Program-made: the position numbers and the translations under genes
Source: Prevotella sp.
Lineage (GTDB): Bacteria; Bacteroidota; Bacteroidia; Bacteroidales; Bacteroidaceae
Assembly (NCBI GenBank): GCA_017483185.1
Contig: JAFULM010000013.1
Coordinates: forward strand, 1-63,750
Reading direction: 5' to 3'
DNA: 63,750 bases
The notes under the pieces: generated by a model
What the model was told of the DNA's origin: nothing
Seen by the model: the letters and a program-made list of their open reading frames with translations, nothing else
Databases searched by the model: none
Shown: positions 1-63,750 of the stretch, piece by piece
How positions within the stretch are numbered: the first letter of the stretch is position 1
Layout of the letters: each line of letters opens with the position of its first letter

Positions 1-95
1 TGTTGTAGGGACATAGTCTTGTCTTTGTCCGCAAGAAAAAGATTGGATATCAATATGTTATTTGCGGACAAAGACAAGACTATGTCCCTACAACA
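1..95. repeat. Palindromic repeat, family A (TAGGGACA type)
   Basis: Perfect 34-bp inverted arms (1-34 and 62-95) separated by 27 bases. Each arm starts TGTTGTAGGGACA and carries its own smaller GGACA/TGTCC inverted repeat. No coding content is seen. The left half recurs exactly at 63711-63750. It resembles REP/MITE-like dispersed palindromes; mobility is inferred. Confidence 0.85.
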
Positions 96-194
96 GATTA
101 AGCATGCCGTACGGAAATCTGTTTTACCGGACAGCAATAATATTTTTACTCTTACTCTATCAATGTCCAGCCTTGAAGACATTTCAAGCTCGAG

Positions 195-318
195 GGTGTT
201 GCAGAACCACACTGTAGGGACAAATTCTTGTATCTGTCCGCCAAACAATCACTGATTATCAATTGTTGTAGGCGGACAGATACAAGAATTTGTCCCTACA
301 GTGTGGTTCTGCAACACC
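195..318. repeat. Palindromic repeat, family A
   Basis: Perfect 48-bp arms (195-242 and 271-318). The outer part of each arm is the dispersed word GTTCTGCAACACC, and the inner part is TGTAGGGACAAATTC with GGACA/TGTCC ends. It occupies most of the space downstream of the FadL-like gene, so its transcript could act as a strong hairpin terminator. A further GTTCTGCAACACCCTCG copy follows at about 331-347. Confidence 0.85.
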
Positions 319-362
319 ATCGTTGGGGTTGTGTTCTGCAACACCCTCGTTGGGGGTGGTTC

Positions 363-1943
363 TTATAGCTTCAGGTCCACTCCGAGACCCAGCACGCGGT
401 TCGTGCGTGTGAAACTGTTGGTCACGACGGCCTCCGTCTTGTTGTAGTCGTCGTAGAGAGTCTGGAAGTAGGCGGCATTGATTTTGACCTTTTCCGAAAC
501 CTTCACGCCCACGCCGAGACCGAACGACCATGAGCTGACGTTGAAGCTGATGTCGTTCATTCCCGCGTCCTTCAAGCCATAGGCAGTGCGCTGTGCGCCC
601 GCGCTGACCTGCAGGATGTCACAGATGTCATACTCGGCACCGAACAGATATTCGTTGCTGTCGCTGAGCATGTCCTTCGTATATTGTTTTGTGTCGACGT
701 CGAAGTAGTGGTGCCATCCGGCCATCACGCGCAGTCTGGGCAGCACTTCATACTGCGCACCGACCGTCAGGAGTGCCGGAGAGTCCTCGGCGACCTTGTT
801 TCCGTCGGCAAACTTGTTCAGCATGGGGATGCCTTTGGCGCTCTCGCTGTTGGCCGACTTGTTCTTCAGACGCATGCGGGTTTTGAACTCATACTTCGCT
901 GCGAGGTTCAATCGGCCCGCCTTATAGTCAACGCCGATGATGGGAGCGATTCCCCAGCCCGTCTGGTCGCAGTTCAGCTCGATGTCCTGCGTGCTGCTTG
1001 CGAGCTGGTTTGCTCCGGCGGCACCTTTGCCGAGAGCTTCGGCTGCGTTTCGTGCCTGAGCTGCTGCGGCGGCATAGGCAGCAGCAGCCTGTGCGTTGCC
1101 GGCTGCTGCGTATGCGTCACTGGCAGCCTGTGCCTGCTCTGCCTTTGTGGCAGCGATACCGCTATATTTCGCCAGCTCCAGCTGAACTTCTCCGAAATGC
1201 TTCGGAGCGTTGGCCATGCCGTGTATAGAACTTTCCACTCTTATGTTTTTGACGTAGCCGTAGTAGTTTGATGTGCCGTATAGCATGCGCAGACCACCGT
1301 AGACCGAGATGTTGTCCGTCAGCTTGCGGGCGGCTCCGAGCGTGAAACCATAGTAGTACTGGCGGCCGCGCATGTAGGAATCATAGGCATAACCGTTGCA
1401 CAACTGTTCGTTTGCGAAAGGCGAAGAGGGATCCAGTTGGCCGATGCCGGCAAATGCCGCGTTGAGGTCCTTTGCCATTGCGGGTATGCTTGCTACCACC
1501 TGTTCGAACGAGCCGAGGCCGCCGTCAAACTCACATTTGCCGCCGCCGCCGGTGATGGCGAAACCGAACTGGAGGCTCCATTTGCCCTTGTTCCATGCCG
1601 CCTGTATCGACGGAATGATGGGAGCGTCGGCGTCTCCCTTAAATTCCCGGGCCGTCTGTCCGGGCTTGTCGGCGTTGAAGACGAACAGGGGGAAGCCCGT
1701 TGTCACGGTGCGGGTCTGGTGTGCGTTCTGCAGGTTGATGGACAGATGGAGTCCGTCACCGAGGAAAGCCACACCCGCGGGGTTGCTGTATACGCCGTCT
1801 ATGCCTATGGCGCCGTCGCGCGCAGGATTGCGCAGGAAAGCTATGTTCTGGTTTGTGTTTGTCAGCAGACCGCCTGCCAAGGCAGTCTCAGCCGCTGCCA
1901 GTGAGATGGCTATGGCGGCAATTCTTAACGTCTTCATTCTCAT
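363..1943 (-). CDS. FadL/OmpP1-like outer membrane beta-barrel protein
   Basis: This 526-residue protein has a Sec signal peptide (MKTLRIAAIAISLAAAETALA) followed by the NPA-G-A-I-G and N-PAGVAFL stretch typical of the N-terminal hatch of FadL/OmpP1 transporters. The rest shows alternating hydrophobic beta strands and ends in VLGLGVDLKL, a normal barrel terminus. The family moves long-chain fatty acids or other hydrophobic compounds across the outer membrane; the substrate here is unknown. An Ala-rich segment at about residues 268-315 (QAAAAYAAAAAQARNAA) interrupts the barrel and is unusual. Translation can begin at MRMKT (1943) or MKT (1937). It appears monocistronic and is flanked by palindromes on both sides. 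Confidence 0.8.
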   Translation of the reverse strand: MRMKTLRIAAIAISLAAAETALAGGLLTNTNQNIAFLRNPARDGAIGIDGVYSNPAGVAFLGDGLHLSINLQNAHQTRTVTTGFPLFVFNADKPGQTAREFKGDADAPIIPSIQAAWNKGKWSLQFGFAITGGGGKCEFDGGLGSFEQVVASIPAMAKDLNAAFAGIGQLDPSSPFANEQLCNGYAYDSYMRGRQYYYGFTLGAARKLTDNISVYGGLRMLYGTSNYYGYVKNIRVESSIHGMANAPKHFGEVQLELAKYSGIAATKAEQAQAASDAYAAAGNAQAAAAYAAAAAQARNAAEALGKGAAGANQLASSTQDIELNCDQTGWGIAPIIGVDYKAGRLNLAAKYEFKTRMRLKNKSANSESAKGIPMLNKFADGNKVAEDSPALLTVGAQYEVLPRLRVMAGWHHYFDVDTKQYTKDMLSDSNEYLFGAEYDICDILQVSAGAQRTAYGLKDAGMNDISFNVSSWSFGLGVGVKVSEKVKINAAYFQTLYDDYNKTEAVVTNSFTRTNRVLGLGVDLKL

Positions 1944-2080
1944 TATTGTTTAATAATTGGCCGCAAAGGTAACAAATCTGTTCTAAATTTCCTGTAAAAC
2001 CTCTATTTTGTTAACATGAATTAACTGTAAGCGTAGAATAATGGGATGATATGAGAGTGCATAAAAGCGTGGAATGACAA

Positions 2081-2155
2081 TCAAACGCAAAGACCGCAAA
2101 GCCGCAAAGGATAATAAACAATGTTCCTTTGCGGCTTTGCGGTCTTTGCGTTTGA
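2081..2155. repeat. Palindromic repeat, family B (CGCAAAGACCGCAAAG)
   Basis: Perfect 31-bp arms (2081-2111 and 2125-2155) built from tandem CGCAAAG/CCGCAAAG words. Five versions occur in the window, all intergenic: here, 8311-8383, 10981-11049, 17331-17436 and 63488-63568. They could act as bidirectional terminators. Confidence 0.85.
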
Positions 2156-2194
2156 TTTGTTACACCACCATTAAAGCATACCATGCTCGGGAAT

Positions 2195-2360
2195 GTTGCA
2201 GAACTCCCGCAAGTAGGGTCGCGACCCGTCGGCGACCGCCTCCATGCAGCATAATCAATCGCCTGATGGAACGTGCCTCCATGCCGACTGACTGTGTTGA
2301 AACAGTTGGAATGGAGGCGGTCGCGACGGGTCGCGACCCTACTTGCGGGAGTTCTGCAAC
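2195..2360. repeat. Palindromic repeat, family A (TAGGGTCGCGACCC type)
   Basis: Near-perfect arms of about 50 bp (2195-2244 and 2311-2360) with one extra G in the left arm. The outer word is GTTGCAGAACTCCCGC and the inner is TAGGGTCGCGACCCGTCG, itself self-complementary. Related copies lie at 5141-5284 and 19243-19361. It fills the gap between the HD-protein stop codon and the next gene. Confidence 0.85.
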
Positions 2361-2392
2361 GCCCTCGTTGGGGTGGGTCTTAGGTAGTTCCC

Positions 2393-4456
2393 TTATGCAT
2401 TTTTGGATTGTGTCTCCTTCGGGTAGCTGACCCTCGTATGATAGATAGTCTTGAGCTTGTCGATCAGGACCGTCTTGGCGTAGGCGATGTCCCGGAACGT
2501 GATGGGGCACTCGCGGAAGTATCCGTCGGCCAGCTGTCCGTCGACGAGACGGTTGACGAGGTCGCGGATGGACTTCTCCGTGTAGTCAGGGAGCGAGCGG
2601 GAAGCCGCCTCGACGGTGTCGGCCATCATGAGGATGGCCTGTTCGCGGGTGAAAGGATTGGGTCCGGGGTAGGTGAAGAGCAGGTCGTCGACGTAGTCGT
2701 CGGGATGCTCGTTCTTGTATTTGACGTAGAAGTATTTTGCCTTACCCTGTCCGTGGTGGGTGCTGATGAACTCCCGGATGACCGTCGGCAGGTTGTATTT
2801 TTCCGCCAGTTTGAGTCCGTCGGTGACATGTCCGATGATGATCTGCGCGCTGTCGATGTACGACATGTTCTCGTGTGGGTTGATGGCCGACTGGTTTTCG
2901 GTGAAATATATCGGCGACGTTATCTTGCCGATGTCATGATAGAGCGCGCCCGTGCGGACGAGCTGGCTCTTTGCGCCGATCTTGTTGGCTATCGCCGCAG
3001 CCAGATTGCCGACCTGTATGGAGTGCTGGAATGTGCCCGGGGCCACCTCGCTCATGCGTCTGAGCAGGTCGTTGTTGGTGTTGGACAGTTCGATGAGCGT
3101 GATGTCGGAGGTGAAGCCGAACATTTTTTCCACGAGATAGAGCATGGGGTAGGCGAAGAGCAGCAGCGTGCCGTTGACGATGATGTAGTTGAGTGTGCCG
3201 GTGTCGACATCCGCCAGTGTCGGCACGCGCATCATTTCGTAGGCCACGTGCATGGCCATGCTCACGATGGTGACGATGATGGCCGTCTTGAAGAGCTGCG
3301 AGCGGTATTGGAGTTCGCGGAGCGAATAGATGGCCGCCAGGCCCGCCAGCGTCTGCACGACGATGAAGTCGAACGGAAACTGCAGCATGCAGGCGCAGAT
3401 GAGTATCATCGTGAAGTGGGTGAAGAAGGCCGTGCGCGAGTCCATGAAGACGCGGACGAAGATGGGCACGATGGCGTAGGGCAGGATGTAGACATGGCCG
3501 ATGGAGTTGCCCACGAGCAGAGCGGTGAACATGACGAAGATGACGATGAGCGAGTAGAGCATCGCGATGCTTCGCGTCTTCTCGAAGTAGTCTTTTCGGA
3601 AGAGGCTCAGATAGATGGTGAAGCAGAGCACGAGCAGCGCCACATAGATGGTCTCGCCCATCGTGACCAGTCCGATCTTGCCCGAGTTGCTGTTTCGCCG
3701 TTCGTTCTCCATCTTGAGGGACTCGATGATGCGGTAGGCGTTTTCGTCGACGATGTCACCCCGTCCGATGATTTTCTGTCCTTTCTGTGCCACGCCGCTG
3801 GCCAGCGGCACACTGTTCATGAGGTCGGTCAGACTGGCTTCGCTGCGCGTCTGGTCGAAGATGAGGTTGGGCGTGATGTAGTCGTTGAGGTTGCACTTCT
3901 GCAGGGCCTGACGGTGCTGGCTGAGCATCTCGTCGAGAAAGAGCTCCTCGTAGGCGCCCTTCTCCGAATATATGTTTATGACACGGATGCTCGCGGCGTT
4001 TTTTCCGTTGACCACGCGCACCATCTTCGACGTGTCCGCACGCAGCTTGTTGTAGTCGGTCGTGTTCATGACACCCCGCTGATAGATGCGTCTCAGCCGG
4101 TTGGCGATGATGCTGATATAGTCGTCCGGCATTCCGGGTATGCCCTTGGAGAAGTCGGCGACGAAGCGGCGCACCTGTTTCCCCTCGGTCTCTTTGTCGA
4201 GACTGTAGTAGGGTTCGTACTGCCGCATGAGACTGTCGCGCTCCTTCTTGATGGTCTTGTCCGACTTGTAGATGGGGAAGTCGAACGGTGCGGTGAGGTC
4301 GGAGTGACGCCAGGGGCGGCCCTGTTCGACACGGAAGTATGTCCGGCTGTCGTCCGGCATGACCCAGACAATCACGGTCACGGTGGCGATGACGATGGCC
4401 ACCTTGACGAGCAGTCTGCTCCAGGTGAAGTCGGTGAGTATGTTTGCTCTTCTCAT
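2393..4456 (-). CDS. 7TM-HD family phosphohydrolase (PgpH/YqfF-like)
   Basis: This 687-residue membrane protein has an N-terminal transmembrane helix, an extracytoplasmic segment, a cluster of about seven transmembrane helices in the middle, and a C-terminal HD domain. The metal site is visible as the HD pair in TGALYHDIGKITSP (about residue 506), then HENMSY, STHHGQGKA and MADTVEAASR. Characterised PgpH proteins hydrolyse cyclic di-AMP to pApA; that activity is inferred here. I chose the start MRRANILTDF at 4456 because the in-frame extension up to 4516 (MLPAWSVGMRARHKDNNTWI) is not hydrophobic and looks spurious. It appears monocistronic. Confidence 0.85.
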   Translation of the reverse strand: MRRANILTDFTWSRLLVKVAIVIATVTVIVWVMPDDSRTYFRVEQGRPWRHSDLTAPFDFPIYKSDKTIKKERDSLMRQYEPYYSLDKETEGKQVRRFVADFSKGIPGMPDDYISIIANRLRRIYQRGVMNTTDYNKLRADTSKMVRVVNGKNAASIRVINIYSEKGAYEELFLDEMLSQHRQALQKCNLNDYITPNLIFDQTRSEASLTDLMNSVPLASGVAQKGQKIIGRGDIVDENAYRIIESLKMENERRNSNSGKIGLVTMGETIYVALLVLCFTIYLSLFRKDYFEKTRSIAMLYSLIVIFVMFTALLVGNSIGHVYILPYAIVPIFVRVFMDSRTAFFTHFTMILICACMLQFPFDFIVVQTLAGLAAIYSLRELQYRSQLFKTAIIVTIVSMAMHVAYEMMRVPTLADVDTGTLNYIIVNGTLLLFAYPMLYLVEKMFGFTSDITLIELSNTNNDLLRRMSEVAPGTFQHSIQVGNLAAAIANKIGAKSQLVRTGALYHDIGKITSPIYFTENQSAINPHENMSYIDSAQIIIGHVTDGLKLAEKYNLPTVIREFISTHHGQGKAKYFYVKYKNEHPDDYVDDLLFTYPGPNPFTREQAILMMADTVEAASRSLPDYTEKSIRDLVNRLVDGQLADGYFRECPITFRDIAYAKTVLIDKLKTIYHTRVSYPKETQSKNA

Positions 4457-4822
4457 AATCCAAGTGTTGTTGTCCTTATGTCTCGCCCGCATGCCGACGC
4501 TCCATGCCGGCAACAATACGGGAAGATGGTGCGAAAGTACAAAAAAATATCCATTTTTGAGGGTTAAAGAGAGTTAAAATCCCGGCTTCGCCACCCACTT
4601 GTCTTGACCCGAAAGGCCCCCGCGGGGTCGGAAATGAGGTCGGCGGAGTGTTAAAAACTCGGAATTATTCTGACAAACGCCCTCCGATTTAACACGACTT
4701 TCCGGAGAAAAGCTCCCTCGGTCTCAAATATGCGAGTTTTGCGCGTGCATCTTTTATTGCCTGACCGACAGCGGGTTACGGACGTTTTTGTCAAAGTGTG
4801 CAACTTTTTCGCAGTTTTTTTC

Positions 4823-4937
4823 TTGCCGTAAGGGCCCCGCGGCATTGCAACGGGGCCCTCGTTGCATCGCAACAAGCACGCCGTTGCAACTCAACAAGCA
4901 TGCCGCCGCAGACCAACGGGGCCCTTACGGCAAGACA
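4823..4937. repeat. GC-rich dispersed element, family C (GCCGTAAGGGCCCC)
   Basis: It is bounded by CTTGCCGTAAGGGCCCC and its complement GGGGCCCTTACGGCAAG. Between them are repeated words such as TTGCAACGGGGCCC, GTTGCATCGCAAC and CGCCGTTGCAAC. Related elements lie at 13030-13220, 18890-19085 and 28045-28162. The base composition is far from the flanking DNA and no reading frame is supported. Confidence 0.75.
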
Positions 4938-5140
4938 ACTTCCGCGCCGAAGACAAAAAATGACGCCGCCGCGGTCGGAAAACGACGTTTTCCTCGTTTT
5001 TTTGGAGCATTTTCAATTGTTAAAATTAACAATCATTTCTTTACATCACCCCTTGCCCGCCGTTTTTCCTTTGCGCACGGTCCCGATGCGCACGGCCTTC
5101 ACAAACTACCCTCTATACATATTTTTGTCGTTTATGCATC

Positions 5141-5284
5141 ACCCAAACGTAGGGTCGCGACCCGTCGCGACCGCCTCCGTGCCAACAGCTTCATCCCCGT
5201 TGGGTGGGTTTATAAATGGGCGTTCGTTCGTTTGTATGGTTGGCACGGAGGCGGTCGCGACGGGTCGCGACCCTACGTTTGGGT
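5141..5284. repeat. Palindromic repeat, family A (TAGGGTCGCGACCC type)
   Basis: Perfect 46-bp arms (5141-5186 and 5239-5284) with a 52-base loop. The arm reads ACCCAAACGTAGGGTCGCG and then a second GTCGCGACCGCCTCC module. It is very close in sequence to the copies at 2195-2360 and 19243-19361, but the outermost word differs. Confidence 0.85.
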
Positions 5285-5357
5285 GGTTTTACAACGTCAG
5301 CGTTTGGGTGGGACGCAAATTCTTCTCTAAAAAAGAGTAATATTGGGAAAAAAAACG

Positions 5358-5365
5358 TAAATTTG
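5358..5365 (+). promoter_or_regulatory. Probable gltX promoter -7 element
   Basis: TAAATTTG matches the Bacteroidetes TAnnTTTG -7 element. It lies 36 bases before the gltX start. No clear TTTG -33 partner is seen at the ideal distance. Confidence 0.5.
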
Positions 5366-5400
5366 CACAAAATATCAATTATCCATCCATAATTAAGGTA

Positions 5401-6918
5401 ATGGCCGAAAGAAAAGTCAGGGTGCGTTTCGCGCCCAGCCCCACCGGGGCACTGCATATCGGCGGTGTGCGTACCGCCCTCTACAACTACCTCTTCGCCC
5501 GTCAGCACGGCGGCGAACTGGTTTTCCGCATCGAAGATACAGACTCCAACAGATTTGTGCCCGGAGCCGAAGAATACATCATAGAGTCGTTCCGCTGGCT
5601 CGGCATACGCTTTGACGAAGGTGTCAGTTTCGGCGGCGACCGCGGTCCCTATCGCCAGAGCGAGCGCCGCGACATCTACAAGAAGTACGTCCGTCAACTC
5701 CTTGACGCCGGCAAGGCATACATAGCGTTCGACACTCCGGAGGAACTGGAGTCCAAGCGCAAGGAGATCGACAATTTCCAATATGACGCCCGCACGCGAC
5801 TCGAGATGCGCAACTCGCTGACCATGCCGAAGGAAGAGGTCGACGCGCTGATAGCCGCAGGCGCGCAATATGTCGTACGCTTCCTCGTCGAGCCGGGGCA
5901 GGAGATACACGTCGACGACCTCATCCGCGGCGACGTGCGCGTCATGAGCGACATACTCGACGACAAGGTGCTCTACAAGAGCGCCGACGAGCTGCCGACA
6001 TACCATCTGGCCAACATCGTCGACGACCATCTGATGGAGATCAGCCACGTCATCCGCGGCGAAGAGTGGCTGCCCAGCGCGCCGCTCCACGTCCTGCTCT
6101 ACCGCGCTTTCGGTTGGGAGGAGACCATGCCGCGTTTCGCCCACCTCGCCCTGCTGCTCAAACCCGAGGGCAAGGGCAAGCTCTCCAAGCGTGACGGCGA
6201 CCGCCTCGGATTTCCCGTTTTCCCGCTCGAGTGGCACGACCCGAAGACCGGAGAAGTCTCGTCGGGCTATCGCGAGAGCGGCTATTTCCCCGAAGCCGTC
6301 ATCAACTTCCTCGCCTTCCTCGGATGGAATCCCGGCACGGAGCGCGAACTCTACTCGCTCGACGAGCTCGTTCCGCTCTTTGACATCACCAAGTGCAGCA
6401 AGGCCGGAGCACGTTTTGACTACCAGAAAGGCATCTGGTTCAACCACGAGTACATACTCGCCAAGTCGCCGGAGGAGATAGCCGCGCTCTTCGCGCCCGT
6501 CGTGCGCAGCCACGTGCCCGCCGAGACAGACGAGCGCATCACCGACGTTGTCTGCATGATGAAGGACCGCGTCAGCTTCGTCAGCGAGCTGTGGCCTCTG
6601 TGCTCCTTCTTCTTTGAAGCCCCCACGGCATACGACGAGAAGACACGCAAGAAGCGCTGGAAGGAGGACTCCGCGCTGCAGATGGCCGAACTGGCCGACC
6701 TGTTGGAGACCATCGACGACTTCTCCGTCGGAAATCAGGAGCGCATCGTCGAAGAGTGGATTGCCGCAAAGGAATATAAGTTGGGCAACATCATGAACGC
6801 CTGGCGTCTCACGCTCGTCGGCGAAGGCAAGGGCCCGGGCATGTTTGACATCTCGGCGTTCCTCGGCAAGCAGGAAACCATCGGCCGTATGCGCCGCGCA
6901 ATAGAAGTATTAGGTTGA
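5401..6918 (+). CDS. gltX: Glutamyl-tRNA synthetase
   Basis: This 505-residue cytoplasmic class I aminoacyl-tRNA synthetase charges tRNA-Glu. The HIGH-type motif is in [20 protein letters not shown] (residues 12-31) and the KMSKS-type loop is KLSKRDGD (near residue 260). The catalytic half is followed by the helical anticodon-binding region. Length and motif order are normal for the family. ATG at 5401 follows a plausible -7 element. It is probably transcribed with the Kdo transferase gene downstream, although 150 bases of short direct and inverted repeats separate them. Confidence 0.97.
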
Positions 6919-7068
6919 TAAATGTCAGATGTTAAATGTCAGATGTCAGATGTTAAATGTCAGATGGCAAATCCGGCTTCAAACATCTCCCATCTCACAT
7001 TTACCATCTAACATCTGACATCTAACATCTAACATCTCCCATCTCCCATCTAACATTTCCTATCTGAC
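6919..7068. repeat. Family D short-word repeat (ATGTCAGATGTTAA)
   Basis: Tandem ATGTCAGATGTTAA-like 10- to 14-mers on the left (6921-6966) face their complements CATCTGACATCTAACATC on the right (6995-7062), giving an imperfect inverted repeat. The same words recur at 13441-13487 and 18629-18676. Unit length varies and there are no unique spacers, so this is not a CRISPR array. Confidence 0.75.
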
Positions 7069-8286
7069 ATGTACAACATAGCAATCTATCTCTACCTGTT
7101 GGGTGTGGCCGTGGCCAGTCTTTTCAATAAGAAAGTGAAAAAGATGTGGCGCGGCGAACGTGAGGCGTTTGATGTGCTCAAAGAGAAGGTCGACCCGTGC
7201 TCCAGCTACGTGTGGTTTCATGCCGCGTCGCTTGGAGAGTTTGAGCAGGGCCGCCCGCTGATGGAGCGACTGCGCCGCCGTCATCCGGAGTATAAGATAC
7301 TGCTGACGTTCTTTTCTCCTTCCGGATATGAGGTGAGAAAAGACTACGGAGGGGCGGACATCATCTGCTATCTGCCCATCGACACACCGCTCAACGCCAT
7401 CCGCTTCCTGCGGTTGGTGCGTCCGGTGATGGCGTTCTTTATCAAATATGAGTTCTGGTACAACTATCTGCACATTCTCAAGCACCGTCATGTGCCGGCA
7501 TACAGCGTGAGCAGCATCTTCCGGCCTGACCAGATCTTCTTCCGTTGGTACGCCCGCAGCTACGCCAAGGTGCTCCGTTGTTTCACCCACTTCTACGTAC
7601 AGAACGACCAAAGCCGCGAACTTCTCGCCAAGATAGGCATCCATGAGGTCTCCGTTGTCGGCGACACGCGCTTCGACCGCGTGCTCAACATCCGTGAACA
7701 GTCCAAGCAGCTGCCCATAGTCGAAGCCTTCTCGGAGGGCCACCACGTTTTTGTGGCCGGTTCGAGCTGGGCTCCCGACGAAGATATTTTCATCCGTTAC
7801 TTCAACGAGCACACCGGCTGGAAACTCATCATCGCACCCCACGTCATCGACGAGGACCATTTGGAGCAAATCATGCAGAAGCTCGGCCGCCGTGCCGTGC
7901 GTTACACCAAGACGACACCCGAGGAGGCACGGGAAGCCGACTGTCTCATCATCGACTGCTTCGGACTGCTCTCCAGCATCTACCACTACGGCGATGTGGC
8001 CTACGTCGGCGGCGGTTTCGGCGTCGGCATCCACAATGTTCTCGAGGCAGCCGTATGGGAAATGCCCGTCATCTTCGGTCCCAACAACGACCATTTCGCC
8101 GAAGCGCAGGGACTGAAAGCCGATGGCGGCGGCTTCGAGATAGCCTCCTACGAGGACTTCGATGTCGTCATGACTCGCTTCATTGCCGACGATGACACCA
8201 TCGCAAAGGCCGGCACTGCCGCCGGACAGTATGTCGAGAGTTGCATGGGAGCGACGAAGAAGATTCTGTCGGAGGTGCATTTGTAG
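7069..8286 (+). CDS. waaA: 3-deoxy-D-manno-octulosonic acid (Kdo) transferase
   Basis: This 405-residue protein has an N-terminal membrane anchor (MYNIAIYLYLLGVAVASLF) and a GT-B fold. Family motifs include WFHAASLGEFEQGRPL (acceptor-side catalytic Glu), FIKYEFWYNY, VVGDTRFDRV, VAGSSWAPDE and the C-terminal CMP-Kdo site YVGGGFGVGIHNVLE. It adds Kdo to the lipid A precursor at the inner face of the cytoplasmic membrane, an essential step of LPS core synthesis. It is convergent with the aminopeptidase gene, with a family B palindrome between the two stop codons. Confidence 0.95.
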   Translation: MYNIAIYLYLLGVAVASLFNKKVKKMWRGEREAFDVLKEKVDPCSSYVWFHAASLGEFEQGRPLMERLRRRHPEYKILLTFFSPSGYEVRKDYGGADIICYLPIDTPLNAIRFLRLVRPVMAFFIKYEFWYNYLHILKHRHVPAYSVSSIFRPDQIFFRWYARSYAKVLRCFTHFYVQNDQSRELLAKIGIHEVSVVGDTRFDRVLNIREQSKQLPIVEAFSEGHHVFVAGSSWAPDEDIFIRYFNEHTGWKLIIAPHVIDEDHLEQIMQKLGRRAVRYTKTTPEEAREADCLIIDCFGLLSSIYHYGDVAYVGGGFGVGIHNVLEAAVWEMPVIFGPNNDHFAEAQGLKADGGGFEIASYEDFDVVMTRFIADDDTIAKAGTAAGQYVESCMGATKKILSEVHL

Positions 8287-8310
8287 GAATAAAGAGAAAA
8301 AACTATATAT

Positions 8311-8383
8311 TAAACACAAAGACCGCAAAGACGCAAAGGAACACAGCTTGATGTTCTTTGCGTCTTTGCGGTCTTTGCGTTTA
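8311..8383. repeat. Palindromic repeat, family B
   Basis: Arms of about 30 bp (8311-8340 and 8353-8383) made of CAAAGACCGCAAAGACGC words. It lies between the convergent waaA and aminopeptidase genes, where a bidirectional terminator would be expected. Confidence 0.85.
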
Positions 8384-8465
8384 AATGTTATGTATCTTTT
8401 GTTTAAATGTTATGTGTCTTTGTGCCTGACTGTTATGTGTCTCCGCAATCCTTATATTAAGTATG

Positions 8466-10289
8466 TCAGACAGCCTCCGTCGCTTTCCGCAACCACTCCG
8501 CGTCAGCGGCGTCAAGCAGCGGGGTGAGGCGTTGGCGTACGGTGAGGTGGTAGTCGTTGAGCCACCGCCGTTCCTCGTCGTTGAGCATCGAGTCAATCAC
8601 CGGGGCGGTGTCGATGGGGCAGAGGGTCAGCGTCTCGAAACGGAGGAAACGGCCGAACTCCGTTTCCATGTGTGGAACGGTGAGCAGCGTGTTCTCTATG
8701 CGGACGCCGAAACGGCCTGCCAGATATATGCCCGGCTCGCAGGTGACGGTCATTCCGGCCGTCAGCGGAGCGGGACGGTATTCCTGTCGTATCTGGTGCG
8801 GGCCCTCGTGGACGTTGAGATAGGACCCCACGCCGTGGCCCGTGCCGTGCATGTAGTTGAGGCCCGCCGCCCAGAGGTCACGCCGTGCCACGGCGTCAAG
8901 CTGCGTGCCGCTGGCCCCTTGCGGGAAGCGGAGCATCTGAAGCTGGATGTGGCCCTTGAGTACGAGGGTGTAGATGCGACGCTGTTCCTCGGTGACAGGG
9001 CCGAGAGCGATGGTCCGGGTGATGTCCGTCGTGCCGTCGGGATATTGCGCCCCGCTGTCCACAAGCAGCAGGCCCTCGGGCCGCAGGGGCTTGTCGCTGG
9101 CGGGCGTCGGTTCGTAGTGGACGATGGCGCCGTGCTCCTGATAGGCCGCGATGGTGTCGAACGATATGTCGCGGAACATCGGATCTTCCGCACGTAATTC
9201 CCGCAGCTTCGCGCTGACGCTCAGTTCGGTCTCTCCGCCGCGCGGAACGGCGGTCTCCAGCCACCTCAGCCATTTCACCATAGCTCTGCCGTCGCGCGCC
9301 ATCGCACGGCGGAAACCCTCGATTTCGACATCGTTCTTCACCGCCTTCATGGCTCCGATGGGCGACGGGCGGTCGATGACTTCGCGGCATCGGACACTAT
9401 TATATAATGTATAGGGCGTCTGTTCGCCGTCCATCATGATGCTGTAACCGTCATATCGGCGCACTGTTTCCTTCACGTCGGCATATCCGCTGACGCCGAT
9501 TCCGTTGTCTCGGAGATAGCCGGTGACGTCGGGTGTCAGCTTGCGCGGGTCGGTGAAGAGCGTCGCGTCGGTGTCCGTTATGAAGAGATAGGCCGCGAAG
9601 ACCGGGTTGCAGTGGACATCCGTGCCGCGCAGATTGAGCGCCCAGGCGATGTCGTCGAGCGTCGATACGAGCATGGCGCCCGTGTTTGCTGCCCTCATTG
9701 CCGCCCGGATGCGTTCCATTTTTGATGCGCACGACTCTCCGGCATACTTCTCCGGATGGATGGTGATAGGGTTGAGCGGCACTTCCGGCCTGTCTTTCCA
9801 GATGCGGGAGAGCACGTCCAGATTGGTGCGTAGCGTCAGTCCGCCCTGCGCTTTCAGCTCTTTCTTCAGCCTGAAGACTTCCGCCGCCGGACAGACCATG
9901 CCGTCGATGGCCACCTCCGTGCTGCCCCCTGCGATGCCGCGGCCACCTCCCGACGTCGCCAATCTGCGTCCGATCCACTCGGCGATGGTCGGAGTGCCGT
10001 CCATCCGTTCGCGCATCAGCGTGAACTCCGTACCTTCCAACTGCTCTTCGGCCGCCAGAAAATAGCGTGAATCCGTCCACAGGGCGGCCCCGTCGAGTGT
10101 CACCACGGCTGTTCCGGCCGAGCCGTCAAATCCGCTTATCCACTCACGTCCTTTCCAGTGGTCGGGCACATATTCGCCGCAATGCGGGTCGGTGCTCGGG
10201 AATATGAACGCCCCCAGACTCTCGCGCCGCATCTCCTGTCGCAGTGCGGACAGTCTTTCGCGTATGTCATTCGTTGTTGTCATGGTCAT
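8466..10289 (-). CDS. Xaa-Pro aminopeptidase P family (M24)
   Basis: This 607-residue cytoplasmic metalloaminopeptidase removes an N-terminal residue preceding proline. It has two creatinase-like N-terminal domains (about 1-310) and a C-terminal pita-bread M24 domain. Dinuclear metal ligands are visible in LLVDSGAQYPDGTTDITRT (two Asp), GTGHGVGSYLNVHE (His), TCEPGIYL (Glu) and GVRIENTLL (Glu). The length fits the long, three-domain APP type seen in Bacteroidetes. The start MTMTTTND offers two ATG codons; the first is given. It is divergent from the gamma carbonic anhydrase gene. Confidence 0.93.
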   Translation of the reverse strand: MTMTTTNDIRERLSALRQEMRRESLGAFIFPSTDPHCGEYVPDHWKGREWISGFDGSAGTAVVTLDGAALWTDSRYFLAAEEQLEGTEFTLMRERMDGTPTIAEWIGRRLATSGGGRGIAGGSTEVAIDGMVCPAAEVFRLKKELKAQGGLTLRTNLDVLSRIWKDRPEVPLNPITIHPEKYAGESCASKMERIRAAMRAANTGAMLVSTLDDIAWALNLRGTDVHCNPVFAAYLFITDTDATLFTDPRKLTPDVTGYLRDNGIGVSGYADVKETVRRYDGYSIMMDGEQTPYTLYNSVRCREVIDRPSPIGAMKAVKNDVEIEGFRRAMARDGRAMVKWLRWLETAVPRGGETELSVSAKLRELRAEDPMFRDISFDTIAAYQEHGAIVHYEPTPASDKPLRPEGLLLVDSGAQYPDGTTDITRTIALGPVTEEQRRIYTLVLKGHIQLQMLRFPQGASGTQLDAVARRDLWAAGLNYMHGTGHGVGSYLNVHEGPHQIRQEYRPAPLTAGMTVTCEPGIYLAGRFGVRIENTLLTVPHMETEFGRFLRFETLTLCPIDTAPVIDSMLNDEERRWLNDYHLTVRQRLTPLLDAADAEWLRKATEAV

Positions 10290-10357
10290 ATAATATGTTG
10301 TTTAATTGCAAATATACACATTATCAGCAATACATCAATGTCTCAGAACCGAATAAA

Positions 10358-10390
10358 TTGGCCCTCTTTGATGGAAAAAGCGTATCTTTG
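10358..10390 (+). promoter_or_regulatory. Probable promoter of the gamma carbonic anhydrase gene
   Basis: TTG at 10358-10360 and TATCTTTG at 10383-10390 fit the Bacteroidetes TTTG/TAnnTTTG pattern with a slightly long spacer. The start codon follows 38 bases downstream. Confidence 0.55.
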
Positions 10391-10427
10391 CAACCGATAA
10401 ACAGTATAATCTAAAAAACATAACGAT

Positions 10428-10928
10428 ATGGCATTGATAAAATCAATCAAAGGACTTACGCCGCGTTGGGGGCGTGAGTGCTATTTCAGCGAGAACGCCA
10501 CGATAGTGGGTGAGGTCACTATGGGTGACGAATGTTCAGTGTGGTTCAACGCCGTCGTGCGCGGCGATGTGGCCCCGATCACCATCGGCGACCGCACGAA
10601 TGTACAGGACGGAGCGTGCATACACGTGACCAACACGACCGGACCGACCGTCATCGGCAACGACGTATCCATCGGCCACAACGCCACGGTCCATGCCTGT
10701 ACCATCCACGACGGTGCGCTGATCGGCATGGGGGCTACGCTGCTGGACCACTGTGAGGTGGGCGAGGGTGCCATTGTGGCTGCCGGAGCACTGGTCTTGC
10801 AGGGCACGAAGATAGGCGCGCACGAGATTTGGGGCGGCGTACCGGCCAAATTTCTGAAGAAGACGGCACCCGGCCAGGCCGAGAGCTTCGCCGCACATTA
10901 TGTCGAATACTCCAAGTGGTATTTGTAA
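10428..10928 (+). CDS. Gamma carbonic anhydrase family protein
   Basis: This 166-residue left-handed beta-helix protein is built from hexapeptide repeats (for example ATIVGEVTMG, GDVAPITIGDRTNVQDGACI, TVIGNDVSIGHNATVHACTI). The zinc-ligand histidines of the gamma class are visible at IHVTN, IGHNA and VHACTI. Family members hydrate CO2 or act as related acyltransferase-like proteins; activity is not assured from sequence. Length matches YrdA/PaaY-type proteins. It is monocistronic, with its own promoter, and convergent with the glutamine synthetase gene. Confidence 0.9.
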   Translation: MALIKSIKGLTPRWGRECYFSENATIVGEVTMGDECSVWFNAVVRGDVAPITIGDRTNVQDGACIHVTNTTGPTVIGNDVSIGHNATVHACTIHDGALIGMGATLLDHCEVGEGAIVAAGALVLQGTKIGAHEIWGGVPAKFLKKTAPGQAESFAAHYVEYSKWYL

Positions 10929-10930
10929 CC

Positions 10931-11118
10931 CGCCCCAACTCTCCCGAAGGGAGGGAGCTTAAAATGCTTTAAGGGGTGACATATAAAGACGGCAAAGGCA
11001 TAAAGAAATCCCGATAGGTATATTCTTTATGTCTTTGCTGTCTTTATATTTTCACTCTCATCCTATGTCCAGCCTTGACGACATATCAAGCTCCTTCCCT
11101 TCGGGAGGGCTGGGGTGG
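10931..11118. repeat. Nested inverted repeats between convergent genes
   Basis: The outer arms are a CCCGAAGGGAGGGAGCTT word at about 10942-10961 facing AGCTCCTTCCCTTCGGGAGG at about 11090-11112. Inside lies a family B palindrome (10981-11049, TATAAAGACGGCAAAG). A small hairpin, AGCCTTGACGACATATCAAGCT, follows at 11071; the same word (AGCCTTGAAGACATTTCAAGCT) occurs at about 169. The block may terminate both converging transcripts. Confidence 0.75.
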
Positions 11119-11142
11119 GTTTTGGGTCTCAGGTCTCAGTTC

Positions 11143-12645
11143 TTATCCGCAATGGAAATGTCTCCTCACCAACGCCAACATTGCTTCGTTGTCGCCCTCG
11201 ATGTCGCGGCGCAACGTAAGGTCGTCGAACGCGCGGAGGCGGCACGCGATGTCGTCAATCATCGCCGGACTGAACACTCCGTGACGTTCGAAAGCTTCCC
11301 GCTGGCGGGTGAGACAGTCGGCCGATGACACGCAACTGTCGGGCAGCGACGAGAGCGCGGCGAGACGGTCGCGGTTTTCGTCCTTGTGGATGTTGACGTT
11401 GACGTATGTGCGTTCCGCGATGTCGAGCGCGTCGGCCAGTTCAAAACCGTGGCGGCAGGCCACGGCCAGCGCAGCCAAGAGCAGATAGACATCCGCCGAA
11501 CCGTCCGCCGAGCGTATTTCGACCGTCTGCTTCTGTGTGGTGTCGCGCACGACCGGTTTCTCGAGCGGATTGGCTGCGGCCGACATGTCCGTCGCGGCCG
11601 ACCATCCGAGCGGAACGCGGACGAGTACGGAGCGGTTGCGGTCGCCCCAGCAGATGTTTGTCGGTGCCTCCTGATGGGGCACGAGACGGAAGTAGGACGT
11701 CGGATTGGTGTTGCCGAAGGCCGTGATGGCCGGTGCCAGTTCCATCATGCCGGCGATGGCGCGGCGGGCCGTGTCGGAGATGCGTCCGTCGGAGAGCATC
11801 ATGTTGCGTCCGTCCTTCATGATGCGCATGTGGATGTGCAGACCCGAACCGGCCTTGCCCGTCGTTATCTTGGGTGCGAAGGTGACGTCGAGGCCGTATT
11901 GGTGGGCCAGATTGCGTATGATCCATTTCGCCACCATCAGCTGGTCGGCTGCCTCTTCGGCCGGTACGGGGAGAAACTCAATCTCGTTTTGCTCATATAT
12001 CTTGCCGTCGAGCGTGAAGTTGCCCACCTCCGAGTGACCGTATTTGATGCGTCCGCCGGCCTGTGCGATGTATGCCATGCAGCGTGTCCGGAAGTCGCCG
12101 TACTTGGCGTAGGGTGCCGACTCGTGATAGCCGCGCTGGTCGGTGGCGGGGAATGTCTCGTCGCTGTCGCCGATGACGTAGAACTCCAGTTCGCCCATTG
12201 CCTCAAACGTCATCCCCGTCACGTCGGTAAACGCACGGCATGCCTTGCGCAGTGTCTGTTCGGGCGCACTCTCGAGTGGCCGTCCGTCTTTATCGAAGAA
12301 CGAGCACAGCATGGTCAGTGTCGGCCGTTCGGCGAAGGGGTCGAGGAAAGCCGTGCGGTATCGCGGTATGACATAGAGGTCGCTGCTGCCCGCCTCGATG
12401 AAGGGGAAGAGGCTCGAGCCGTCGACGCGCTCGCCGCAGGTCAGTATGGCCTCGAGATAGTCGAGGTCGTTGATGACGAAGTTGAGCGTCTTCAGCCGTC
12501 CGTCGGCTGCGGGATACATGAAGTTGACCATCTCGACGTCGTTTTCGCGGATGAACTTGACGATGTCTTCGCGTGTAAACTCACTGTGCGGTTTGCCCAA
12601 GAATGCCACTATCCGGTTCGGGCTCATTTCTATTTCCTTTTTCAT
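11143..12645 (-). CDS. glnA: Glutamine synthetase (type I-like)
   Basis: This 500-residue protein makes glutamine from glutamate, ammonia and ATP. The N-terminal beta-grasp domain holds VNFMYPAADGRLK and the active-site DGSSLFPF loop. The catalytic domain holds the metal and substrate motifs GELEFYVIGD, HSEVGNFTLDGK, NEIEFLP, KAGSGLHIHM (H-H-M), the ammonium/glutamate-binding stretch NPTSYFRLVPH, and the C-terminal SADGSADVYLLLAAL. I chose MKKEIEMSPNR; a second ATG (MSPNR) lies six codons in. It is monocistronic. Bacteroidetes often also carry GlnN-type enzymes, which this is not. Confidence 0.88.
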   Translation of the reverse strand: MKKEIEMSPNRIVAFLGKPHSEFTREDIVKFIRENDVEMVNFMYPAADGRLKTLNFVINDLDYLEAILTCGERVDGSSLFPFIEAGSSDLYVIPRYRTAFLDPFAERPTLTMLCSFFDKDGRPLESAPEQTLRKACRAFTDVTGMTFEAMGELEFYVIGDSDETFPATDQRGYHESAPYAKYGDFRTRCMAYIAQAGGRIKYGHSEVGNFTLDGKIYEQNEIEFLPVPAEEAADQLMVAKWIIRNLAHQYGLDVTFAPKITTGKAGSGLHIHMRIMKDGRNMMLSDGRISDTARRAIAGMMELAPAITAFGNTNPTSYFRLVPHQEAPTNICWGDRNRSVLVRVPLGWSAATDMSAAANPLEKPVVRDTTQKQTVEIRSADGSADVYLLLAALAVACRHGFELADALDIAERTYVNVNIHKDENRDRLAALSSLPDSCVSSADCLTRQREAFERHGVFSPAMIDDIACRLRAFDDLTLRRDIEGDNEAMLALVRRHFHCG

Positions 12646-12888
12646 AGCCAGGTTGTTTTGAAGTTGTTTAGGTCGTAATAATTATGCGGTAAAGATAGCA
12701 AATAATATCTGTATTGGCAAATAAAAAGAGGAGAATTACCCACACCAAGCTCACCTACAAGCCTACAAGCCAGCTACAACCCGAAAAGCCCCTCCCGACA
12801 GTGTGGTTCTGCAACACCCTCAGTGAAATTACCCCACTTAAAGACTTTCAAGCGAGTTCTGCAACACCCTCGAGTCTGCGGCTTCGAG
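12646..12888. other. Intergenic region upstream of glnA, with short repeats
   Basis: No gene is seen. The word GTTCTGCAACACCCTC occurs at about 12806 and again at 12851. The same word borders family A palindromes near 300-350 and 2350. The remainder is AT-rich and contains the upstream region of glnA. Confidence 0.6.
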
Positions 12889-13548
12889 TATGATATATAT
12901 TTACAAAATCGTGTTAGGGAAAATGCTTAAAGATTTGTGTTTTCATGACCAATAAGGGCCTTAAAGGACCTGATGGCAGCCTAAGACAGCCCCCTCTGAC
13001 TCCCCCAAAGGGGGAGCTTGGGATGCCGGGAGGCCCTTACGGCTTTCAAGTTTTGCAAAAAATCGCGAGTTTTTGATTGCCGGAAAAGGGCAAAAAAGTG
13101 GTTGCCGGCGAGCAACGGGGCCCCCGCGGGGTTGCAACGAGCACGCCGTCATGTCGCAACGGGGCCGCCGCCAGAATGCAATAGCAGCCCCGTTGCAAGG
13201 CAATAAGGCCGCCGCGGGGCCCCACCCCGGCCCTCCCCAAGGGGAGGGAGAGCTGCCGCCATTCATAAACGACTGAGTATTAGTGGTTTGCAAAATCAGC
13301 GATTTTTCCGTCGAAAAAACCGCCGGATTTTGACTTTCGTGAGATTTGAAAATTCGGGAGCGAGGCGGAAAAATTTTGGAAAGTACCCCTAAAAAACGGC
13401 GTTAAATTAAGAATTAATTTGACAAGGGATGCTTGATTTATGTTAGATGTCAGATGTTAGATGTTAAATGTTAGATGTCAGATGTTAGAGCTTTTCCCTT
13501 CATCTCGTAGGCACCCTCCCCTTGGGGAGGGTTGGGGTGGGGCCCCCT
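12889..13548. repeat. Left copy of a roughly 660-bp inverted repeat
   Basis: The whole stretch matches the complement of 18573-19238 with scattered differences. It is composite: a TTTACAAAA-bearing outer edge, a CCCCCTCTGACTCCCCCAAA word, a GC-rich family C element (13030-13220), a unique-looking GAGATTTGAAAATTCGGGAG core, family D words (13441-13487) and a CCTCCCCTTGGGGAGG inner edge. No reading frame looks genuine. It contains no recognisable transposase. Confidence 0.85.
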
Positions 13549-13575
13549 GAGGCCCCGGTTGCCCTCCCGCTGTGG

Positions 13576-13710
13576 TCATGCAGTCAGGTCGTCTATCTGA
13601 CTCAGTATCTCGTGGTATTTGCGTTGGATTTTGAGATGTGTCGCATATTCGCATATTCCGCCTATCACGCCGCCGATGACGCCGCCTATCAGTCCGGCGG
13701 GCGTGAAAAA
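13576..13710 (-). pseudogene. Possible gene remnant (glycine-zipper tail)
   Basis: A 44-codon open stretch with no start codon ends 28 bases from the left inverted repeat. It reads as a hydrophobic glycine zipper, AGLIGGVIGGVIGGICEYA, followed by a helical tail (HLKIQRKYHEILSQIDDLTA). It looks like the C-terminal end of a small membrane protein whose upstream part is lost or out of frame; an in-frame stop lies directly upstream at 13711-13713. Low confidence because of its length. Confidence 0.3.
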
Positions 13711-13929
13711 CTACATGGAAAATGATGTTTTTCGCAATTATTTCGTTTCAGGTGGGTTCTGTAAACTGTCTTTGCCGGATTTATGTGACCCACCAGAACG
13801 ACATTGCCTGCCGGCTTGGCTGACGCATGTCCGCCTCCGCTCCGCTTTCGCGTGGTCACGGGTCGGGCACGATGCGTCCTCCATTTCCGGCAGGCAATGT
13901 GCTTCTTATGTCGCGTCAGGGCCGTGGGA

Positions 13930-14784
13930 TTATCCCTCTGCCTCCTCTTCGCTCTCTTCTTTCTTCACCGTCTTGCGTATGGCGCGCTTGCGGGTCTTCT
14001 TGTCCTCCTGGGCGGCGGGCTTCTCAACCTTCACTCCGGCCAGTTCGGGGTCGATGAGGATGCGTCCGCAATACTCGCAGACGATGATCTTCTTGTGCAT
14101 GCGGATGTCGAGCTGGCGCTGTGGCGGAATCTTGTTGAAGCATCCTCCGCAGGCGTCACGCTGGACGTAGACCACGCCGAGACCGTTGCGGGCGTTCTTG
14201 CGGATGCGCTTGAACGACATGAGCAGACGCGGCTCTATCTTCAACTCCAGTTCCTTGACTTTCAGTTTGAGTCTCTCCTCCTCGGCGCGGGTCTCCTCCA
14301 TGATTTCGTCCAACTCGCTCTTTTTCAGTTCGAGGTCGTTGCGGCGGTCGGCGAGATTCTCCTGGCTTGAGGCGAGTTCGGCCTCCTTGTCACTGATGCG
14401 CACGAGAGCTTCCTTGATCTTCTTGTTGCAAAGTTCGATCTCCAGCGACTGAAACTCTATCTCCTTGCTCAGTGTGTCATACTCGCGGTTGTTCTTCACC
14501 TCGTTCAGCTGCGTCTTATATCGCTCTACGCTGAGCTGAGCCTCTGAGATTTCGGCTTTCTTCTGGCTCACGGCCTGACGGAACTCCTCGATGTCCCGCT
14601 GTATCTTCTCGATGCGGGTGGACAGTCCGGCGATTTCGTCCTCAAGGTCCTGCACCTCGAGAGGCAGCTCACCGCGCAGTGCCTTCTTCTCGTCGATGGC
14701 CGACAGGGCCGTCTGCAGCTGATAGAGAGTCTTCAGTTTCTCTTCCACTGACAAGTCTGTTGTTTCTTTCTTTGCCATGTTCAT
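13930..14784 (-). CDS. Coiled-coil protein with C4 zinc ribbon
   Basis: This 284-residue protein has a long antiparallel coiled-coil hairpin (about residues 10-195, rich in E/K/L heptads) followed by a zinc ribbon with CGGC (VQRDACGGCFNKIPP) and CEYC (IIVCEYCGRIL). A basic/acidic low-complexity tail ends in KKEESEEEAEG. This matches the zinc-ribbon family found next to nif3 in Bacteroidetes, with a suggested nucleic-acid-binding role that is not proven. It lies 39 bases downstream of nif3 on the same strand, so co-transcription is likely. A second ATG (MAKKETTD) lies two codons in. Confidence 0.85.
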   Translation of the reverse strand: MNMAKKETTDLSVEEKLKTLYQLQTALSAIDEKKALRGELPLEVQDLEDEIAGLSTRIEKIQRDIEEFRQAVSQKKAEISEAQLSVERYKTQLNEVKNNREYDTLSKEIEFQSLEIELCNKKIKEALVRISDKEAELASSQENLADRRNDLELKKSELDEIMEETRAEEERLKLKVKELELKIEPRLLMSFKRIRKNARNGLGVVYVQRDACGGCFNKIPPQRQLDIRMHKKIIVCEYCGRILIDPELAGVKVEKPAAQEDKKTRKRAIRKTVKKEESEEEAEG

Positions 14785-14823
14785 ATCATTATAGGTTTAT
14801 GGGTTTGTTCTTGTCTGCTTCTC

Positions 14824-15609
14824 TCAAAGATAATATATCGGGTTGGTGCATGTCCCGGCGATGTGCGTCGGGACTCCCGGACAGGCTTCTTCGATCACTT
14901 GGCGGAACACTTCGCTCGTGAACTGCTCGCTCTGATAGTGGCCGATGACGCAGATCTGTATCTGCTGCTCGTGTCCGAAGTAGACGTGATAGTGCATCTC
15001 GCCGGTAACAAAGGCATCAGCCCCGGCCCTCACAGCGTCGTCGAGAAGGAAGTCGCCCGCGCCTCCGCAGATGGCGACACGGCGAATCTTGCGGCGCAAC
15101 AGCTCGTTGCATAAAGCGCACTCCACGCCAAACGCACGCTTCACCATCAGCACGAAGTCGTCGGCTGCCATCTCTTCCGGCAGTTCGCCGATCACGCCGC
15201 TGCCCGCCTCAATGCCGTCGACGGTCTTCGCCGACATGAAGCGCACGTCCGCCAATCCCATCTTTTCGGCCATCTTGTGGTTTACTCCGCCCGCGGCGTT
15301 GTCCATATTGGTGTGCATCGAGATGACCACGATGTCGTTTTTGATGGCTTTCACAACCGTCCGCTGCACGTAGTCGGCGTCGCCGATGGTCTTCAGGCCG
15401 CGGAACAGCAGCGGATGGTGGGACACGACGAGATTGCATCCCTTCGCAATGGCCTCGTCGATGATGCTTTCGTTCACGTCAAGGCACAATAAAGCCCCTG
15501 AAACCTCCGCCTCTGTCAGTCCTACCTGCAGGCCGGCATTGTCCCATCCTTCCTGCAAGGGCAGAGGCGCGAATCGTTCAAGGGCGCTCAACACTTCCTT
15601 AATCTTCAC
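14824..15609 (-). CDS. Nif3-like dinuclear metal-centre protein
   Basis: This 261-residue protein carries the Nif3/YbgI metal ligands: VVSHHPLLFRGLK (His-His), the Asp-containing N-terminal part LPLQEGWDNAGLQVG, HTNMDNAAGGVN, and the C-terminal GHYQSEQFTSEVF (His and Glu). Family members form hexameric toroids; some are linked to GTP cyclohydrolase-type or DNA-related functions, but none is firmly assigned. The length fits the short YbgI form without the extra domain found in longer homologues. It is the first gene of a two-gene unit with the zinc-ribbon protein and is divergent from the ABC exporter genes. Confidence 0.88.
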   Translation of the reverse strand: MKIKEVLSALERFAPLPLQEGWDNAGLQVGLTEAEVSGALLCLDVNESIIDEAIAKGCNLVVSHHPLLFRGLKTIGDADYVQRTVVKAIKNDIVVISMHTNMDNAAGGVNHKMAEKMGLADVRFMSAKTVDGIEAGSGVIGELPEEMAADDFVLMVKRAFGVECALCNELLRRKIRRVAICGGAGDFLLDDAVRAGADAFVTGEMHYHVYFGHEQQIQICVIGHYQSEQFTSEVFRQVIEEACPGVPTHIAGTCTNPIYYL

Positions 15610-15821
15610 GCTTTTCAGCTTTTAATATGTAAACTTTGAACTGCAAAAGTACAACTTTTCGGGCATAGCACAAAGCAGAAGTGGCTGATTTTAAGTCTTT
15701 TTAAGCATCTTGTCGTATTCCTTGCCCGTCCATTGATTGCAGTCGCGAGGGGCGTTTTTTCATCCCGCCGGTGGCTATTCTCACTTTTTTATTGTATTTT
15801 TGCCGTCAAAACGATAAGACA

Positions 15822-16475
15822 ATGTTGGAAATCAAAAACGCATCGCTGACGGTCGGTAAGACGGAACTTTTCGGCGGACTGTCTTTATCCGTCGCCGACG
15901 GAGAGATGGTGGCCGTCATGGGACCCTCCGGTTGCGGCAAGACGACACTGCTCAGGACCATGCTCGGTTTTCGTCCGCTCGCTGCCGGACATGTCAGCAT
16001 CGACGGCGAACTGCTCACGCCCTCGTCGGCCGTGGAGTTCCGCAAGCTCATCGCCTACGTCCCGCAGGAGATGGCGCTGCCGATGGAGTGGGTGAGCGAC
16101 ATGGCCGCCATGCTCTTCCGGCTGCGTGTCAACCGCAGCATGACATACTCCAAGGAACGGCTGATGGCGGAGTGGAGCCGCTTGGGGCTCGCCCCGTCGC
16201 TCTACGACAAGCGCGTGACGGAGCTGAGTGGCGGTGAGCGCCAGCGCGTGATGCTCTCTGTGGCGGGGCTGATGGCCAGACCGATAGTGCTCGCCGACGA
16301 GCCGACATCAGCACTCGACCCCGAGGCGTCCGCTCTCGTGGGCGAATATCTGCGGCGGATGGCGTCTGCCGGCACGGCGATAGTGGTCGTCACGCACGAC
16401 GAACAGCTGGCCGGCTATTGCGACCGCCGCGTCGTGATGACACCGAAGGTCTTGACTGACGTGACAAACGAGTAA
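15822..16475 (+). CDS. ABC transporter ATP-binding protein (FetA/YbbL-like)
   Basis: This 217-residue ATPase has Walker A GPSGCGKTT, Q-loop YVPQEMALP, signature LSGGERQRV, Walker B IVLADEPTSALD and the H-loop VVTHD. It is a complete, short, single-domain subunit. I placed the start at MLEIKNASL (15822) because the 17 extra in-frame codons upstream (from 15771) are not conserved-looking and overlap the probable promoter area. Its stop is two bases before the permease start, so the two form one exporter; iron export is the function known for E. coli FetAB and is inferred here. Confidence 0.88.
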   Translation: MLEIKNASLTVGKTELFGGLSLSVADGEMVAVMGPSGCGKTTLLRTMLGFRPLAAGHVSIDGELLTPSSAVEFRKLIAYVPQEMALPMEWVSDMAAMLFRLRVNRSMTYSKERLMAEWSRLGLAPSLYDKRVTELSGGERQRVMLSVAGLMARPIVLADEPTSALDPEASALVGEYLRRMASAGTAIVVVTHDEQLAGYCDRRVVMTPKVLTDVTNE

Positions 16476-16477
16476 CA

Positions 16478-17272
16478 ATGAGTATGGGAACAACAGACAT
16501 TTCGTATATAGGTCTTGCCGTCGGACTGCTCCTTATGGCGCTTCCGATATGGTTTTTCCGCATGTTCGGCGTGCGGCAGATACGCTCCACGCTGACTGCC
16601 GTCGTGCGGATGGTGGTGCAGCTCTTTCTCATCGGGATATATCTGCGCTATCTTTTCGCGTGGAACAGTCCGTGGATAAACACCCTCTGGGTGCTGCTGA
16701 TGACGGTGGTGGCCTCGCTGACGGCATCCCACCGCACCCATCTGCGCCGCCGCGTGATACTCTTTCCGCTGATGGGCGGTCTGCTTGGGTCGGCACTTGT
16801 CGTGGGACTCTACTTCCTCACGCTTGTCCTCAGACTGTCTCATCCTTTTGACGCGCGCTACTTCATCCCCATAATGGGCATCCTCATGGGCAATATGCTC
16901 GGTGTCTGCGTCATGGGACTCAACACGTTCTACGACGGATTGCAACGCGAGCGTCAGCTCTACTACTATCTGCTCGGCAACGGTGCCACCCATCTGGAGG
17001 CCGTCACGCCTTTCGTCCGCCGCGCCATCGAGCGTTCGTTTGCCCCTTGCATAGCCAACATGGCCGTCATGGGCATCGTCTCCCTGCCGGGCACGATGAT
17101 TGGCCAGATACTCGGCGGTTCGGCTCCGGGCATCGCCATCAAGTATCAGATGATGATAATCGTCATCACGTTCACCGCCTCGATGCTCGCGCTCATGGTG
17201 ACGTTGCATCTCGCCGACCGCCGCTCGTTTGATGCTTACGGCCGGCTGCGCGACGTGAGGACGGGAAAATGA
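16478..17272 (+). CDS. ABC exporter permease (FetB/YbbM, UPF0014 family)
   Basis: This 264-residue protein has about seven transmembrane helices and the family hallmarks VRMVVQLFLIGIYLRYLF, FIPIMGILMGNMLGVCVMGLN, LYYYLLGNGATHLEA (the coupling region) and LPGTMIGQILGGSAP. It pairs with the adjacent ATPase. E. coli FetB exports iron and supports resistance to oxidative stress; the substrate here is inferred. It ends 58 bases before a family B palindrome that probably terminates the operon. Confidence 0.88.
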   Translation: MSMGTTDISYIGLAVGLLLMALPIWFFRMFGVRQIRSTLTAVVRMVVQLFLIGIYLRYLFAWNSPWINTLWVLLMTVVASLTASHRTHLRRRVILFPLMGGLLGSALVVGLYFLTLVLRLSHPFDARYFIPIMGILMGNMLGVCVMGLNTFYDGLQRERQLYYYLLGNGATHLEAVTPFVRRAIERSFAPCIANMAVMGIVSLPGTMIGQILGGSAPGIAIKYQMMIIVITFTASMLALMVTLHLADRRSFDAYGRLRDVRTGK

Positions 17273-17330
17273 CGGATGCGGATGCGGGACGGAAGGTCAG
17301 GGAGATAAGCATGTCATCAATATCGGTTTA

Positions 17331-17436
17331 TATAACGTAAACGCGAAGACGCAAAAACACGAAGTCCGTAGTTGTTGTACTTATTCCATTGCAATAGCAG
17401 GACTTCGCGTTTTTGCGTCTTCGCGTTTACGTTATA
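17331..17436. repeat. Palindromic repeat, family B (variant)
   Basis: Arms of about 35 bp (17331-17365 and 17401-17436) with words AACGCGAAGACGCAAAAACACG, differing from the other family B copies in arm sequence. It separates the FetB-like gene from the nuclease gene and may act as a terminator. Confidence 0.8.
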
Positions 17437-17483
17437 TATTAATCATTTTCACTTACTAAACGTAAAACAAACAGAAGAACAGA

Positions 17484-18338
17484 ATGTCAATAGAAAGAAA
17501 ATCGTGGATAGGGCTTATCGCCGTCTCGCTGACGATGCTTTCGTGTAGCGCCGGAACCGGCGGGCGCCCGCTGATGGGCGGAAATATCGGCGGCGAAGAC
17601 CGTCATGAGACTGCCGTGACCAGACCGGACGGCGCTGCGGAACCGGCCGAGGGACTCGAAATGCCGGCCTTGCGCCCCTCTTCGGGCGAACAGATACTGC
17701 GCCGCACGGCCTACACGGCGTCATACGACGCGGCCACGCGGCTGCCGAACTGGGTGGCGTGGCATCTGACGGCGGAACATGCCGGGGGCAAATATGGCCG
17801 TAAGGGCATAAGATTTCGTGAGGATGAGGAAGTGCCCGCACCGCGGGCCACCGACGCTGACTACTATAATTCGGGCTACGACCGCGGCCATCTTTGCCCG
17901 TCGGCAGACTGCAAATGGAGCGAGGAGGCGCAGTTGGAGTCGTTTCTGTTCACCAACGCCTGTCCTCAGGTGCACAGTCTGAACGCCGGCGACTGGAACG
18001 AAATCGAACAGCAGTGTCGCCGTTGGGCCAAGGAGTACGGCAGTCTGTATATCGTCAGCGGCCCGATACTCTATCGTGGCAGCCACAAGACGATAGGCCG
18101 TAACAAGGTTGTCGTGCCCGAAGCCTTCTTTAAGGTCGTGCTCTGTATGGACGGCGAGCCTCGTGCCATCGGCTTCATATATAAGAATGTGGCGGGCAAC
18201 CGTCCCAAATCAGCCTACGTCAACACCATCGACGACGTCGAACGCATCACCGGACTCGACTTTTTCCCGGCCCTGCCCGACGACATCGAGAAGCGTGTGG
18301 AGAGCCGGACGGACCTTGGCGAATGGGGATTGGAATGA
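17484..18338 (+). CDS. DNA/RNA non-specific endonuclease, lipoprotein
   Basis: This 284-residue protein belongs to the NUC1/NucA beta-beta-alpha-metal family. The active site is in SGYDRGHLCPSAD (DRGH, His136), and the metal-ligand Asn is in NAGDWNEIEQQ. The N-terminus MSIERKSWIGLIAVSLTMLSC has a lipobox ending at Cys21, so a lipid-anchored periplasmic or surface nuclease is expected, perhaps for nucleic-acid scavenging or defence against extracellular DNA. About 100 disordered residues precede the catalytic domain. Its stop codon overlaps the start of the next gene (ATGA). Confidence 0.9.
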   Translation: MSIERKSWIGLIAVSLTMLSCSAGTGGRPLMGGNIGGEDRHETAVTRPDGAAEPAEGLEMPALRPSSGEQILRRTAYTASYDAATRLPNWVAWHLTAEHAGGKYGRKGIRFREDEEVPAPRATDADYYNSGYDRGHLCPSADCKWSEEAQLESFLFTNACPQVHSLNAGDWNEIEQQCRRWAKEYGSLYIVSGPILYRGSHKTIGRNKVVVPEAFFKVVLCMDGEPRAIGFIYKNVAGNRPKSAYVNTIDDVERITGLDFFPALPDDIEKRVESRTDLGEWGLE

Positions 18339-18637
18339 TGATGACACTTGAGGAACTACGTAAACGGCTGTCCGGGCGCCTTCATGCCGCCGACATCAAC
18401 GAGCTGTGCCGCATGGCGCAGGATGAAGATGGTGACGGGATGAAGGCCGGACTCCTCGGATTTGCCGGCGATGAGGACCGTCGGGTGGCGTCAAACGCCC
18501 TTTGGACGTTCTCCTATTTTGGTGCGCCGGCGCGCCGCTGGCTTCAGACGAGACAGGCGGAAGTCCCCGAGGCCCCACCCCGGCCCTCCCCAAGGGGAGG
18601 GTGCCTACGAGATGAAGGGAAAAGCTCTAACATCTGA
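18335..18637 (+). pseudogene. Truncated small HEAT-like protein
   Basis: The reading frame starts in an ATGA overlap with the nuclease gene. About 75 residues look like real protein (MMMTLEELRKRLSGRLHAAD, then FAGDEDRRVASNALWTFSYF), resembling the N-terminus of small helical-repeat proteins common in Bacteroidales. From about 18563 the frame runs into the right inverted repeat and becomes repeat-encoded sequence (EAPPRPSPRGGCLRDEGK). The C-terminal half is therefore missing, which suggests that repeat insertion or recombination broke the gene. The family assignment is a weak inference. Confidence 0.55.
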
Positions 18638-19238
18638 CATCTGACATTTAACATCTGACATCTAACATCTAACATAAATCAAACAGCCTTTGTCAAATTA
18701 ATTCTGAATTTAACGTCGTTTTTTCGGGGTACTTTCCAAAATTTTTCCGCCTCGCTCCCGAATTTTCAAATCTCACGAAGGTCAAAATCACGCTGCTTTT
18801 TCGACGGGAAAATCGCTGGTTTTGCAAACCCCTAATACTCAGTTGTTTATGAATGGCGGCAGCTCTCCCTCCCCTTGGGGAGGGCCGGGGTGGGGCCCCG
18901 CGGCGGCCTTATTGCCTTGCAACGGGGCCCTTACGGCCTTGCAACGGCGGCCCCGTTGCGACATGACGGCGTGCTCGTTGCAACCCCGCGGGGGCCCCGT
19001 TGCTCGCTGAAACCTGCTTTTTGACCTTAAAATAGCAATCAAAAACTCGCGATTTTTTGCAAAACTTGAAAGCCGTAAGGGCCTCCCGGCATCCCAAGCT
19101 CCCCCTTTGGGGGAGTCAGAGGGGGCTTTTTGGGGGAGTTAGAGGGGGCCGTCGGTAGGCCGTAAGGCCCTTATTGCTCATGAAACCGCAAATCTTTGAG
19201 CATTTCCCCGAGTGCAGTTTTGTAAATAAATATCATCT
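18573..19238. repeat. Right copy of a roughly 660-bp inverted repeat
   Basis: This is the complement of 12889-13548 with the same internal order: CCTCCCCTTGGGGAGG inner edge, family D words (18629-18676), GAGCGAGGCGGAAAAATTTT-type core, GC-rich family C element (18890-19085), CCCCCTCTGACTCCC word (here doubled) and TTTACAAAA outer edge. A family A palindrome begins five bases outside it. Confidence 0.85.
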
Positions 19239-19242
19239 CATT

Positions 19243-19361
19243 GTAGGGTCGCGACCCGTCGCGACCGCCTCCGTGCCTCGTGGTTTAACATGCTCGGTCG
19301 AATTAGATATGGGCGGTTATGTGGTTGACCACGAGGCGGTCGCGACGGGTCGCGACCCTAC
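19243..19361. repeat. Palindromic repeat, family A (TAGGGTCGCGACCC type)
   Basis: The arms at 19243-19277 and about 19327-19361 carry GTAGGGTCGCGACCCGTCG plus GCCTCC, as in the copies at 2195 and 5141. The 245 bases after it, up to the T9SS gene, hold only a possible -7 element (TACCTTTG, 19458-19465). Confidence 0.8.
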
Positions 19362-19605
19362 TTGGGGATGAATGGTTTCTTCCTTTTTTAGTTGAGTCCT
19401 CGTGGTCTTCCAAACAAAAAAACATCTCCAACATGCTCACATTACATATTTTATGTTTACCTTTGTCCCCGATTCGTTGGTGCGTCGTTTTTTCGCATCA
19501 TCGGCCTGACGGCTTTTTACGATATGACTTCGGACAACTTCTTGTCACTCAGAAACTAAACGTAAAGAGGGTAAGGACTTTTAATATTTTTAATGTCAAA
19601 ATAAT

Positions 19606-22600
19606 ATGAAGAGAGTTTTATTATTTATCGCAAGTGCGGTTATTGCCCTTTCGGCATCCGCCACTTCTGCGAAATCAGTGAAAGTTGTGGAGAAGAGCGC
19701 TCTGAAGAACACTCTGTTCCGCTTCGCCCCCAAGGCAAAGGCCGAGATGAGAGAGATTGGCTCGGCGGAACGTGCGAACGCCCGGATGCAGAAAGGTGCG
19801 AAGAACGGCATGCAGGTGAAGACAGCGAGCCAGAACTTCCTCATGACCACACTTCCCGCTGCGGACGAACAGGGATTCATGGACGGTCCGAACGACGAGA
19901 CATGGTATTACACTATGGATTATGTCAAGGAGCTCGTTGATCATGGTGCTTGGAAGGAGTACATGATAAAGGGTTACAAGATTACCGTCTATGACGCCGC
20001 TTTCAAGGTCGTAGGCACGGTCGAGGACAACGTCACGCTCGCCGAGGGTGAGACCAAGGTGGCACAGATCGAGGTCGGCACGCTCGTGACCCAGAAGTTC
20101 TTCAACTTTGATACTTCCTATGAGATCATGGTGGGTATCGCCTGCAACACGGTCGACTACGTCAACAGTTACTCGACCAGAGCCTATACGATCGGCAAAA
20201 ACGAGCCCGTGGCCACATTCGCCGGATATTATGTATCGGCAGTGAACACGGCGACGGACGCCTGGAGCGAGAAGTTCTGGATCACGTTCCAGACGGAAGA
20301 GGAGACCGAGACTCCGGAGATAAACGGCATCATGAACACGGTCGACTATGTGTTCAAGACATACAAGTCGGCAGGTTACAGCGGCATGGAAGACCCGAAG
20401 CTCACCGTGCGCATACCGGGAATAACCACCGCCGGCGAAAACGCCATACCGTTCTTGAGTGCAAGCCACAACGGTACGCCCTACTTCGCGACAAACCGCA
20501 TGAAGTATTGCTGGTATGAGGACCCGTTTGATTATACGAACGACAACCCGACGGCCGACAACGAGCTGATTTGCGATATCTACACGGCTCCGTCGGCATG
20601 GGCATCGGACATAGAGCTTTACAGTACGACCAAGATAGCGTCGACCGCTACGTTGGACAACTGCTTCTTCCTCTACAACGGCGCTTTCTCCTACAACGAC
20701 GACATCTCTTTCGGCCGTTATACTGCCGACGACACGCCGTCGCTCATCATCACCCGCGAGCACTTTATCCCCGGCAAGGATGAATACAGCTACGACTACT
20801 TCGTGGCCACCGCCGCTCCGAAAGGCGAGACGGCAGACGGTGTCAAGACGGTTGACCTCGCAACAGACGTGCTGGGCGGCTTCTTCCTGAGTGACATCGC
20901 CGGCGAGAGCCCGATGGTGATGTTCGCAAAGGCCACTCTGGACGGAAACTATTCTTTCGACTTCACGGACCTCGTGACCGGTGAGGTAAAGTATAACCTG
21001 CCGTTTGACCTCGGCAACGGAATCTATCTCACCACCGAGACCGACCGCGTGGCTACGACCGGAGGCTATCTCCTGGTCAGCCCCCAGACATACGGTTCGA
21101 GCGACGAGGAAGGCAATATGTACACCCACGTGGCATACGTGACCACGGACGGTGAGATTGACCACATCGACGCTCTGAATCTGGGCAAGGATGTCGACCT
21201 CGCGCAGATTTACTCCAATGTGAATGCTTTCAACCCCTACATATTCAATATAGATGATGCTCGCGAGTATCTCGTGCTCGTGAAGCGGCGTGACGTCCCC
21301 GGTCAGGTCGGCAACCATGAGGAACTGCTCGTGGTAAGTTCCAACCCGGAGAAGGGCATCCTGCTGCAGCTCATCCCCGACGCCGAACTTGGCAGCCTGC
21401 GCTACATCTCGCTTGTCAACATCGGCAAGGACAACCCGGTAATGTCCGTGATATACTATAATGGCGAGAAGATGACCAACCAGAACTACTCTCTGCCGCT
21501 CAGCCTCTACGAAGAGGGAGAGGGTACGATGGCCAACCCCTATGTCATCACCACTGTCGGCGGCTTGCAGCAAATCAAGGCCAATCCGGCCGCCCACTAT
21601 GTGTTGGGATGCGACATCGACGCGGCAGGCAATGAGGTGAACAACACGAAGAACTTTGTATTCTCCGGTTCGCTCGACGGCCGTGGTCACATCGTCTCCA
21701 ACCTGAAGGTGACAGGCCGCTCGCTGCTCCCGATGGTGACCGCTCCTGACGACAGAACACAGGGAAACGTCTACGCTACGGTCAAGGACATCAACTTCGT
21801 GAACCCCGTCTTCAACGCCACTGCTGACGGTCAGGGATTGCTCATAGGCAACGCCTCGGGCGCAACGGTCAGCGGCATCCATGTCTATGGCGGCAAGGTG
21901 AGCGGCGAGACCGGTGTGGCCGGTCTTGTCGGCAAGGCTGCCCTCTACACGACAATCTCCGAATGTTCTTTCGATGGTGAGGTGACATGTACGGGCGACG
22001 AGTATGCCGCCGGTATCGTGGGCACGACACTCACATCGACGACCGTCAGCGCATGTGCCTTCACCGGCAAGCTCTCCGGCGACAATGCCATCGGCGGTAT
22101 CGTCTCGTCGACAAGTTCCAATGCCGGAGCCATAACCGACTGTCACGTCAACGCCGACATCAAGGGTAAGCACACCATCGGCGGTATCGTGGGAGAGTCG
22201 ATGCGTGCGCCTATCGCCAACTGTCATGTGGAAGGAACCATCGAGGCTACGGAATCTCCGCGCTGGGGCGGCGGTCCCAAGGCCGGCGGTATCGTGGGTG
22301 AGCTTTATCCCGCATCGTCATCGACCGGAACGGAAGAGGGTGAGGAACCGGTGACACCGGTGACTGTGATAAAGGGCTGCTACGTTAACCTCACGTCGCT
22401 CACTTTCTCCGGTACGAACGGCGAGGAGGAGTATCCCGGACAAAACGACACCATGCACCGCATCGTCGGTAAGTCGAGCGTCAACAACGAGCCGGATGTC
22501 GTAGACTACGACCAGGAGTATAACCCGATCTACGGAGACCCGGTCGCTCCCGAAGCATCTATTGCCGACAACTATGCCGTAGCGTCATTGGCAAAAGTGG

Positions 22601-23265
22601 CCGAGGCTATAGCAGACGACGCGACGACGACCGAAGGCAAGTCGATAGCCAAGGAAGAGACGGGCGTCAGCTTCTTCTCCGGACTCGGCTGGGCTTATGG
22701 CAACACCGTTGCAGAGCCGTGGTCGATGACCGGCGACCAGACATGTCCGTCACTCTATTTCGAGGGCGGTCTGCTCGTCGCCACACCCGCTGAGGCTACT
22801 GTTGAGGTAGACGATGAACTGACTGTCGAACTCTCGCTCGCCGGTGATGAGATCACAGAAGAAATGCTCGACGGCTTCGTGTTCGAGATGTCTGACGAGT
22901 CTATGCTCGAGATGACAAACATGGGAGCTGCCGACGGCAAGATTTCCATCACGCTCAAAGCACTCAAGGAAGGCAAGGCCACACTCACCTTCGGACTGAA
23001 CGGCAAGACTGCTACTGTCAACGTGACCGTAGTGAAGGCATCGGCCATCGCAAAAGTCAACGCTGAAAATGCGGCCATCCGCGTCAATGGACGCACCGTG
23101 ACAGCAGAAGGATGCGTGATTGACGTCTATTCCATATCCGGCGCGCATCTGACGAAGGGCAACGGCAACGTTACGCTCAACAGCGCCGCAGCTGCCGGTG
23201 TCTATGTTATCAAGGCAACAGCTGCCGACGGCACGGTGACATCAGCAAAGATGGTCATCCGATAA
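19606..23265 (+). CDS. Large T9SS-exported surface protein with GLUG-like repeats
   Basis: This 1219-residue protein has a Sec signal peptide (MKRVLLFIASAVIALSASATSA). Residues 1-640 show no family I recognise. At about 690-950 come GLUG-type repeats (GVAGLVGKA, YAAGIVGTT, AIGGIVSST, TIGGIVGES, KAGGIVGEL) that form a right-handed beta structure in adhesins and IgA-protease-like proteins. A beta-sandwich at about 1050-1140 is followed by a type A sorting tail (VIDVYSISGAHLTK, then AGVYVIKATAADGTVTSAKM). T9SS export and surface or extracellular location are inferred from this tail. A degraded copy of the tail lies at 40580-40846. Confidence 0.8.
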   Translation: MKRVLLFIASAVIALSASATSAKSVKVVEKSALKNTLFRFAPKAKAEMREIGSAERANARMQKGAKNGMQVKTASQNFLMTTLPAADEQGFMDGPNDETWYYTMDYVKELVDHGAWKEYMIKGYKITVYDAAFKVVGTVEDNVTLAEGETKVAQIEVGTLVTQKFFNFDTSYEIMVGIACNTVDYVNSYSTRAYTIGKNEPVATFAGYYVSAVNTATDAWSEKFWITFQTEEETETPEINGIMNTVDYVFKTYKSAGYSGMEDPKLTVRIPGITTAGENAIPFLSASHNGTPYFATNRMKYCWYEDPFDYTNDNPTADNELICDIYTAPSAWASDIELYSTTKIASTATLDNCFFLYNGAFSYNDDISFGRYTADDTPSLIITREHFIPGKDEYSYDYFVATAAPKGETADGVKTVDLATDVLGGFFLSDIAGESPMVMFAKATLDGNYSFDFTDLVTGEVKYNLPFDLGNGIYLTTETDRVATTGGYLLVSPQTYGSSDEEGNMYTHVAYVTTDGEIDHIDALNLGKDVDLAQIYSNVNAFNPYIFNIDDAREYLVLVKRRDVPGQVGNHEELLVVSSNPEKGILLQLIPDAELGSLRYISLVNIGKDNPVMSVIYYNGEKMTNQNYSLPLSLYEEGEGTMANPYVITTVGGLQQIKANPAAHYVLGCDIDAAGNEVNNTKNFVFSGSLDGRGHIVSNLKVTGRSLLPMVTAPDDRTQGNVYATVKDINFVNPVFNATADGQGLLIGNASGATVSGIHVYGGKVSGETGVAGLVGKAALYTTISECSFDGEVTCTGDEYAAGIVGTTLTSTTVSACAFTGKLSGDNAIGGIVSSTSSNAGAITDCHVNADIKGKHTIGGIVGESMRAPIANCHVEGTIEATESPRWGGGPKAGGIVGELYPASSSTGTEEGEEPVTPVTVIKGCYVNLTSLTFSGTNGEEEYPGQNDTMHRIVGKSSVNNEPDVVDYDQEYNPIYGDPVAPEASIADNYAVASLAKVAEAIADDATTTEGKSIAKEETGVSFFSGLGWAYGNTVAEPWSMTGDQTCPSLYFEGGLLVATPAEATVEVDDELTVELSLAGDEITEEMLDGFVFEMSDESMLEMTNMGAADGKISITLKALKEGKATLTFGLNGKTATVNVTVVKASAIAKVNAENAAIRVNGRTVTAEGCVIDVYSISGAHLTKGNGNVTLNSAAAAGVYVIKATAADGTVTSAKMVIR

Positions 23266-23287
23266 ACGTCAGTACGACTTTCTTATA

Positions 23288-23325
23288 AGTATGGAAATGG
23301 GGATTCGCTTGAGTCCCCATTTCTT
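23288..23325 (+). terminator. Rho-independent-type terminator after the T9SS protein gene
   Basis: GGAAATGGGGATTCGCTTGAGTCCCCATTTC forms a 9- to 10-bp stem followed by TTGTTTT. A diverged copy (GGAAATGGGGATTCTCTTGA) is at 40757-40790, inside the duplicated fragment. Confidence 0.7.
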
Positions 23326-23443
23326 GTTTTCATACGTCTCCCCGTTGTCTTTGCACATTCTCTTAGCCATATTCTCTTATGGCGGAGCGTTGATTTTGCG
23401 TTGATTTTGACAGCAAAGACACACACTTTTCAAATATTTTGGT

Positions 23444-23451
23444 TATCTTTG
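23444..23451 (+). promoter_or_regulatory. Possible -7 element for the 23.7-27.7 kb operon
   Basis: TATCTTTG matches TAnnTTTG. No good TTTG partner lies 19 bases upstream. If used, the 5' leader would be about 280 bases long and contain the C13 tract. Confidence 0.4.
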
Positions 23452-23575
23452 TCGTCGTAAGTCTTTGGGCTTGCATGACGGATATAAGTTATAATTAAAG
23501 CGTTGTGCTTTTCATCATGTTAAAAAACGGTAGAAGCGCCGCAGGCGTGGACGGAGAGAGACGGAACCTTTTTCT

Positions 23576-23588
23576 CCCCCCCCCCCCC
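23576..23588 (+). repeat. Homopolymeric C13 tract
   Basis: Thirteen consecutive C residues sit 147 bases upstream of the next start codon, outside any supported gene. Such tracts slip during replication, and tract length could vary between cells; a sequencing-length error is also possible. Confidence 0.9.
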
Positions 23589-23735
23589 TTGTGTTTTTAG
23601 GGCAGAGAGCTTGAGCTTGGCTGGCGGACAGCTTGCAGTGTCTTCCGTAGTCCGTGATGAGGATCATGGCAGGTCCGCGTTTTTAGTTTCACGAAAGGCT
23701 GCTTTTGGACTTGCAAGCCGCCAATATATAATGTT

Positions 23736-24716
23736 ATGCAAAAATTGAGATTGGTCACATCGCTGCTGCTGTCAGTAGTGGCGGCAACGTGTGTATGGGC
23801 AGACGACCGCAGACTGTTCAATCTGAAGGGACCTGTTAAGAAAGCCACTTTCGTGACGACGATGAGTTTTCTCGGCTATCCGGAAAAGGAGCGGACCGTC
23901 GAGTTCTCGCCCGACGGGACCCTGCAGGAGTTCCTGCAGAACAAGGAGCGTGTGACGCGCCGCGACGACCGGGTCATAGCTACGAGCGACGACGGGACTT
24001 CCGAGCGGACATGGATGATCAACGACGAGGGACTTGTCTGGTCATTTCAGGTGGAGACATCTGCGGCCAGCTTCTCGTTCAGCCCGCTCTATTCCTATCC
24101 GCCGAAACGGCAGATGACGGCCGAGATCTTTAATGGCAAACTGTCGTCCGACGGTTCGGAATATACGTCGCAGGTGGCGTATGAGGTTCTCGACACCGAT
24201 TCTCATGGAAACTGGACCCGCCGCAAGGCCCGCATCAAGGGCAGTAAGGAAATGACCGTCGTCGAATCATGCGTCATCACCTATTATGATATGGAGACGG
24301 TCCGCTCCAGTGTCAAGTTCACAGTCCCGGTTGTCACCGACAGCGAAGACCTCGAAAAGGAAGTTGTCGCCCCGGCGGACAATGCGGTCCCGGCGGACGA
24401 CAGAGTGTGGGACACGGTGGAACAGATGCCGCAGTTCCCCGGCGGCGATGCGGCCATGCTGTCGTTTGTCGCCACAAAGCTGCGCTATCCGCTGATTGCG
24501 GCCGAGAACGGAGTGCAGGGTCGGGTTGTCGTTTCGGTTGTCGTCCGGCGTGACGGTACGCTTGAAGTCACGGGGACAAGCGGTGTCAGTGACCCTGACC
24601 TTGTCAGGGAAGCACGGCGTGTGGTCGGCAGCATGCCTAAATTCACCCCCGGAAAGCAAAACGGCCAGCCGGTGAATGTCCGCTATAACATTCCGGTAAA
24701 TTTCAGATTAAAATAA
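23736..24716 (+). CDS. Exported protein with a TonB C-terminal domain
   Basis: This 326-residue protein starts with a cleavable signal peptide (MQKLRLVTSLLLSVVAATCVWA). The middle (25-200) resembles Bacteroidetes repeat proteins with LKGPVKKATF and a SHGNWTRRKARI motif. The last 95 residues are a TonB C-terminal domain (PQFPGGDAAMLSF, LRYPLIAAENGVQGRVVVS, FTPGKQNGQPVNVRYNIPV). Unlike classic TonB it has no proline-rich spanner and no retained membrane anchor, so it probably works in the periplasm or is secreted instead of energising a receptor. The next gene starts 10 bases downstream. Confidence 0.75.
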   Translation: MQKLRLVTSLLLSVVAATCVWADDRRLFNLKGPVKKATFVTTMSFLGYPEKERTVEFSPDGTLQEFLQNKERVTRRDDRVIATSDDGTSERTWMINDEGLVWSFQVETSAASFSFSPLYSYPPKRQMTAEIFNGKLSSDGSEYTSQVAYEVLDTDSHGNWTRRKARIKGSKEMTVVESCVITYYDMETVRSSVKFTVPVVTDSEDLEKEVVAPADNAVPADDRVWDTVEQMPQFPGGDAAMLSFVATKLRYPLIAAENGVQGRVVVSVVVRRDGTLEVTGTSGVSDPDLVREARRVVGSMPKFTPGKQNGQPVNVRYNIPVNFRLK

Positions 24717-24726
24717 AGAGAGAACG

Positions 24727-25689
24727 ATGAGAACAAAGATTTTATTGGCGGCAGCGTCAGTCGTTGCCATCCTTACGGCCTGCTCCTCACAGTCGGACAA
24801 GTCCATCACCGAACCGCTGACGGCAGACGAGAAGCGCGAACTCTTCAGTCACGGTATAGTGTCGGATGCGTTCGTTCTTGCCGAGAAGCTGCAGGCAGCC
24901 CCGTTGTTTAACGAGTTTGAAAGCCGTTTCAGTGAGATAACATACAGTCGTGCCAGCGACTTCTTCAAGTCCTACTTCGATTGGAAACCGGATGAGGCCA
25001 AAGCCGAATGGGACAGGCTTTATCAGTCAAAACTGGATTCCGTGCCGGCCATAATGGCAAAATATGCGCAAGATGTAAGGAACAACTTGCCGGAGAAAAA
25101 ATATCTTGATGTGAAGTGGACGGCCTCTCTTGTCGGTGACGGCTATACGACAGACAATGCCGAAATAGTGTTCACGCTGACGCCCAAAGGTCGGACGATA
25201 GAGGAGTTTTATCTCACATACGGCCTGATAGACCGCGAGGACTCCGCGTCATGGATGAAGTTCTCGACATTGCTCCACGACTGCAATTCCATCCACGGAA
25301 CGGATGTGGCGCAGACGACCGAGTTCAGATCGTGGCTGAAATATCGTGACGACGAGATAGAAGAGGAGGATTTCAACCGCCTGACCACCGGACAGCTCAT
25401 GGCGAAATACTATTGGGGAATGCTTCTCCGGGTGAAAATAGGCGGCAAATGGTATTCGGAACAGGATTACATCGACACCCTGCCGGTGAGCGTACGGCTC
25501 TATATGGAAGAACAGAAGAAGAACCACGGGCAGGAACTGACAGACTTCACCCGTGTGAAGGATGTCGCCCAAGACTTTTTCGGCATAGAAATTCCCGACA
25601 AGGATGATTTTGTGGAACAGAGACATGAAAGTTTCGCACAACAGCTTGACCCCTTGGTCTATGAAGCCTTCGAACTCGTAAGACATTGA
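24727..25689 (+). CDS. Hypothetical lipoprotein
   Basis: This 320-residue protein has a lipoprotein signal (MRTKILLAAASVVAILTACSS, lipid Cys19). The mature part is acidic and mainly helical, with no motif I recognise. A central beta-containing stretch (KKYLDVKWTASLVGDGYTTD) might bind a ligand. It is the second gene of a three-gene unit: 10 bases after the TonB-domain gene and four bases before the WG-repeat gene, so all three are probably co-expressed at the cell envelope. Confidence 0.75.
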   Translation: MRTKILLAAASVVAILTACSSQSDKSITEPLTADEKRELFSHGIVSDAFVLAEKLQAAPLFNEFESRFSEITYSRASDFFKSYFDWKPDEAKAEWDRLYQSKLDSVPAIMAKYAQDVRNNLPEKKYLDVKWTASLVGDGYTTDNAEIVFTLTPKGRTIEEFYLTYGLIDREDSASWMKFSTLLHDCNSIHGTDVAQTTEFRSWLKYRDDEIEEEDFNRLTTGQLMAKYYWGMLLRVKIGGKWYSEQDYIDTLPVSVRLYMEEQKKNHGQELTDFTRVKDVAQDFFGIEIPDKDDFVEQRHESFAQQLDPLVYEAFELVRH

Positions 25690-25693
25690 TGAC

Positions 25694-27661
25694 ATGAGAA
25701 AAGATATATCAAACATTCTGATGACCGCCGCGTGTGCCGTACTGTTAGGTTGTGCCGGCATCGGACCAGGAGAAGGAACCTCGGTTGTCAACAAAGAGCT
25801 GATGCCCGTCAAGCAGGACGGCATCTGGGGATTTGCCGACCAGAAGGGATCCGTGGTGATCGAACCGGCGTTCAGTTCCGTCACACCTTTTGTCGACGGC
25901 CTCGCGGCAGTCTGCGTCAGCGGCGACGGAGATGAAACCGGCTGGGCGCTGATTGATATGGACGGCAATTACGTCGTGCGTCCCTCATACTCCGACCTGA
26001 CCGCGCCGTCGGAAGGCATCGTATGGGCTATGGACGGAGACGTAGTGACGGCACTTGACACGGACGGGAAAAAACTGTTTGAACTGCCTCAGGCCGACAT
26101 GGTCTGGGCCTACTCCGACGGTCTGGCCCGCTTCACATGTCCCGACAGCGTCGGCAACCGTGTCTATGGATTCGTCGACAAGAAAGGAAAGGTCGCCATC
26201 GAGTCAATCTTTGAAGACGCCGGCGATTTCGCCGATGGCGTGGCGGAGGTGAAGAAAGACGGCGAACGCTATTATATAGATAAGGAAGGAAACAACGCTT
26301 TCGGCGACCAGACGTTCAAGGCTTTTTCCGGATTTCGCGGCGGCCGGGCCACGGTCTTTATCGACAATAGCTCCAGTGTCTCCGGCGTGATTGACCGTGA
26401 CGGCAAACTCCTCTTCACCCAACCGGGCGTTCTGGTGGATGGCGGTGACGGCTACATTTATTACACAAAAGAGGGAACCGGATGGGTGGACAACAAGGGA
26501 GAAGTCGTGATAAAGCCCCAATTTGAAGCCATGCGTCCGTTCTATGACAATGACCTCGCTCCGTTCAAACTTGGTGATCGCAGCGGTTTCGTGGACCGCA
26601 GCGGACAAATCCGGCTCAATCCTCAGTGGGACGACGCAAGCTGTTTTGTCGACAACAACTTCGCTTACGTGGCCATCGGCGACAAGTGGGGGATGATTGA
26701 CCGCAACGGCAAATATTCAGTCAATCCCAAGTGGGAAGACGTGAGCATGGCATACGTGAACGGCTGCAACGGACAGTCCTACGTGGGAAGCGTGATGTCA
26801 GACTTCTATTTCGTGGATTGTGCCGCCGTAATCATCCGCAATTTCATCAAGGACGGCCGAATCGACGGATGGGACCTTAGCTGGACGGCCGAGGACATAG
26901 CCAAACACATCGGCATGAGCCGCTATATGTACGGGCGATACGGCCGCGAACATATGCTCAAACGTATGAAGATAGGGACATCCCAAGAGTCCGTCAACGC
27001 TCTGATATACCTGCGTGGAGAGTTCTTCAAGAACCAGACGGACAAGGCCTTCGCCCCGCTTGACTACGTCGAGGGCGTCAAACCCGACAACGTCATGATA
27101 CAATTTTGGCAGGACGACTACCGCGCGGACTGGTATAACAACCTGTTTATCAAACTCGAAACAATGCTTGGTCTCGAACATCACGCCGACGGACAGGGAC
27201 AATACGGCATCGGCAAGCTGGCCGGCCATCCGTTGCTCCTGAGCGAATTTGTCAGTCCGAATGTCGGAAGAAAAGGCGTTCAGATAGAGTTCGGCAAGGG
27301 CATATCGTTCCCTTCAGGCCTGACCGCCACCGAATCTTCTGACGCTGTCGACGACGGAGCCGGCGATGACTACGTGGAGGATACGACATACGAAGGCACC
27401 GTGGGCGATAGCCCCATCGTGATGGAACTCGGTTTCGGTGGCAACGGGACCATGTCCGGCCGCTATCGCTACAAATCCGAGCAAGGTTGGATAACCCTCT
27501 CCGGCACCAACGACGACGGAGTCATCGACCTCACGGAGACTGTCGACGGAAAAACCACCGGCTCCTTCTCGCTTGCCCTCAACGATTTCAGTCTCATGGG
27601 AACATGGACGGACAGCGGCAAGACAAAACTGCTGAAAGTGGAACTCCACAGCGCGGAATAG
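25694..27661 (+). CDS. WG-repeat lipoprotein
   Basis: This 655-residue protein has a lipoprotein signal (MRKDISNILMTAACAVLLGC). From about residue 35 to 360 it carries WG (KWG) repeats such as QDGIWGFADQKGSVVIEPAF, VYGFVDKKGKVAIES, GTGWVDNKGEVVIKPQF and KWGMIDRNGKYSVNPKW. A helical region follows (about 380-480), and a C-terminal beta domain (about 565-655) resembles lipocalin-like folds (MGTWTDSGKTKLLKVEL). WG proteins are surface or periplasmic with unproven roles, possibly carbohydrate or protein binding. It is the last gene of the operon; the hairpin at 27758 is the likely end. Confidence 0.8.
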   Translation: MRKDISNILMTAACAVLLGCAGIGPGEGTSVVNKELMPVKQDGIWGFADQKGSVVIEPAFSSVTPFVDGLAAVCVSGDGDETGWALIDMDGNYVVRPSYSDLTAPSEGIVWAMDGDVVTALDTDGKKLFELPQADMVWAYSDGLARFTCPDSVGNRVYGFVDKKGKVAIESIFEDAGDFADGVAEVKKDGERYYIDKEGNNAFGDQTFKAFSGFRGGRATVFIDNSSSVSGVIDRDGKLLFTQPGVLVDGGDGYIYYTKEGTGWVDNKGEVVIKPQFEAMRPFYDNDLAPFKLGDRSGFVDRSGQIRLNPQWDDASCFVDNNFAYVAIGDKWGMIDRNGKYSVNPKWEDVSMAYVNGCNGQSYVGSVMSDFYFVDCAAVIIRNFIKDGRIDGWDLSWTAEDIAKHIGMSRYMYGRYGREHMLKRMKIGTSQESVNALIYLRGEFFKNQTDKAFAPLDYVEGVKPDNVMIQFWQDDYRADWYNNLFIKLETMLGLEHHADGQGQYGIGKLAGHPLLLSEFVSPNVGRKGVQIEFGKGISFPSGLTATESSDAVDDGAGDDYVEDTTYEGTVGDSPIVMELGFGGNGTMSGRYRYKSEQGWITLSGTNDDGVIDLTETVDGKTTGSFSLALNDFSLMGTWTDSGKTKLLKVELHSAE

Positions 27662-27757
27662 GAAGGACCGTTTGGACACCACATCGTGCATATATCCCCG
27701 CCCCAATCCCCGCGACAATGGCACGTCCCAACATGCTTTCGCACATCCCGTACCACA

Positions 27758-27799
27758 CATCCCCGCCCCACACCTTGCAGACAAGATGGGGCGGGGATG
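27758..27799. terminator. GC-rich hairpin after the WG-repeat gene
   Basis: CATCCCCGCCCCA and its exact complement TGGGGCGGGGATG enclose 16 bases. It lies about 100 bases after the WG-repeat stop codon. No long T run follows, so it may be a terminator or a small palindrome element. Confidence 0.5.
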
Positions 27800-28600
27800 T
27801 TCTGTTTGCGGCCTGTCATACCCCTTTGTGAAAATCCGGCCGTCCGATGTCCTGATTTTTCCTGTTTTCAAGCCCGCGAGAGTGGGGACTTTCTGAAAAA
27901 ATTCCGCCGCGCCTCCAAATATTGCAACCACGCGCGTATCAAAAATCACGGGTCTCCGTGACGATATATTTACACATTTCGTAAATTGCTCATTCATAGC
28001 CACATACAAAAGGCCGTGCGTCCGTCGTCGTTCGGCGGAGCCGCGACCGTTCTGCCGTAAGGCCCTTACGGCGTTGCAATAGCGGCCTTATGGCTTTGCA
28101 ACGAGCGCCCCGTTGCACTCCCATAACGGCCCCGTTGTGACCCCGCGGGGGCCTTACGGCAAGAAAACGGTAACGTTTCGTGACAAAAATCCTCATCACA
28201 AACCTCCGAAAATCTTCGCTCCTGAAAAGCCGCGGGGCCCTCCCGGCAGGTCGAAGACGCAAAAATGCGTCCGTCGCCGCATTTGCGTCAAAAGCAAAGA
28301 GGCCCTTACGGCCACACAAAAGCCTCCGAAACGAGCAAAACCACGACTTTTTCAGAACAGAGTTTTGTAAAATAAAATACCTGTTTGACGTTTGGTGTGG
28401 CATGGTTGTTAAAAGGATATATAGGACATTTGGCTGTATGACTCATAAGAGTTTTAAATGGTAATGTGTCAGCAAAAGTGCAGCGATGGCTAAGCCGGAC
28501 ATAGTAAATCATACTTTTGAAAAGGAATAATGAGTATTTTGTTGACACTCTGTCTGTTAGAAATAGTGGTAGAAATTCAATCAAGTTTTTATTAGGAGAT
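27800..28600. other. Intergenic region with GC-rich element, no gene seen
   Basis: This stretch has no convincing gene. It contains a family C element (about 28045-28162: GCCGTAAGGCCC, GTTGCAATAGCGGCC, GGGGCCTTACGGCAAG) and a second GC-rich run at 28235-28315 (GCGGGGCCCTCCCGGC ... GGCCCTTACGGCC). Base composition turns AT-rich from about 28340, where the island begins. Confidence 0.65.
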
Positions 28601-28602
28601 AA

Positions 28603-28634
28603 TTGTGATATTTTACAAATATTTCCTATATTTG
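28603..28634 (+). promoter_or_regulatory. Promoter of the 6S-like RNA
   Basis: TTG at 28603-28605 and TATATTTG at 28627-28634 fit the Bacteroidetes -33/-7 pattern. Transcription is expected to begin near 28640. Confidence 0.6.
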
Positions 28635-28639
28635 CAGTT

Positions 28640-28857
28640 GGTTAGAGGCAACTCTTTCCAAGACATACTAAAAAATAAGAGGCGTTATGCTTATCTTGTA
28701 GTCGAGAACCTGAGAAATTTGAGACAAGTATACAAGGATTTGCATAGTGGTTCTCACGCTATAGCGTGGGCTGCTATTACTACATCTGTATACTTTGGGT
28801 TTTCTCAGGACCTTCGACTAAGACGTGGCATAGCATTCCACGCTTTTTTTATATGTG
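28640..28857 (+). ncRNA. ssrS: 6S RNA-like structured RNA
   Basis: No protein frame fits. The RNA folds into one long interrupted rod: 28699-28705 (TAGTCGA) pairs with 28814-28820, 28709-28717 (CCTGAGAAA) with 28801-28809, and 28726-28734 (AAGTATACA) with 28787-28795. A symmetrical open bubble of about 9 by 9 bases follows (28735-28743 / 28778-28786), then 28744-28747 pairs with 28774-28777, and a CACGC-TATA-GCGTG hairpin closes the end. The outer TATGC/GCATA pairing and a terminator hairpin (CGTGGCATAGCATTCCACG then T7) complete it. A rod with a central bubble is the hallmark of 6S RNA, which binds sigma-70-type RNA polymerase. The exact 5' end is uncertain. Confidence 0.7.
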
Positions 28858-28887
28858 TTTGAGAATAGTGATTTAAAATTATATAGT

Positions 28888-29463
28888 ATGAATAAGCAAA
28901 AGAATTTTTCGAGAACACGAATGAAACATCCGGGTTCTTTGATTGGAAAGTTAACAGTACTTTCAATTTTCGCTATTTTGTTGCCGATGGGGTGCATGGC
29001 TAAGGGACAAAAGAAGGAGAAGATTGCAAAGGGTGTCAAGATTGAGCTTGCTGATTCTGTTTCACGAAAAGCGATGAATGACAGTGTGTATGTCATTCTG
29101 ATGAATGGAAAAATCAAGTCGATGCTGATGGACTGCGACGGTAAATGTAGCGAAGTGAAATATCTCGCACGTGAAGATTGTCATTTATTACGTTTCCTGA
29201 TAACGGATCCGAAGTTGTATTTGGGAGATACAAAAGTTTATGGGAAGATGATGCCCTGCATAAGATTCGAATTTCAGAAAGTGAAAGACGGCTCCATTTA
29301 TATGAATCTTGATTTTGGATTAGGTAAATGGACATTGACCGATATGTCCGGCAAAGTGTTGTATAGATCAAGTCTTTCGACCAACGGTATGCTTCGCTTT
29401 TGCCATGAGCTGTATCCGCAGAACGAACTGATAAAGAACCACTATAATTCTAAGGTAAAATGA
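28888..29463 (+). CDS. Hypothetical exported protein, first gene of the caspase operon
   Basis: This 191-residue protein has a positively charged N-terminus and a hydrophobic segment (LIGKLTVLSIFAILLPMGCMA), consistent with export; the Cys could be lipidated although the lipobox is imperfect. The mature part looks like an all-beta domain (DSVYVILMNGKIKSMLMDCD ... GKWTLTDMSGKVLYRSS). I recognise no family. I use the ATG at 28888 because the in-frame start at 28855 lies inside the terminator of the RNA just upstream. Its stop overlaps the caspase gene start (ATGA). Confidence 0.65.
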   Translation: MNKQKNFSRTRMKHPGSLIGKLTVLSIFAILLPMGCMAKGQKKEKIAKGVKIELADSVSRKAMNDSVYVILMNGKIKSMLMDCDGKCSEVKYLAREDCHLLRFLITDPKLYLGDTKVYGKMMPCIRFEFQKVKDGSIYMNLDFGLGKWTLTDMSGKVLYRSSLSTNGMLRFCHELYPQNELIKNHYNSKVK

Positions 29464-30674
29464 TAAAGAAACTGATGTTTATATTTGTTTTGTCATTCAC
29501 ATTGATGACAGACATTCAAGCCAAAACCATACATTGGCTTACGTTCATAGACACTACTGATAAAGGTAATGGCATAGATAACAGTGGAGTGGGTGAAGCC
29601 GACAAGAATACCCGTAGACTATTGTATTCTCGTTGGATAGACGTTGTCAATGCTTCTCTCAAAGACAATGGCTACAACATAAACACGATAGACATGTATG
29701 ATGGCAACGCTACTCCGGAAAACTGTAAAGCGATAGTAGAGTCTTTGGACTGCGATACTTCGGACATCGTCGTATTCTATTATGTCGGTCATGGAACAGA
29801 GAATACGGGGAAAAGCCGTTTCCCTTTGCTGTTGTTTGAGAATGGGTCACATGACAGACTTATCCCATTATCGTGGATTCATAATACGCTAAAGGAGAAA
29901 GGCGTAAAACTTACCATTACAATAGGAATGTGCTGCAATGATCGCCAGGGTGCAACCGGTCGGACTATGCCTACATTCAGTAGAAATTATGGTAAGGCGT
30001 TTATCAATAATGGAGCGACAGAGGCTGTGAAAGAAATGTTTCTTGACTGCAAGGGAGACCTTCTCGTGACTTCGGCTTCTCCAACAGAAAGCTCTCGGGG
30101 ATGTGATTCTGCGTTGGGAGAAACGGATATTTTCACACTGCACTTTCTAAGCCAGTTTACAAATATCACTTCCGGCAAGGCTGAAGCCGATTGGCAAAAG
30201 ATGCTTGAGGCAGTGAAGAAAAACGTGTATAATGACGTGAAAAATAGTGACGAAGTACAAAAAAAACAACCGGGGGCGACACAAACGCCAATATGGGAAA
30301 ACAATCTGACATCGACAAGCAGACCCAGAGGGACAAAGCCTACGATGCCTAAAGTTTCAGGAGGGAATAACGATAAGTCAGAATACATCAGTATGCTTAA
30401 TGATGCCTTTGCTTATATAACTTCAAGTAATGTTGATGCAATGGAACGTATCAGGTGCGCTGATAAGACGAAGCCTCTTTTTGCCGGTGGCTTAATAGTG
30501 AAAGTACTTACTCAAGATGGAAATACGGTTGTGGAAAGAATACCGATAGAAAAGTATCTTGGCCGCATAAGCACCAATCGTATGTACCAAAATGTGTCGG
30601 TGGCAGATTTGGAATTGGATAATGGTAAGGTCAATTCTTTGTATGTCCGGGAAGTCTTAAAATCAAGAAAATAA
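29460..30674 (+). CDS. Exported caspase-like (peptidase C14) protein 1
   Basis: This 404-residue protein has a signal peptide (MIKKLMFIFVLSFTLMTDIQA) followed by a caspase/metacaspase domain (about 22-245). The catalytic pair is visible as His111 in VVFYYVGHGTEN and Cys159 in LTITIGMCCND; hydrophobic strands precede each, as in the fold. An additional domain of about 110 residues (295-404) follows a linker rich in polar residues; I do not recognise it. Export of a caspase-fold protease, as in clostripain/gingipain relatives, suggests action outside the cytoplasm. The start overlaps the upstream stop by four bases, implying coupled translation. Confidence 0.8.
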   Translation: MIKKLMFIFVLSFTLMTDIQAKTIHWLTFIDTTDKGNGIDNSGVGEADKNTRRLLYSRWIDVVNASLKDNGYNINTIDMYDGNATPENCKAIVESLDCDTSDIVVFYYVGHGTENTGKSRFPLLLFENGSHDRLIPLSWIHNTLKEKGVKLTITIGMCCNDRQGATGRTMPTFSRNYGKAFINNGATEAVKEMFLDCKGDLLVTSASPTESSRGCDSALGETDIFTLHFLSQFTNITSGKAEADWQKMLEAVKKNVYNDVKNSDEVQKKQPGATQTPIWENNLTSTSRPRGTKPTMPKVSGGNNDKSEYISMLNDAFAYITSSNVDAMERIRCADKTKPLFAGGLIVKVLTQDGNTVVERIPIEKYLGRISTNRMYQNVSVADLELDNGKVNSLYVREVLKSRK

Positions 30675-30694
30675 ATTTTTTAAAATAATATACA

Positions 30695-31333
30695 ATGAAA
30701 ATAATCAGAACATTAATCCTTTGTGCCGTCGTTTTAATATCCACAAATGTTTCGGCACAAGATGAAGATAAATACGAGTCGTTGAAACAACATGCAAAAG
30801 AAAAAGTGAAAATGCTGAATGACTACATATCCTATCTCGCTGACCCTTCATTCGACAAAAGGACAAAAAACATTTATAAAGAAGAGGCAGAGTACTTGTT
30901 TATAAACTCATGCGGTCCGTATGAGGAAAAGGTTGAATACAGGAATGGTAGTGTCAGGAGTATCATGCACGATGGTGTCACGATGGAAGTTTCCTCGGTA
31001 AAGAATAAAACACCACGTACAAAGCCGATGAAGGCATATTTCAACGGGTTGATTTATCTCTCCAATGTTTATAAAGCGGTCACCATTGAAACAACGGACA
31101 TTGCAGACATACAGGTGTCTAAATTGATAAAACGCCCTGATGGAAAGTACGAGTGTGCTGTTTATTTCGACCAAACATTTATAGGCAGACGAGGGGATGG
31201 CAGCACATACGCAGACATCACCCGCAAGTGGGTCATCTGTCATATTGAAGAGATTGAGACTTTGGATGGTACGGAATACGACACGAAGTTAGGTGATGTG
31301 CATGTAATTTCAACGGAAAGGATTTTCTTATGA
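30695..31333 (+). CDS. Hypothetical exported protein
   Basis: This 212-residue protein has a clear signal peptide (MKIIRTLILCAVVLISTNVSA, cut before QDED). The mature part starts with a helical stretch (KVKMLNDYISYLADPSFD) followed by beta strands with an ADITRKWVICHIEEIE segment. Overall it resembles the helix-plus-sheet arrangement of NTF2-like domains, as does the next gene product; this fold guess is an inference. It lies 20 bases after caspase 1, and its stop overlaps the next start. Confidence 0.65.
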   Translation: MKIIRTLILCAVVLISTNVSAQDEDKYESLKQHAKEKVKMLNDYISYLADPSFDKRTKNIYKEEAEYLFINSCGPYEEKVEYRNGSVRSIMHDGVTMEVSSVKNKTPRTKPMKAYFNGLIYLSNVYKAVTIETTDIADIQVSKLIKRPDGKYECAVYFDQTFIGRRGDGSTYADITRKWVICHIEEIETLDGTEYDTKLGDVHVISTERIFL

Positions 31334-32136
31334 GTAGGGTGTTTGCGTTGCTTTTCCTCATAGTGGGGTGCTGTAATATTGTATCTATACAGGCACAACT
31401 GATAAAGACCTTGGATAGAGACCGATATCTGGCAAAAGTGAAACTTGTCGATGAGTTCTTCTGCCGTTTTAACGGACAAGAGTCTCGACAGGATGTCAAT
31501 GCCCAATATAAGGACAGAGAATCTTCTATATTGCTGCTGTTTGATTTAGCAAAATTCAAATCAAAATCAGATAGTGGTTTTGTTAAAGCCATGACATTTG
31601 CAAAAGATGTGGTTGAAGATAGTGTTTTTATAAACTATGAGGATGGGAAATGGTTTGCGAAAGTGAAATGTGCAGCTATCCTCAACAAGAAGCCCACAGA
31701 GTTCATAACTTTCTTAACCGTAGAGAATGTAAGAGACAGCGTATACAAATGGGTTATATCGAATGTAGATGGTGACATATTTAAAACATCACGCGACAAT
31801 CCGCATGAGGAACTATATATATCGCCCAACTCGCATGAACTGTTCTTCTCTTCATTGCGCAATGTAACCAAGGATGCTTACGAGTTTATAGATGACTATA
31901 CACGAAAGTCATTCAAAACGGACAAACTTTCAGTTTTCACGACATTGGTAAGGAGTGGACAGCTCAAGATAGATGCCGTAAGTGATTTGGATTTTGTGTT
32001 CACACAAGTGCCGGGGTATATTTTTACCATAAGGCATTTTGAAAGAGAAACTAAAAATGCAGGATGGTTGATAGACACACTGAGAGTCGTTTCGGAAGAG
32101 GAAAAGAATAATTTGAAAAAAGAAATATTACGATGA
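31330..32136 (+). CDS. Hypothetical exported protein, possibly NTF2-like
   Basis: This 268-residue protein has a signal peptide (MSRVFALLFLIVGCCNIVSIQA). After it, KVKLVDEFFCRFNGQESRQD begins a helix-sheet domain with strands KWFAKVKCAAIL and VYKWVISNVDGDIF, compatible with an NTF2-like fold. A second part (about 165-268) is different and unrecognised. It has ATGA overlaps with both neighbouring genes, so the three products (30695, 31330, 32133) are probably made in similar amounts. Confidence 0.65.
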   Translation: MSRVFALLFLIVGCCNIVSIQAQLIKTLDRDRYLAKVKLVDEFFCRFNGQESRQDVNAQYKDRESSILLLFDLAKFKSKSDSGFVKAMTFAKDVVEDSVFINYEDGKWFAKVKCAAILNKKPTEFITFLTVENVRDSVYKWVISNVDGDIFKTSRDNPHEELYISPNSHELFFSSLRNVTKDAYEFIDDYTRKSFKTDKLSVFTTLVRSGQLKIDAVSDLDFVFTQVPGYIFTIRHFERETKNAGWLIDTLRVVSEEEKNNLKKEILR

Positions 32137-33284
32137 ACAAAGCAAGATTACTACTGATTATACTATTGACCGTTTATGTTGACGCTTTCGCTATGACAAG
32201 CAGTGAAATGATAGTCCAACGTTTTGGAAATAATATGGAACAATGGTGTAAAACAAAAAATATAGACTACCGTCAGGCCGCATTGAAAGATTGCCACTAT
32301 AATAGTGAAACAAAGAAAGATTGTCACCATAATAGTGAAACAAAGAAGGATTGTATGGTGATGGATTATTTGATGGATGTTGAAGCGCAAAAGAGCGGTC
32401 TGTCAAACAACCATTATGTCATTCAGGACTATTTGCATGTATTCCAAAACGCTTTAAGGTCGGGAAATACATCATTCCGTATGTATAATATTGAAGAAAT
32501 ACCATACGGGTCGATAAAGATAGAAAACTATTCGTCAAGAAAGGCATCTTTGGCAAAGACATTGACCTATGTCTCCTGTGATATTGATGTAAGCGGAGCA
32601 TTGAACTATAAGTTAAAGAATCTGTTCATCATAAGTGATGAAGGTAAAATATGGGAGATTGAGTCCCGTAAAGAAAGAGTCAACCAAAGAACAGGTAAGA
32701 AGAGATTCCTTGTCAATATTGATAAGTTAGTTGAAGAAGATGAAACAATTGGCTTTTCTTACAACTATGGCCAACATTTCCCAGTGGGCGGTTCTTTCAA
32801 TTATTCTTTAGAAAGAATTCCTCTTATGTTAAGTGTAGACTTCGGAATAAATCTGGATGGAGACAAATATGTTCTTGACAAGGTCGAAATGACGGATATA
32901 ATGCATTTTGACAGAACAAAGAAGGTGCGCGATCCTAAATTCTTCTTGACGGTTACGCCACAGCTCTACTTTAGATATTTTGCAATAGGATGCGGTGTGG
33001 GATTTCTGTATATGGATGGAACCAAATATGATATATCAAATGATATAGACATATCCAGTTCATCGTCGGCTGGTTTTGCCTCTTCATCGGAACATGTTTC
33101 GGTTGAAGCAGGTGAAGAGGCAAATTGTCCTCTGCTCAAACCCATGATACGTCCAGTAGCCAAAGGATTTGTTCCTTTGAATGATGAAATGTATATATCA
33201 GTAAGTGTTGGCTATGATTTGATTTTTGGCTATAAAGAAAAAAACGGCTTAAACTTTGGACTTGGCCTTCAGTGGAAATTATAA
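32133..33284 (+). CDS. Hypothetical outer membrane protein with tandem decapeptide
   Basis: This 383-residue protein has a signal peptide (MNKARLLLIILLTVYVDAFA). The N-terminal half contains two tandem decapeptides, KDCHYNSETK and KDCHHNSETK, encoded by a 30-base direct repeat at about 32287-32346. The C-terminal part (about 200-383) has alternating strands with aromatic residues (FSYNYGQHFPVGGSFNYS, FGYKEKNGLNFGLGLQWKL), typical of an outer membrane beta-barrel. It may anchor or export products of the operon; that is inference. It overlaps the upstream gene by four bases. Confidence 0.65.
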   Translation: MNKARLLLIILLTVYVDAFAMTSSEMIVQRFGNNMEQWCKTKNIDYRQAALKDCHYNSETKKDCHHNSETKKDCMVMDYLMDVEAQKSGLSNNHYVIQDYLHVFQNALRSGNTSFRMYNIEEIPYGSIKIENYSSRKASLAKTLTYVSCDIDVSGALNYKLKNLFIISDEGKIWEIESRKERVNQRTGKKRFLVNIDKLVEEDETIGFSYNYGQHFPVGGSFNYSLERIPLMLSVDFGINLDGDKYVLDKVEMTDIMHFDRTKKVRDPKFFLTVTPQLYFRYFAIGCGVGFLYMDGTKYDISNDIDISSSSSAGFASSSEHVSVEAGEEANCPLLKPMIRPVAKGFVPLNDEMYISVSVGYDLIFGYKEKNGLNFGLGLQWKL

Positions 33285-33304
33285 ATATCTAAAAAGCACC
33301 GATT

Positions 33305-34351
33305 ATGAAAATACATAATATGACAATAAGCAAATATATTTTGTGCATCATTATGTCGTTTACACTCTTTTCGTGCGAAGATGATAATGTCGGCGAATTT
33401 GTGCTTACGGGAAACGTTGAGCATCTTATTCCTGACGGCTCGTATGACTTGAGGAAAACTATAGCAGATGATGGACAACAGATTGTTTTTACTCCCAAAT
33501 TCCATTCGCAGTTTGAATATTGGGGGTTGGCATTAAGGCAGGTGGAATATTATATGGATGATGCTCTGTATGAGAAGGAGACCCAACCGCCTTTTGAACT
33601 CATGATAAGTGGGAAAGACGTGGAGGCAGGCGGTCACAAATTGGTGGCGAAGATGACTGTTGCCGGTGAGGCCTGTGATGATGTCATTCTTGAAAAAGAA
33701 TGTGTCTTTTACAAACATACCGACGGAATAATGTCCGAGAACCCCGAGACTCCTAAATCTCGTGGAGATTTCTATATAAATTATAACTATGTTACGAAAG
33801 GTGATGAACTTGTCATAATACCGGAGTTACTCGTTGACCGTTCGAGTGAGGGGTGCGAGATAGACAAGGTGGACTATTATTGGGACGGCATGTTGATTTC
33901 GACTTCAACATCCTCTCCATTCGGACTTAGATATAGGGTAGAAGAGGAGATCGGAAGTGCTCATGACATAAGAGTCGCAATAGCTTATCATGATAATTTC
34001 TCACAGAATCTTACTTGTGGCTGGAGCTATTCCAAATATACAATTTGCTCATCAGATGATTACATGGGTACAATGAATATCAAGTCTAATCGCAGTGATT
34101 ATAAAAATGGCGAGACCGTTTCGTTGATAGCTAAATTGTTTAGAGGTCCTAATGTAAAAGAGGATTTTGAGGTGAGATTCTATTTTGATGACCAGCTTAT
34201 CGGAAAATCCGCCTCTTTTCCGTACACATTGGATTATAAATTGGAGAAGTTGCCAATAGGTAGCCATACGATAAAAGGAATAATGAGCTCCAAAGGTGAC
34301 GGTTCCACTTCGAACAAATCAATAGAAGAAACAATCATTATAACAGAATAG
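33305..34351 (+). CDS. Lipoprotein with three Ig-like repeats
   Basis: This 348-residue protein has a lipoprotein signal (ISKYILCIIMSFTLFSCEDD). Three homologous beta-sandwich units follow, recognisable by VEYYMDDALYEKETQPPFEL, VDYYWDGMLISTSTSSPFGL and VRFYFDDQLIGKSASFPYTL, each closed by a G-x-H-x-I/L strand (GGHKLVAKM, SAHDIRVAI, GSHTIKGIM). These match the bacterial Ig-like pattern of a D-G-x-L-I-G hairpin. The domain usually serves as a stalk or binding module at the cell surface. It lies 20 bases after the barrel protein gene and two bases before the next gene. Confidence 0.75.
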   Translation: MKIHNMTISKYILCIIMSFTLFSCEDDNVGEFVLTGNVEHLIPDGSYDLRKTIADDGQQIVFTPKFHSQFEYWGLALRQVEYYMDDALYEKETQPPFELMISGKDVEAGGHKLVAKMTVAGEACDDVILEKECVFYKHTDGIMSENPETPKSRGDFYINYNYVTKGDELVIIPELLVDRSSEGCEIDKVDYYWDGMLISTSTSSPFGLRYRVEEEIGSAHDIRVAIAYHDNFSQNLTCGWSYSKYTICSSDDYMGTMNIKSNRSDYKNGETVSLIAKLFRGPNVKEDFEVRFYFDDQLIGKSASFPYTLDYKLEKLPIGSHTIKGIMSSKGDGSTSNKSIEETIIITE

Positions 34352-34353
34352 GT

Positions 34354-34899
34354 ATGAAAAAGTCGTTTTGCATTTTGCTCTTTTTGGGATTGCTGTTTTA
34401 TAGTAAACATGCGTCATGTTCCAATGTCTTAGACAATGGGATAGATGCGGATTCTTCGATAGTGTCGAATAACTATATTGGTATTATCGAAAGTGCAGAC
34501 TCTATTGTGTGGTATTTGTTGGATCCGATGAATGTGGATTCTATGAGTTTGGACTCTACGAGTGTGAATAAAGGAGGAGAAATACTTCTTTGTCAGACGG
34601 ATACATTGCGAGAAAGGTACAATGCTCTGAAGACCACCTTGTGTTATCCACAGTCTTTTGTAAAAAGCGACATGGTGAAAAATTGTACTTTCCTTCCAGA
34701 TGTTGCCGTTTGCTTCTTCTCGGGAAAAGATGTTGTGACATTCTCCTATTCTTTTTATTGTGATGTGTGTCGTTTTGAAAAGGATGGAAAATATCAAGAC
34801 ATGGACGGAGAATTGATTAGGAAAGCCATCATCCAAATGGCATGTGAAAATTTTCCTAAAGACAGATATTTGAGAAATCTAAAAAGAAAACAGAAATGA
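34354..34899 (+). CDS. Hypothetical exported protein
   Basis: This 181-residue protein has a signal peptide (MKKSFCILLFLGLLFYSKHASC); the Cys at its end could be a cleavage-adjacent residue or a lipidation site. The mature part is Asp/Ser-rich at the start (ADSSIVSNNYIGIIESADSI) and contains four further Cys residues. No family is recognised. It starts two bases after the Ig-like lipoprotein and overlaps the second caspase gene by four bases. Confidence 0.65.
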   Translation: MKKSFCILLFLGLLFYSKHASCSNVLDNGIDADSSIVSNNYIGIIESADSIVWYLLDPMNVDSMSLDSTSVNKGGEILLCQTDTLRERYNALKTTLCYPQSFVKSDMVKNCTFLPDVAVCFFSGKDVVTFSYSFYCDVCRFEKDGKYQDMDGELIRKAIIQMACENFPKDRYLRNLKRKQK

Positions 34900-36098
34900 G
34901 AAATATATTATTTGTATTTATATTATGTATCTCCTTTGCCGATATAGTCTCTGCCCAAACAATGCATTCGATTATATTCGCAAATATGGAAGAGCAAGGA
35001 CGTGAGGTGGACCGTACGGCAGAGATGCGGAATATGACCGAATTTTGCAACATGGTTGCGTCGTCACTTGGCTATAGTCATGATTTGCGCCGACATAGCG
35101 GACGTGAGTTTACATCAGTAATGCTTGAAAGAGAAATTGCTTCGTTGAATGTCAATGACGATGATATTGTTTTGTTCTATTATGACGGTCATGGATGTAA
35201 TTGGGATGATGATGATTGGCCACACATGGCTCTGCTTGACAAACAATATTGGGCAACTACTGCTTACAATAAGTTGAAAGCAGTGAGTAAAAGAGCGAAA
35301 CTCCTTCTTTGCATAGCAAGTTGTTGCAACATGGATTCTGAGGGACAACGCAGAGCAAGTAATAACTATGCTTTATCTACAATAGATAGGGACAAGGTGC
35401 GTAAGTTGTTTACCGGATTTCGCGGAAGACGTTCTATTATAACATCGGCAAGTATACGTGGGCAATATTCTTGGAGTTGGACTGGTGGAATTACACCGGG
35501 ATCTCAATATACGATAAGTTTGAGAAAGGTGATAAAAGACGCTGTGTCCGGTGCTTCAAACACAGAATTGACATGGGAGAGTATTTTGAAAGCTACAGAG
35601 AAACAAACATTGGCGTATTCAGAAGGGAAACAATTACCGCAGTTTAAAATAGAAGAAAATGCCGGTACCTCAGCAATCACGAGAACAACAGTTTCTACCA
35701 AACAAATAGCGTCGTCTGCTGATATTGAGAATGTATGGGTTGAACATAACATGATGTTGAATGGTGTTAAGTGTATGGTAATTCATGTGAGATTCAAGAC
35801 ACATTATATGAACGAACAAGGTGGAAGGCTTGTGGCATTTTTTGATAGTCCGAAAGGGGTTGGTTTGCGTGATACCAACGGACGCTACAGAACGGTAGAT
35901 GGAAATGTATGCGTAGGGTCTGATTTCGGTTCTCACTATGAACATTCACTTTTTGAGGATCTGAAACTTGTCATGCCTAACTCTGAAATTCATCCGAAAC
36001 AAGGGACGAAAACCTATTATATCAGAGCTTTTGTGTATGATTTCAAACAAGGGAAATATATAGCAAATAGTGATTTCATATCATTTAATATGCAATGA
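34896..36098 (+). CDS. Exported caspase-like (peptidase C14) protein 2
   Basis: This 400-residue protein has a signal peptide (MRNILFVFILCISFADIVSA). The caspase domain spans about 22-235 with His99 in IVLFYYDGHGCNW and Cys144 in LLLCIASCCNMDS. The C-terminal domain (about 270-400) differs from that of caspase 1 and looks like a beta-sandwich (GVKCMVIHVRFKTHYMNEQG ... YYIRAFVYDFKQGKY). The two proteases are distant paralogues at opposite ends of the operon, with different tails, suggesting different targets or localisation. The start overlaps the upstream stop (ATGA). Confidence 0.8.
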   Translation: MRNILFVFILCISFADIVSAQTMHSIIFANMEEQGREVDRTAEMRNMTEFCNMVASSLGYSHDLRRHSGREFTSVMLEREIASLNVNDDDIVLFYYDGHGCNWDDDDWPHMALLDKQYWATTAYNKLKAVSKRAKLLLCIASCCNMDSEGQRRASNNYALSTIDRDKVRKLFTGFRGRRSIITSASIRGQYSWSWTGGITPGSQYTISLRKVIKDAVSGASNTELTWESILKATEKQTLAYSEGKQLPQFKIEENAGTSAITRTTVSTKQIASSADIENVWVEHNMMLNGVKCMVIHVRFKTHYMNEQGGRLVAFFDSPKGVGLRDTNGRYRTVDGNVCVGSDFGSHYEHSLFEDLKLVMPNSEIHPKQGTKTYYIRAFVYDFKQGKYIANSDFISFNMQ

Positions 36099-36140
36099 CA
36101 TGATATCAAGATTTAATAAACATAATTAAATACACGCTTT

Positions 36141-38540
36141 ATGAGAACAAGTTACAAGAAAAGCCTAATTAAGCGATTTTCCATGTTCTACTTCGTTGGA
36201 TTTCTTACATTATTAAATGTATGTGCAGAACCAACGGATCCTAATGTAATAAAGAAAGTCAAATTGAGTGACGGAAAAATTGTTTCATTGCGTTTGCGTG
36301 GTGATGAATATGCCCATTTTTGGATAAATAATAAAGATGGAAAAAAATACCAGCAATTAAAGGAAGATGTTTGGAAACAATTGGAAGAGAGGGATGTTTC
36401 TAATATGCTGAAAGAAGCAAAAAAGAAGCGGACGGAAAGTTCTGATTATTTGTCTGTAAAAAAGATAACTAAGGGGATGACCGGATTAAAAAGAGTTCCG
36501 GTTATTCTTGTAGAATTCACTGATGTTAAGTTTGAGAAGGGACATGATGAAATGTTATTTGATAGACTATTGAATGAGCCTGGATATAAAGAAGGGCGTT
36601 TGGTAGGTAGTGTAAGAGATTATTTTCTTGCCCAAAGCAACGGGTTGTTAGACCTGCAATTTGACGTTGCAGGGCCTGTCACGTTATCTAACAGCATGTC
36701 ATACTATGCCGGAGAAGATGGTTATGAACATTGTGGTGAGATGGCGATGGAGGCATGTCGCCTTGTGGATGATTATGTTGATTTCTCACAATATGACTGG
36801 GATGGCGATGGTATGGTTAATCAGGTCTTTCTGATTTATGCGGGTCACAGCCAATCGACAAGCGGCAATAAGGAAGATATATGGGCTCATAAAGGTCGGG
36901 TCTCAAACCGTATGGTTCAAGATGGGATGATTATATATGATTATGCCTGTTCTCCGGAGTTGCGTTCTGTTCAAAATGAGAATGTCATTGAAGGAATAGG
37001 TACATTTTGTCATGAGTTCTCACATTGTCTCGGCCTTCCTGATATGTATGACGGAACAAACGAAAACTATGGAACCGGGAATTGGGATCTTATGGGCACT
37101 GGATGTCACAATGGAAACGGATATATACCAGCCGGGTATACTGCATTCGACAAAATGTACATGGGGTGGCAAGAACCGATAGTCTTGAATGAATATTCAG
37201 AAGTGACATCAATGCGTCCGATGAGTGAAGGTGGCGATTTTTATCTTATTCCTAATGATAATTGTGAAAATGAATATTATCTGCTGGAGAATCGTCAAAA
37301 AACAGGTTGGGACACAGAACTTCCGGGGCATGGTATGCTTATAACACATATAGACTATGACGAGTATTTGTTCGGCAAGAATATTGTTAACAGAACAGGC
37401 ATAGATGGGAATGATCATGAAAGATGCGGAATCGTTCTCGCGGATAATGACAAAACAATAAACTTCAGTAATTATTACGAGTATCTCAAAGATTTGCAGG
37501 GAGACCTTTGGCCATACGAATCGAATAATAGCTTGACTAATACTTCTGTTCCTGCTGCTACATTATTCAATAGAAATATTGACGGCTCATATTTATTGAA
37601 CAAACCTGTAACGTCAATAATGGAAAATGGAGATGGAACCATGAGCTTTGTTTTCAATAATGACTTTATCGGGAATCCCGATAATTGTTATTTGACTTGT
37701 AGAAATGACACGCTCAGGTTTAGCTCAGCATCAAGCGTAGAATATAAGATTACAATATCAAATAAGTCTTATGTAGATTACAACCGTCCAATAGAAGCCC
37801 ATCTTTATAAATATGTGGATGGGAATGTCATGGAAGTGGGGCACGATATTATAACGACGAATTTGGGACAAGGTGAAGAAAGTGATTTTGTCTTTAATGT
37901 TGGCGGACTTAGTGGAACGGATCAACTATACATAACTGTGGAATATTATGACAGCAAGGATTCGCAGGTCAGAACCAAATTATGTGAAAAGGATTTTTGT
38001 CTTGAAGATATAGACAAATTTAATGTTTCTGTTGAAGATCATAATTTGTTTATAACGTCAAAAAACAGTATCCAACTTGATATTATTGCTCACAATGAGT
38101 CCTACTATGATTTTACGACAGGCATAGGTGTGTATATATATACAGATGGGGATTCCAAGGCAGTGAAAGGTCTGACATTAAAGGACCCGATACCATCTTA
38201 TGGCTCAAAACGTTTTGTGTTTGATTTTGATGGCTTGGAGGAGAATGTTGTTTATCATGCCAATGTGTACGCAGCAAAGATGAATGAAGCTGTTGATGGA
38301 CATTGGAGCTTTCTCAATGAAAGATATTATTTTGTAATCAATGACTATACAATAACTAATATAAATACGGCCGATAGCAGGAAATACAGTTTTGACGATG
38401 AAAGGATGTGTTTGTATTCCATTGATGGAAGACAATTGGAAACTGTTGATGGCCGTTCTGTAAAAAAGATTAAGAACAAGGGCGTATATATTATCAAATC
38501 ATTAAAAAGTGGTGAAACAAAGAAGATTGTTATAAATTGA
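36141..38540 (+). CDS. M6-family metalloprotease with T9SS sorting tail
   Basis: This 799-residue protein resembles immune inhibitor A-type M6 peptidases. After a signal sequence (about 1-30), the catalytic domain carries VPVILVEFTDVKF, VRDYFLAQSNGLLDLQFDVAGPV and the zinc site FCHEFSHCLGLPDMYDG (His291-Glu-x-x-His295). Downstream are NWDLMGTGCH and two beta-domains. The last 85 residues are a type A sorting tail (CLYSIDGRQLETVDGR, NKGVYIIKSLKSGETKK), so secretion through the type IX system is likely. It begins 42 bases after caspase 2 and ends at a long hairpin, so it probably belongs to the same operon. Confidence 0.87.
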   Translation: MRTSYKKSLIKRFSMFYFVGFLTLLNVCAEPTDPNVIKKVKLSDGKIVSLRLRGDEYAHFWINNKDGKKYQQLKEDVWKQLEERDVSNMLKEAKKKRTESSDYLSVKKITKGMTGLKRVPVILVEFTDVKFEKGHDEMLFDRLLNEPGYKEGRLVGSVRDYFLAQSNGLLDLQFDVAGPVTLSNSMSYYAGEDGYEHCGEMAMEACRLVDDYVDFSQYDWDGDGMVNQVFLIYAGHSQSTSGNKEDIWAHKGRVSNRMVQDGMIIYDYACSPELRSVQNENVIEGIGTFCHEFSHCLGLPDMYDGTNENYGTGNWDLMGTGCHNGNGYIPAGYTAFDKMYMGWQEPIVLNEYSEVTSMRPMSEGGDFYLIPNDNCENEYYLLENRQKTGWDTELPGHGMLITHIDYDEYLFGKNIVNRTGIDGNDHERCGIVLADNDKTINFSNYYEYLKDLQGDLWPYESNNSLTNTSVPAATLFNRNIDGSYLLNKPVTSIMENGDGTMSFVFNNDFIGNPDNCYLTCRNDTLRFSSASSVEYKITISNKSYVDYNRPIEAHLYKYVDGNVMEVGHDIITTNLGQGEESDFVFNVGGLSGTDQLYITVEYYDSKDSQVRTKLCEKDFCLEDIDKFNVSVEDHNLFITSKNSIQLDIIAHNESYYDFTTGIGVYIYTDGDSKAVKGLTLKDPIPSYGSKRFVFDFDGLEENVVYHANVYAAKMNEAVDGHWSFLNERYYFVINDYTITNINTADSRKYSFDDERMCLYSIDGRQLETVDGRSVKKIKNKGVYIIKSLKSGETKKIVIN

Positions 38541-38549
38541 TCATTGAAA

Positions 38550-38607
38550 AGAGACCTTACTCCGCCGAAACAATTAAACTTGCTATAATTGTTCCGGTGG
38601 AGAAGGT
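38550..38607. terminator. Long hairpin closing the protease operon
   Basis: AGACCTTACTCCGCCGAAAC and its near-complement GTTCCGGTGGAGAAGGTCT form an imperfect stem of about 24 bp. It lies right after the M6 protease stop codon and fits a terminator role, though the following T run is short. Confidence 0.55.
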
Positions 38608-38669
38608 CTATTCGGCATGTATAAAACAAAGCGAATCTCGTGCAATACATCAATCTTTTAAAATAAACC

Positions 38670-38700
38670 TTTGTGGACATTCTTTTTGTTTGTAACTTTG
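38670..38700 (+). promoter_or_regulatory. Consensus promoter of the NADAR gene
   Basis: TTTG (38670-38673), 19 bases, TAACTTTG (38693-38700): an exact fit to the Bacteroidetes primary promoter consensus. In the leader, CTACTTA (38752-38758) and TAAGTAG (38767-38773) form an inverted repeat, a possible operator or hairpin. Confidence 0.75.
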
Positions 38701-38810
38701 TCATGTGTCAGAAAAACTTATCTGATTTGTTTTGCGGCACAAAACTAAGTACTACTTATAAATAACTAAGTAGCGAATTTTAAGGTAACAAGTAAATCTG
38801 TTGTATTGCG

Positions 38811-39830
38811 ATGAAGCATAATAAACAAAACTTGATAAATGCTTGCAATGCATTTGTGCGAGATGATTTCGTGTTCTTTTGGAAGCACACTGATATGGAA
38901 AAGGGTGTTGGCAAATCTTGTCTGAGTCAGTGGTATATGTGCTCATTTGTGGTAGATGACGTATGTTACAACTGCGCCGAGCAATATATGATGGCAGAGA
39001 AGGCTCGCATCTTTGGTGATAAGGACGCATGGCATCAGATTATGGTATCGTATGACCCGATGACAATAAAGAAGTTGGGCAGAAAGGTGAGGAACTTCAA
39101 TGCTTATGTGTGGAAGAAAAACTGTCAGGAGGTAGTCAAGAAAGGCAATATTGCTAAATTTTCTCAAAATCCAAAGCTGAAGGAATACCTGTTTGGAACT
39201 GGCGACAAAATCTTGGTTGAAGCATCATCCAAAGATATCATCTGGGGCATCGGATTGGCAGAAGATGCTATAGAGGCTTGTAATCCATGTCTCTGGCATG
39301 GGGAAAACCTGCTTGGCTTTACGCTGATGGAGGTGAGAGATGTGCTAAGAGGAAAGGTGGAAGAATCGGAGAACGATGTGAAGAAAACTTTGCTTATGTG
39401 GACTTTGGGTGCAGGCAATTCTGCCCGTCGATACAGTTTTGAAGATCCTATGCCGCGGAAAACAGAAGTAGCAACGGTATGGGGAGAACCATTATCTCAG
39501 TTCGTTTCCGTGTCTCAGGATTTTTATCTCACTGCTCAACAAATGGATGTAATCAGATATGGACATATACCTGACGCTATGGAGGACCATTGGTATATGT
39601 ATTGTGACGATAATGCCATTCACTACCTCCGAAGTTGGACAGGGTTTCATTTTGCCGAAGCTATTTACGAGAAGTGTGGGGACGGGTATCGTATTACAGA
39701 GTTGCGTTTGAACAACAATCCCAATGAATATGAGTTTGGTAGCGAGGATGCTGTCATAGCATTGTTTTATGCCTTGCTTATAAGCGAATACGGTGGTGAT
39801 GCCTCGGCATATTGGAAAGCGGCAATTTAG
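38811..39830 (+). CDS. NADAR-domain protein fused to an unknown C-terminal domain
   Basis: This 339-residue cytoplasmic protein has no signal peptide. Residues about 15-185 form a NADAR (YbiA/DUF1768) domain with the motifs SQWYMCSFVVDD, YNCAEQYMMAEKARIFGD, KEYLFGTGDKILVEASSKD and IIWGIGLAEDA. NADAR proteins cleave N-glycosidic bonds of ADP-ribose compounds, and some remove ADP-ribose from guanine in nucleic acids. Residues about 200-339 (AMEDHWYMYCDDNAIHYLRSW, TELRLNNNPNEYEF) form a separate domain I cannot name. It has its own promoter. A role in NAD/ADP-ribose-based conflict is plausible but inferred. Confidence 0.8.
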   Translation: MKHNKQNLINACNAFVRDDFVFFWKHTDMEKGVGKSCLSQWYMCSFVVDDVCYNCAEQYMMAEKARIFGDKDAWHQIMVSYDPMTIKKLGRKVRNFNAYVWKKNCQEVVKKGNIAKFSQNPKLKEYLFGTGDKILVEASSKDIIWGIGLAEDAIEACNPCLWHGENLLGFTLMEVRDVLRGKVEESENDVKKTLLMWTLGAGNSARRYSFEDPMPRKTEVATVWGEPLSQFVSVSQDFYLTAQQMDVIRYGHIPDAMEDHWYMYCDDNAIHYLRSWTGFHFAEAIYEKCGDGYRITELRLNNNPNEYEFGSEDAVIALFYALLISEYGGDASAYWKAAI

Positions 39831-39854
39831 TATTTGTTCTACTTGTTTGTAAAT

Positions 39855-40499
39855 ATGTCGCAAATGAAGAATTGTATATTTGGGTTGTTATTACTCTGTG
39901 CGTTTTCCATACTGATTGGTAGTTGCAAGAGGAGTGGCTCCACGATCTCATCAATATCTGAAAAGGGAAGGGCTGCTGTGCCGGTTATCTGTGTATATAC
40001 GATAGGTGATGTCCGTGAAGAGTTAAAGGAGGCCATGATGGATTCTCTTAGGAATTATTATCCCAAATGCAGGATGGCCGGCAATATCCAATTACCTGAT
40101 GTTGCTCTTACGACTAAACGGAAAGACCATAGACGGTATAGAGCAGACCTCTTGAACGAGGTGCTTTGTAAATACAAGTCCGATTCAACAATTGTCATTG
40201 GACTTACTCAGGCAGACATTGGGCTTGACAATTTCCGAGGCCGTGCCCATAGCGGAATAATGGGACTTGCCAGCGGTATCGGAACAGGCGTGGCTGTATT
40301 CTCTTCCTATCGTCCTCATGGTAATGGTCAGATGTTCTGTGTAATGCTTCATGAAATAGGTCATGCTCAAGGCTTACGGCACTGTTCTGATACAAAATGT
40401 ATGATGCAGAATGCTAATGGCGGCAATCCTTTCAGCAAAACAAATGTATTCTGCGACAAGTGCAAGAACTATATGAAATCCAAATCTTGGAGGCTATGA
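39855..40499 (+). CDS. Archaemetzincin-like zinc metallopeptidase, lipoprotein
   Basis: This 214-residue protein has a lipoprotein signal (CIFGLLLLCAFSILIGSC). The zinc motif is HEIGHAQGLRHC, followed by SDTKCMMQ and a C-terminal FCDKC: the archaemetzincin pattern with the extra four-Cys zinc site. Archaemetzincins are usually cytoplasmic and of unknown substrate, so lipid anchoring is notable. I place the start at MSQMKN (39855) because the upstream in-frame codons from 39834 would put a hydrophobic stretch before the signal. It follows the NADAR gene by only 24 bases, so co-transcription is likely. Confidence 0.78.
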   Translation: MSQMKNCIFGLLLLCAFSILIGSCKRSGSTISSISEKGRAAVPVICVYTIGDVREELKEAMMDSLRNYYPKCRMAGNIQLPDVALTTKRKDHRRYRADLLNEVLCKYKSDSTIVIGLTQADIGLDNFRGRAHSGIMGLASGIGTGVAVFSSYRPHGNGQMFCVMLHEIGHAQGLRHCSDTKCMMQNANGGNPFSKTNVFCDKCKNYMKSKSWRL

Positions 40500-40579
40500 T
40501 GGCTTCTACTATTGAAAAACTGCTATTGAAAAACTGAAACCCTTTGCAAAAGCGAAAGTACGGACCGTTTGCACACAAT

Positions 40580-40731
40580 CAGGCTGTGTGATAGACGTCT
40601 ATTCCATATCCGGTGCGCATCTGACGAAAGACACCGTTACGCTCAACAGCGCCGCAGCTGCCGGTGTCTATGTCATCAAGGCAACAGCCGCCGACGGCAC
40701 GGTGGCATCAGCAAAGATGGTCATCCGATAA
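40580..40731 (+). pseudogene. Fragment of a T9SS C-terminal tail gene
   Basis: The frame reads CVIDVYSISGAHLTKDTV and then ends in ADGTVASAKMVIR, nearly identical to the end of the 1219-residue T9SS protein (19606-23265), with a short deletion after the LTK. Homology continues past the stop codon, through the terminator hairpin, to about 40846 (matching 23110-23388). Upstream codons (AIEKLKPFAKAKVRTVCTQS) do not match and an in-frame TGA lies just before them. It is a duplicated gene end without the rest of its gene, in the same orientation as the parent. Confidence 0.8.
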
Positions 40732-41123
40732 ACGTCGGTACGACTGTCTTATAAGTATGGAAATGGGGATTCTCTTGAGTCCCCATCTCTTGTTTTCATA
40801 CGCCTCCTCGTTGTCTTTGCCGATTCTCTTGTGGCGGAGTGTGGGGTGAGTTAATAGTATAAGGGAATGTATGAAAATTGCTCCATGATTGGAAATCTAC
40901 TTCCAAGGGGGTGAGGATTTCGGATTTTATCGCTATCTTTGCCATGTCTGTTACGGTTTCCTTTATCTTTGGATTCGCAAACTGAGATAAGTGAAAACTC
41001 TAATATGGCAAAATTCTGGGCCGCTCAGTTCTGCTGCTTGCATAAGCAAGAACATTTTGCTGCATAAGAACTTATATAAAATAATTATTAATTAAGTTGC
41101 GGAATAAAGGTTTTACAACTTAA
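40732..41123. other. Intergenic region, no gene seen
   Basis: It begins with the duplicated terminator (about 40757-40790) of the T9SS fragment, then AT-rich DNA without a convincing gene. The possible lost first exon-equivalent of the AbiC-like gene would have lain at its right end. Confidence 0.55.
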
Positions 41124-41942
41124 CGGTTTGGAGATACAATTGGAGGAATAACCGCTCCGTTTTTTGCAATATGTTCTATATATGTTACTTTTTTAGCATT
41201 TTGGATTCAGTATAAATTTAATTCAGCTCAGAAAACAGATCTTGATAAAGAGCGATTCGAACACAATTTCTTTTCTTATCTTGACGTATTAATGCGACAA
41301 GAGCAAGGGTGTGCTCTTGAAAATGTAGGATTTGGCAAACAAGTGTTCCACTATATGTTCTACGAATATAAAGCTATCTATAACATTGTTCACACGGGTA
41401 AATATTTAAAAGCTGTGACAGATTTAACGGAGCGCAGGAACGAGGAATTCAATCTGTGCTATTCTATTTTTATAAATGGGGTAAGCAAAGGTTCAACTTA
41501 TCGTTTGAATAAAGAGGTTGCGGAAGCATGCAAACCCGATGTTCTGTCATTAAATAGGAAACTATTGAATATTCAAAAAGAAATTCTGAATGGAGAGCGA
41601 AAGAGATATCCTAAATACTTAAGAGACTATGAGAGACAAAGAATAAAAATGTTTGATGGACATAGGCTTCGATTGATTTCCTATTTCAGAATGTCGTGCA
41701 TGGTTCTTCAATACATCAATACAGAAGATGAGTGTAAACGTGATTTCTACATCAATGTGTGCTTATCTCATTTTTCAGAACATCAATTGGGGCTATTGCT
41801 GCTGATGATGAATCAAGACGAGTTTGAAAGCAAGGTTTTTATTGATAATAAAGTTAAGGATTTCTTTAATAGTAACTTATTTAGAAATCGCTATCTTCCT
41901 GCTGAGACGATGCGATATAATGATGAAAAATTTATTGGGTAG
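41124..41942 (+). pseudogene. 5'-truncated AbiC-like phage abortive infection protein
   Basis: The open frame runs from an in-frame TAA at 41121. Its first part reads FGDTIGGITAPFFAICSIYV and then a second hydrophobic stretch (TFLAFWIQYKFNSAQ), followed by DLDKERFEHNFFSYLDVL. This transmembrane-then-KERFExxFF arrangement matches putative AbiC proteins, which begin with two membrane helices. There is no start codon for the first part; the first ATG is at 41292, after the membrane segment. The first helix and start codon appear to be lost, so the gene is probably inactive, or it uses a rare start. The family call is by pattern only. Confidence 0.5.
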
Positions 41943-42464
41943 TTTTATAGAATTTTAAATCCGCAACAGTCATAATGAAATGAAGATTTTCCGAATACAA
42001 ATCCGTTGTGATATCGCCCCCTGTTATGACTCACAAAGAAATATCATTATGAACCACCCCTTTACTCCATAAAGCGATTTAAGGCAATACACACATTCAG
42101 ACCGCGAAGTTGCCAGTTTCATCCGAAATCAGCCTGAAACACTTTGGCATAAGCATTATTGTTAGTGTAGAGTTTCTTGCCACTATACATATTATATAAT
42201 TTTTGGTAGACCCTGAACAGTAGAATTCTACTATGTCCCGATATACTTCTCAAAAATGCGGAATTTTGAGAAGTATCCGTCGTTTGCTTCTCAAAATTCT
42301 GCATTTTTGAGAAGTATTCACTACCGTTGTTTCAAAATGACAAGTGTTTTTGAACGTAGCCGACAAACCATGTGGAGCAATCATTTGACTGCTGACTAAG
42401 CCGACGACGCAATCTTTAACGCAATCTTTTTTCTAAATAAAATCATTTTCTTTATCACGACCTA
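41943..42464. other. Intergenic region with paired palindromes, no gene seen
   Basis: No coding frame is supported. Two roughly 30-bp palindromes occur at 42245-42274 and 42287-42314 (listed separately). Confidence 0.6.
42245..42314. repeat. Paired palindromes left of the fic gene
   Basis: The first unit, 42245-42274, is ACTTCTCAAAAATGCGG with the complement-like ATTTTGAGAAGT. The second, 42287-42314, is CTTCTCAAAATTCTGC with ATTTTTGAGAAG. Both share CTTCTCAAAA/TTTTGAGAAG ends and a roughly 12-base spacer (ATCCGTCGTTTG). A matching pair lies right of fic. Confidence 0.85.
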
Positions 42465-42494
42465 TTTATAATTCGGGATTTTTATATACATTTG
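42465..42494 (+). promoter_or_regulatory. Probable fic promoter
   Basis: TTTA (42465-42468) and TACATTTG (42487-42494), 18 bases apart. The expected transcription start is almost at the ATG (42506), giving a nearly leaderless mRNA. Confidence 0.55.
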
Positions 42495-42505
42495 CGTTGG
42501 AGATT

Positions 42506-43666
42506 ATGAAAACAGACGTTATGACTCAATATAAGATTCCACACCTGCCCCTCCCTTATGATTTGGAGACTAGGGAAATTCTCAAGCAACTCAACCAAGC
42601 CAATCGGAGGTTGGCGGAACTGAAAGGGGTTGCATTGACAATTCCAAATGAGAATATTCTGATTAGTACTTTGACGTTGCAAGAAGCAAAAGATAGCTCG
42701 GAAGTAGAAAACATCGTGACGACTCAGGATGATTTGTATCAGGGCGCGGCATCGTCTACCGATATTGCCATAAATGCATCTACAAAGGAAGTTCTGAATT
42801 ATAGAGAAGCACTTGAGCACGGATTTAATCTTGTCAAAAGAAAAGGGATCCTGACATCCTCAGTGATAAAAGAAATACAGAAACAGCTTGAACATAATTC
42901 AGCAGGATTTCGCTGTTTGCCGGGAACAGCCCTTAGACGTTCCGACGGGGAAGTGGTCTATACTCCCCCGCAGGACCAACAGATGATATTGGACTTGATG
43001 GACAATCTGGAGCAATTCATCAACGACGATAGCATCTGTGACCTTGACCCGTTAATAAAGCTGGCTATCATTCACCATCAGTTTGAAAGTATTCATCCAT
43101 TCTATGATGGAAACGGGAGGACAGGACGTATAATTTGCGTTTTGTTTCTCGTTCTTACCGGACGATTGGATCTTCCGATTTTATATCTGAGTCGTTATAT
43201 AACCCATAACAAAGGAGAATATTATCGTCTTATACAAGCTATTCGAGACAAAAATGAAGATAATGCCGAGGAATGGCGAACTTGGATACTTTTTATGTTG
43301 AAAGGTATAGAGGCAACGGCCATTGAAACAACTCGTCTTGTAAAAGGTATATCTCAATTGATGGCGCAATTCAAAGCAATACTTCGTCCAAGATTTGGGA
43401 AGCAATATCGCCACGAACTTCTTAATAATCTGTTTTTTCATCCATATACCAAGGTCGAATTTCTTGAAAAAGAACTGGATGTAAGCAGAGCAACGGCGAC
43501 TCGCTATTTGAACGGATTGGTAGAGACGGGGCTTGTTGATAAGGTTAAAATCGGGAGGACTCATTATTATATAAATATTCCTTTGATGACGTTGTTCATG
43601 AGTGTGTCAGATTCAGAAACGACCAAATCCGTTCCTCCAATAGAGTCTATTACAGACCCCAGTTAA
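42506..43666 (+). CDS. Fic family protein (AMP-transferase type) with winged helix
   Basis: This 386-residue protein has the Fic active site IHPFYDGNGRTGRI with catalytic His197. The N-terminal region contains SSEVENIVTT, matching the (S/T)xxxE(G/N) inhibitory helix that blocks ATP in autoinhibited Fic enzymes. The C-terminus carries a winged-helix DNA-binding domain (about 310-370: TKVEFLEKELDVSRATATRY, LVDKVKIGRTHYYI). Such proteins modify targets by AMPylation and may self-regulate. I use ATG at 42506; a TTG lies three codons upstream. The gene stands alone and is bracketed by near-identical palindrome pairs, suggesting it is a movable or repeat-regulated unit. Confidence 0.9.
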   Translation: MKTDVMTQYKIPHLPLPYDLETREILKQLNQANRRLAELKGVALTIPNENILISTLTLQEAKDSSEVENIVTTQDDLYQGAASSTDIAINASTKEVLNYREALEHGFNLVKRKGILTSSVIKEIQKQLEHNSAGFRCLPGTALRRSDGEVVYTPPQDQQMILDLMDNLEQFINDDSICDLDPLIKLAIIHHQFESIHPFYDGNGRTGRIICVLFLVLTGRLDLPILYLSRYITHNKGEYYRLIQAIRDKNEDNAEEWRTWILFMLKGIEATAIETTRLVKGISQLMAQFKAILRPRFGKQYRHELLNNLFFHPYTKVEFLEKELDVSRATATRYLNGLVETGLVDKVKIGRTHYYINIPLMTLFMSVSDSETTKSVPPIESITDPS

Positions 43667-43891
43667 CGCTTTTCGGATGTTTTCATTTATAGGGATTTAT
43701 AGCGTAATACTTCTCAAAAACGCGGATTTTTGAGAAGTATTCGTCGTTTACTTCTCAAAAATGCGGAATTTTGAGAAGTATTCAAATGTTGGAAGACCTC
43801 TCTATTTGCTGTAATAATGTACCTTTTTGCGTTGGCAGCCAATTCCTAAGTGACGACGCAATTGCAAAAGTAAAAGAAAATTGCCTGAATA
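43667..43891. other. Intergenic region with palindromes, no gene seen
   Basis: It contains the right palindrome pair and the upstream region of rpsU. A 65-codon frame at 43771-43968 overlaps the rpsU promoter and shows no protein-like features, so it is not annotated. Confidence 0.6.
43709..43779. repeat. Paired palindromes right of the fic gene
   Basis: Units at 43709-43738 (ACTTCTCAAAAACGCGG...TTTTTGAGAAGT) and 43750-43779 (ACTTCTCAAAAATGCGG...) carry the same spacer word TTCGTCGTTT as the left pair. The unit at 43750 is identical to the left pair's first unit. Confidence 0.85.
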
Positions 43892-43923
43892 TTTGGAAGA
43901 TACGTAAATATGTTGTAATTTTG
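43892..43923 (+). promoter_or_regulatory. rpsU promoter
   Basis: TTTG (43892-43895) and TAATTTTG (43916-43923) with a 20-base spacer. The leader to the rpsU ATG is about 60 bases. Confidence 0.65.
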
Positions 43924-43992
43924 CACCCGCATTTTGTGGCCCTGTGCCCGAAGCATAAGTTTAATTAATTAAAAATTTAAAACCAAAAACAA

Positions 43993-44184
43993 ATGATTAT
44001 TGTACCGGTAAAAGAAGGCGAGAACATCGAGAAGGCCCTCAAGAAGTTTAAGAGAAAGTTTGAAAAGACAGGCGTCGTAAAAGAACTCCGCTCACGTCAG
44101 CAGTTCGACAAACCTTCCGTACTGAAGAGGCTGAAGATGGAACATGCCGTCTACGTACAGAAGATGAGATCTACCGAGGAATAA
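43993..44184 (+). CDS. rpsU: 30S ribosomal protein S21
   Basis: A 63-residue basic protein starting MIIVPVKEGENIEKALKKFK and containing KFEKTGVVKELRSRQQFDKP, the S21 signature. It sits on the platform of the small subunit; in Bacteroidetes it helps hide the anti-Shine-Dalgarno sequence, which fits the weak Shine-Dalgarno sites here. It is the first gene of a probable transcript with the recombinase and hpf. Confidence 0.96.
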   Translation: MIIVPVKEGENIEKALKKFKRKFEKTGVVKELRSRQQFDKPSVLKRLKMEHAVYVQKMRSTEE

Positions 44185-44258
44185 AAAATCCTCGGAAAAT
44201 TTGGTAGTTTGAATAAATTTCCGTAAATTCGTTGCCGAAACCATAAGCGCAACGTTTT

Positions 44259-45143
44259 ATGATGATTGAACAATTTTTGAACTACCTGCGCTACGAGCGG
44301 AATAAATCGCCACTCACGGCGCAGAGTTACGGCGAAGACCTTAGGGCTTTCGAGGCGTACTTCAAAAATTTGGATAGTCATCTCTCTTGGCAGTCGGTCG
44401 ATGCCGATGTCATCCGAGGCTGGATGGAGAGCATGATGGATAAAGGGAACACCGCGACTTCAATCAATAGGAGGTTGAGCGCATTGCGTTCCTTTTTTCG
44501 TTTTGCTCTGACTCACAAACTTGTCGAACGCGATCCGTCATACGTGGTGAGAGGGCCGAAAAGAGCCCGTCCGCTGCCGCAGTTCCTTAAAGAAAGCGAG
44601 ATGGACGAGCTGATCGATGGCGACGGAATGTGGAGCGACGGCTTTAAAGATGTTCGCGCACGTACTATTATAATAATGTTTTATGAGACGGGGCTCCGTC
44701 TCTCCGAATTGGTCGGTCTCGATATCGGGTCTGTGGATTTTTCCGAACAGCAGATAAAGGTAACGGGAAAAGGAAACAAGCAGCGCCTGATACCATTTGG
44801 CGAAGAGCTGGGAAAGGAATTGCTACATTATATAGAAGTGCGTAATGAACTCTTCGGAGCGTCAACCGGAGCTTTGTTTGTGACAGAAAAGGGTCATAGG
44901 ATGAACAGTACTCAGGTTCGATATGAGGTCAAGAAGAACGTTTCGAGAGTGTCGTCTCTCAAAAAGCGTACGCCGCATGTTCTCCGTCATACGTTTGCGA
45001 CGGCGATGTTGAACAACGGTGCCGGGTTGGAAAGCGTAAGGAAGCTGTTGGGGCACGAAAGTGTCAAGACGACGGAGGTGTACACACACACCACGTTTGA
45101 ACAGCTCAAGAGAGTTTATAAAAAAGCCCACCCGAGGGCATAA
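44259..45143 (+). CDS. Tyrosine recombinase, XerC/XerD type
   Basis: This 294-residue protein has an N-terminal SAM-like core-binding domain (FLNYLRYERNKSPLTAQSYG, about 1-90) and a catalytic domain with Arg in YETGLRLSELVGLD, Lys in VTGKGNKQRL, HVLRHTFAT (His-x-x-Arg), His in LGHESVKTTEVYTHTT and the nucleophile Tyr (VYTHT). Length and sequence fit the housekeeping Xer family for chromosome dimer resolution. The rpsU-xer-hpf order is typical in Bacteroidales, so it is not an island integrase. Start MMIEQ leaves two possible ATGs. Confidence 0.9.
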   Translation: MMIEQFLNYLRYERNKSPLTAQSYGEDLRAFEAYFKNLDSHLSWQSVDADVIRGWMESMMDKGNTATSINRRLSALRSFFRFALTHKLVERDPSYVVRGPKRARPLPQFLKESEMDELIDGDGMWSDGFKDVRARTIIIMFYETGLRLSELVGLDIGSVDFSEQQIKVTGKGNKQRLIPFGEELGKELLHYIEVRNELFGASTGALFVTEKGHRMNSTQVRYEVKKNVSRVSSLKKRTPHVLRHTFATAMLNNGAGLESVRKLLGHESVKTTEVYTHTTFEQLKRVYKKAHPRA

Positions 45144-45167
45144 CCTTTAAAAAAACAGGAGGGAACT

Positions 45168-45467
45168 ATGGAAATTAAGATTCAGTCAATTCGTTTTGAC
45201 GCTACCGAAAAGTTACAGGCGTTTATCGAGAAGAAAGTCGCCAAGTTAGAGAAATCATACGAAGATATTCAGAAAGTAGAGGTGCAATTGAAGGTTGTAA
45301 AACCCGCAACGGCTCAAAACAAGGAGGTTAGTCTTACGGTCACGGTCCCCGGAAACACACTTTTCGTGGAGAAGGTGAGTGACTCGTTTGAGGAAAGTAC
45401 AGACCTCTGTGTAGACTCAATGCGGGTTCAACTGCAGAAATTCAAGGAAAAATTAAGGAATTACTAA
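45168..45467 (+). CDS. hpf: Ribosome hibernation promoting factor (HPF/RaiA family)
   Basis: This 99-residue protein of the short HPF type begins MEIKIQSIRFDATEKLQAFI, followed by KKVAKLEKSYEDIQKVEVQL and the basic C-terminal helix (VQLQKFKEKLRNY). It binds the small ribosomal subunit when growth slows. An AGGAGGG-like sequence (about 45157) lies nine bases upstream, one of the few strong Shine-Dalgarno-like sites in the window. Confidence 0.93.
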   Translation: MEIKIQSIRFDATEKLQAFIEKKVAKLEKSYEDIQKVEVQLKVVKPATAQNKEVSLTVTVPGNTLFVEKVSDSFEESTDLCVDSMRVQLQKFKEKLRNY

Positions 45468-45484
45468 AAAAAACCTTGAAAAGT

Positions 45485-45515
45485 TTTGGTAATTAAAAAA
45501 TAATGCATACCTTTG
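45485..45515 (+). promoter_or_regulatory. Consensus promoter of the tRNA-tuf transcript
   Basis: TTTG (45485-45488), 19 bases, TACCTTTG (45508-45515): an exact match to the Bacteroidetes consensus. Transcription should start near 45522 and cover four tRNAs and tuf. Confidence 0.8.
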
Positions 45516-45570
45516 CAACCGTTTTCCAACAGACCGTAAATCTCACGTAAGAGAGCGGTTGCGAAGGAAT

Positions 45571-45644
45571 GCCTCTTTAGCTCAGTTGGCCAGAGCACGT
45601 GATTTGTAATCTCGGGGTCGTTGGTTCGAATCCGACAAGAGGCT
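45571..45644 (+). tRNA. tRNA-Thr (TGT)
   Basis: Acceptor GCCTCTT pairs with AAGAGGC, T-loop GGTTCGAATCC, anticodon loop TTTGTAA. The anticodon stem has one T-T mismatch (CGTGA/TCTCG). CCA is not encoded. First of four tRNAs ahead of tuf. Confidence 0.95.
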
Positions 45645-45710
45645 CAAGAGAGATTCAAGGATAGACAGAGGTCAATCTACAGAGAGGCGAAACAGAAAAC
45701 AAATTTTGAA

Positions 45711-45793
45711 GGGTGGTTACCAGAGTGGCCAAATGGGGCAGACTGTAAATCTGCTGTCTTTCGACTTCGGTGGTTCGAATCCATCACCACCCA
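45711..45793 (+). tRNA. tRNA-Tyr (GTA)
   Basis: Acceptor GGGTGGT/ACCACCC, anticodon loop CTGTAAA with GTA, and the long variable arm (TGTCTTTCGACTTCGG) expected for tRNA-Tyr. Eighty-three bases. Confidence 0.95.
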
Positions 45794-45811
45794 CTCCTTA
45801 AAAAGGAGTTT

Positions 45812-45884
45812 GCGGAAATAGCTCAGTTGATAGAGCACTAGCCTTCCAAGCTGGGGGTCGCGGGTTTGAGCCCCGTTTTCCGCT
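45812..45884 (+). tRNA. tRNA-Gly (TCC)
   Basis: Acceptor GCGGAAA/TTTCCGC, anticodon loop CTTCCAA with TCC, T-arm GGGTTTGAGCCCC. The T-loop has TTTGAGC in place of the common TTCGAAT. Confidence 0.95.
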
Positions 45885-45891
45885 CTATGTT

Positions 45892-45963
<72 letters not shown>

Positions 45964-46013
45964 CTAAAAACAAAAATCAAGATTATTCATTAAAATAAAT
46001 AAACTAATAAGCT

Positions 46014-47207
46014 ATGGCTAAAGAGCAATTTGTGCGCACCAAACCGCACGTAAACATTGGAACTATCGGTCACGTTGACCATGGTAAGACAACTCTGACC
46101 GCTGCCATCTCTAAGGTTCTTCACGAGAAGGGATTCGGTGGCGAGGACGTTAAGTCTTTTGATCAGATTGATAATGCTCCTGAGGAGAAAGAGCGTGGTA
46201 TCACCATCAATACTTCTCACATCGAGTATGAGACAGAAAAGCGTCACTATGCTCACGTAGACTGCCCGGGTCACGCCGACTACGTTAAGAACATGGTTAC
46301 TGGTGCTGCTCAGATGGATGGTGCTATCATCGTAGTTGCTGCTACTGACGGTCCTATGCCTCAGACACGTGAGCACGTGCTTCTCGCTCGTCAGGTGAAC
46401 GTTCCGCGTCTTGTCGTATTCCTGAACAAGTGTGATATGGTTGAGGATGAGGAGATGCTTGAGCTCGTTGAGATGGAAATGCGTGAGTTGCTCGATCAGT
46501 ATGAGTTCGATGGCGACAATACTCCTATCATCCGCGGTTCTGCACTTGGTGCTCTGAACGGTGTTGCTAAGTGGGAAGATAAGGTTATGGAGTTGATGGA
46601 CGCTTGCGATACATGGATCCAGGAGCCTCCCCGTGCTACCGACAAACCTTTCTTGATGCCTGTTGAGGACGTATTCTCTATCACAGGTCGTGGTACTGTT
46701 GCTACAGGACGTATCGAGACTGGTGTTATCCACGTAGGTGATGAGGTTGAGCTGCTCGGTCTTGGTGAGGACAAGAAGTCTGTCGTTACAGGTGTCGAGA
46801 TGTTCCGTAAGCTCCTTGATGAGGGTCAGGCTGGTGATAACGTAGGTCTGCTTCTCCGTGGTATCGACAAGAATGAAATCAAGCGTGGTATGGTGCTCTG
46901 CCATCCGGGACAGATTAAGCCGTTCAAGAAGTTCAAGGCTTCTATCTACGTTCTGAAGAAGGAAGAGGGTGGACGTCACACTCCGTTCGGAAACAAGTAT
47001 CGTCCTCAGTTCTACCTCCGTACAATGGACTGCACCGGTGAGATTCATCTGCCGGAGGGCGTAGAAATGGTAATGCCTGGTGATAACGTTGAGATCACTG
47101 TTGAGCTTATCTACGCTGTGGCTTTGAACACTGGTCTGCGTTTCGCTATCCGCGAGGGTGGTCGTACGGTAGGTTCTGGTCAGATCACAGAAATCATCGA
47201 CGATTAA
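46014..47207 (+). CDS. tuf: Elongation factor Tu
   Basis: This 397-residue GTPase carries G1 GHVDHGKT (19-26), the effector region [14 protein letters not shown]3 DCPGHADY, G4 NKCD and G5 GSALGAL, then domains 2 and 3. It delivers aminoacyl-tRNA to the ribosome. It is expressed with four upstream tRNAs, an order resembling E. coli thrU-tyrU-glyT-thrT-tufB. Codon use is strongly biased (GGT, CGT, CTT/CTC), as expected for a very highly expressed gene. A hairpin follows (47248-47275). Confidence 0.99.
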
Positions 47208-47247
47208 TGAACGTCCCGGTCTAATCATTAAGACCGCAAAAATAAAA

Positions 47248-47275
47248 AGGTTTCCATCAGCAACGGTGGAAACCT
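47248..47275 (+). terminator. Hairpin after tuf
   Basis: AGGTTTCCA and TGGAAACCT form a 9-bp stem followed by ATTTT. It precedes tRNA-Trp by five bases and could be a terminator or an RNA-processing signal. Confidence 0.55.
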
Positions 47276-47280
47276 ATTTT

Positions 47281-47353
47281 ACGGGATTAGCTCAGTTGGT
47301 AGAGCACTGGTCTCCAAAACCAGGTGTCGGGAGTTCGAGCCTCTCATCCCGTG
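47281..47353 (+). tRNA. tRNA-Trp (CCA)
   Basis: Acceptor ACGGGAT/ATCCCGT, anticodon loop CTCCAAA with CCA, T-loop TTCGAGC. It sits directly upstream of secE, the usual arrangement. Confidence 0.96.
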
Positions 47354-47371
47354 CTAAAAAAGAATAAGAAT

Positions 47372-47563
47372 ATGTTCACTAAAATAGTAAACTATTGCAA
47401 GGTTTGTTATGACGAACTTGCGCATAATACTACTTGGCCTACCAGCGCTGAGCTCATGCACAATGCAGTGGTCGTTTTGTCAGCTTCCCTGATTATTGCA
47501 TTGGTCGTATGGGTAATGGATACGGTGTTTAAGTCTGTCATGAGTTTTGTTTATCCATCCTAA
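47372..47563 (+). CDS. secE: Protein translocase subunit SecE
   Basis: This 63-residue protein has an N-terminal amphipathic helix (YCKVCYDELAHNTTWPT, with the conserved WPT) and one transmembrane helix (VVVLSASLIIALVVWVMDTVF). It is the short, single-helix SecE that clamps SecY. I use the ATG at 47372; in-frame codons upstream overlap tRNA-Trp. Followed by nusG after 20 bases. Confidence 0.93.
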   Translation: MFTKIVNYCKVCYDELAHNTTWPTSAELMHNAVVVLSASLIIALVVWVMDTVFKSVMSFVYPS

Positions 47564-47583
47564 ATTAAATTCGTTTATTTGAG

Positions 47584-48129
47584 ATGTCTGAGACAGGAAT
47601 GAAATGGTATGTCCTTCGTGCCGTTAGTGGAAAGGAAGCAAAAGTCAAGGAATATCTTGACGCAGCAATCAAACACGATGAAGTATTGTCTGCTAATGTT
47701 AGTCAGGTTCTCCTGCCTACGGAAAAGTATGCAATGCTTCGTAACGGTAAGCGTGTAATCAAAGAGAAACTCTTTCTCCCCGGTTATGTGCTCATAGAGG
47801 CAAACCTTCAGGGCGAAGTGGCGCACACGTTGCGCTTTATGCCGAATGTTTTGGGTTTCTTGGGTGGATTGGATAATCCGACTCCCATACGTCAGGCTGA
47901 TATCAACCGCATCCTTGGAACTGCCGAAGAGACAATGATAGAGAGCGTTGACACCAATGTTCCCTATTGTGTCGATGAGACGGTTAAGGTGACGGAAGGA
48001 CCTTTCAGCGGTTTCAGTGGAGTGATTGAAGAAGTCAATGCCGAGAAACGTAAGTTGAAGGTTATGGTCAAGATCTTCGGACGTAAGACTCCGTTAGAGT
48101 TAGGTTTTATGCAAGTTGAAAAAGAATAA
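47584..48129 (+). CDS. nusG: Transcription termination/antitermination factor NusG
   Basis: This 181-residue protein has an NGN domain (WYVLRAVSGKEAKVKEYLDA, LFLPGYVLIEANL, FLGGLDNPTPI) and a C-terminal KOW domain (VTEGPFSGFSGVIEEVNAEK). It binds RNA polymerase and links transcription to translation or Rho. Gene order secE-nusG-rplK is standard. Confidence 0.96.
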   Translation: MSETGMKWYVLRAVSGKEAKVKEYLDAAIKHDEVLSANVSQVLLPTEKYAMLRNGKRVIKEKLFLPGYVLIEANLQGEVAHTLRFMPNVLGFLGGLDNPTPIRQADINRILGTAEETMIESVDTNVPYCVDETVKVTEGPFSGFSGVIEEVNAEKRKLKVMVKIFGRKTPLELGFMQVEKE

Positions 48130-48223
48130 GGTGTAATATTGTTACGGTACGCCGAGTTCTTTATAATGGCCGAGCGGATAATCTCCGCAGGCTCACACAA
48201 TCAAATTAATTATTAATAAAGAA

Positions 48224-48664
48224 ATGGCTAAAGAAGTTGCTGGATTAATCAAATTACAGATTAAAGGTGGCGCTGCGAATCCCTCACCTCCAGTAGGACC
48301 TGCTCTGGGTTCTAAAGGTATCAATATCATGGGATTCTGCAAGGAGTTCAACGCCAGAACCCAGGATAAGGCTGGAAAGATTCTTCCTGTCGTTATCACT
48401 TACTATGCAGACAAGTCTTTCAGCTTTGTAATCAAGACTCCTCCTGCTGCTGTACAGCTCATGGAGGCAGCCAAGATCAAGGGTGGTTCTGCACAGCCTA
48501 ATCGCAAGAAGGTTGCTTCTGTAACCTGGGATCAGGTTAGAACTATCGCAGAAGATAAGATGAGCGACTTGAACTGCTTTACGGTTGAATCAGCCATGCG
48601 TCTGATTGCCGGTACAGCAAGAAGTATGGGTATCACTGTACAAGGGGAGTTCCCTGGTAAATAA
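48224..48664 (+). CDS. rplK: 50S ribosomal protein L11
   Basis: A 146-residue protein starting [20 protein letters not shown] with [20 protein letters not shown], the L11 N-terminal signature, and a C-terminal rRNA-binding domain ([12 protein letters not shown]). It forms the stalk base of the large subunit. First of the rplKAJL group. Confidence 0.98.
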
Positions 48665-48685
48665 TTAATAACTTCAATTAAGACA

Positions 48686-49378
48686 ATGAGTAAACTGACA
48701 AAAAATCAAAAGTTGGTAGCTGATAAGGTTGAAGCAGGGAAAGCATACTCTTTGAAAGAAGCCTCAGAGTTGGTCAAGGAAATTACCACGACCAAGTTTG
48801 ACGCTTCGCTTGATATTGACGTACGCTTGGGCGTAGACCCGCGTAAGGCCAACCAGATGGTTCGTGGCGTTGTGTCACTGCCTCATGGTACAGGTAAGGT
48901 TACGCGTGTGCTCTGCCTCTGTACACCCGATGCTGAAGCTGCTGCCAAAGAGGCAGGTGCCGACTATGTAGGTCTCGATGAGTATATCGAGAAGATAAAG
49001 GGCGGCTGGACAGACATTGACGTTATCATCACGATGCCGTCATGCATGGGCAAGATCGGTCCTCTGGGTCGTGTGCTCGGTCCTCGCGGACTTATGCCTA
49101 ACCCGAAGAGTGGCACGGTTACAATGGATGTGGCCAAGGCCGTCAAAGAGGTTAAGCAGGGTAAGATAGACTTCAAGGTTGACAAGGCCGGTATCGTGCA
49201 TGCGTCAATCGGTAAGGTCTCTTTCGACGCTGAGAAGATTTTTGATAATGCAAAGGAGTTTATCCAGACCATTATCAAGTTGAAGCCTGCTGCTGCAAAA
49301 GGTACATATCTTAAGAGTATCTTTATCTCAAGCACTATGAGTATGGGTATCAAGGTAGATCCTAAATCAGTTGAATAA
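48686..49378 (+). CDS. rplA: 50S ribosomal protein L1
   Basis: A 230-residue two-domain L1 protein with [40 protein letters not shown] and [11 protein letters not shown]. It binds 23S rRNA at the mobile L1 stalk and in other bacteria represses its own operon. Starts 21 bases after rplK. Confidence 0.98.
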
Positions 49379-49398
49379 CTCGTTAAAAGTTTAGTAAA

Positions 49399-49917
49399 AT
49401 GAAAAAGGAAGTAAAAGATACTATCATCGTAGAACTTGGAGAGAAACTGAAGGCATATCCTCATTTCTATCTGGTGGACATCACCGGACTGAATGCAGAG
49501 AAGACAAGTGATCTCCGCCGCAAGTGCTTCAAGAACGAAATCAAAATGATTGTTGTGAAGAATACTCTTCTTCACAGAGCATTTATGGCTTCGGATATAG
49601 ATTTTGAACCGCTTTACGGTTGCTTGAAAGGAAACACTGCTGTGCTGTTCTGCAACACAGCCAATGTTCCGGCTAAGTTGCTCAAGGAATATACAAAAGA
49701 AGGTATCCCCGCTCTGAAGGCTGCGTATGCAGAAGAGAGCATCTTCGTGGGTGCTGATAAACTTGAGGAGCTTGCTGCTCTCAAGAGCAAGAACGAACTT
49801 ATCGCAGAAGTTGTGGCTTTGCTGCAGTCTCCGACAAAGAACGTCGTTTCTGCTCTGCAATCAGGTGCAAACACCATTCATGGTGTGCTGAAGACCTTAG
49901 GCGAGCGTCCTGAATAA
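49399..49917 (+). CDS. rplJ: 50S ribosomal protein L10
   Basis: A 172-residue protein (MKKEVKDTIIVELGEKLKAY, LRRKCFKNEIKMIVVKNTLL) with the C-terminal helix (SALQSGANTIHGVLKTLGER) that binds L7/L12 dimers. Only 20 bases separate it from rplA, so the classical long rplJ leader is absent here. Confidence 0.97.
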   Translation: MKKEVKDTIIVELGEKLKAYPHFYLVDITGLNAEKTSDLRRKCFKNEIKMIVVKNTLLHRAFMASDIDFEPLYGCLKGNTAVLFCNTANVPAKLLKEYTKEGIPALKAAYAEESIFVGADKLEELAALKSKNELIAEVVALLQSPTKNVVSALQSGANTIHGVLKTLGERPE

Positions 49918-49989
49918 AAAGGAAGATGTCTGAAAAGATGTCAAAGGTCATAGTAAATCAAATTTAAAAACATTAAAAATTAGAATAAA

Positions 49990-50370
49990 ATGGCAGATAT
50001 CAAAGCTATTGCTGAAGAGTTAGTAAATCTTACAGTTAAGGAAGTAAACGAGTTGGCAACAGTCCTGAAGGACGAGTATGGAATTGAGCCCGCTGCTGCA
50101 GCTGTTGCTGTTGCTGCTGGTCCTGCTGCTGGTGGCGCTGCTGCTGAGGCAGAAGAGAAGACTTCTTTCGACGTAGTTCTGAAAGAGGCCGGTGCAGCTA
50201 AGCTGCAGGTTGTAAAGGCCGTTAAGGAGGCTTGTGGTCTCGGTCTGAAGGAGGCTAAGGATCTCGTAGACGGTGCTCCTTCTACACTGAAGGAAGGCAT
50301 GTCTAAGGACGAGGCCGAGAACCTGAAGAAGACTATCGAGGCTGCTGGCGCCGTAGTTGAGCTCAAGTAA
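49990..50370 (+). CDS. rplL: 50S ribosomal protein L7/L12
   Basis: A 126-residue protein with an N-terminal dimerisation helix pair ([19 protein letters not shown]), an Ala/Gly hinge ([15 protein letters not shown]) and the C-terminal factor-binding domain ([20 protein letters not shown]). It forms the flexible stalk that recruits translation GTPases. Confidence 0.98.
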
Positions 50371-50392
50371 TATAAGCGCACAACGATAATAT

Positions 50393-50432
50393 TGGTTAAG
50401 AATCTCTAAGTAGGAGATTCTTAACCTTTTGT
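50393..50432 (+). terminator. Hairpin between rplL and rpoB (possible attenuator)
   Basis: GGTTAAGAATCTC and its perfect complement GAGATTCTTAACC enclose seven bases and are followed by TTTTGTG. This 13-bp stem 62 bases before rpoB fits a partial terminator or RNase III site that lowers rpoBC expression relative to rplL, as known in E. coli. Confidence 0.75.
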
Positions 50433-50493
50433 GTCTTAATAAAAGACCGCATCCGACTAATAGGACTATTAGTCCAAACAAGATAAACATTTT

Positions 50494-53400
50494 ATGGCTT
50501 CAAAATTAGTAGATAACAGAGTAAACTTTGGCAGCGTCAAGAATCCGATGCCGTTTCCGGACTTTCTCGATGTGCAATTAAAGTCTTTCAAAGACTTCCT
50601 GCAGTTGGACACTCCGCCTGAGGAACGCAAGAATGACGGTTTGTATAAGGTGTTCTCAGAGAACTTCCCTATCACCGACACACGTAATAATTTCGTTCTT
50701 GAGTTCTTGGATTACTATATAGACCCGCCCCGTTATTCCATAGACGAATGTCTGGAGCGTGGCCTTACATATAGCGTACCCTTGAAGGCTAAGCTGAAAT
50801 TGTATTGTACAGATCCGGACCATGAGGATTTCGGCACGGTGATTCAAGACGTGTTCCTTGGCCCTATTCCTTATATGACGGCAAACGGAACATTTGTCAT
50901 CAATGGTGCAGAGCGCGTTGTCGTGTCTCAGTTGCACCGTTCACCGGGCGTGTTCTTCGGTCAGAGCGTGCATGCAAACGGCTCACTGCTTTATTCCGCA
51001 CGTATCATACCGTTTAAAGGTTCGTGGATAGAATTTGCTACGGACATCAACAACGTTATGTATGCTTATATCGACCGTAAGAAGAAATTGCCTGTTACTA
51101 CTTTGTTGCGTGCCATTGGTTTTGAGACAGACAAGGATGTGCTTCAGATCTTTGATTTGGCAGAGGAAATCAAGGTCAACAAGACAAGTGTAAAGAAAGC
51201 CATCGGCCGTAAATTGGCCGCACGTGTCTTGAAGAGTTGGAATGAGGATTTTGTGGATGAGGATACCGGCGAGGTTGTTTCCATTGAGCGTAACGAGGTG
51301 ATAATGGAGCGTGAGACGGAAATCACCGAGGACAATATGACCGAAATCCTTGAAAGTGGTGCCCAGACAATCCTCATTCATAAGGATGAGACTGTCGCAC
51401 AAGACTTCTCCATCATCTTCAACACATTACAGAAGGACCCGAGCAACTCTGAAAAAGAGGCCGTGCTCTACATCTACCGTCAGTTGCGTAATGCCGATCC
51501 GGCAGACGACGCGAGTGCACGAGAAGTCATACAAAACCTGTTCTTCTCGGACAAGCGTTATGACTTGGGTGATGTGGGCCGTTACCGCATTAACAAGAAG
51601 TTGGGTTTGGACACCGATATGGATGTTCGTGTGCTCACAAAAGAAGATATTATTGAGATTATCAAGTATCTTATCCAGCTTATCAACTCAAAGGCTACCG
51701 TTGATGATATCGACCACTTGTCGAACCGTCGTGTGCGCACCGTTGGCGAACAGTTGAGCAATCAGTTCTCCATTGGTCTTGCACGTATGAGCCGTACCAT
51801 CCGTGAGCGTATGAACGTACGTGACAACGAGGTGTTCACTCCGACGGATCTTATTAATGCAAAAACAATATCAAGCGTCATAAATACTTTCTTCGGTACC
51901 AATCCGCTATCGCAGTTTATGGACCAGACCAACCCGTTGGCAGAGGTAACCCATAAGCGTCGTTTGTCGGCTCTTGGTCCCGGCGGTCTGTCACGTGAGC
52001 GTGCAGGATTTGAGGTGCGTGACGTTCACTATACTCACTATGGCCGTCTCTGTCCTATTGAGAGCCCGGAAGGTCCGAACATCGGACTTATCTCTTCACT
52101 TTGTGTATATGCAAAGATTAACGAGCTCGGCTTTATTGAAACACCGTATCGCAAGGTAGAGAACGGTATTGCCAATCTGAAGAACGAAGACGTCGTTTAT
52201 CTCACGGCAGAAGAAGAGGAAGACCACATCATCGGTCAGGGTAATGCACCGCTGAATGATGACGGTACGTTCATCCGCGACGTTGTCAAGTGTCGTCAGG
52301 ATGCGGACTTCCCTGTCGTTCCGCCGTCTGACGTTGACCTTATGGACGTCTCTCCGCAGCAGATTGCCTCTATCGCTGCCTCGCTCATTCCGTTCCTTGA
52401 GCACGATGATGCCCACCGTGCGCTGATGGGATCTAACATGATGCGCCAGGCCGTTCCGTTGCTTCACAACGAAGCTCCGATTGTCGGAACCGGCATAGAG
52501 AAGCAGGTTTGTGAGGATTCCCGCACTATGATTACTGCTGAAGGTGATGGCGTTGTGGAATATGTTGATGCGACAACCATCCGTATTCTTTATGACCGTA
52601 CGGAAGACGAAGAGTTCGTAAGCTTCGAACCAGCGCTCAAAGAATATCGCATACCGAAGTTCCGTCGGACCAACCAGAATATGACAATCGACTTGCGTCC
52701 GATGTGTAATAAGGGACAGCGTGTCAAGAAGGGCGATATTCTCACAGAAGGATATGCAACAGAGAACGGTGAGTTGGCTCTCGGCCGTAACCTCCTCGTT
52801 GCTTACATGCCTTGGAAGGGTTACAACTATGAGGACGCCATCGTGCTCAACGAGCGTATTGTTCGTGACGATGTGCTCACATCAGTGCACGTTGATGAAT
52901 ATTCTTTGGATGTACGTGAGACAAAACGTGGTGTGGAAGAGTTCACCAGCGATATTCCCAATGTCAGTGAGGAAGCCACCAAAGACCTTGACGACAATGG
53001 AATTATCCGTGTCGGAGCACGTGTCGAGCCGGGTGACATCCTCATTGGAAAGATCTCTCCGAAAGGAGAGAGTGATCCTTCACCTGAGGAAAAACTGCTC
53101 CGCGCCATCTTCGGTGATAAGGCCGGTGATGTGAAGGATTCTTCACTCAAGGCCAATCCGTCGCTGACAGGTGTTGTTATTGACAAGAAACTGTTTGCCC
53201 GTGCGATTAAGACCCGTCAGACAAAGCAGCAGGATAAGGTTGTCTTGGCTAAGATTGACGAGGAATACGAGGCAAAGGTTGAAGATCTGAAAGACATTTT
53301 GGTAGACAAACTTCTTACCCTTACAGAAGATAAGGTTTCACAAGGTGTCAAGGATTATACCGGTGCCGAGATTATAACAAAGGGAACGAAATTCACCGTT

Positions 53401-54306
53401 ACAAATCTTAAGAATCTTGAGTATGGCGACATCCAGATCAGCAATTGGACGGATGACGCACATACCAATGAGCTTATATCCCGACTTGTTATCAACTTCA
53501 TGAAGAAGTACAAGTTGCTTGATGCCGAAATGAAGCGTAAGAAGTTTGCGATTACCATCGGTGACGAGTTGCCTTCAGGTATTCTTCAGATGGCCAAGGT
53601 TTATGTGGCTAAGAAGCGTAAGATTGGTGTCGGCGACAAGTTGGCCGGACGCCACGGTAACAAGGGTATTGTTTCTAAGGTCGTTCGTCAGGAAGACATG
53701 CCGTTCCTCGAGGACGGTCGTCCCGTAGACTTGGTGCTCAATCCGCTTGGTGTGCCGTCGCGTATGAATCTCGGTCAGATATTTGAGGCAATCCTCGGAG
53801 CGGCCGGTCGCCGTCTTGGAGTGAAGTTTGCTACTCCGATCTTTGATGGAGCAAAGCTTGACGACCTTGCAGAGTGGACCGACAAAGCAGGTCTGCCTCA
53901 TCTCTGCTCGACTCACCTCTATGACGGTGAGACCGGAGAGCGTTTTGACCAGCCGGCCACAGTAGGTATCACATACTTCCTCAAACTCGGTCACATGGTT
54001 GAGGACAAGATGCACGCCCGTTCCATTGGTCCGTACTCACTCATCACCCAGCAGCCGCTTGGAGGTAAGGCACAGTTTGGAGGCCAGCGTTTCGGAGAGA
54101 TGGAGGTTTGGGCACTCGAGGCATTCGGCGCCAGCCACGTTCTTCAGGAGATACTTACCATCAAGTCAGACGATGTTGTCGGCCGAAGCAAGGCATACGA
54201 AGCCATCGTTAAGGGTGAGCCCATGCCGACTCCGGGAATTCCCGAGTCACTCAACGTGTTGCTGCATGAACTCAAAGGTCTTGGACTGAGTGTCACTCTC
54301 GATTAA
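50494..54306 (+). CDS. rpoB: DNA-directed RNA polymerase beta subunit
   Basis: This 1270-residue subunit includes the rifampicin-binding stretch [20 protein letters not shown] and LSALGPGGL at about residues 470-500; the common resistance positions (Ser, Asp, His, Ser) are in their sensitive form. Other conserved blocks are [43 protein letters not shown] and the C-terminal [20 protein letters not shown]. Followed by rpoC after 40 bases. Confidence 0.99.
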
Positions 54307-54346
54307 ACAGTAAACTCTTTACATAACAATATACAATAAAGTAAAT

Positions 54347-57300
54347 ATGGCTTTCAAGAAAGATTCTAAGATAAAGAGTAATTTCACTAAGATAACCATC
54401 GGACTGTCTTCTCCCGAAGAAATTTTGGAGAGCTCATTCGGAGAGGTTATCAAGCCGGAGACCATCAACTACCGCACATACAAGCCTGAACGTGACGGTC
54501 TGTTCTGCGAGCGCATCTTTGGTCCGACCAAGGATTATGAGTGTGCCTGCGGCAAATACAAGCGCATACGTTATAAAGGTATCGTTTGTGACCGTTGCGG
54601 TGTTGAGGTGACCGAAAAGAAGGTGCGTCGTGAGCGTACCGGCCACATCGAACTGGTTGTTCCTGTGGCACACATCTGGTATTTCCGCTCGCTGCCTAAC
54701 AAGATTGGTTATCTGTTGGGTCTGCCTACGAAGAAGTTAGATGCCATTATATATTATGAGCGTTATGTCGTGATACAGCCCGGAGTCATGGCCGGTCGTA
54801 AGGATGCTGAAGGCAACGATGCCCTTGGTTCAAATATGTACGATTTGCTTTCCGAGGACGAGTATAACGAAATACTTGACAATCATGTGTCACCGGACAA
54901 CGACTATCTGGACGACAGCGACCCCAACAAGTTCATTGCCAAGATGGGAGCAGAGGCCATCTATGACCTTCTCACCCGTATTGATCTTGACTCGCTGTCA
55001 TACGAGCTTCGCGATCGAGCCAACAGTGACTCCTCAATGCAGCGCAAGAACGAGGCACTCAAGCGTCTTCAAGTTGTAGAAGCCTTCCGTTCAAGCAAGG
55101 AAGTCAACCGTCCGGAGTGGATGATTCTCAAGATAATCCCCGTCATTCCGCCCGAACTGCGTCCCCTTGTTCCGCTGGATGGTGGTCGTTTTGCCACCAC
55201 CGACCTCAATGACCTTTATCGTCGCGTCATCATACGTAACAACCGTCTGAAGCGTTTGCTTGAGATTAAGGCACCTGAGGTCATTCTCCGCAACGAGAAG
55301 CGTATGCTTCAGGAGGCTGTCGACAGCCTTTTCGACAACTCTCGCAAGAGCAGTGCCGTCAAGAGCGACAGCAACCGTCCGTTGAAGTCTCTTTCTGACT
55401 CTTTGAAAGGTAAGCAGGGACGTTTCCGTCAGAACCTTCTCGGTAAGCGTGTCGACTATTCCGCACGTTCCGTTATTGTCGTAGGTCCAGAGTTGAAGAT
55501 GGGCGAGTGCGGTCTGCCGAAGCTGATGGCAGCCGAGCTTTACAAGCCGTTTATCATCCGCAAACTCATCGAGCGCGGCATTGTGAAGACCGTCAAGAGC
55601 GCCAAGAAGATTGTCGATCGTCGCGAACCCGTCATCTGGGACATCCTCGAGAATGTCATGAAGGGTCATCCCGTGCTTCTCAACCGTGCGCCGACACTTC
55701 ACCGTCTCGGTATTCAGGCCTTCCAGCCCAAGCTCATCGAGGGTAAGGCAATCCAGCTTCACCCGTTGGCATGTACCGCTTTCAACGCCGACTTCGACGG
55801 AGACCAGATGGCCGTTCACCTTCCGTTGGGCAACGAGGCAATACTCGAGGCACAGATTCTCATGCTCCAGAGCCACAACATCCTTAACCCTGCCAACGGC
55901 GCACCTATCACCGTTCCTTCGCAGGATATGGTGCTCGGACTCTATTATATCACCAAAATTCGTCCCGGAGCAAAGGGCGAAGGCCTTACATTCTACGGTC
56001 CGGAGGAAGCTCTCATTGCCCACAACGAAGGCAAATGTGATCTCCACGCCCTTGTCAAGGTCGTGGTGAAAGACCTCGACGAAAATGGCAACCTCGTTGA
56101 CAAAATGGTCGAGACATCAGTCGGCCGCGTCATCGTCAACGGCATCATCCCCGAGGAAGTGGGATATGTCAACAAGGTCATCTCAAAGAAGAGCCTTCGC
56201 GACATTATTGCCGATGTCATCAAGACCGTAGGTTTCGCAGAGGCATGCGAGTTCCTGGATGGCATCAAGAACCTCGGTTACCGTATGGCATATCAGGCCG
56301 GACTCTCGTTCAACCTCGATGATATCATCATTCCGAAGGAGAAGGCCGCTCTTGTTGAGAAAGGTAATGAGGAGATCCGTCAGATTACGGAAAACTACAA
56401 TATGGGATTCATCACCGATACCGAGCGTTACAATCAGGTCATCGATACATGGACCCACGTCAACAACGACCTCGGCAACGTCCTGATGAAAGAGATGACC
56501 GAGGCCGACCAGGGTTTCAACGCAGTCTTCATGATGCTTGACTCCGGAGCCCGTGGTTCTAAAGACCAGATTCGACAGCTCTCCGGTATGCGTGGACTTA
56601 TGGCCAAGCCGCAGAAGGCCGGTGCCGAAGGCGCTCAGATTATCGAGAACCCGATTCTTTCAAACTTTAAGGAAGGAATGTCCGTGCTGGAGTACTTCAT
56701 CTCTACCCACGGTGCCCGTAAGGGTCTTGCCGACACCGCCATGAAGACAGCCGATGCCGGATACCTTACCCGCCGACTCGTCGACGTTTCCCATGACGTC
56801 ATCATCAACGAGGAAGACTGCGGAACCCTCCGCGGACTCGTCTGCACGGCGCTGAAAAACGGTGACGAAGTCATCTCCACACTTTCCGAGCGTATTCTCG
56901 GTCGTGTGTCTGTCCATGACATTGTCGATCCGACCACGGGCGAAGTTATCCTTGCCGCCGGTGAGGAAATCACCGAGCCCATTGCCCAGCGCATAGAGGA
57001 GTCACCCATCGAGAGCGTCGAGATTCGTTCGGTGCTCACCTGCGAGAGCAAGCACGGTGTCTGCATGAAGTGTTACGGTCGCAATCTTGCCACCCGCAAG
57101 ATGGTCCAGAAGGGCGAAGCCGTCGGAGTCATTGCCGCGCAAGCCATCGGTGAGCCGGGTACACAGCTGACCCTCCGTACGTTCCACGCAGGTGGTGTCG
57201 CTGCCAACGCAGCTGCCAACGCCTCCATCGTTGCCAAGAATGCCAGCCGCCTTGAGTTTGAGGAGCTCCGTACGGTACCCTACGATGAGGACGGCCGTGC

Positions 57301-58678
57301 GTGCGAGATGGTTGTCAGCCGTCTGGGTGAAGTCCGCTTTGTCGACCCCCACACCGGTATTGTGCTTTCGACGATGAACGTTCCCTACGGTTCTTCACTC
57401 TATTACAAGACAGGCGACGTGGTTGCCAAGGGAGACAAGATTGCCCAGTGGGATCCGTTCAATGCCGTCATCGTCACCGAATATGCCGGTCGTCTGAAGT
57501 TCAACGACGTCATCGAGGGTGTCACCTTCCGTGCCGAGACCGATGAGACCACCGGACTTACCGAGAAGATCATCACCGAATCGAAGGACAAGTCGAAGGT
57601 TCCGACCTGCGACGTGATCGACAAGAAGGGAGTGAAGATCGGTACATACAACTTCCCCGTGGGAGGTCACGTAGTCGTTGAAGACGGTCAGACCGTCAAG
57701 ACCGGTGAGACCCTCGTCAAGATTCCGCGTGCCGTCGGCAAGGCCGGCGATATCACCGGAGGTCTTCCCCGTGTGACCGAGCTCTTCGAAGCCCGCAACC
57801 CGTCCAATCCCGCTATCGTTTCCGAGATTGACGGTGAGGTCACGATGGGCAAGGTCAAGCGTGGTAACCGTGAGATTGTCGTCACATCCAAGACCGGCGA
57901 GCAGCGCAAATATCTCGTCTCTCTGTCCAAGCAGATACTGGTTCAGGAGCACGACGCCGTGCGTGCCGGCACTCCGCTTTCCGATGGAGTCATCACTCCC
58001 GCCGACATTCTGGCCATCAAGGGTCCGACTGCCGTTCAGGAGTACATCGTCAACGAGGTACAGGACGTCTACCGTCTGCAGGGTGTGAAGATCAACGACA
58101 AGCACTTCGAGATCATCGTGCGTCAGATGATGCGCAAGGTTCAGATCAACGATCCGGGCGACACCGCGTTCCTCGAGCAGGAGATTGTCGACAAGCTCGA
58201 CTTCGCCGAGGAGAACGACCGCATCTGGGGCAAGAAGGTTGTCACCGACGCCGGCGACAGCGAGAACCTCAAGGCCGGTCAGATTGTGACGGCCCGCAAG
58301 TTGCGTGACGAGAATTCGTCGCTCAAGCGCCGTGACCTCCGTGTCGTTCAGGTGCGTGACGCCGTACCTGCGACGTCGACCCAGATACTCCAGGGTATCA
58401 CCCGCGCTGCCCTCCAGACCAAGAGCTTCATGTCGGCCGCATCCTTCCAGGAGACGACCAAGGTGCTCAACGAGGCAGCCATCCGCGGCAAGGTCGATCG
58501 TCTCGAGGGTATGAAGGAGAACGTCATCTGCGGTCACCTCATCCCCGCCGGTACGGGTCAGCGTGGTCTCGAGAAGATCATCGTCGGCTCTCAGGAAGAG
58601 TATGAGCGCATCCAGGCCAACCGCAAGAATGTGCTTGACTTCGTTGAGGAGGAAGCCGTAGAGACGACAAACGAGTAA
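54347..58678 (+). CDS. rpoC: DNA-directed RNA polymerase beta' subunit
   Basis: This 1443-residue subunit has an N-terminal zinc-binding site ([20 protein letters not shown]), the lid/rudder region ([20 protein letters not shown]), the active-site loop [13 protein letters not shown] (near residue 480), the bridge-helix/trigger-loop region ([35 protein letters not shown]) and a second Cys cluster ([13 protein letters not shown]). Its third base is noticeably richer in C than in tuf and rpoB. Ends at a strong terminator. Confidence 0.99.
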
Positions 58679-58710
58679 TCAAAGAAGATATATAATCGTC
58701 TTATAAACAG

Positions 58711-58751
58711 GGCGGGACAGAACTGTAACGAGGTTCTGTCCCGCCTTTTTT
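58711..58751 (+). terminator. Rho-independent terminator after rpoC
   Basis: GGCGGGACAGAAC pairs perfectly with GTTCTGTCCCGCC (13 bp, 9-base loop), followed by TTTTTTG. It ends the rpoBC transcript. Confidence 0.92.
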
Positions 58752-58887
58752 GTTATGTCACCGGCAGATTCGTTCCTCCATGCATATTGATAAACCGTTT
58801 TTTCACCGTTCAATTCTTAAATTTATCATCTTGGTGTTAAAAACAAATAAAATCCGGCGGCTACTTTTAAAATAACATGAACGTTTT

Positions 58888-58918
58888 TTCGCATTTATAT
58901 CATATTTGTATATTTTTG
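58888..58918 (+). promoter_or_regulatory. Probable promoter of the adhesin-like gene
   Basis: TATTTTTG (58911-58918) matches TAnnTTTG and a T-rich stretch (TTTTTTC, 58884-58890) lies at the -33 position. The start codon at 58963 is 45 bases downstream. Confidence 0.5.
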
Positions 58919-58962
58919 CAGCGGAATCTATTAATTTATATATATATTTTAATTACTATCAT

Positions 58963-61900
58963 ATGAAACAGTTTTGCTTATTAAAGCTCTTCCTTATCAA
59001 CTTTATGTTGATATTTTTCGGGGGGGGATTTCAGCTTTAGCTGATTTACAAGACATTGGTTTTACTGGGAAGTCGGTTACAGTTGTCAATAACGGTGCCG
59101 ATGATAATGTAAAGAATGTTCTTTCTGCGGTGATGCAGGACGGTAAAACCAATAGGCTGAGCGTCAATACCAAAGGACCGCTCACCGTAGGAAAGATTGC
59201 AGTCAATGGCACAAGTAAAGCCCCGGCACGCGCCAACAGTGCCGATGCCGCTGACGGGTCCGCCGACACCGGAGAATATACGTTCGGATTCGAACAAAAG
59301 GAAATGCGGGTGTCATATCGTTATACATATCATTTCCTTCAAGACCTGACTTGCACATATCCTGAAGATGCTTATACAGATGTGCAATATTCATATTCGA
59401 CTTCTTCGGCAAACATTTCCTTAGTGCAAGATGTGAATAACGTTTTGGGATATGGCGAAGGCCGGATATATATATGTAACTCTAACTCAGGAAGAGAAGG
59501 CGGGACAATCATAATTACTGCGGAACTGCGGAACGGTGAAGAAGTCGTGGCGGCAGACTCTTACACGGTCAATATTATAATTGATTTCGGATTCAGCGAA
59601 GTCTCCGCAACTGCAACGTTCGGCAAGCCATTCACGGCTCCCACTCTGACAAACATTTACGGCACAAGTGTGACCTACTCTGTCGGCAATACCGATATAG
59701 CCACGATTGATGAAAAAACAGGCGAGGTTACACCGGTCAGTCAGGGCTATACCACCATTTACGCAACGTTGGATGCTGACAACAGCATCACCGCATCATA
59801 TTCGCTTGCGGTGAATTATCCCTCCGTGTCGCTGCCATACAATGAGAGTTTTGCAGAGGGCAGGGGCGAATTCAACATTACGAATAAGAACCTCGGCGAC
59901 GGCCTGACGGACGTGTGGGCACACGACGGCGGCAATCAGTGCATGACAGCCACAGGCAAAGCTGATGGCAACAATAAGACTTCGGAGAGCTGGCTCGTCT
60001 CACCTTCCATTTACATATATTACAATGGAACTGATAAAACATATCTTACGTTCGAACAAGCCGTAGACAATGGTTTCGGTGATATTGCCGGCGAGGCAAC
60101 TCTTTGGGTCCGTGAAATCGGTGGAGAATGGCAGAATGTGGCTATTGCCTATCCTGAGGCACCGGCAGACGGCAGTCTTTCCGGATTTGGGGCTCAGGCA
60201 ATCGATCTTACAGCGTATTTATCTGAAGGTTCCGAACATACGATACAGTTTGCTTTCAAGTACACCAGCAGCGCGGACGTCGCCGGTACATGGTCTGTAA
60301 GGAATGTTTCGGTCGAGACCAAGCAGAAGACCTTCGCCTTTTCTCCCGAAGAAGTCACGGCGTTTATGGGCGATGAGTTCACGGCCCCGACGCTGACAAA
60401 CGACTATGGAGGCACGGTCGTGTATATCAGCGATAATGAGAGTGTGGCTACGGTAGACGAAAACGGTGTGGTCACAATCGTGGGTCCGGGCCAGACATAC
60501 ATTTACGCAATATTGGAAGAAGCGGGTCGGGATACATATTATACGCTTACGGTGATTGACCCATCTCTTCCCTATGAAGAAAGTTTCAATGATGGCAAAG
60601 GCCGGTTCTACATCGACGACGTGGCGCTCGGCGAAGGGCTGACGGACGTGTGGACACACGACGGCGACAATCAGTGCATGACGGCCACAGGCAAAGCTGA
60701 CGGCAACAATAAGGTATCGGAGAGCTGGCTCATCTCGCCCGTGATAGAAGAATTGACGGACGCAGAACAGAAGTATACCATCTCATTTGAGCAGGCCGTG
60801 GACAATCGTTTCGGCAATCTCGACGGTGAGACGACCCTTTGGGTGCGTGAAGAGGGCGGTGAATGGGAGCCCCTCGCCATCGGTCATCCGACTGCGCCGG
60901 AGGACGGAACACTCTCGGAGTTTGAGACGCAGACGGTGAATGTATTGAAGTATGTCGGAACGAAGATACAGATCGGCTTCAGGTACACGAGCAGCACAGA
61001 CGCCGCCGGCACATGGTGCATAAGAAACGTCTCGGTTAATGGGATGCAAAAGACCTTTGATTTCAGTGCTACGGAGGCCGCTGCGACCATCGGCGAAGAG
61101 TTTACGCCCCCGACACTCATCAACGACTATGAGGGCTACGAAGTCCGATATAGAAGCAGAACCACGAGTATAGCCACTGTTGATGAGACGACCGGCGAGG
61201 TTACGCTCGTCAAAAAAGGATCGACACTCATTTATGCCACGTTGTATGACGGAGACTATCAGGTTCGTGAGACCTCTTACAAGCTTACCGTGTCCGGCGA
61301 TCCTGTGGTGACACTGCCTTACGTCGAGAATTTTGAAGCAAGTATAGGTCTGTTCAGCATTGAAAATCAGAAGACCGCCGGCCGGTCGTCTGTTTGGTCA
61401 TACAAAAAATCAAACCAAGTCATGAGAGCCGCCCCATTTACAATCGGTGGTGATCCGGACTTCGTTATGGAGAGCTGGCTTGTCTCGCCCATCATCAATG
61501 CGGAAACCGACGAAAGCACTCTCTTCCTTTCGTTCGACCATGCCGTACAAAGGGCCTTTGGCGATATAGCTACCGAGGCTACCCTTTGGGTGCGTGAGGT
61601 CGGTGGCGAATGGAGTCTGCTCGAGATTGTATATCCGGTGGTGGAAGCAGGATTTATAACTCAGGTGGCAGATCTTTCCGCATACATCGGAAAGAAGATA
61701 CAGATAGGTTTCAAGTACGTCGGTAGCGTGGCAGAGGGCGGAATATGGGATATAAAGAATGTTCAGGTGTCGACAGACCATCGGGAAGTGTCGAATATTT
61801 TCGCTTTCCCTACTGACTATGTCGAGGCAACCATCGGCGAAGAGTTCAGCGCTCCGAAACTGATAAATACCTGTGAGGGCACGGTTTTCTATTTCAGTGA

Positions 61901-63197
61901 AAACGAAAATGTCGCCATGATTGACGAAAATACCGGTGCCGTCACGCTCGTCGGTCCGGGCGAAACGACGATTGCCGCCATTTTGGACGCAGAGGAATAT
62001 ATGGAGGCATATTACGTGCTTGCGGTTACGGGCGAACCTCTGGCTTACTATAAGAAAGTGACGTCGGCAGACGAACTTACGGACGGTGGTACCTATGTTG
62101 TCCTCAACGAGGAGAACCGTAAGGCGATGGCTCCCGTCGGCAACAGCAACAGTGCTTCCGTCATGGGCGCCGACGTCTATGCCGGCAAGGGTGAGTGTCG
62201 TGTCTCCGGTTTTGTCGACATCGTCATCGAGCAGCAGCCGGACGGCAGCTATGCCCTCAGAAACCGGAACGGATACGTCGGCTGCAATCCGGATGCGGGC
62301 TTCGCGCCGGAGACAGGTGACGTTTCGGAGGCAGGATGTCTGTGGACTGTCGGTTTCACGGCCCAAGGTGATGCGGAGATACAGAACGTGGCTTCCGCCG
62401 GCCGTTACATCCGATTTGATGCGACGGAGTCCGTCTTCCGACCCTACACTTCCGGCGACGGCGCTGCCGTCCAGCTCTATGAGAAGATAGATGTGATAGA
62501 GGCCGGCGACATGAATGGTTCTGTCGACTTCAGGGCCGTGGGCAACGACGGAATGTACTATGCGACGTTCAGCAATACCGACAATGTGTTGATACCGGCA
62601 GATGAGAATATTGAGGTGCAGACCGTGACGGTCAGCAACTCGAGGATGACACTCAAGGATGTAGAGAAGTCTCTGTATGTCGTGACCGGCAACTATTCAA
62701 CCTTGTCATACGGCTACTATGTCCCGAAAGGCAGCGGCGTGTTGCTCCGTTCGACACAAGAGACCGTACCATATCATTTCGTTTCGGAAGAAAAGCCCGG
62801 CAAGGCTCTCGACGCGGACAACATGCTGAGAGGAGTGGACGGTGACGGTCTGTTCGAGGCCGAAGAGGGTTACAGATACTACAAGCTGGCTTACGACGAC
62901 TATGAGAAGAAGACCGACCTCGGGTTCTACTATGGAGCGCCGGACGGCGGTGCGTTCGAGATGAGAGCCGGCCTGGCTTATCTGGCCGTGCCGGAAAGCG
63001 CGCTGTCACAGACATCCGAAGCCGCCGCGACCCACTTCATCTTCGGCGGTGACGGTGATGTCACGACCATACGTGACATCGAGGCCGAAAAGAGAGCGAA
63101 GGAGACCGTGATATACAATACGGCGGGCCAGCGCGTGAACGCCGTCGGACAGCCCGGTGTCTATATCGTGAACGGACGGAAGGTCGTGGTGAAGTGA
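58963..63197 (+). CDS. Giant adhesin-like T9SS protein, out of frame at a G8 tract
   Basis: The signal peptide MKQFCLLKLFLINFMLIFFG is read from ATG 58963, but the eight G residues at 59020-59027 shift it to a stop (FQL-stop) at 59038. The long frame, open from a TTG at 58974, continues ISALADLQDIGFTGKSVTV and would be joined if the tract had nine (or six) G. The mature part (about 1390 residues) alternates four Big_2-like domains (APTLTNIYG, APTLTNDYG, PPTLINDYE, APKLINTCE) with three cleaved-adhesin/choice-of-anchor J domains (LPYNESFAEG, LPYEESFNDG, LPYVENFEAS; each with SWLVSP/SWLISP). It ends in a sorting tail (VIYNTAGQRVNAVGQPGVYI). Phase-variable surface protein is the inference; a sequencing error is the alternative. 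Confidence 0.8.
59020..59027 (+). repeat. G8 homopolymer in the signal-peptide region
   Basis: Eight G residues lie between codons for LIFF and ISALADLQ. Nine would fuse the signal peptide with the adhesin frame; eight leave the gene off. Confidence 0.9.
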
Positions 63198-63243
63198 CGG
63201 CTGTCAAACAAATAAATTACAACAATAAAAAAATCAGAAGACA

Positions 63244-63411
63244 ATGAAAATATATATCAAACCGGAAATAGAGATAATCGACATAGAGACGGAAACCGTG
63301 CTTGCCGCCACAATCTTTGAATCAAAAGAACCGACTGGCGACGACTCGTATAACCTTTTCTCGAAGGACCACAATTTCTCATTGTGGGACGAAGATGAGG
63401 AAGAAGAGTAA
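63244..63411 (+). CDS. Small acidic peptide of unknown function
   Basis: A 55-residue peptide starts MKIYIKPEIEIIDIETETVL, then AATIFESKEPTGDDSYNLFS, and ends in an acidic tail (WDEDEEEE). It begins 46 bases after the adhesin stop codon, so it is probably on the same transcript. Bacteroidales genomes often encode small peptides with a K-P-E-I-E-x-x-x-x-E start next to surface or T9SS proteins; I know of no proven function. The VLAA stretch could be a leader cleavage point, but no modification enzyme is nearby. Confidence 0.6.
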   Translation: MKIYIKPEIEIIDIETETVLAATIFESKEPTGDDSYNLFSKDHNFSLWDEDEEEE

Positions 63412-63487
63412 AGTGCGAAAGCCCCTTTCGACCTACCCGAAGGGGAGGAGCCTGCGGCTTCGGGGTGACTTCGGATAAGTAGGTTTA

Positions 63488-63568
63488 TACAAACGCAAAG
63501 ACCGCAAAGACGCAAAGAATACTGTTTATATAAAATTCTTTGCATCTTTGCGGTCTTTGCGTTTGTAT
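63488..63568. repeat. Palindromic repeat, family B
   Basis: Arms of about 33 bp (63488-63520 and 63535-63568) with words ACAAACGCAAAGACCGCAAAG. One arm position differs (CGCAAAG against GATGCAAAG). Intergenic, after the small peptide gene. Confidence 0.85.
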
Positions 63569-63710
63569 CAGTTTCCTCGGATACTGATAATATTTTATTG
63601 CTGTCCGGTAAAAAAATAACAGAACTCATATCTATCACAAATACATCATGTTACATCAGTTTTGCCAAAAAAGGGGCTTACCTCCTACCATACATCTGAA
63701 AAGCCCAATC

Positions 63711-63750
63711 TGTTGTAGGGACATAGTCTTGTCTTTGTCCGCAAGAAAAA
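63711..63750. repeat. Left half of a family A palindrome at the window end
   Basis: These 40 bases are identical to bases 1-40, including the start of the loop. The second arm would lie beyond the window. Confidence 0.9.

Follow-up and report, generated by a model that had tools for sequence, protein, structure and literature searches.

Eight consecutive genes of a gut bacterium, located in the window (i.e. the whole analysed stretch of 63,750 nucleotides of Prevotella sp. DNA), may constitute an accessory extracytoplasmic caspase system that was probably gained by horizontal transfer and in which a shared domain would hold the proteins together in a complex and each caspase would be served by a partner of its own. 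We put this reading forward as the best explanation, tentatively and at somewhat less than an even chance. Bacteria that are only distantly related have matching gene sets, which suggests a protein-cutting machine of the cell envelope that has not been described.

The eight genes and a ninth are co-directional on the forward strand, all start with ATG (9/9) and are closely packed, the junctions from gene 1 to gene 9 measuring -4, 20, -4, -4, 20, 2, -4 and 42 bases. Each of the nine products begins with a hydrophobic stretch (10-residue Kyte-Doolittle maximum 2.16 to 3.26), export being called here by our own rule on Kyte-Doolittle hydrophobicity rather than by a signal-peptide program. Thus, the nine tightly spaced ORFs with export-type N-termini that the original prediction had described were all found. 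No match to a Bacteroides-type promoter lies upstream of gene 1, and sigma-70 matches across the region are near the number expected by chance (42 vs 36).

Two of the genes, gene 2 (CaspA, 29460..30674) and gene 8 (CaspB, 34896..36098), encode exported proteins that belong to the C14 family as judged by the Pfam cut-off and the catalytic dyad, their proteolytic activity being predicted only. CaspA scores 28.2 bits and CaspB 35.1 bits against Peptidase_C14 (PF00656; cut-off 21.4), caspase structures top both the fold lists and the sequence lists, and both proteins contain the GHG and CCN motifs. The dyads proposed earlier, His111/Cys159 in CaspA and His99/Cys144 in CaspB, are correct, and they are conserved among homologues, with His in 19 and Cys in all 20 sequences of an alignment. 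The C-terminal domains of the two caspases differ. A search of phages with CaspA gave no match at E 1e-3.

Each caspase gene is directly preceded by, and overlaps by 4 nt with, a gene for another exported protein, i.e. gene 1 (28888..29463) upstream of CaspA and gene 7 (34354..34899) upstream of CaspB. As judged by profile comparison, gene 1 and gene 7 are distant paralogues and form one new family, a relationship that the original prediction had missed. With signal peptides removed, gene 1 matches the partners of other loci at E 2e-8 (hhalign), a partner profile built without gene 7 recovers gene 7 at 1e-6, and profile A12 recovers, as independent hits, the partners of three further loci (L085, 6e-7; L092, 6e-8; L095, 3e-5). 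With alignments of two or three rows the comparisons of gene 1 with gene 7 and of gene 7 with other partners were not significant. Profile A12 matches 8 of 393 genomes, four strongly, these being its own rows, and four weakly; the partner has no match below E 0.1 among PDB sequences, and the gene upstream of the caspase at L049 was considered as a partner and rejected. Of the 37 caspase-model ORFs in the loci fetched up to that point, 12 are immediately preceded by a partner and 11 immediately followed by gene 3. These counts are descriptive and do not constitute tests, as the loci had been selected as the best-matching ones and the partner sets initially by position.

A second element that the original prediction did not contain is a domain common to the CaspA tail, gene 3 (30695..31333) and other exported proteins. 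As the model of full-length CaspA had a mean pLDDT of only 49.7, the C-terminal domain (residues ~302-400) was folded alone, giving a pLDDT of 91.3. NTF2-like and ketosteroid isomerase structures top both lists for this model with moderate scores, and the domain is tentatively predicted to be NTF2-like by fold, although it has no convincing sequence match to that superfamily. In hhalign comparisons gene 3 matches the CaspA-type C-termini (E 7.5e-6), the N-termini of barrel-like proteins (4.6e-6), the C-termini of lipoprotein-like proteins (4.2e-5) and the N-termini of leucine-rich-repeat (LRR) proteins (3e-4). The CaspA C-terminal domain and gene 3 are thus homologues, and the homology extends to regions of these exported proteins. 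Among 1,045 control comparisons four fell below 1e-3, all of them involving two control sets that consisted of those same barrel-like proteins, and the next lowest value was 0.0024. Alignments of two or three rows did not give significant matches of gene 3 to gene 4, gene 5 or CaspA, and the larger sets gave links for only some of the pairs that had failed in this way. Neither gene 3 nor the CaspA tail has a convincing sequence match to any Pfam or PDB family: searched member by member (11 members), gene 3 reaches at best E 0.0019 in Pfam, with one member to DUF4988, and it matches nothing below E 0.1 among PDB sequences.

Gene 5 (32133..33284) is possibly a further carrier of this domain, since the N-terminus of its exported product is weakly linked to the barrel-like-protein N-termini (E 7e-4); its C-terminal half is barrel-like by eye. 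Gene 6 (33305..34351) encodes a lipoprotein with the lipobox LFSC, assigned by eye, and two stretches of Pfam Big_7 Ig domains (E 6e-13). For genes 1, 3, 4, 5 and 7, Pfam, NCBIfam and PADLOC returned weak matches only.

The exported product of gene 4 (31330..32136), which adjoins gene 3, represents another new family. Its nine members, searched one by one, gave no convincing Pfam match (best E 0.035), PDB sequences gave nothing below E 0.1 and plasmids no match at E 1e-3; its profile A10 matches 80 of 393 Bacteroidales genomes. No caspase-model ORF lies in the stretch fetched for 19 of 20 further gene 4 loci, and gene 3 is present in 18 of these 19, the exception (L158) having gene 4 only. Gene 3 and gene 4 are thus a conserved pair that lacks a caspase in most of the loci read and that is adjoined there by lipoprotein-like and LRR proteins with the shared domain. 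This undescribed cluster without caspases is likewise new with respect to the original prediction.

These observations bear on the idea, raised in the original prediction, of a protease with cognate inhibitors. For the gene 1/gene 7 family this role is possible. In its full form, i.e. with genes 1 and 7 (and perhaps genes 3 and 4) serving solely as inhibitors by which the cell is spared the action of the caspases that it secretes to digest outside proteins for food, and with no larger complex, we consider it unlikely. It agrees with the presence of two caspases, each with one partner directly upstream, and it would have an analogue in the C10 proteases of B. fragilis, whose inhibitors are reportedly encoded adjacent to them; moreover, C10-like proteases adjoin the caspases in two loci (L046, by eye; L050, by similarity to the protein of L046). 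However, CaspA itself carries the shared domain as a fusion, and the prevalence of caspase-less gene 4 loci makes it unlikely that genes 3 and 4 are caspase inhibitors only, so that they were rejected as such.

The gene set is not confined to the window. In Xylanibacter muris, the one locus returned by a scan of genome contigs, genes 1-8 occur in the same order and are flanked by other genes than here, with orthologue identities of 33% (gene 1), 43% (gene 5), 56% (gene 6), 69% (gene 7) and 59% (CaspB). A caspase, gene 3 and gene 4 occur together in 10 loci from nine genomes with seven family labels, six of these loci also containing a partner gene. Over the 10 loci the pairwise identities of caspase, gene 3 and gene 4 agree (r 0.66-0.79, 0/2000 permutations each), species relatedness not being removed from these values. 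The genes are therefore not scattered, neither genes 1-8 in X. muris nor the caspase, gene 3 and gene 4 in these loci, in agreement with the proposal of a conserved neighbourhood.

The ninth gene (36141..38540) is different and is judged to be a neighbour outside the system. It encodes an exported metalloprotease, which was said to close the set as an M6 protease of the type IX secretion system (T9SS). The M6 assignment is sound (TIGR03296, 197 bits, cut-off 110.8; HExxH motif in HEFSHCLGLPD), whereas the T9SS label is left unconfirmed: no NCBIfam model of a sorting domain matches at E<=1, and Por_Secre_tail (PF18962) matches 11 places in the genome at E<=1, none of which is gene 9. In favour of the label, the tail resembles a sorting domain by eye, and a model of T9SS-dependent M6-like proteins covers residues 287-387 with 41 of 600 bits, far below its cut-off. 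M6 relatives are found in 9 of 10 same-genus genomes, the one of the window included, vs convincing caspase matches in only two (G000 and G033); in a further genome (G150) the CaspB tail finds a weak match that is interrupted by a stop. As the M6 gene is also absent beside the X. muris operon, we rejected it as a member of the system.

The operon sits on a low-GC island that also carries a NADAR gene (PADLOC PDC-M42C, E 2e-45), an AbiC-like gene (PF16872, 21.2 bits, just under the cut-off of 22) and a Fic gene. This context, together with the patchy distribution of the caspase system, would fit a sensor or defence device of the envelope, in which phage or envelope damage is detected by barrel, Ig, LRR or WG modules and a caspase responds by killing the cell or cleaving the invader. 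Nevertheless, such a device seems decidedly unlikely, as PADLOC finds no convincing match in genes 1-9 (two weak ones, E 0.004 and 0.02) and the neighbours at other loci are different genes, by eye often core ones. Very improbable is a set of exported toxins, with their immunity proteins, that is directed at other bacteria. Polymorphic toxin systems do include caspase toxins and NTF2-fold immunity proteins, as described in part of PMC3482391, but Pfam detects no trafficking domain, repeat or delivery gene in the operon, the shared domain is fused to a caspase and the gene 3-gene 4 pair is widespread without one; positive evidence for an interbacterial weapon, another suggestion of the original prediction, is absent here. 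That genes 1-9 came to lie side by side on one island by accident, as secreted-protein genes without joint function, is hardly credible: the M6 gene does show that an unrelated exported gene can adjoin the set, but for genes 1-8 chance was rejected since X. muris keeps their content and order in a different gene context and the core recurs in other families.

Among described systems, gingipains (family C25) and clostripains (C11) are secreted clan CD proteases. The proteins found here resemble them as secreted caspase-fold cysteine proteases, and no C25 or C11 model matches CaspA or CaspB in Pfam or NCBIfam at E<=1. Both groups are named in the part of PMC3482391 consulted. A survey of prokaryotic caspase homologues (PMC3501461, sections consulted) reports 46 sequences that have one N-terminal helix only, potentially a signal peptide, and notes that operons encoding two or more metacaspases occur in several groups, including Bacteroidetes. 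CaspA and CaspB are similar to these helix-bearing homologues in their C14 domain and export-type N-terminus, but the term NTF2 is absent from the main text of the survey, and the sections consulted describe no partner family, no pair of the gene 3/gene 4 type and no shared domain. Effector-associated-domain and EACC1-caspase systems, according to the sections of PMC7159879 used here, likewise have a small domain common to a core protein and a fused effector, e.g. a caspase, and comprise MoxR-vWA, GTPase or EACC1 components, the 5' gene of the EACC1-caspase pair encoding EACC1 and one conserved TM helix. In contrast, Pfam and NCBIfam reveal no MoxR-vWA, GTPase or EACC1 domain in genes 1-9, whose products have export-type N-termini, and the genes upstream of CaspA and CaspB are the partner family, with weak or no Pfam/NCBIfam matches (EACC1 not being queried by name). 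An EACC1 system was rejected as CaspA and CaspB score 23.7 and 15.6 bits against the model of EACC1-associated caspases (NF047832), well below its cut-off of 140. The gene set is not described in the consulted parts of PMC3501461, PMC7159879, PMC3482391 and PMC8195603. Moreover, no described counterpart was found in the literature searched, the scope of which left out most subscription papers and bioRxiv preprints.

Based on these findings we propose that the extracytoplasmic caspase system works as follows. The shared domains would associate with each other and with gene 4, forming a periplasmic or outer-membrane-associated complex, which the lipoprotein and the barrel-like protein may anchor and on which CaspA would dock via its tail. 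Each caspase would be bound by the partner that is produced immediately before it and would thereby be kept inactive or folded until a signal at the envelope frees the caspase, which may then cut envelope or foreign proteins. A bolder version, on balance unlikely, would be a ligand-sensing, caspase-loading envelope machine of Bacteroidota, in which one NTF2-like adaptor family plugs a caspase, an outer-membrane barrel, an LRR protein and a lipoprotein anchor into the gene 3-gene 4 scaffold outside the cytoplasm, with a dedicated regulator per caspase.

Bacterial caspase homologues are best known from work on suicide and immunity within the cytoplasm. If our reading is true, the genes described here would represent a different use of the caspase fold, i.e. 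in a conserved group of exported proteins in which a domain is shared and each caspase has its own partner, and would make it feasible to test how proteases of this kind are restrained and set free outside the cytoplasm. Moreover, they bring into view three protein families, the partner, the gene 3 domain and gene 4, that are without a convincing Pfam entry, even though gene 4 occurs in about a fifth of the Bacteroidales genomes sampled.

All nine ORFs of the operon (28888..38540) lie where the original prediction had placed them, each starting with ATG, and in line with its claim that every product carries an export signal, a simple rule detects a hydrophobic N-terminus in 9/9. From gene 1 to gene 9 the junctions measure -4, 20, -4, -4, 20, 2, -4 and 42 bases. 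The products of genes 2 (CaspA) and 8 (CaspB) score above the Pfam C14 cut-off, and Pfam and NCBIfam identify Big_7 domains in gene 6 and an M6 protease in gene 9; genes 1, 3, 4, 5, and 7 have no convincing match in either library. A third C14 caspase, nearer to the Pfam model (76 bits), is encoded elsewhere in this genome (G000:C22:29914-30600).

Of 151 genomes of the family, 12 encode relatives of CaspB and 10 relatives of CaspA, the window's genome included. In Xylanibacter muris genes 1-8 are present in conserved order with 32-66% identity (BLAST), adjoining genes that resemble ssb and dnaN, but no M6 gene is found beside this operon; M6 relatives occur in 9 of the 10 genomes of the genus that were searched. 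Thus, the proposed nine-gene set stands as a unit of eight genes, without the M6 gene.

We searched 393 Bacteroidales genomes with a CaspA profile built from three sequences (E<=1e-3), which matched 52 of them, spanning nearly the whole model in eight and only the active-site region in many others. Reading 20 further places fetched after this search, we find caspase, gene 3, and gene 4 together in ten loci from nine genomes with seven family labels, i.e. in the window, X. muris, L083, L084, L085, L086, L088, L089, L090, and L099, the caspase of L099 being devoid of the catalytic His. The partner (gene 1/gene 7 family) is located upstream in six of them (window, X. muris, L084, L085, L086, L088); L083 and L089 are near a contig end, and L090 and L099 have other genes at this position. 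Across the ten loci caspase, gene 3, and gene 4 show concordant identity patterns (r 0.66 to 0.79, 0/2000 permutations each), these values still containing the genomes' common descent. In locus L043 a barrel-like gene and a lipoprotein gene are accompanied by partner, caspase, and gene 3 before the contig ends, and L087 has only partner and caspase, with gene 3 and gene 4 of the same genome (G495) residing in an LRR cluster (L156). Protein kinase genes lie near caspases of this type at L090:6346-7971 (with MORN repeats) and L087:6191-7792. Among other exported caspases, two flank a thioredoxin-like gene in L044 and L045 (genomes G081 and G141) and adjoin coaBC-like and recN-like genes (all these names by eye), relatives of which are near the X. 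muris operon, and C10-like proteases are direct neighbors at L046:1084-2805 (SpeB-type by eye) and L050:1659-3341 (similar to the former).

Gene 3 and gene 4 also form a cluster of their own. The gene 4 profile matches 80/393 Bacteroidales genomes, 8 of these 80 being sources of profile rows, and we read 20 of the other loci. Gene 3 adjoins gene 4 in 19 (in L154 by six-frame check), the exception, L158, being situated where its contig ends. In 18/20 there is a large protein resembling that of L142, its repeats being LRRs by Pfam in the three members scanned, and in 17/20 a lipoprotein-like protein; a caspase-model ORF is found solely in L141 (motif DACFSG), together with two barrel-like proteins. 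The order is lipoprotein-like protein, gene 3, gene 4, LRR protein (L142-L157, L159, L160, L177-L181), L157 being without the first gene. Across a phylum sample of 395 genomes, a broader gene 4 profile has matches in nine, counting the window's genome and two weak cases; of the seven loci read, five have this four-gene cluster outside Bacteroidales. We found no name for this four-gene cluster.

A direct comparison of gene 1 and gene 7, two rows each, yields no relationship. Judged by profile comparison, the two nevertheless join one family stepwise via relatives from other loci: the gene 1 set matches the partners of L043, L084, L086, L087, and L088 (E 2e-8, signal peptides removed), the L095 partner matches the latter set with its first half (1e-5), and that half matches the gene 7 set (4e-7), which holds the second half of L095, so that the L095 partner looks like a tandem repeat; the last step, to L092, gives 8e-6. 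Six of ten set pairs have E below 1e-3. Moreover, gene 7 is recovered at 1e-6 by a partner profile that does not include it, and partner profile A12 picks up the partners of L085, L092, and L095, none of which is among its rows. In the 393 genomes A12 has no strong match beyond its own rows, and the partner type is thus rare or fast-diverging. Among the loci fetched by then, a partner is directly upstream of 12/37 ORFs matching the caspase profile (E<1e-8), a count that is descriptive as the partner sets were first chosen by this position; the L049 caspase is preceded by a gene that does not match the family. At L092:2752-6881 one partner gene is followed by three consecutive caspase-model ORFs.

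At around 28.4 kb the GC content drops from ~0.54 to 0.39, remaining low as far as ~44 kb and delimiting an island (28400-44000) that contains the operon, the M6 gene, and NADAR, M54-like, AbiC-like, and Fic genes, with a XerD-like gene (by eye) and then a tRNA cluster near its end. Downstream of gene 9 a Bacteroides-type promoter match (38670-38700) precedes a NADAR-family gene (38811-39830; Pfam 178 bits; PADLOC PDC-M42C E 2e-45), beside which lies an M54-like metalloprotease gene (39834-40499; PF07998 E 5e-7; export-type N-terminus by eye). Cluster GC is below both flanks in 7/10 loci (X. muris, L084, L085, L086, L087, L088, L099) and not in L083 and L090; the window's own right flank is equally low because it is part of the island, too. 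The low GC fits horizontal transfer of the cluster, albeit indirectly. Just upstream of the island, a WG-repeat exported protein (PF14903; 25694-27661) is matched by L083:3455-4774, which resembles the product of L085:1533-2828 with its gene-5-like N-terminus.

Exported caspase homologues as such are already known (PMC3501461), and the use of one small domain by several proteins is reminiscent of effector-associated domains (PMC7159879), but marker parts of those systems were not found here. The libraries and literature searched hold no description of the set of genes 1-8.

What the data show is conservation of the gene set, presence of the catalytic residues, N-termini of export type as judged by a rule, and two families that profile comparison links. 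The residue preceding the Cys-Cys pair is Asp in 12/20 caspases, and Met and Ser in the window's two. In metacaspases an acidic residue at this position is tied to a basic P1 preference and, by analogy, the cleavage preference of the window's caspases may have shifted at P1. As NTF2-like domains frequently dimerise, the domain shared by gene 3 and the CaspA C-terminus, NTF2-like by its predicted fold in CaspA, would hold the proteins together as an assembly, providing a scaffold onto which the caspases would dock; CaspB has no NTF2-like tail and would need another recruitment route. The partners would regulate the caspases, and the whole complex would be located at the outer membrane.
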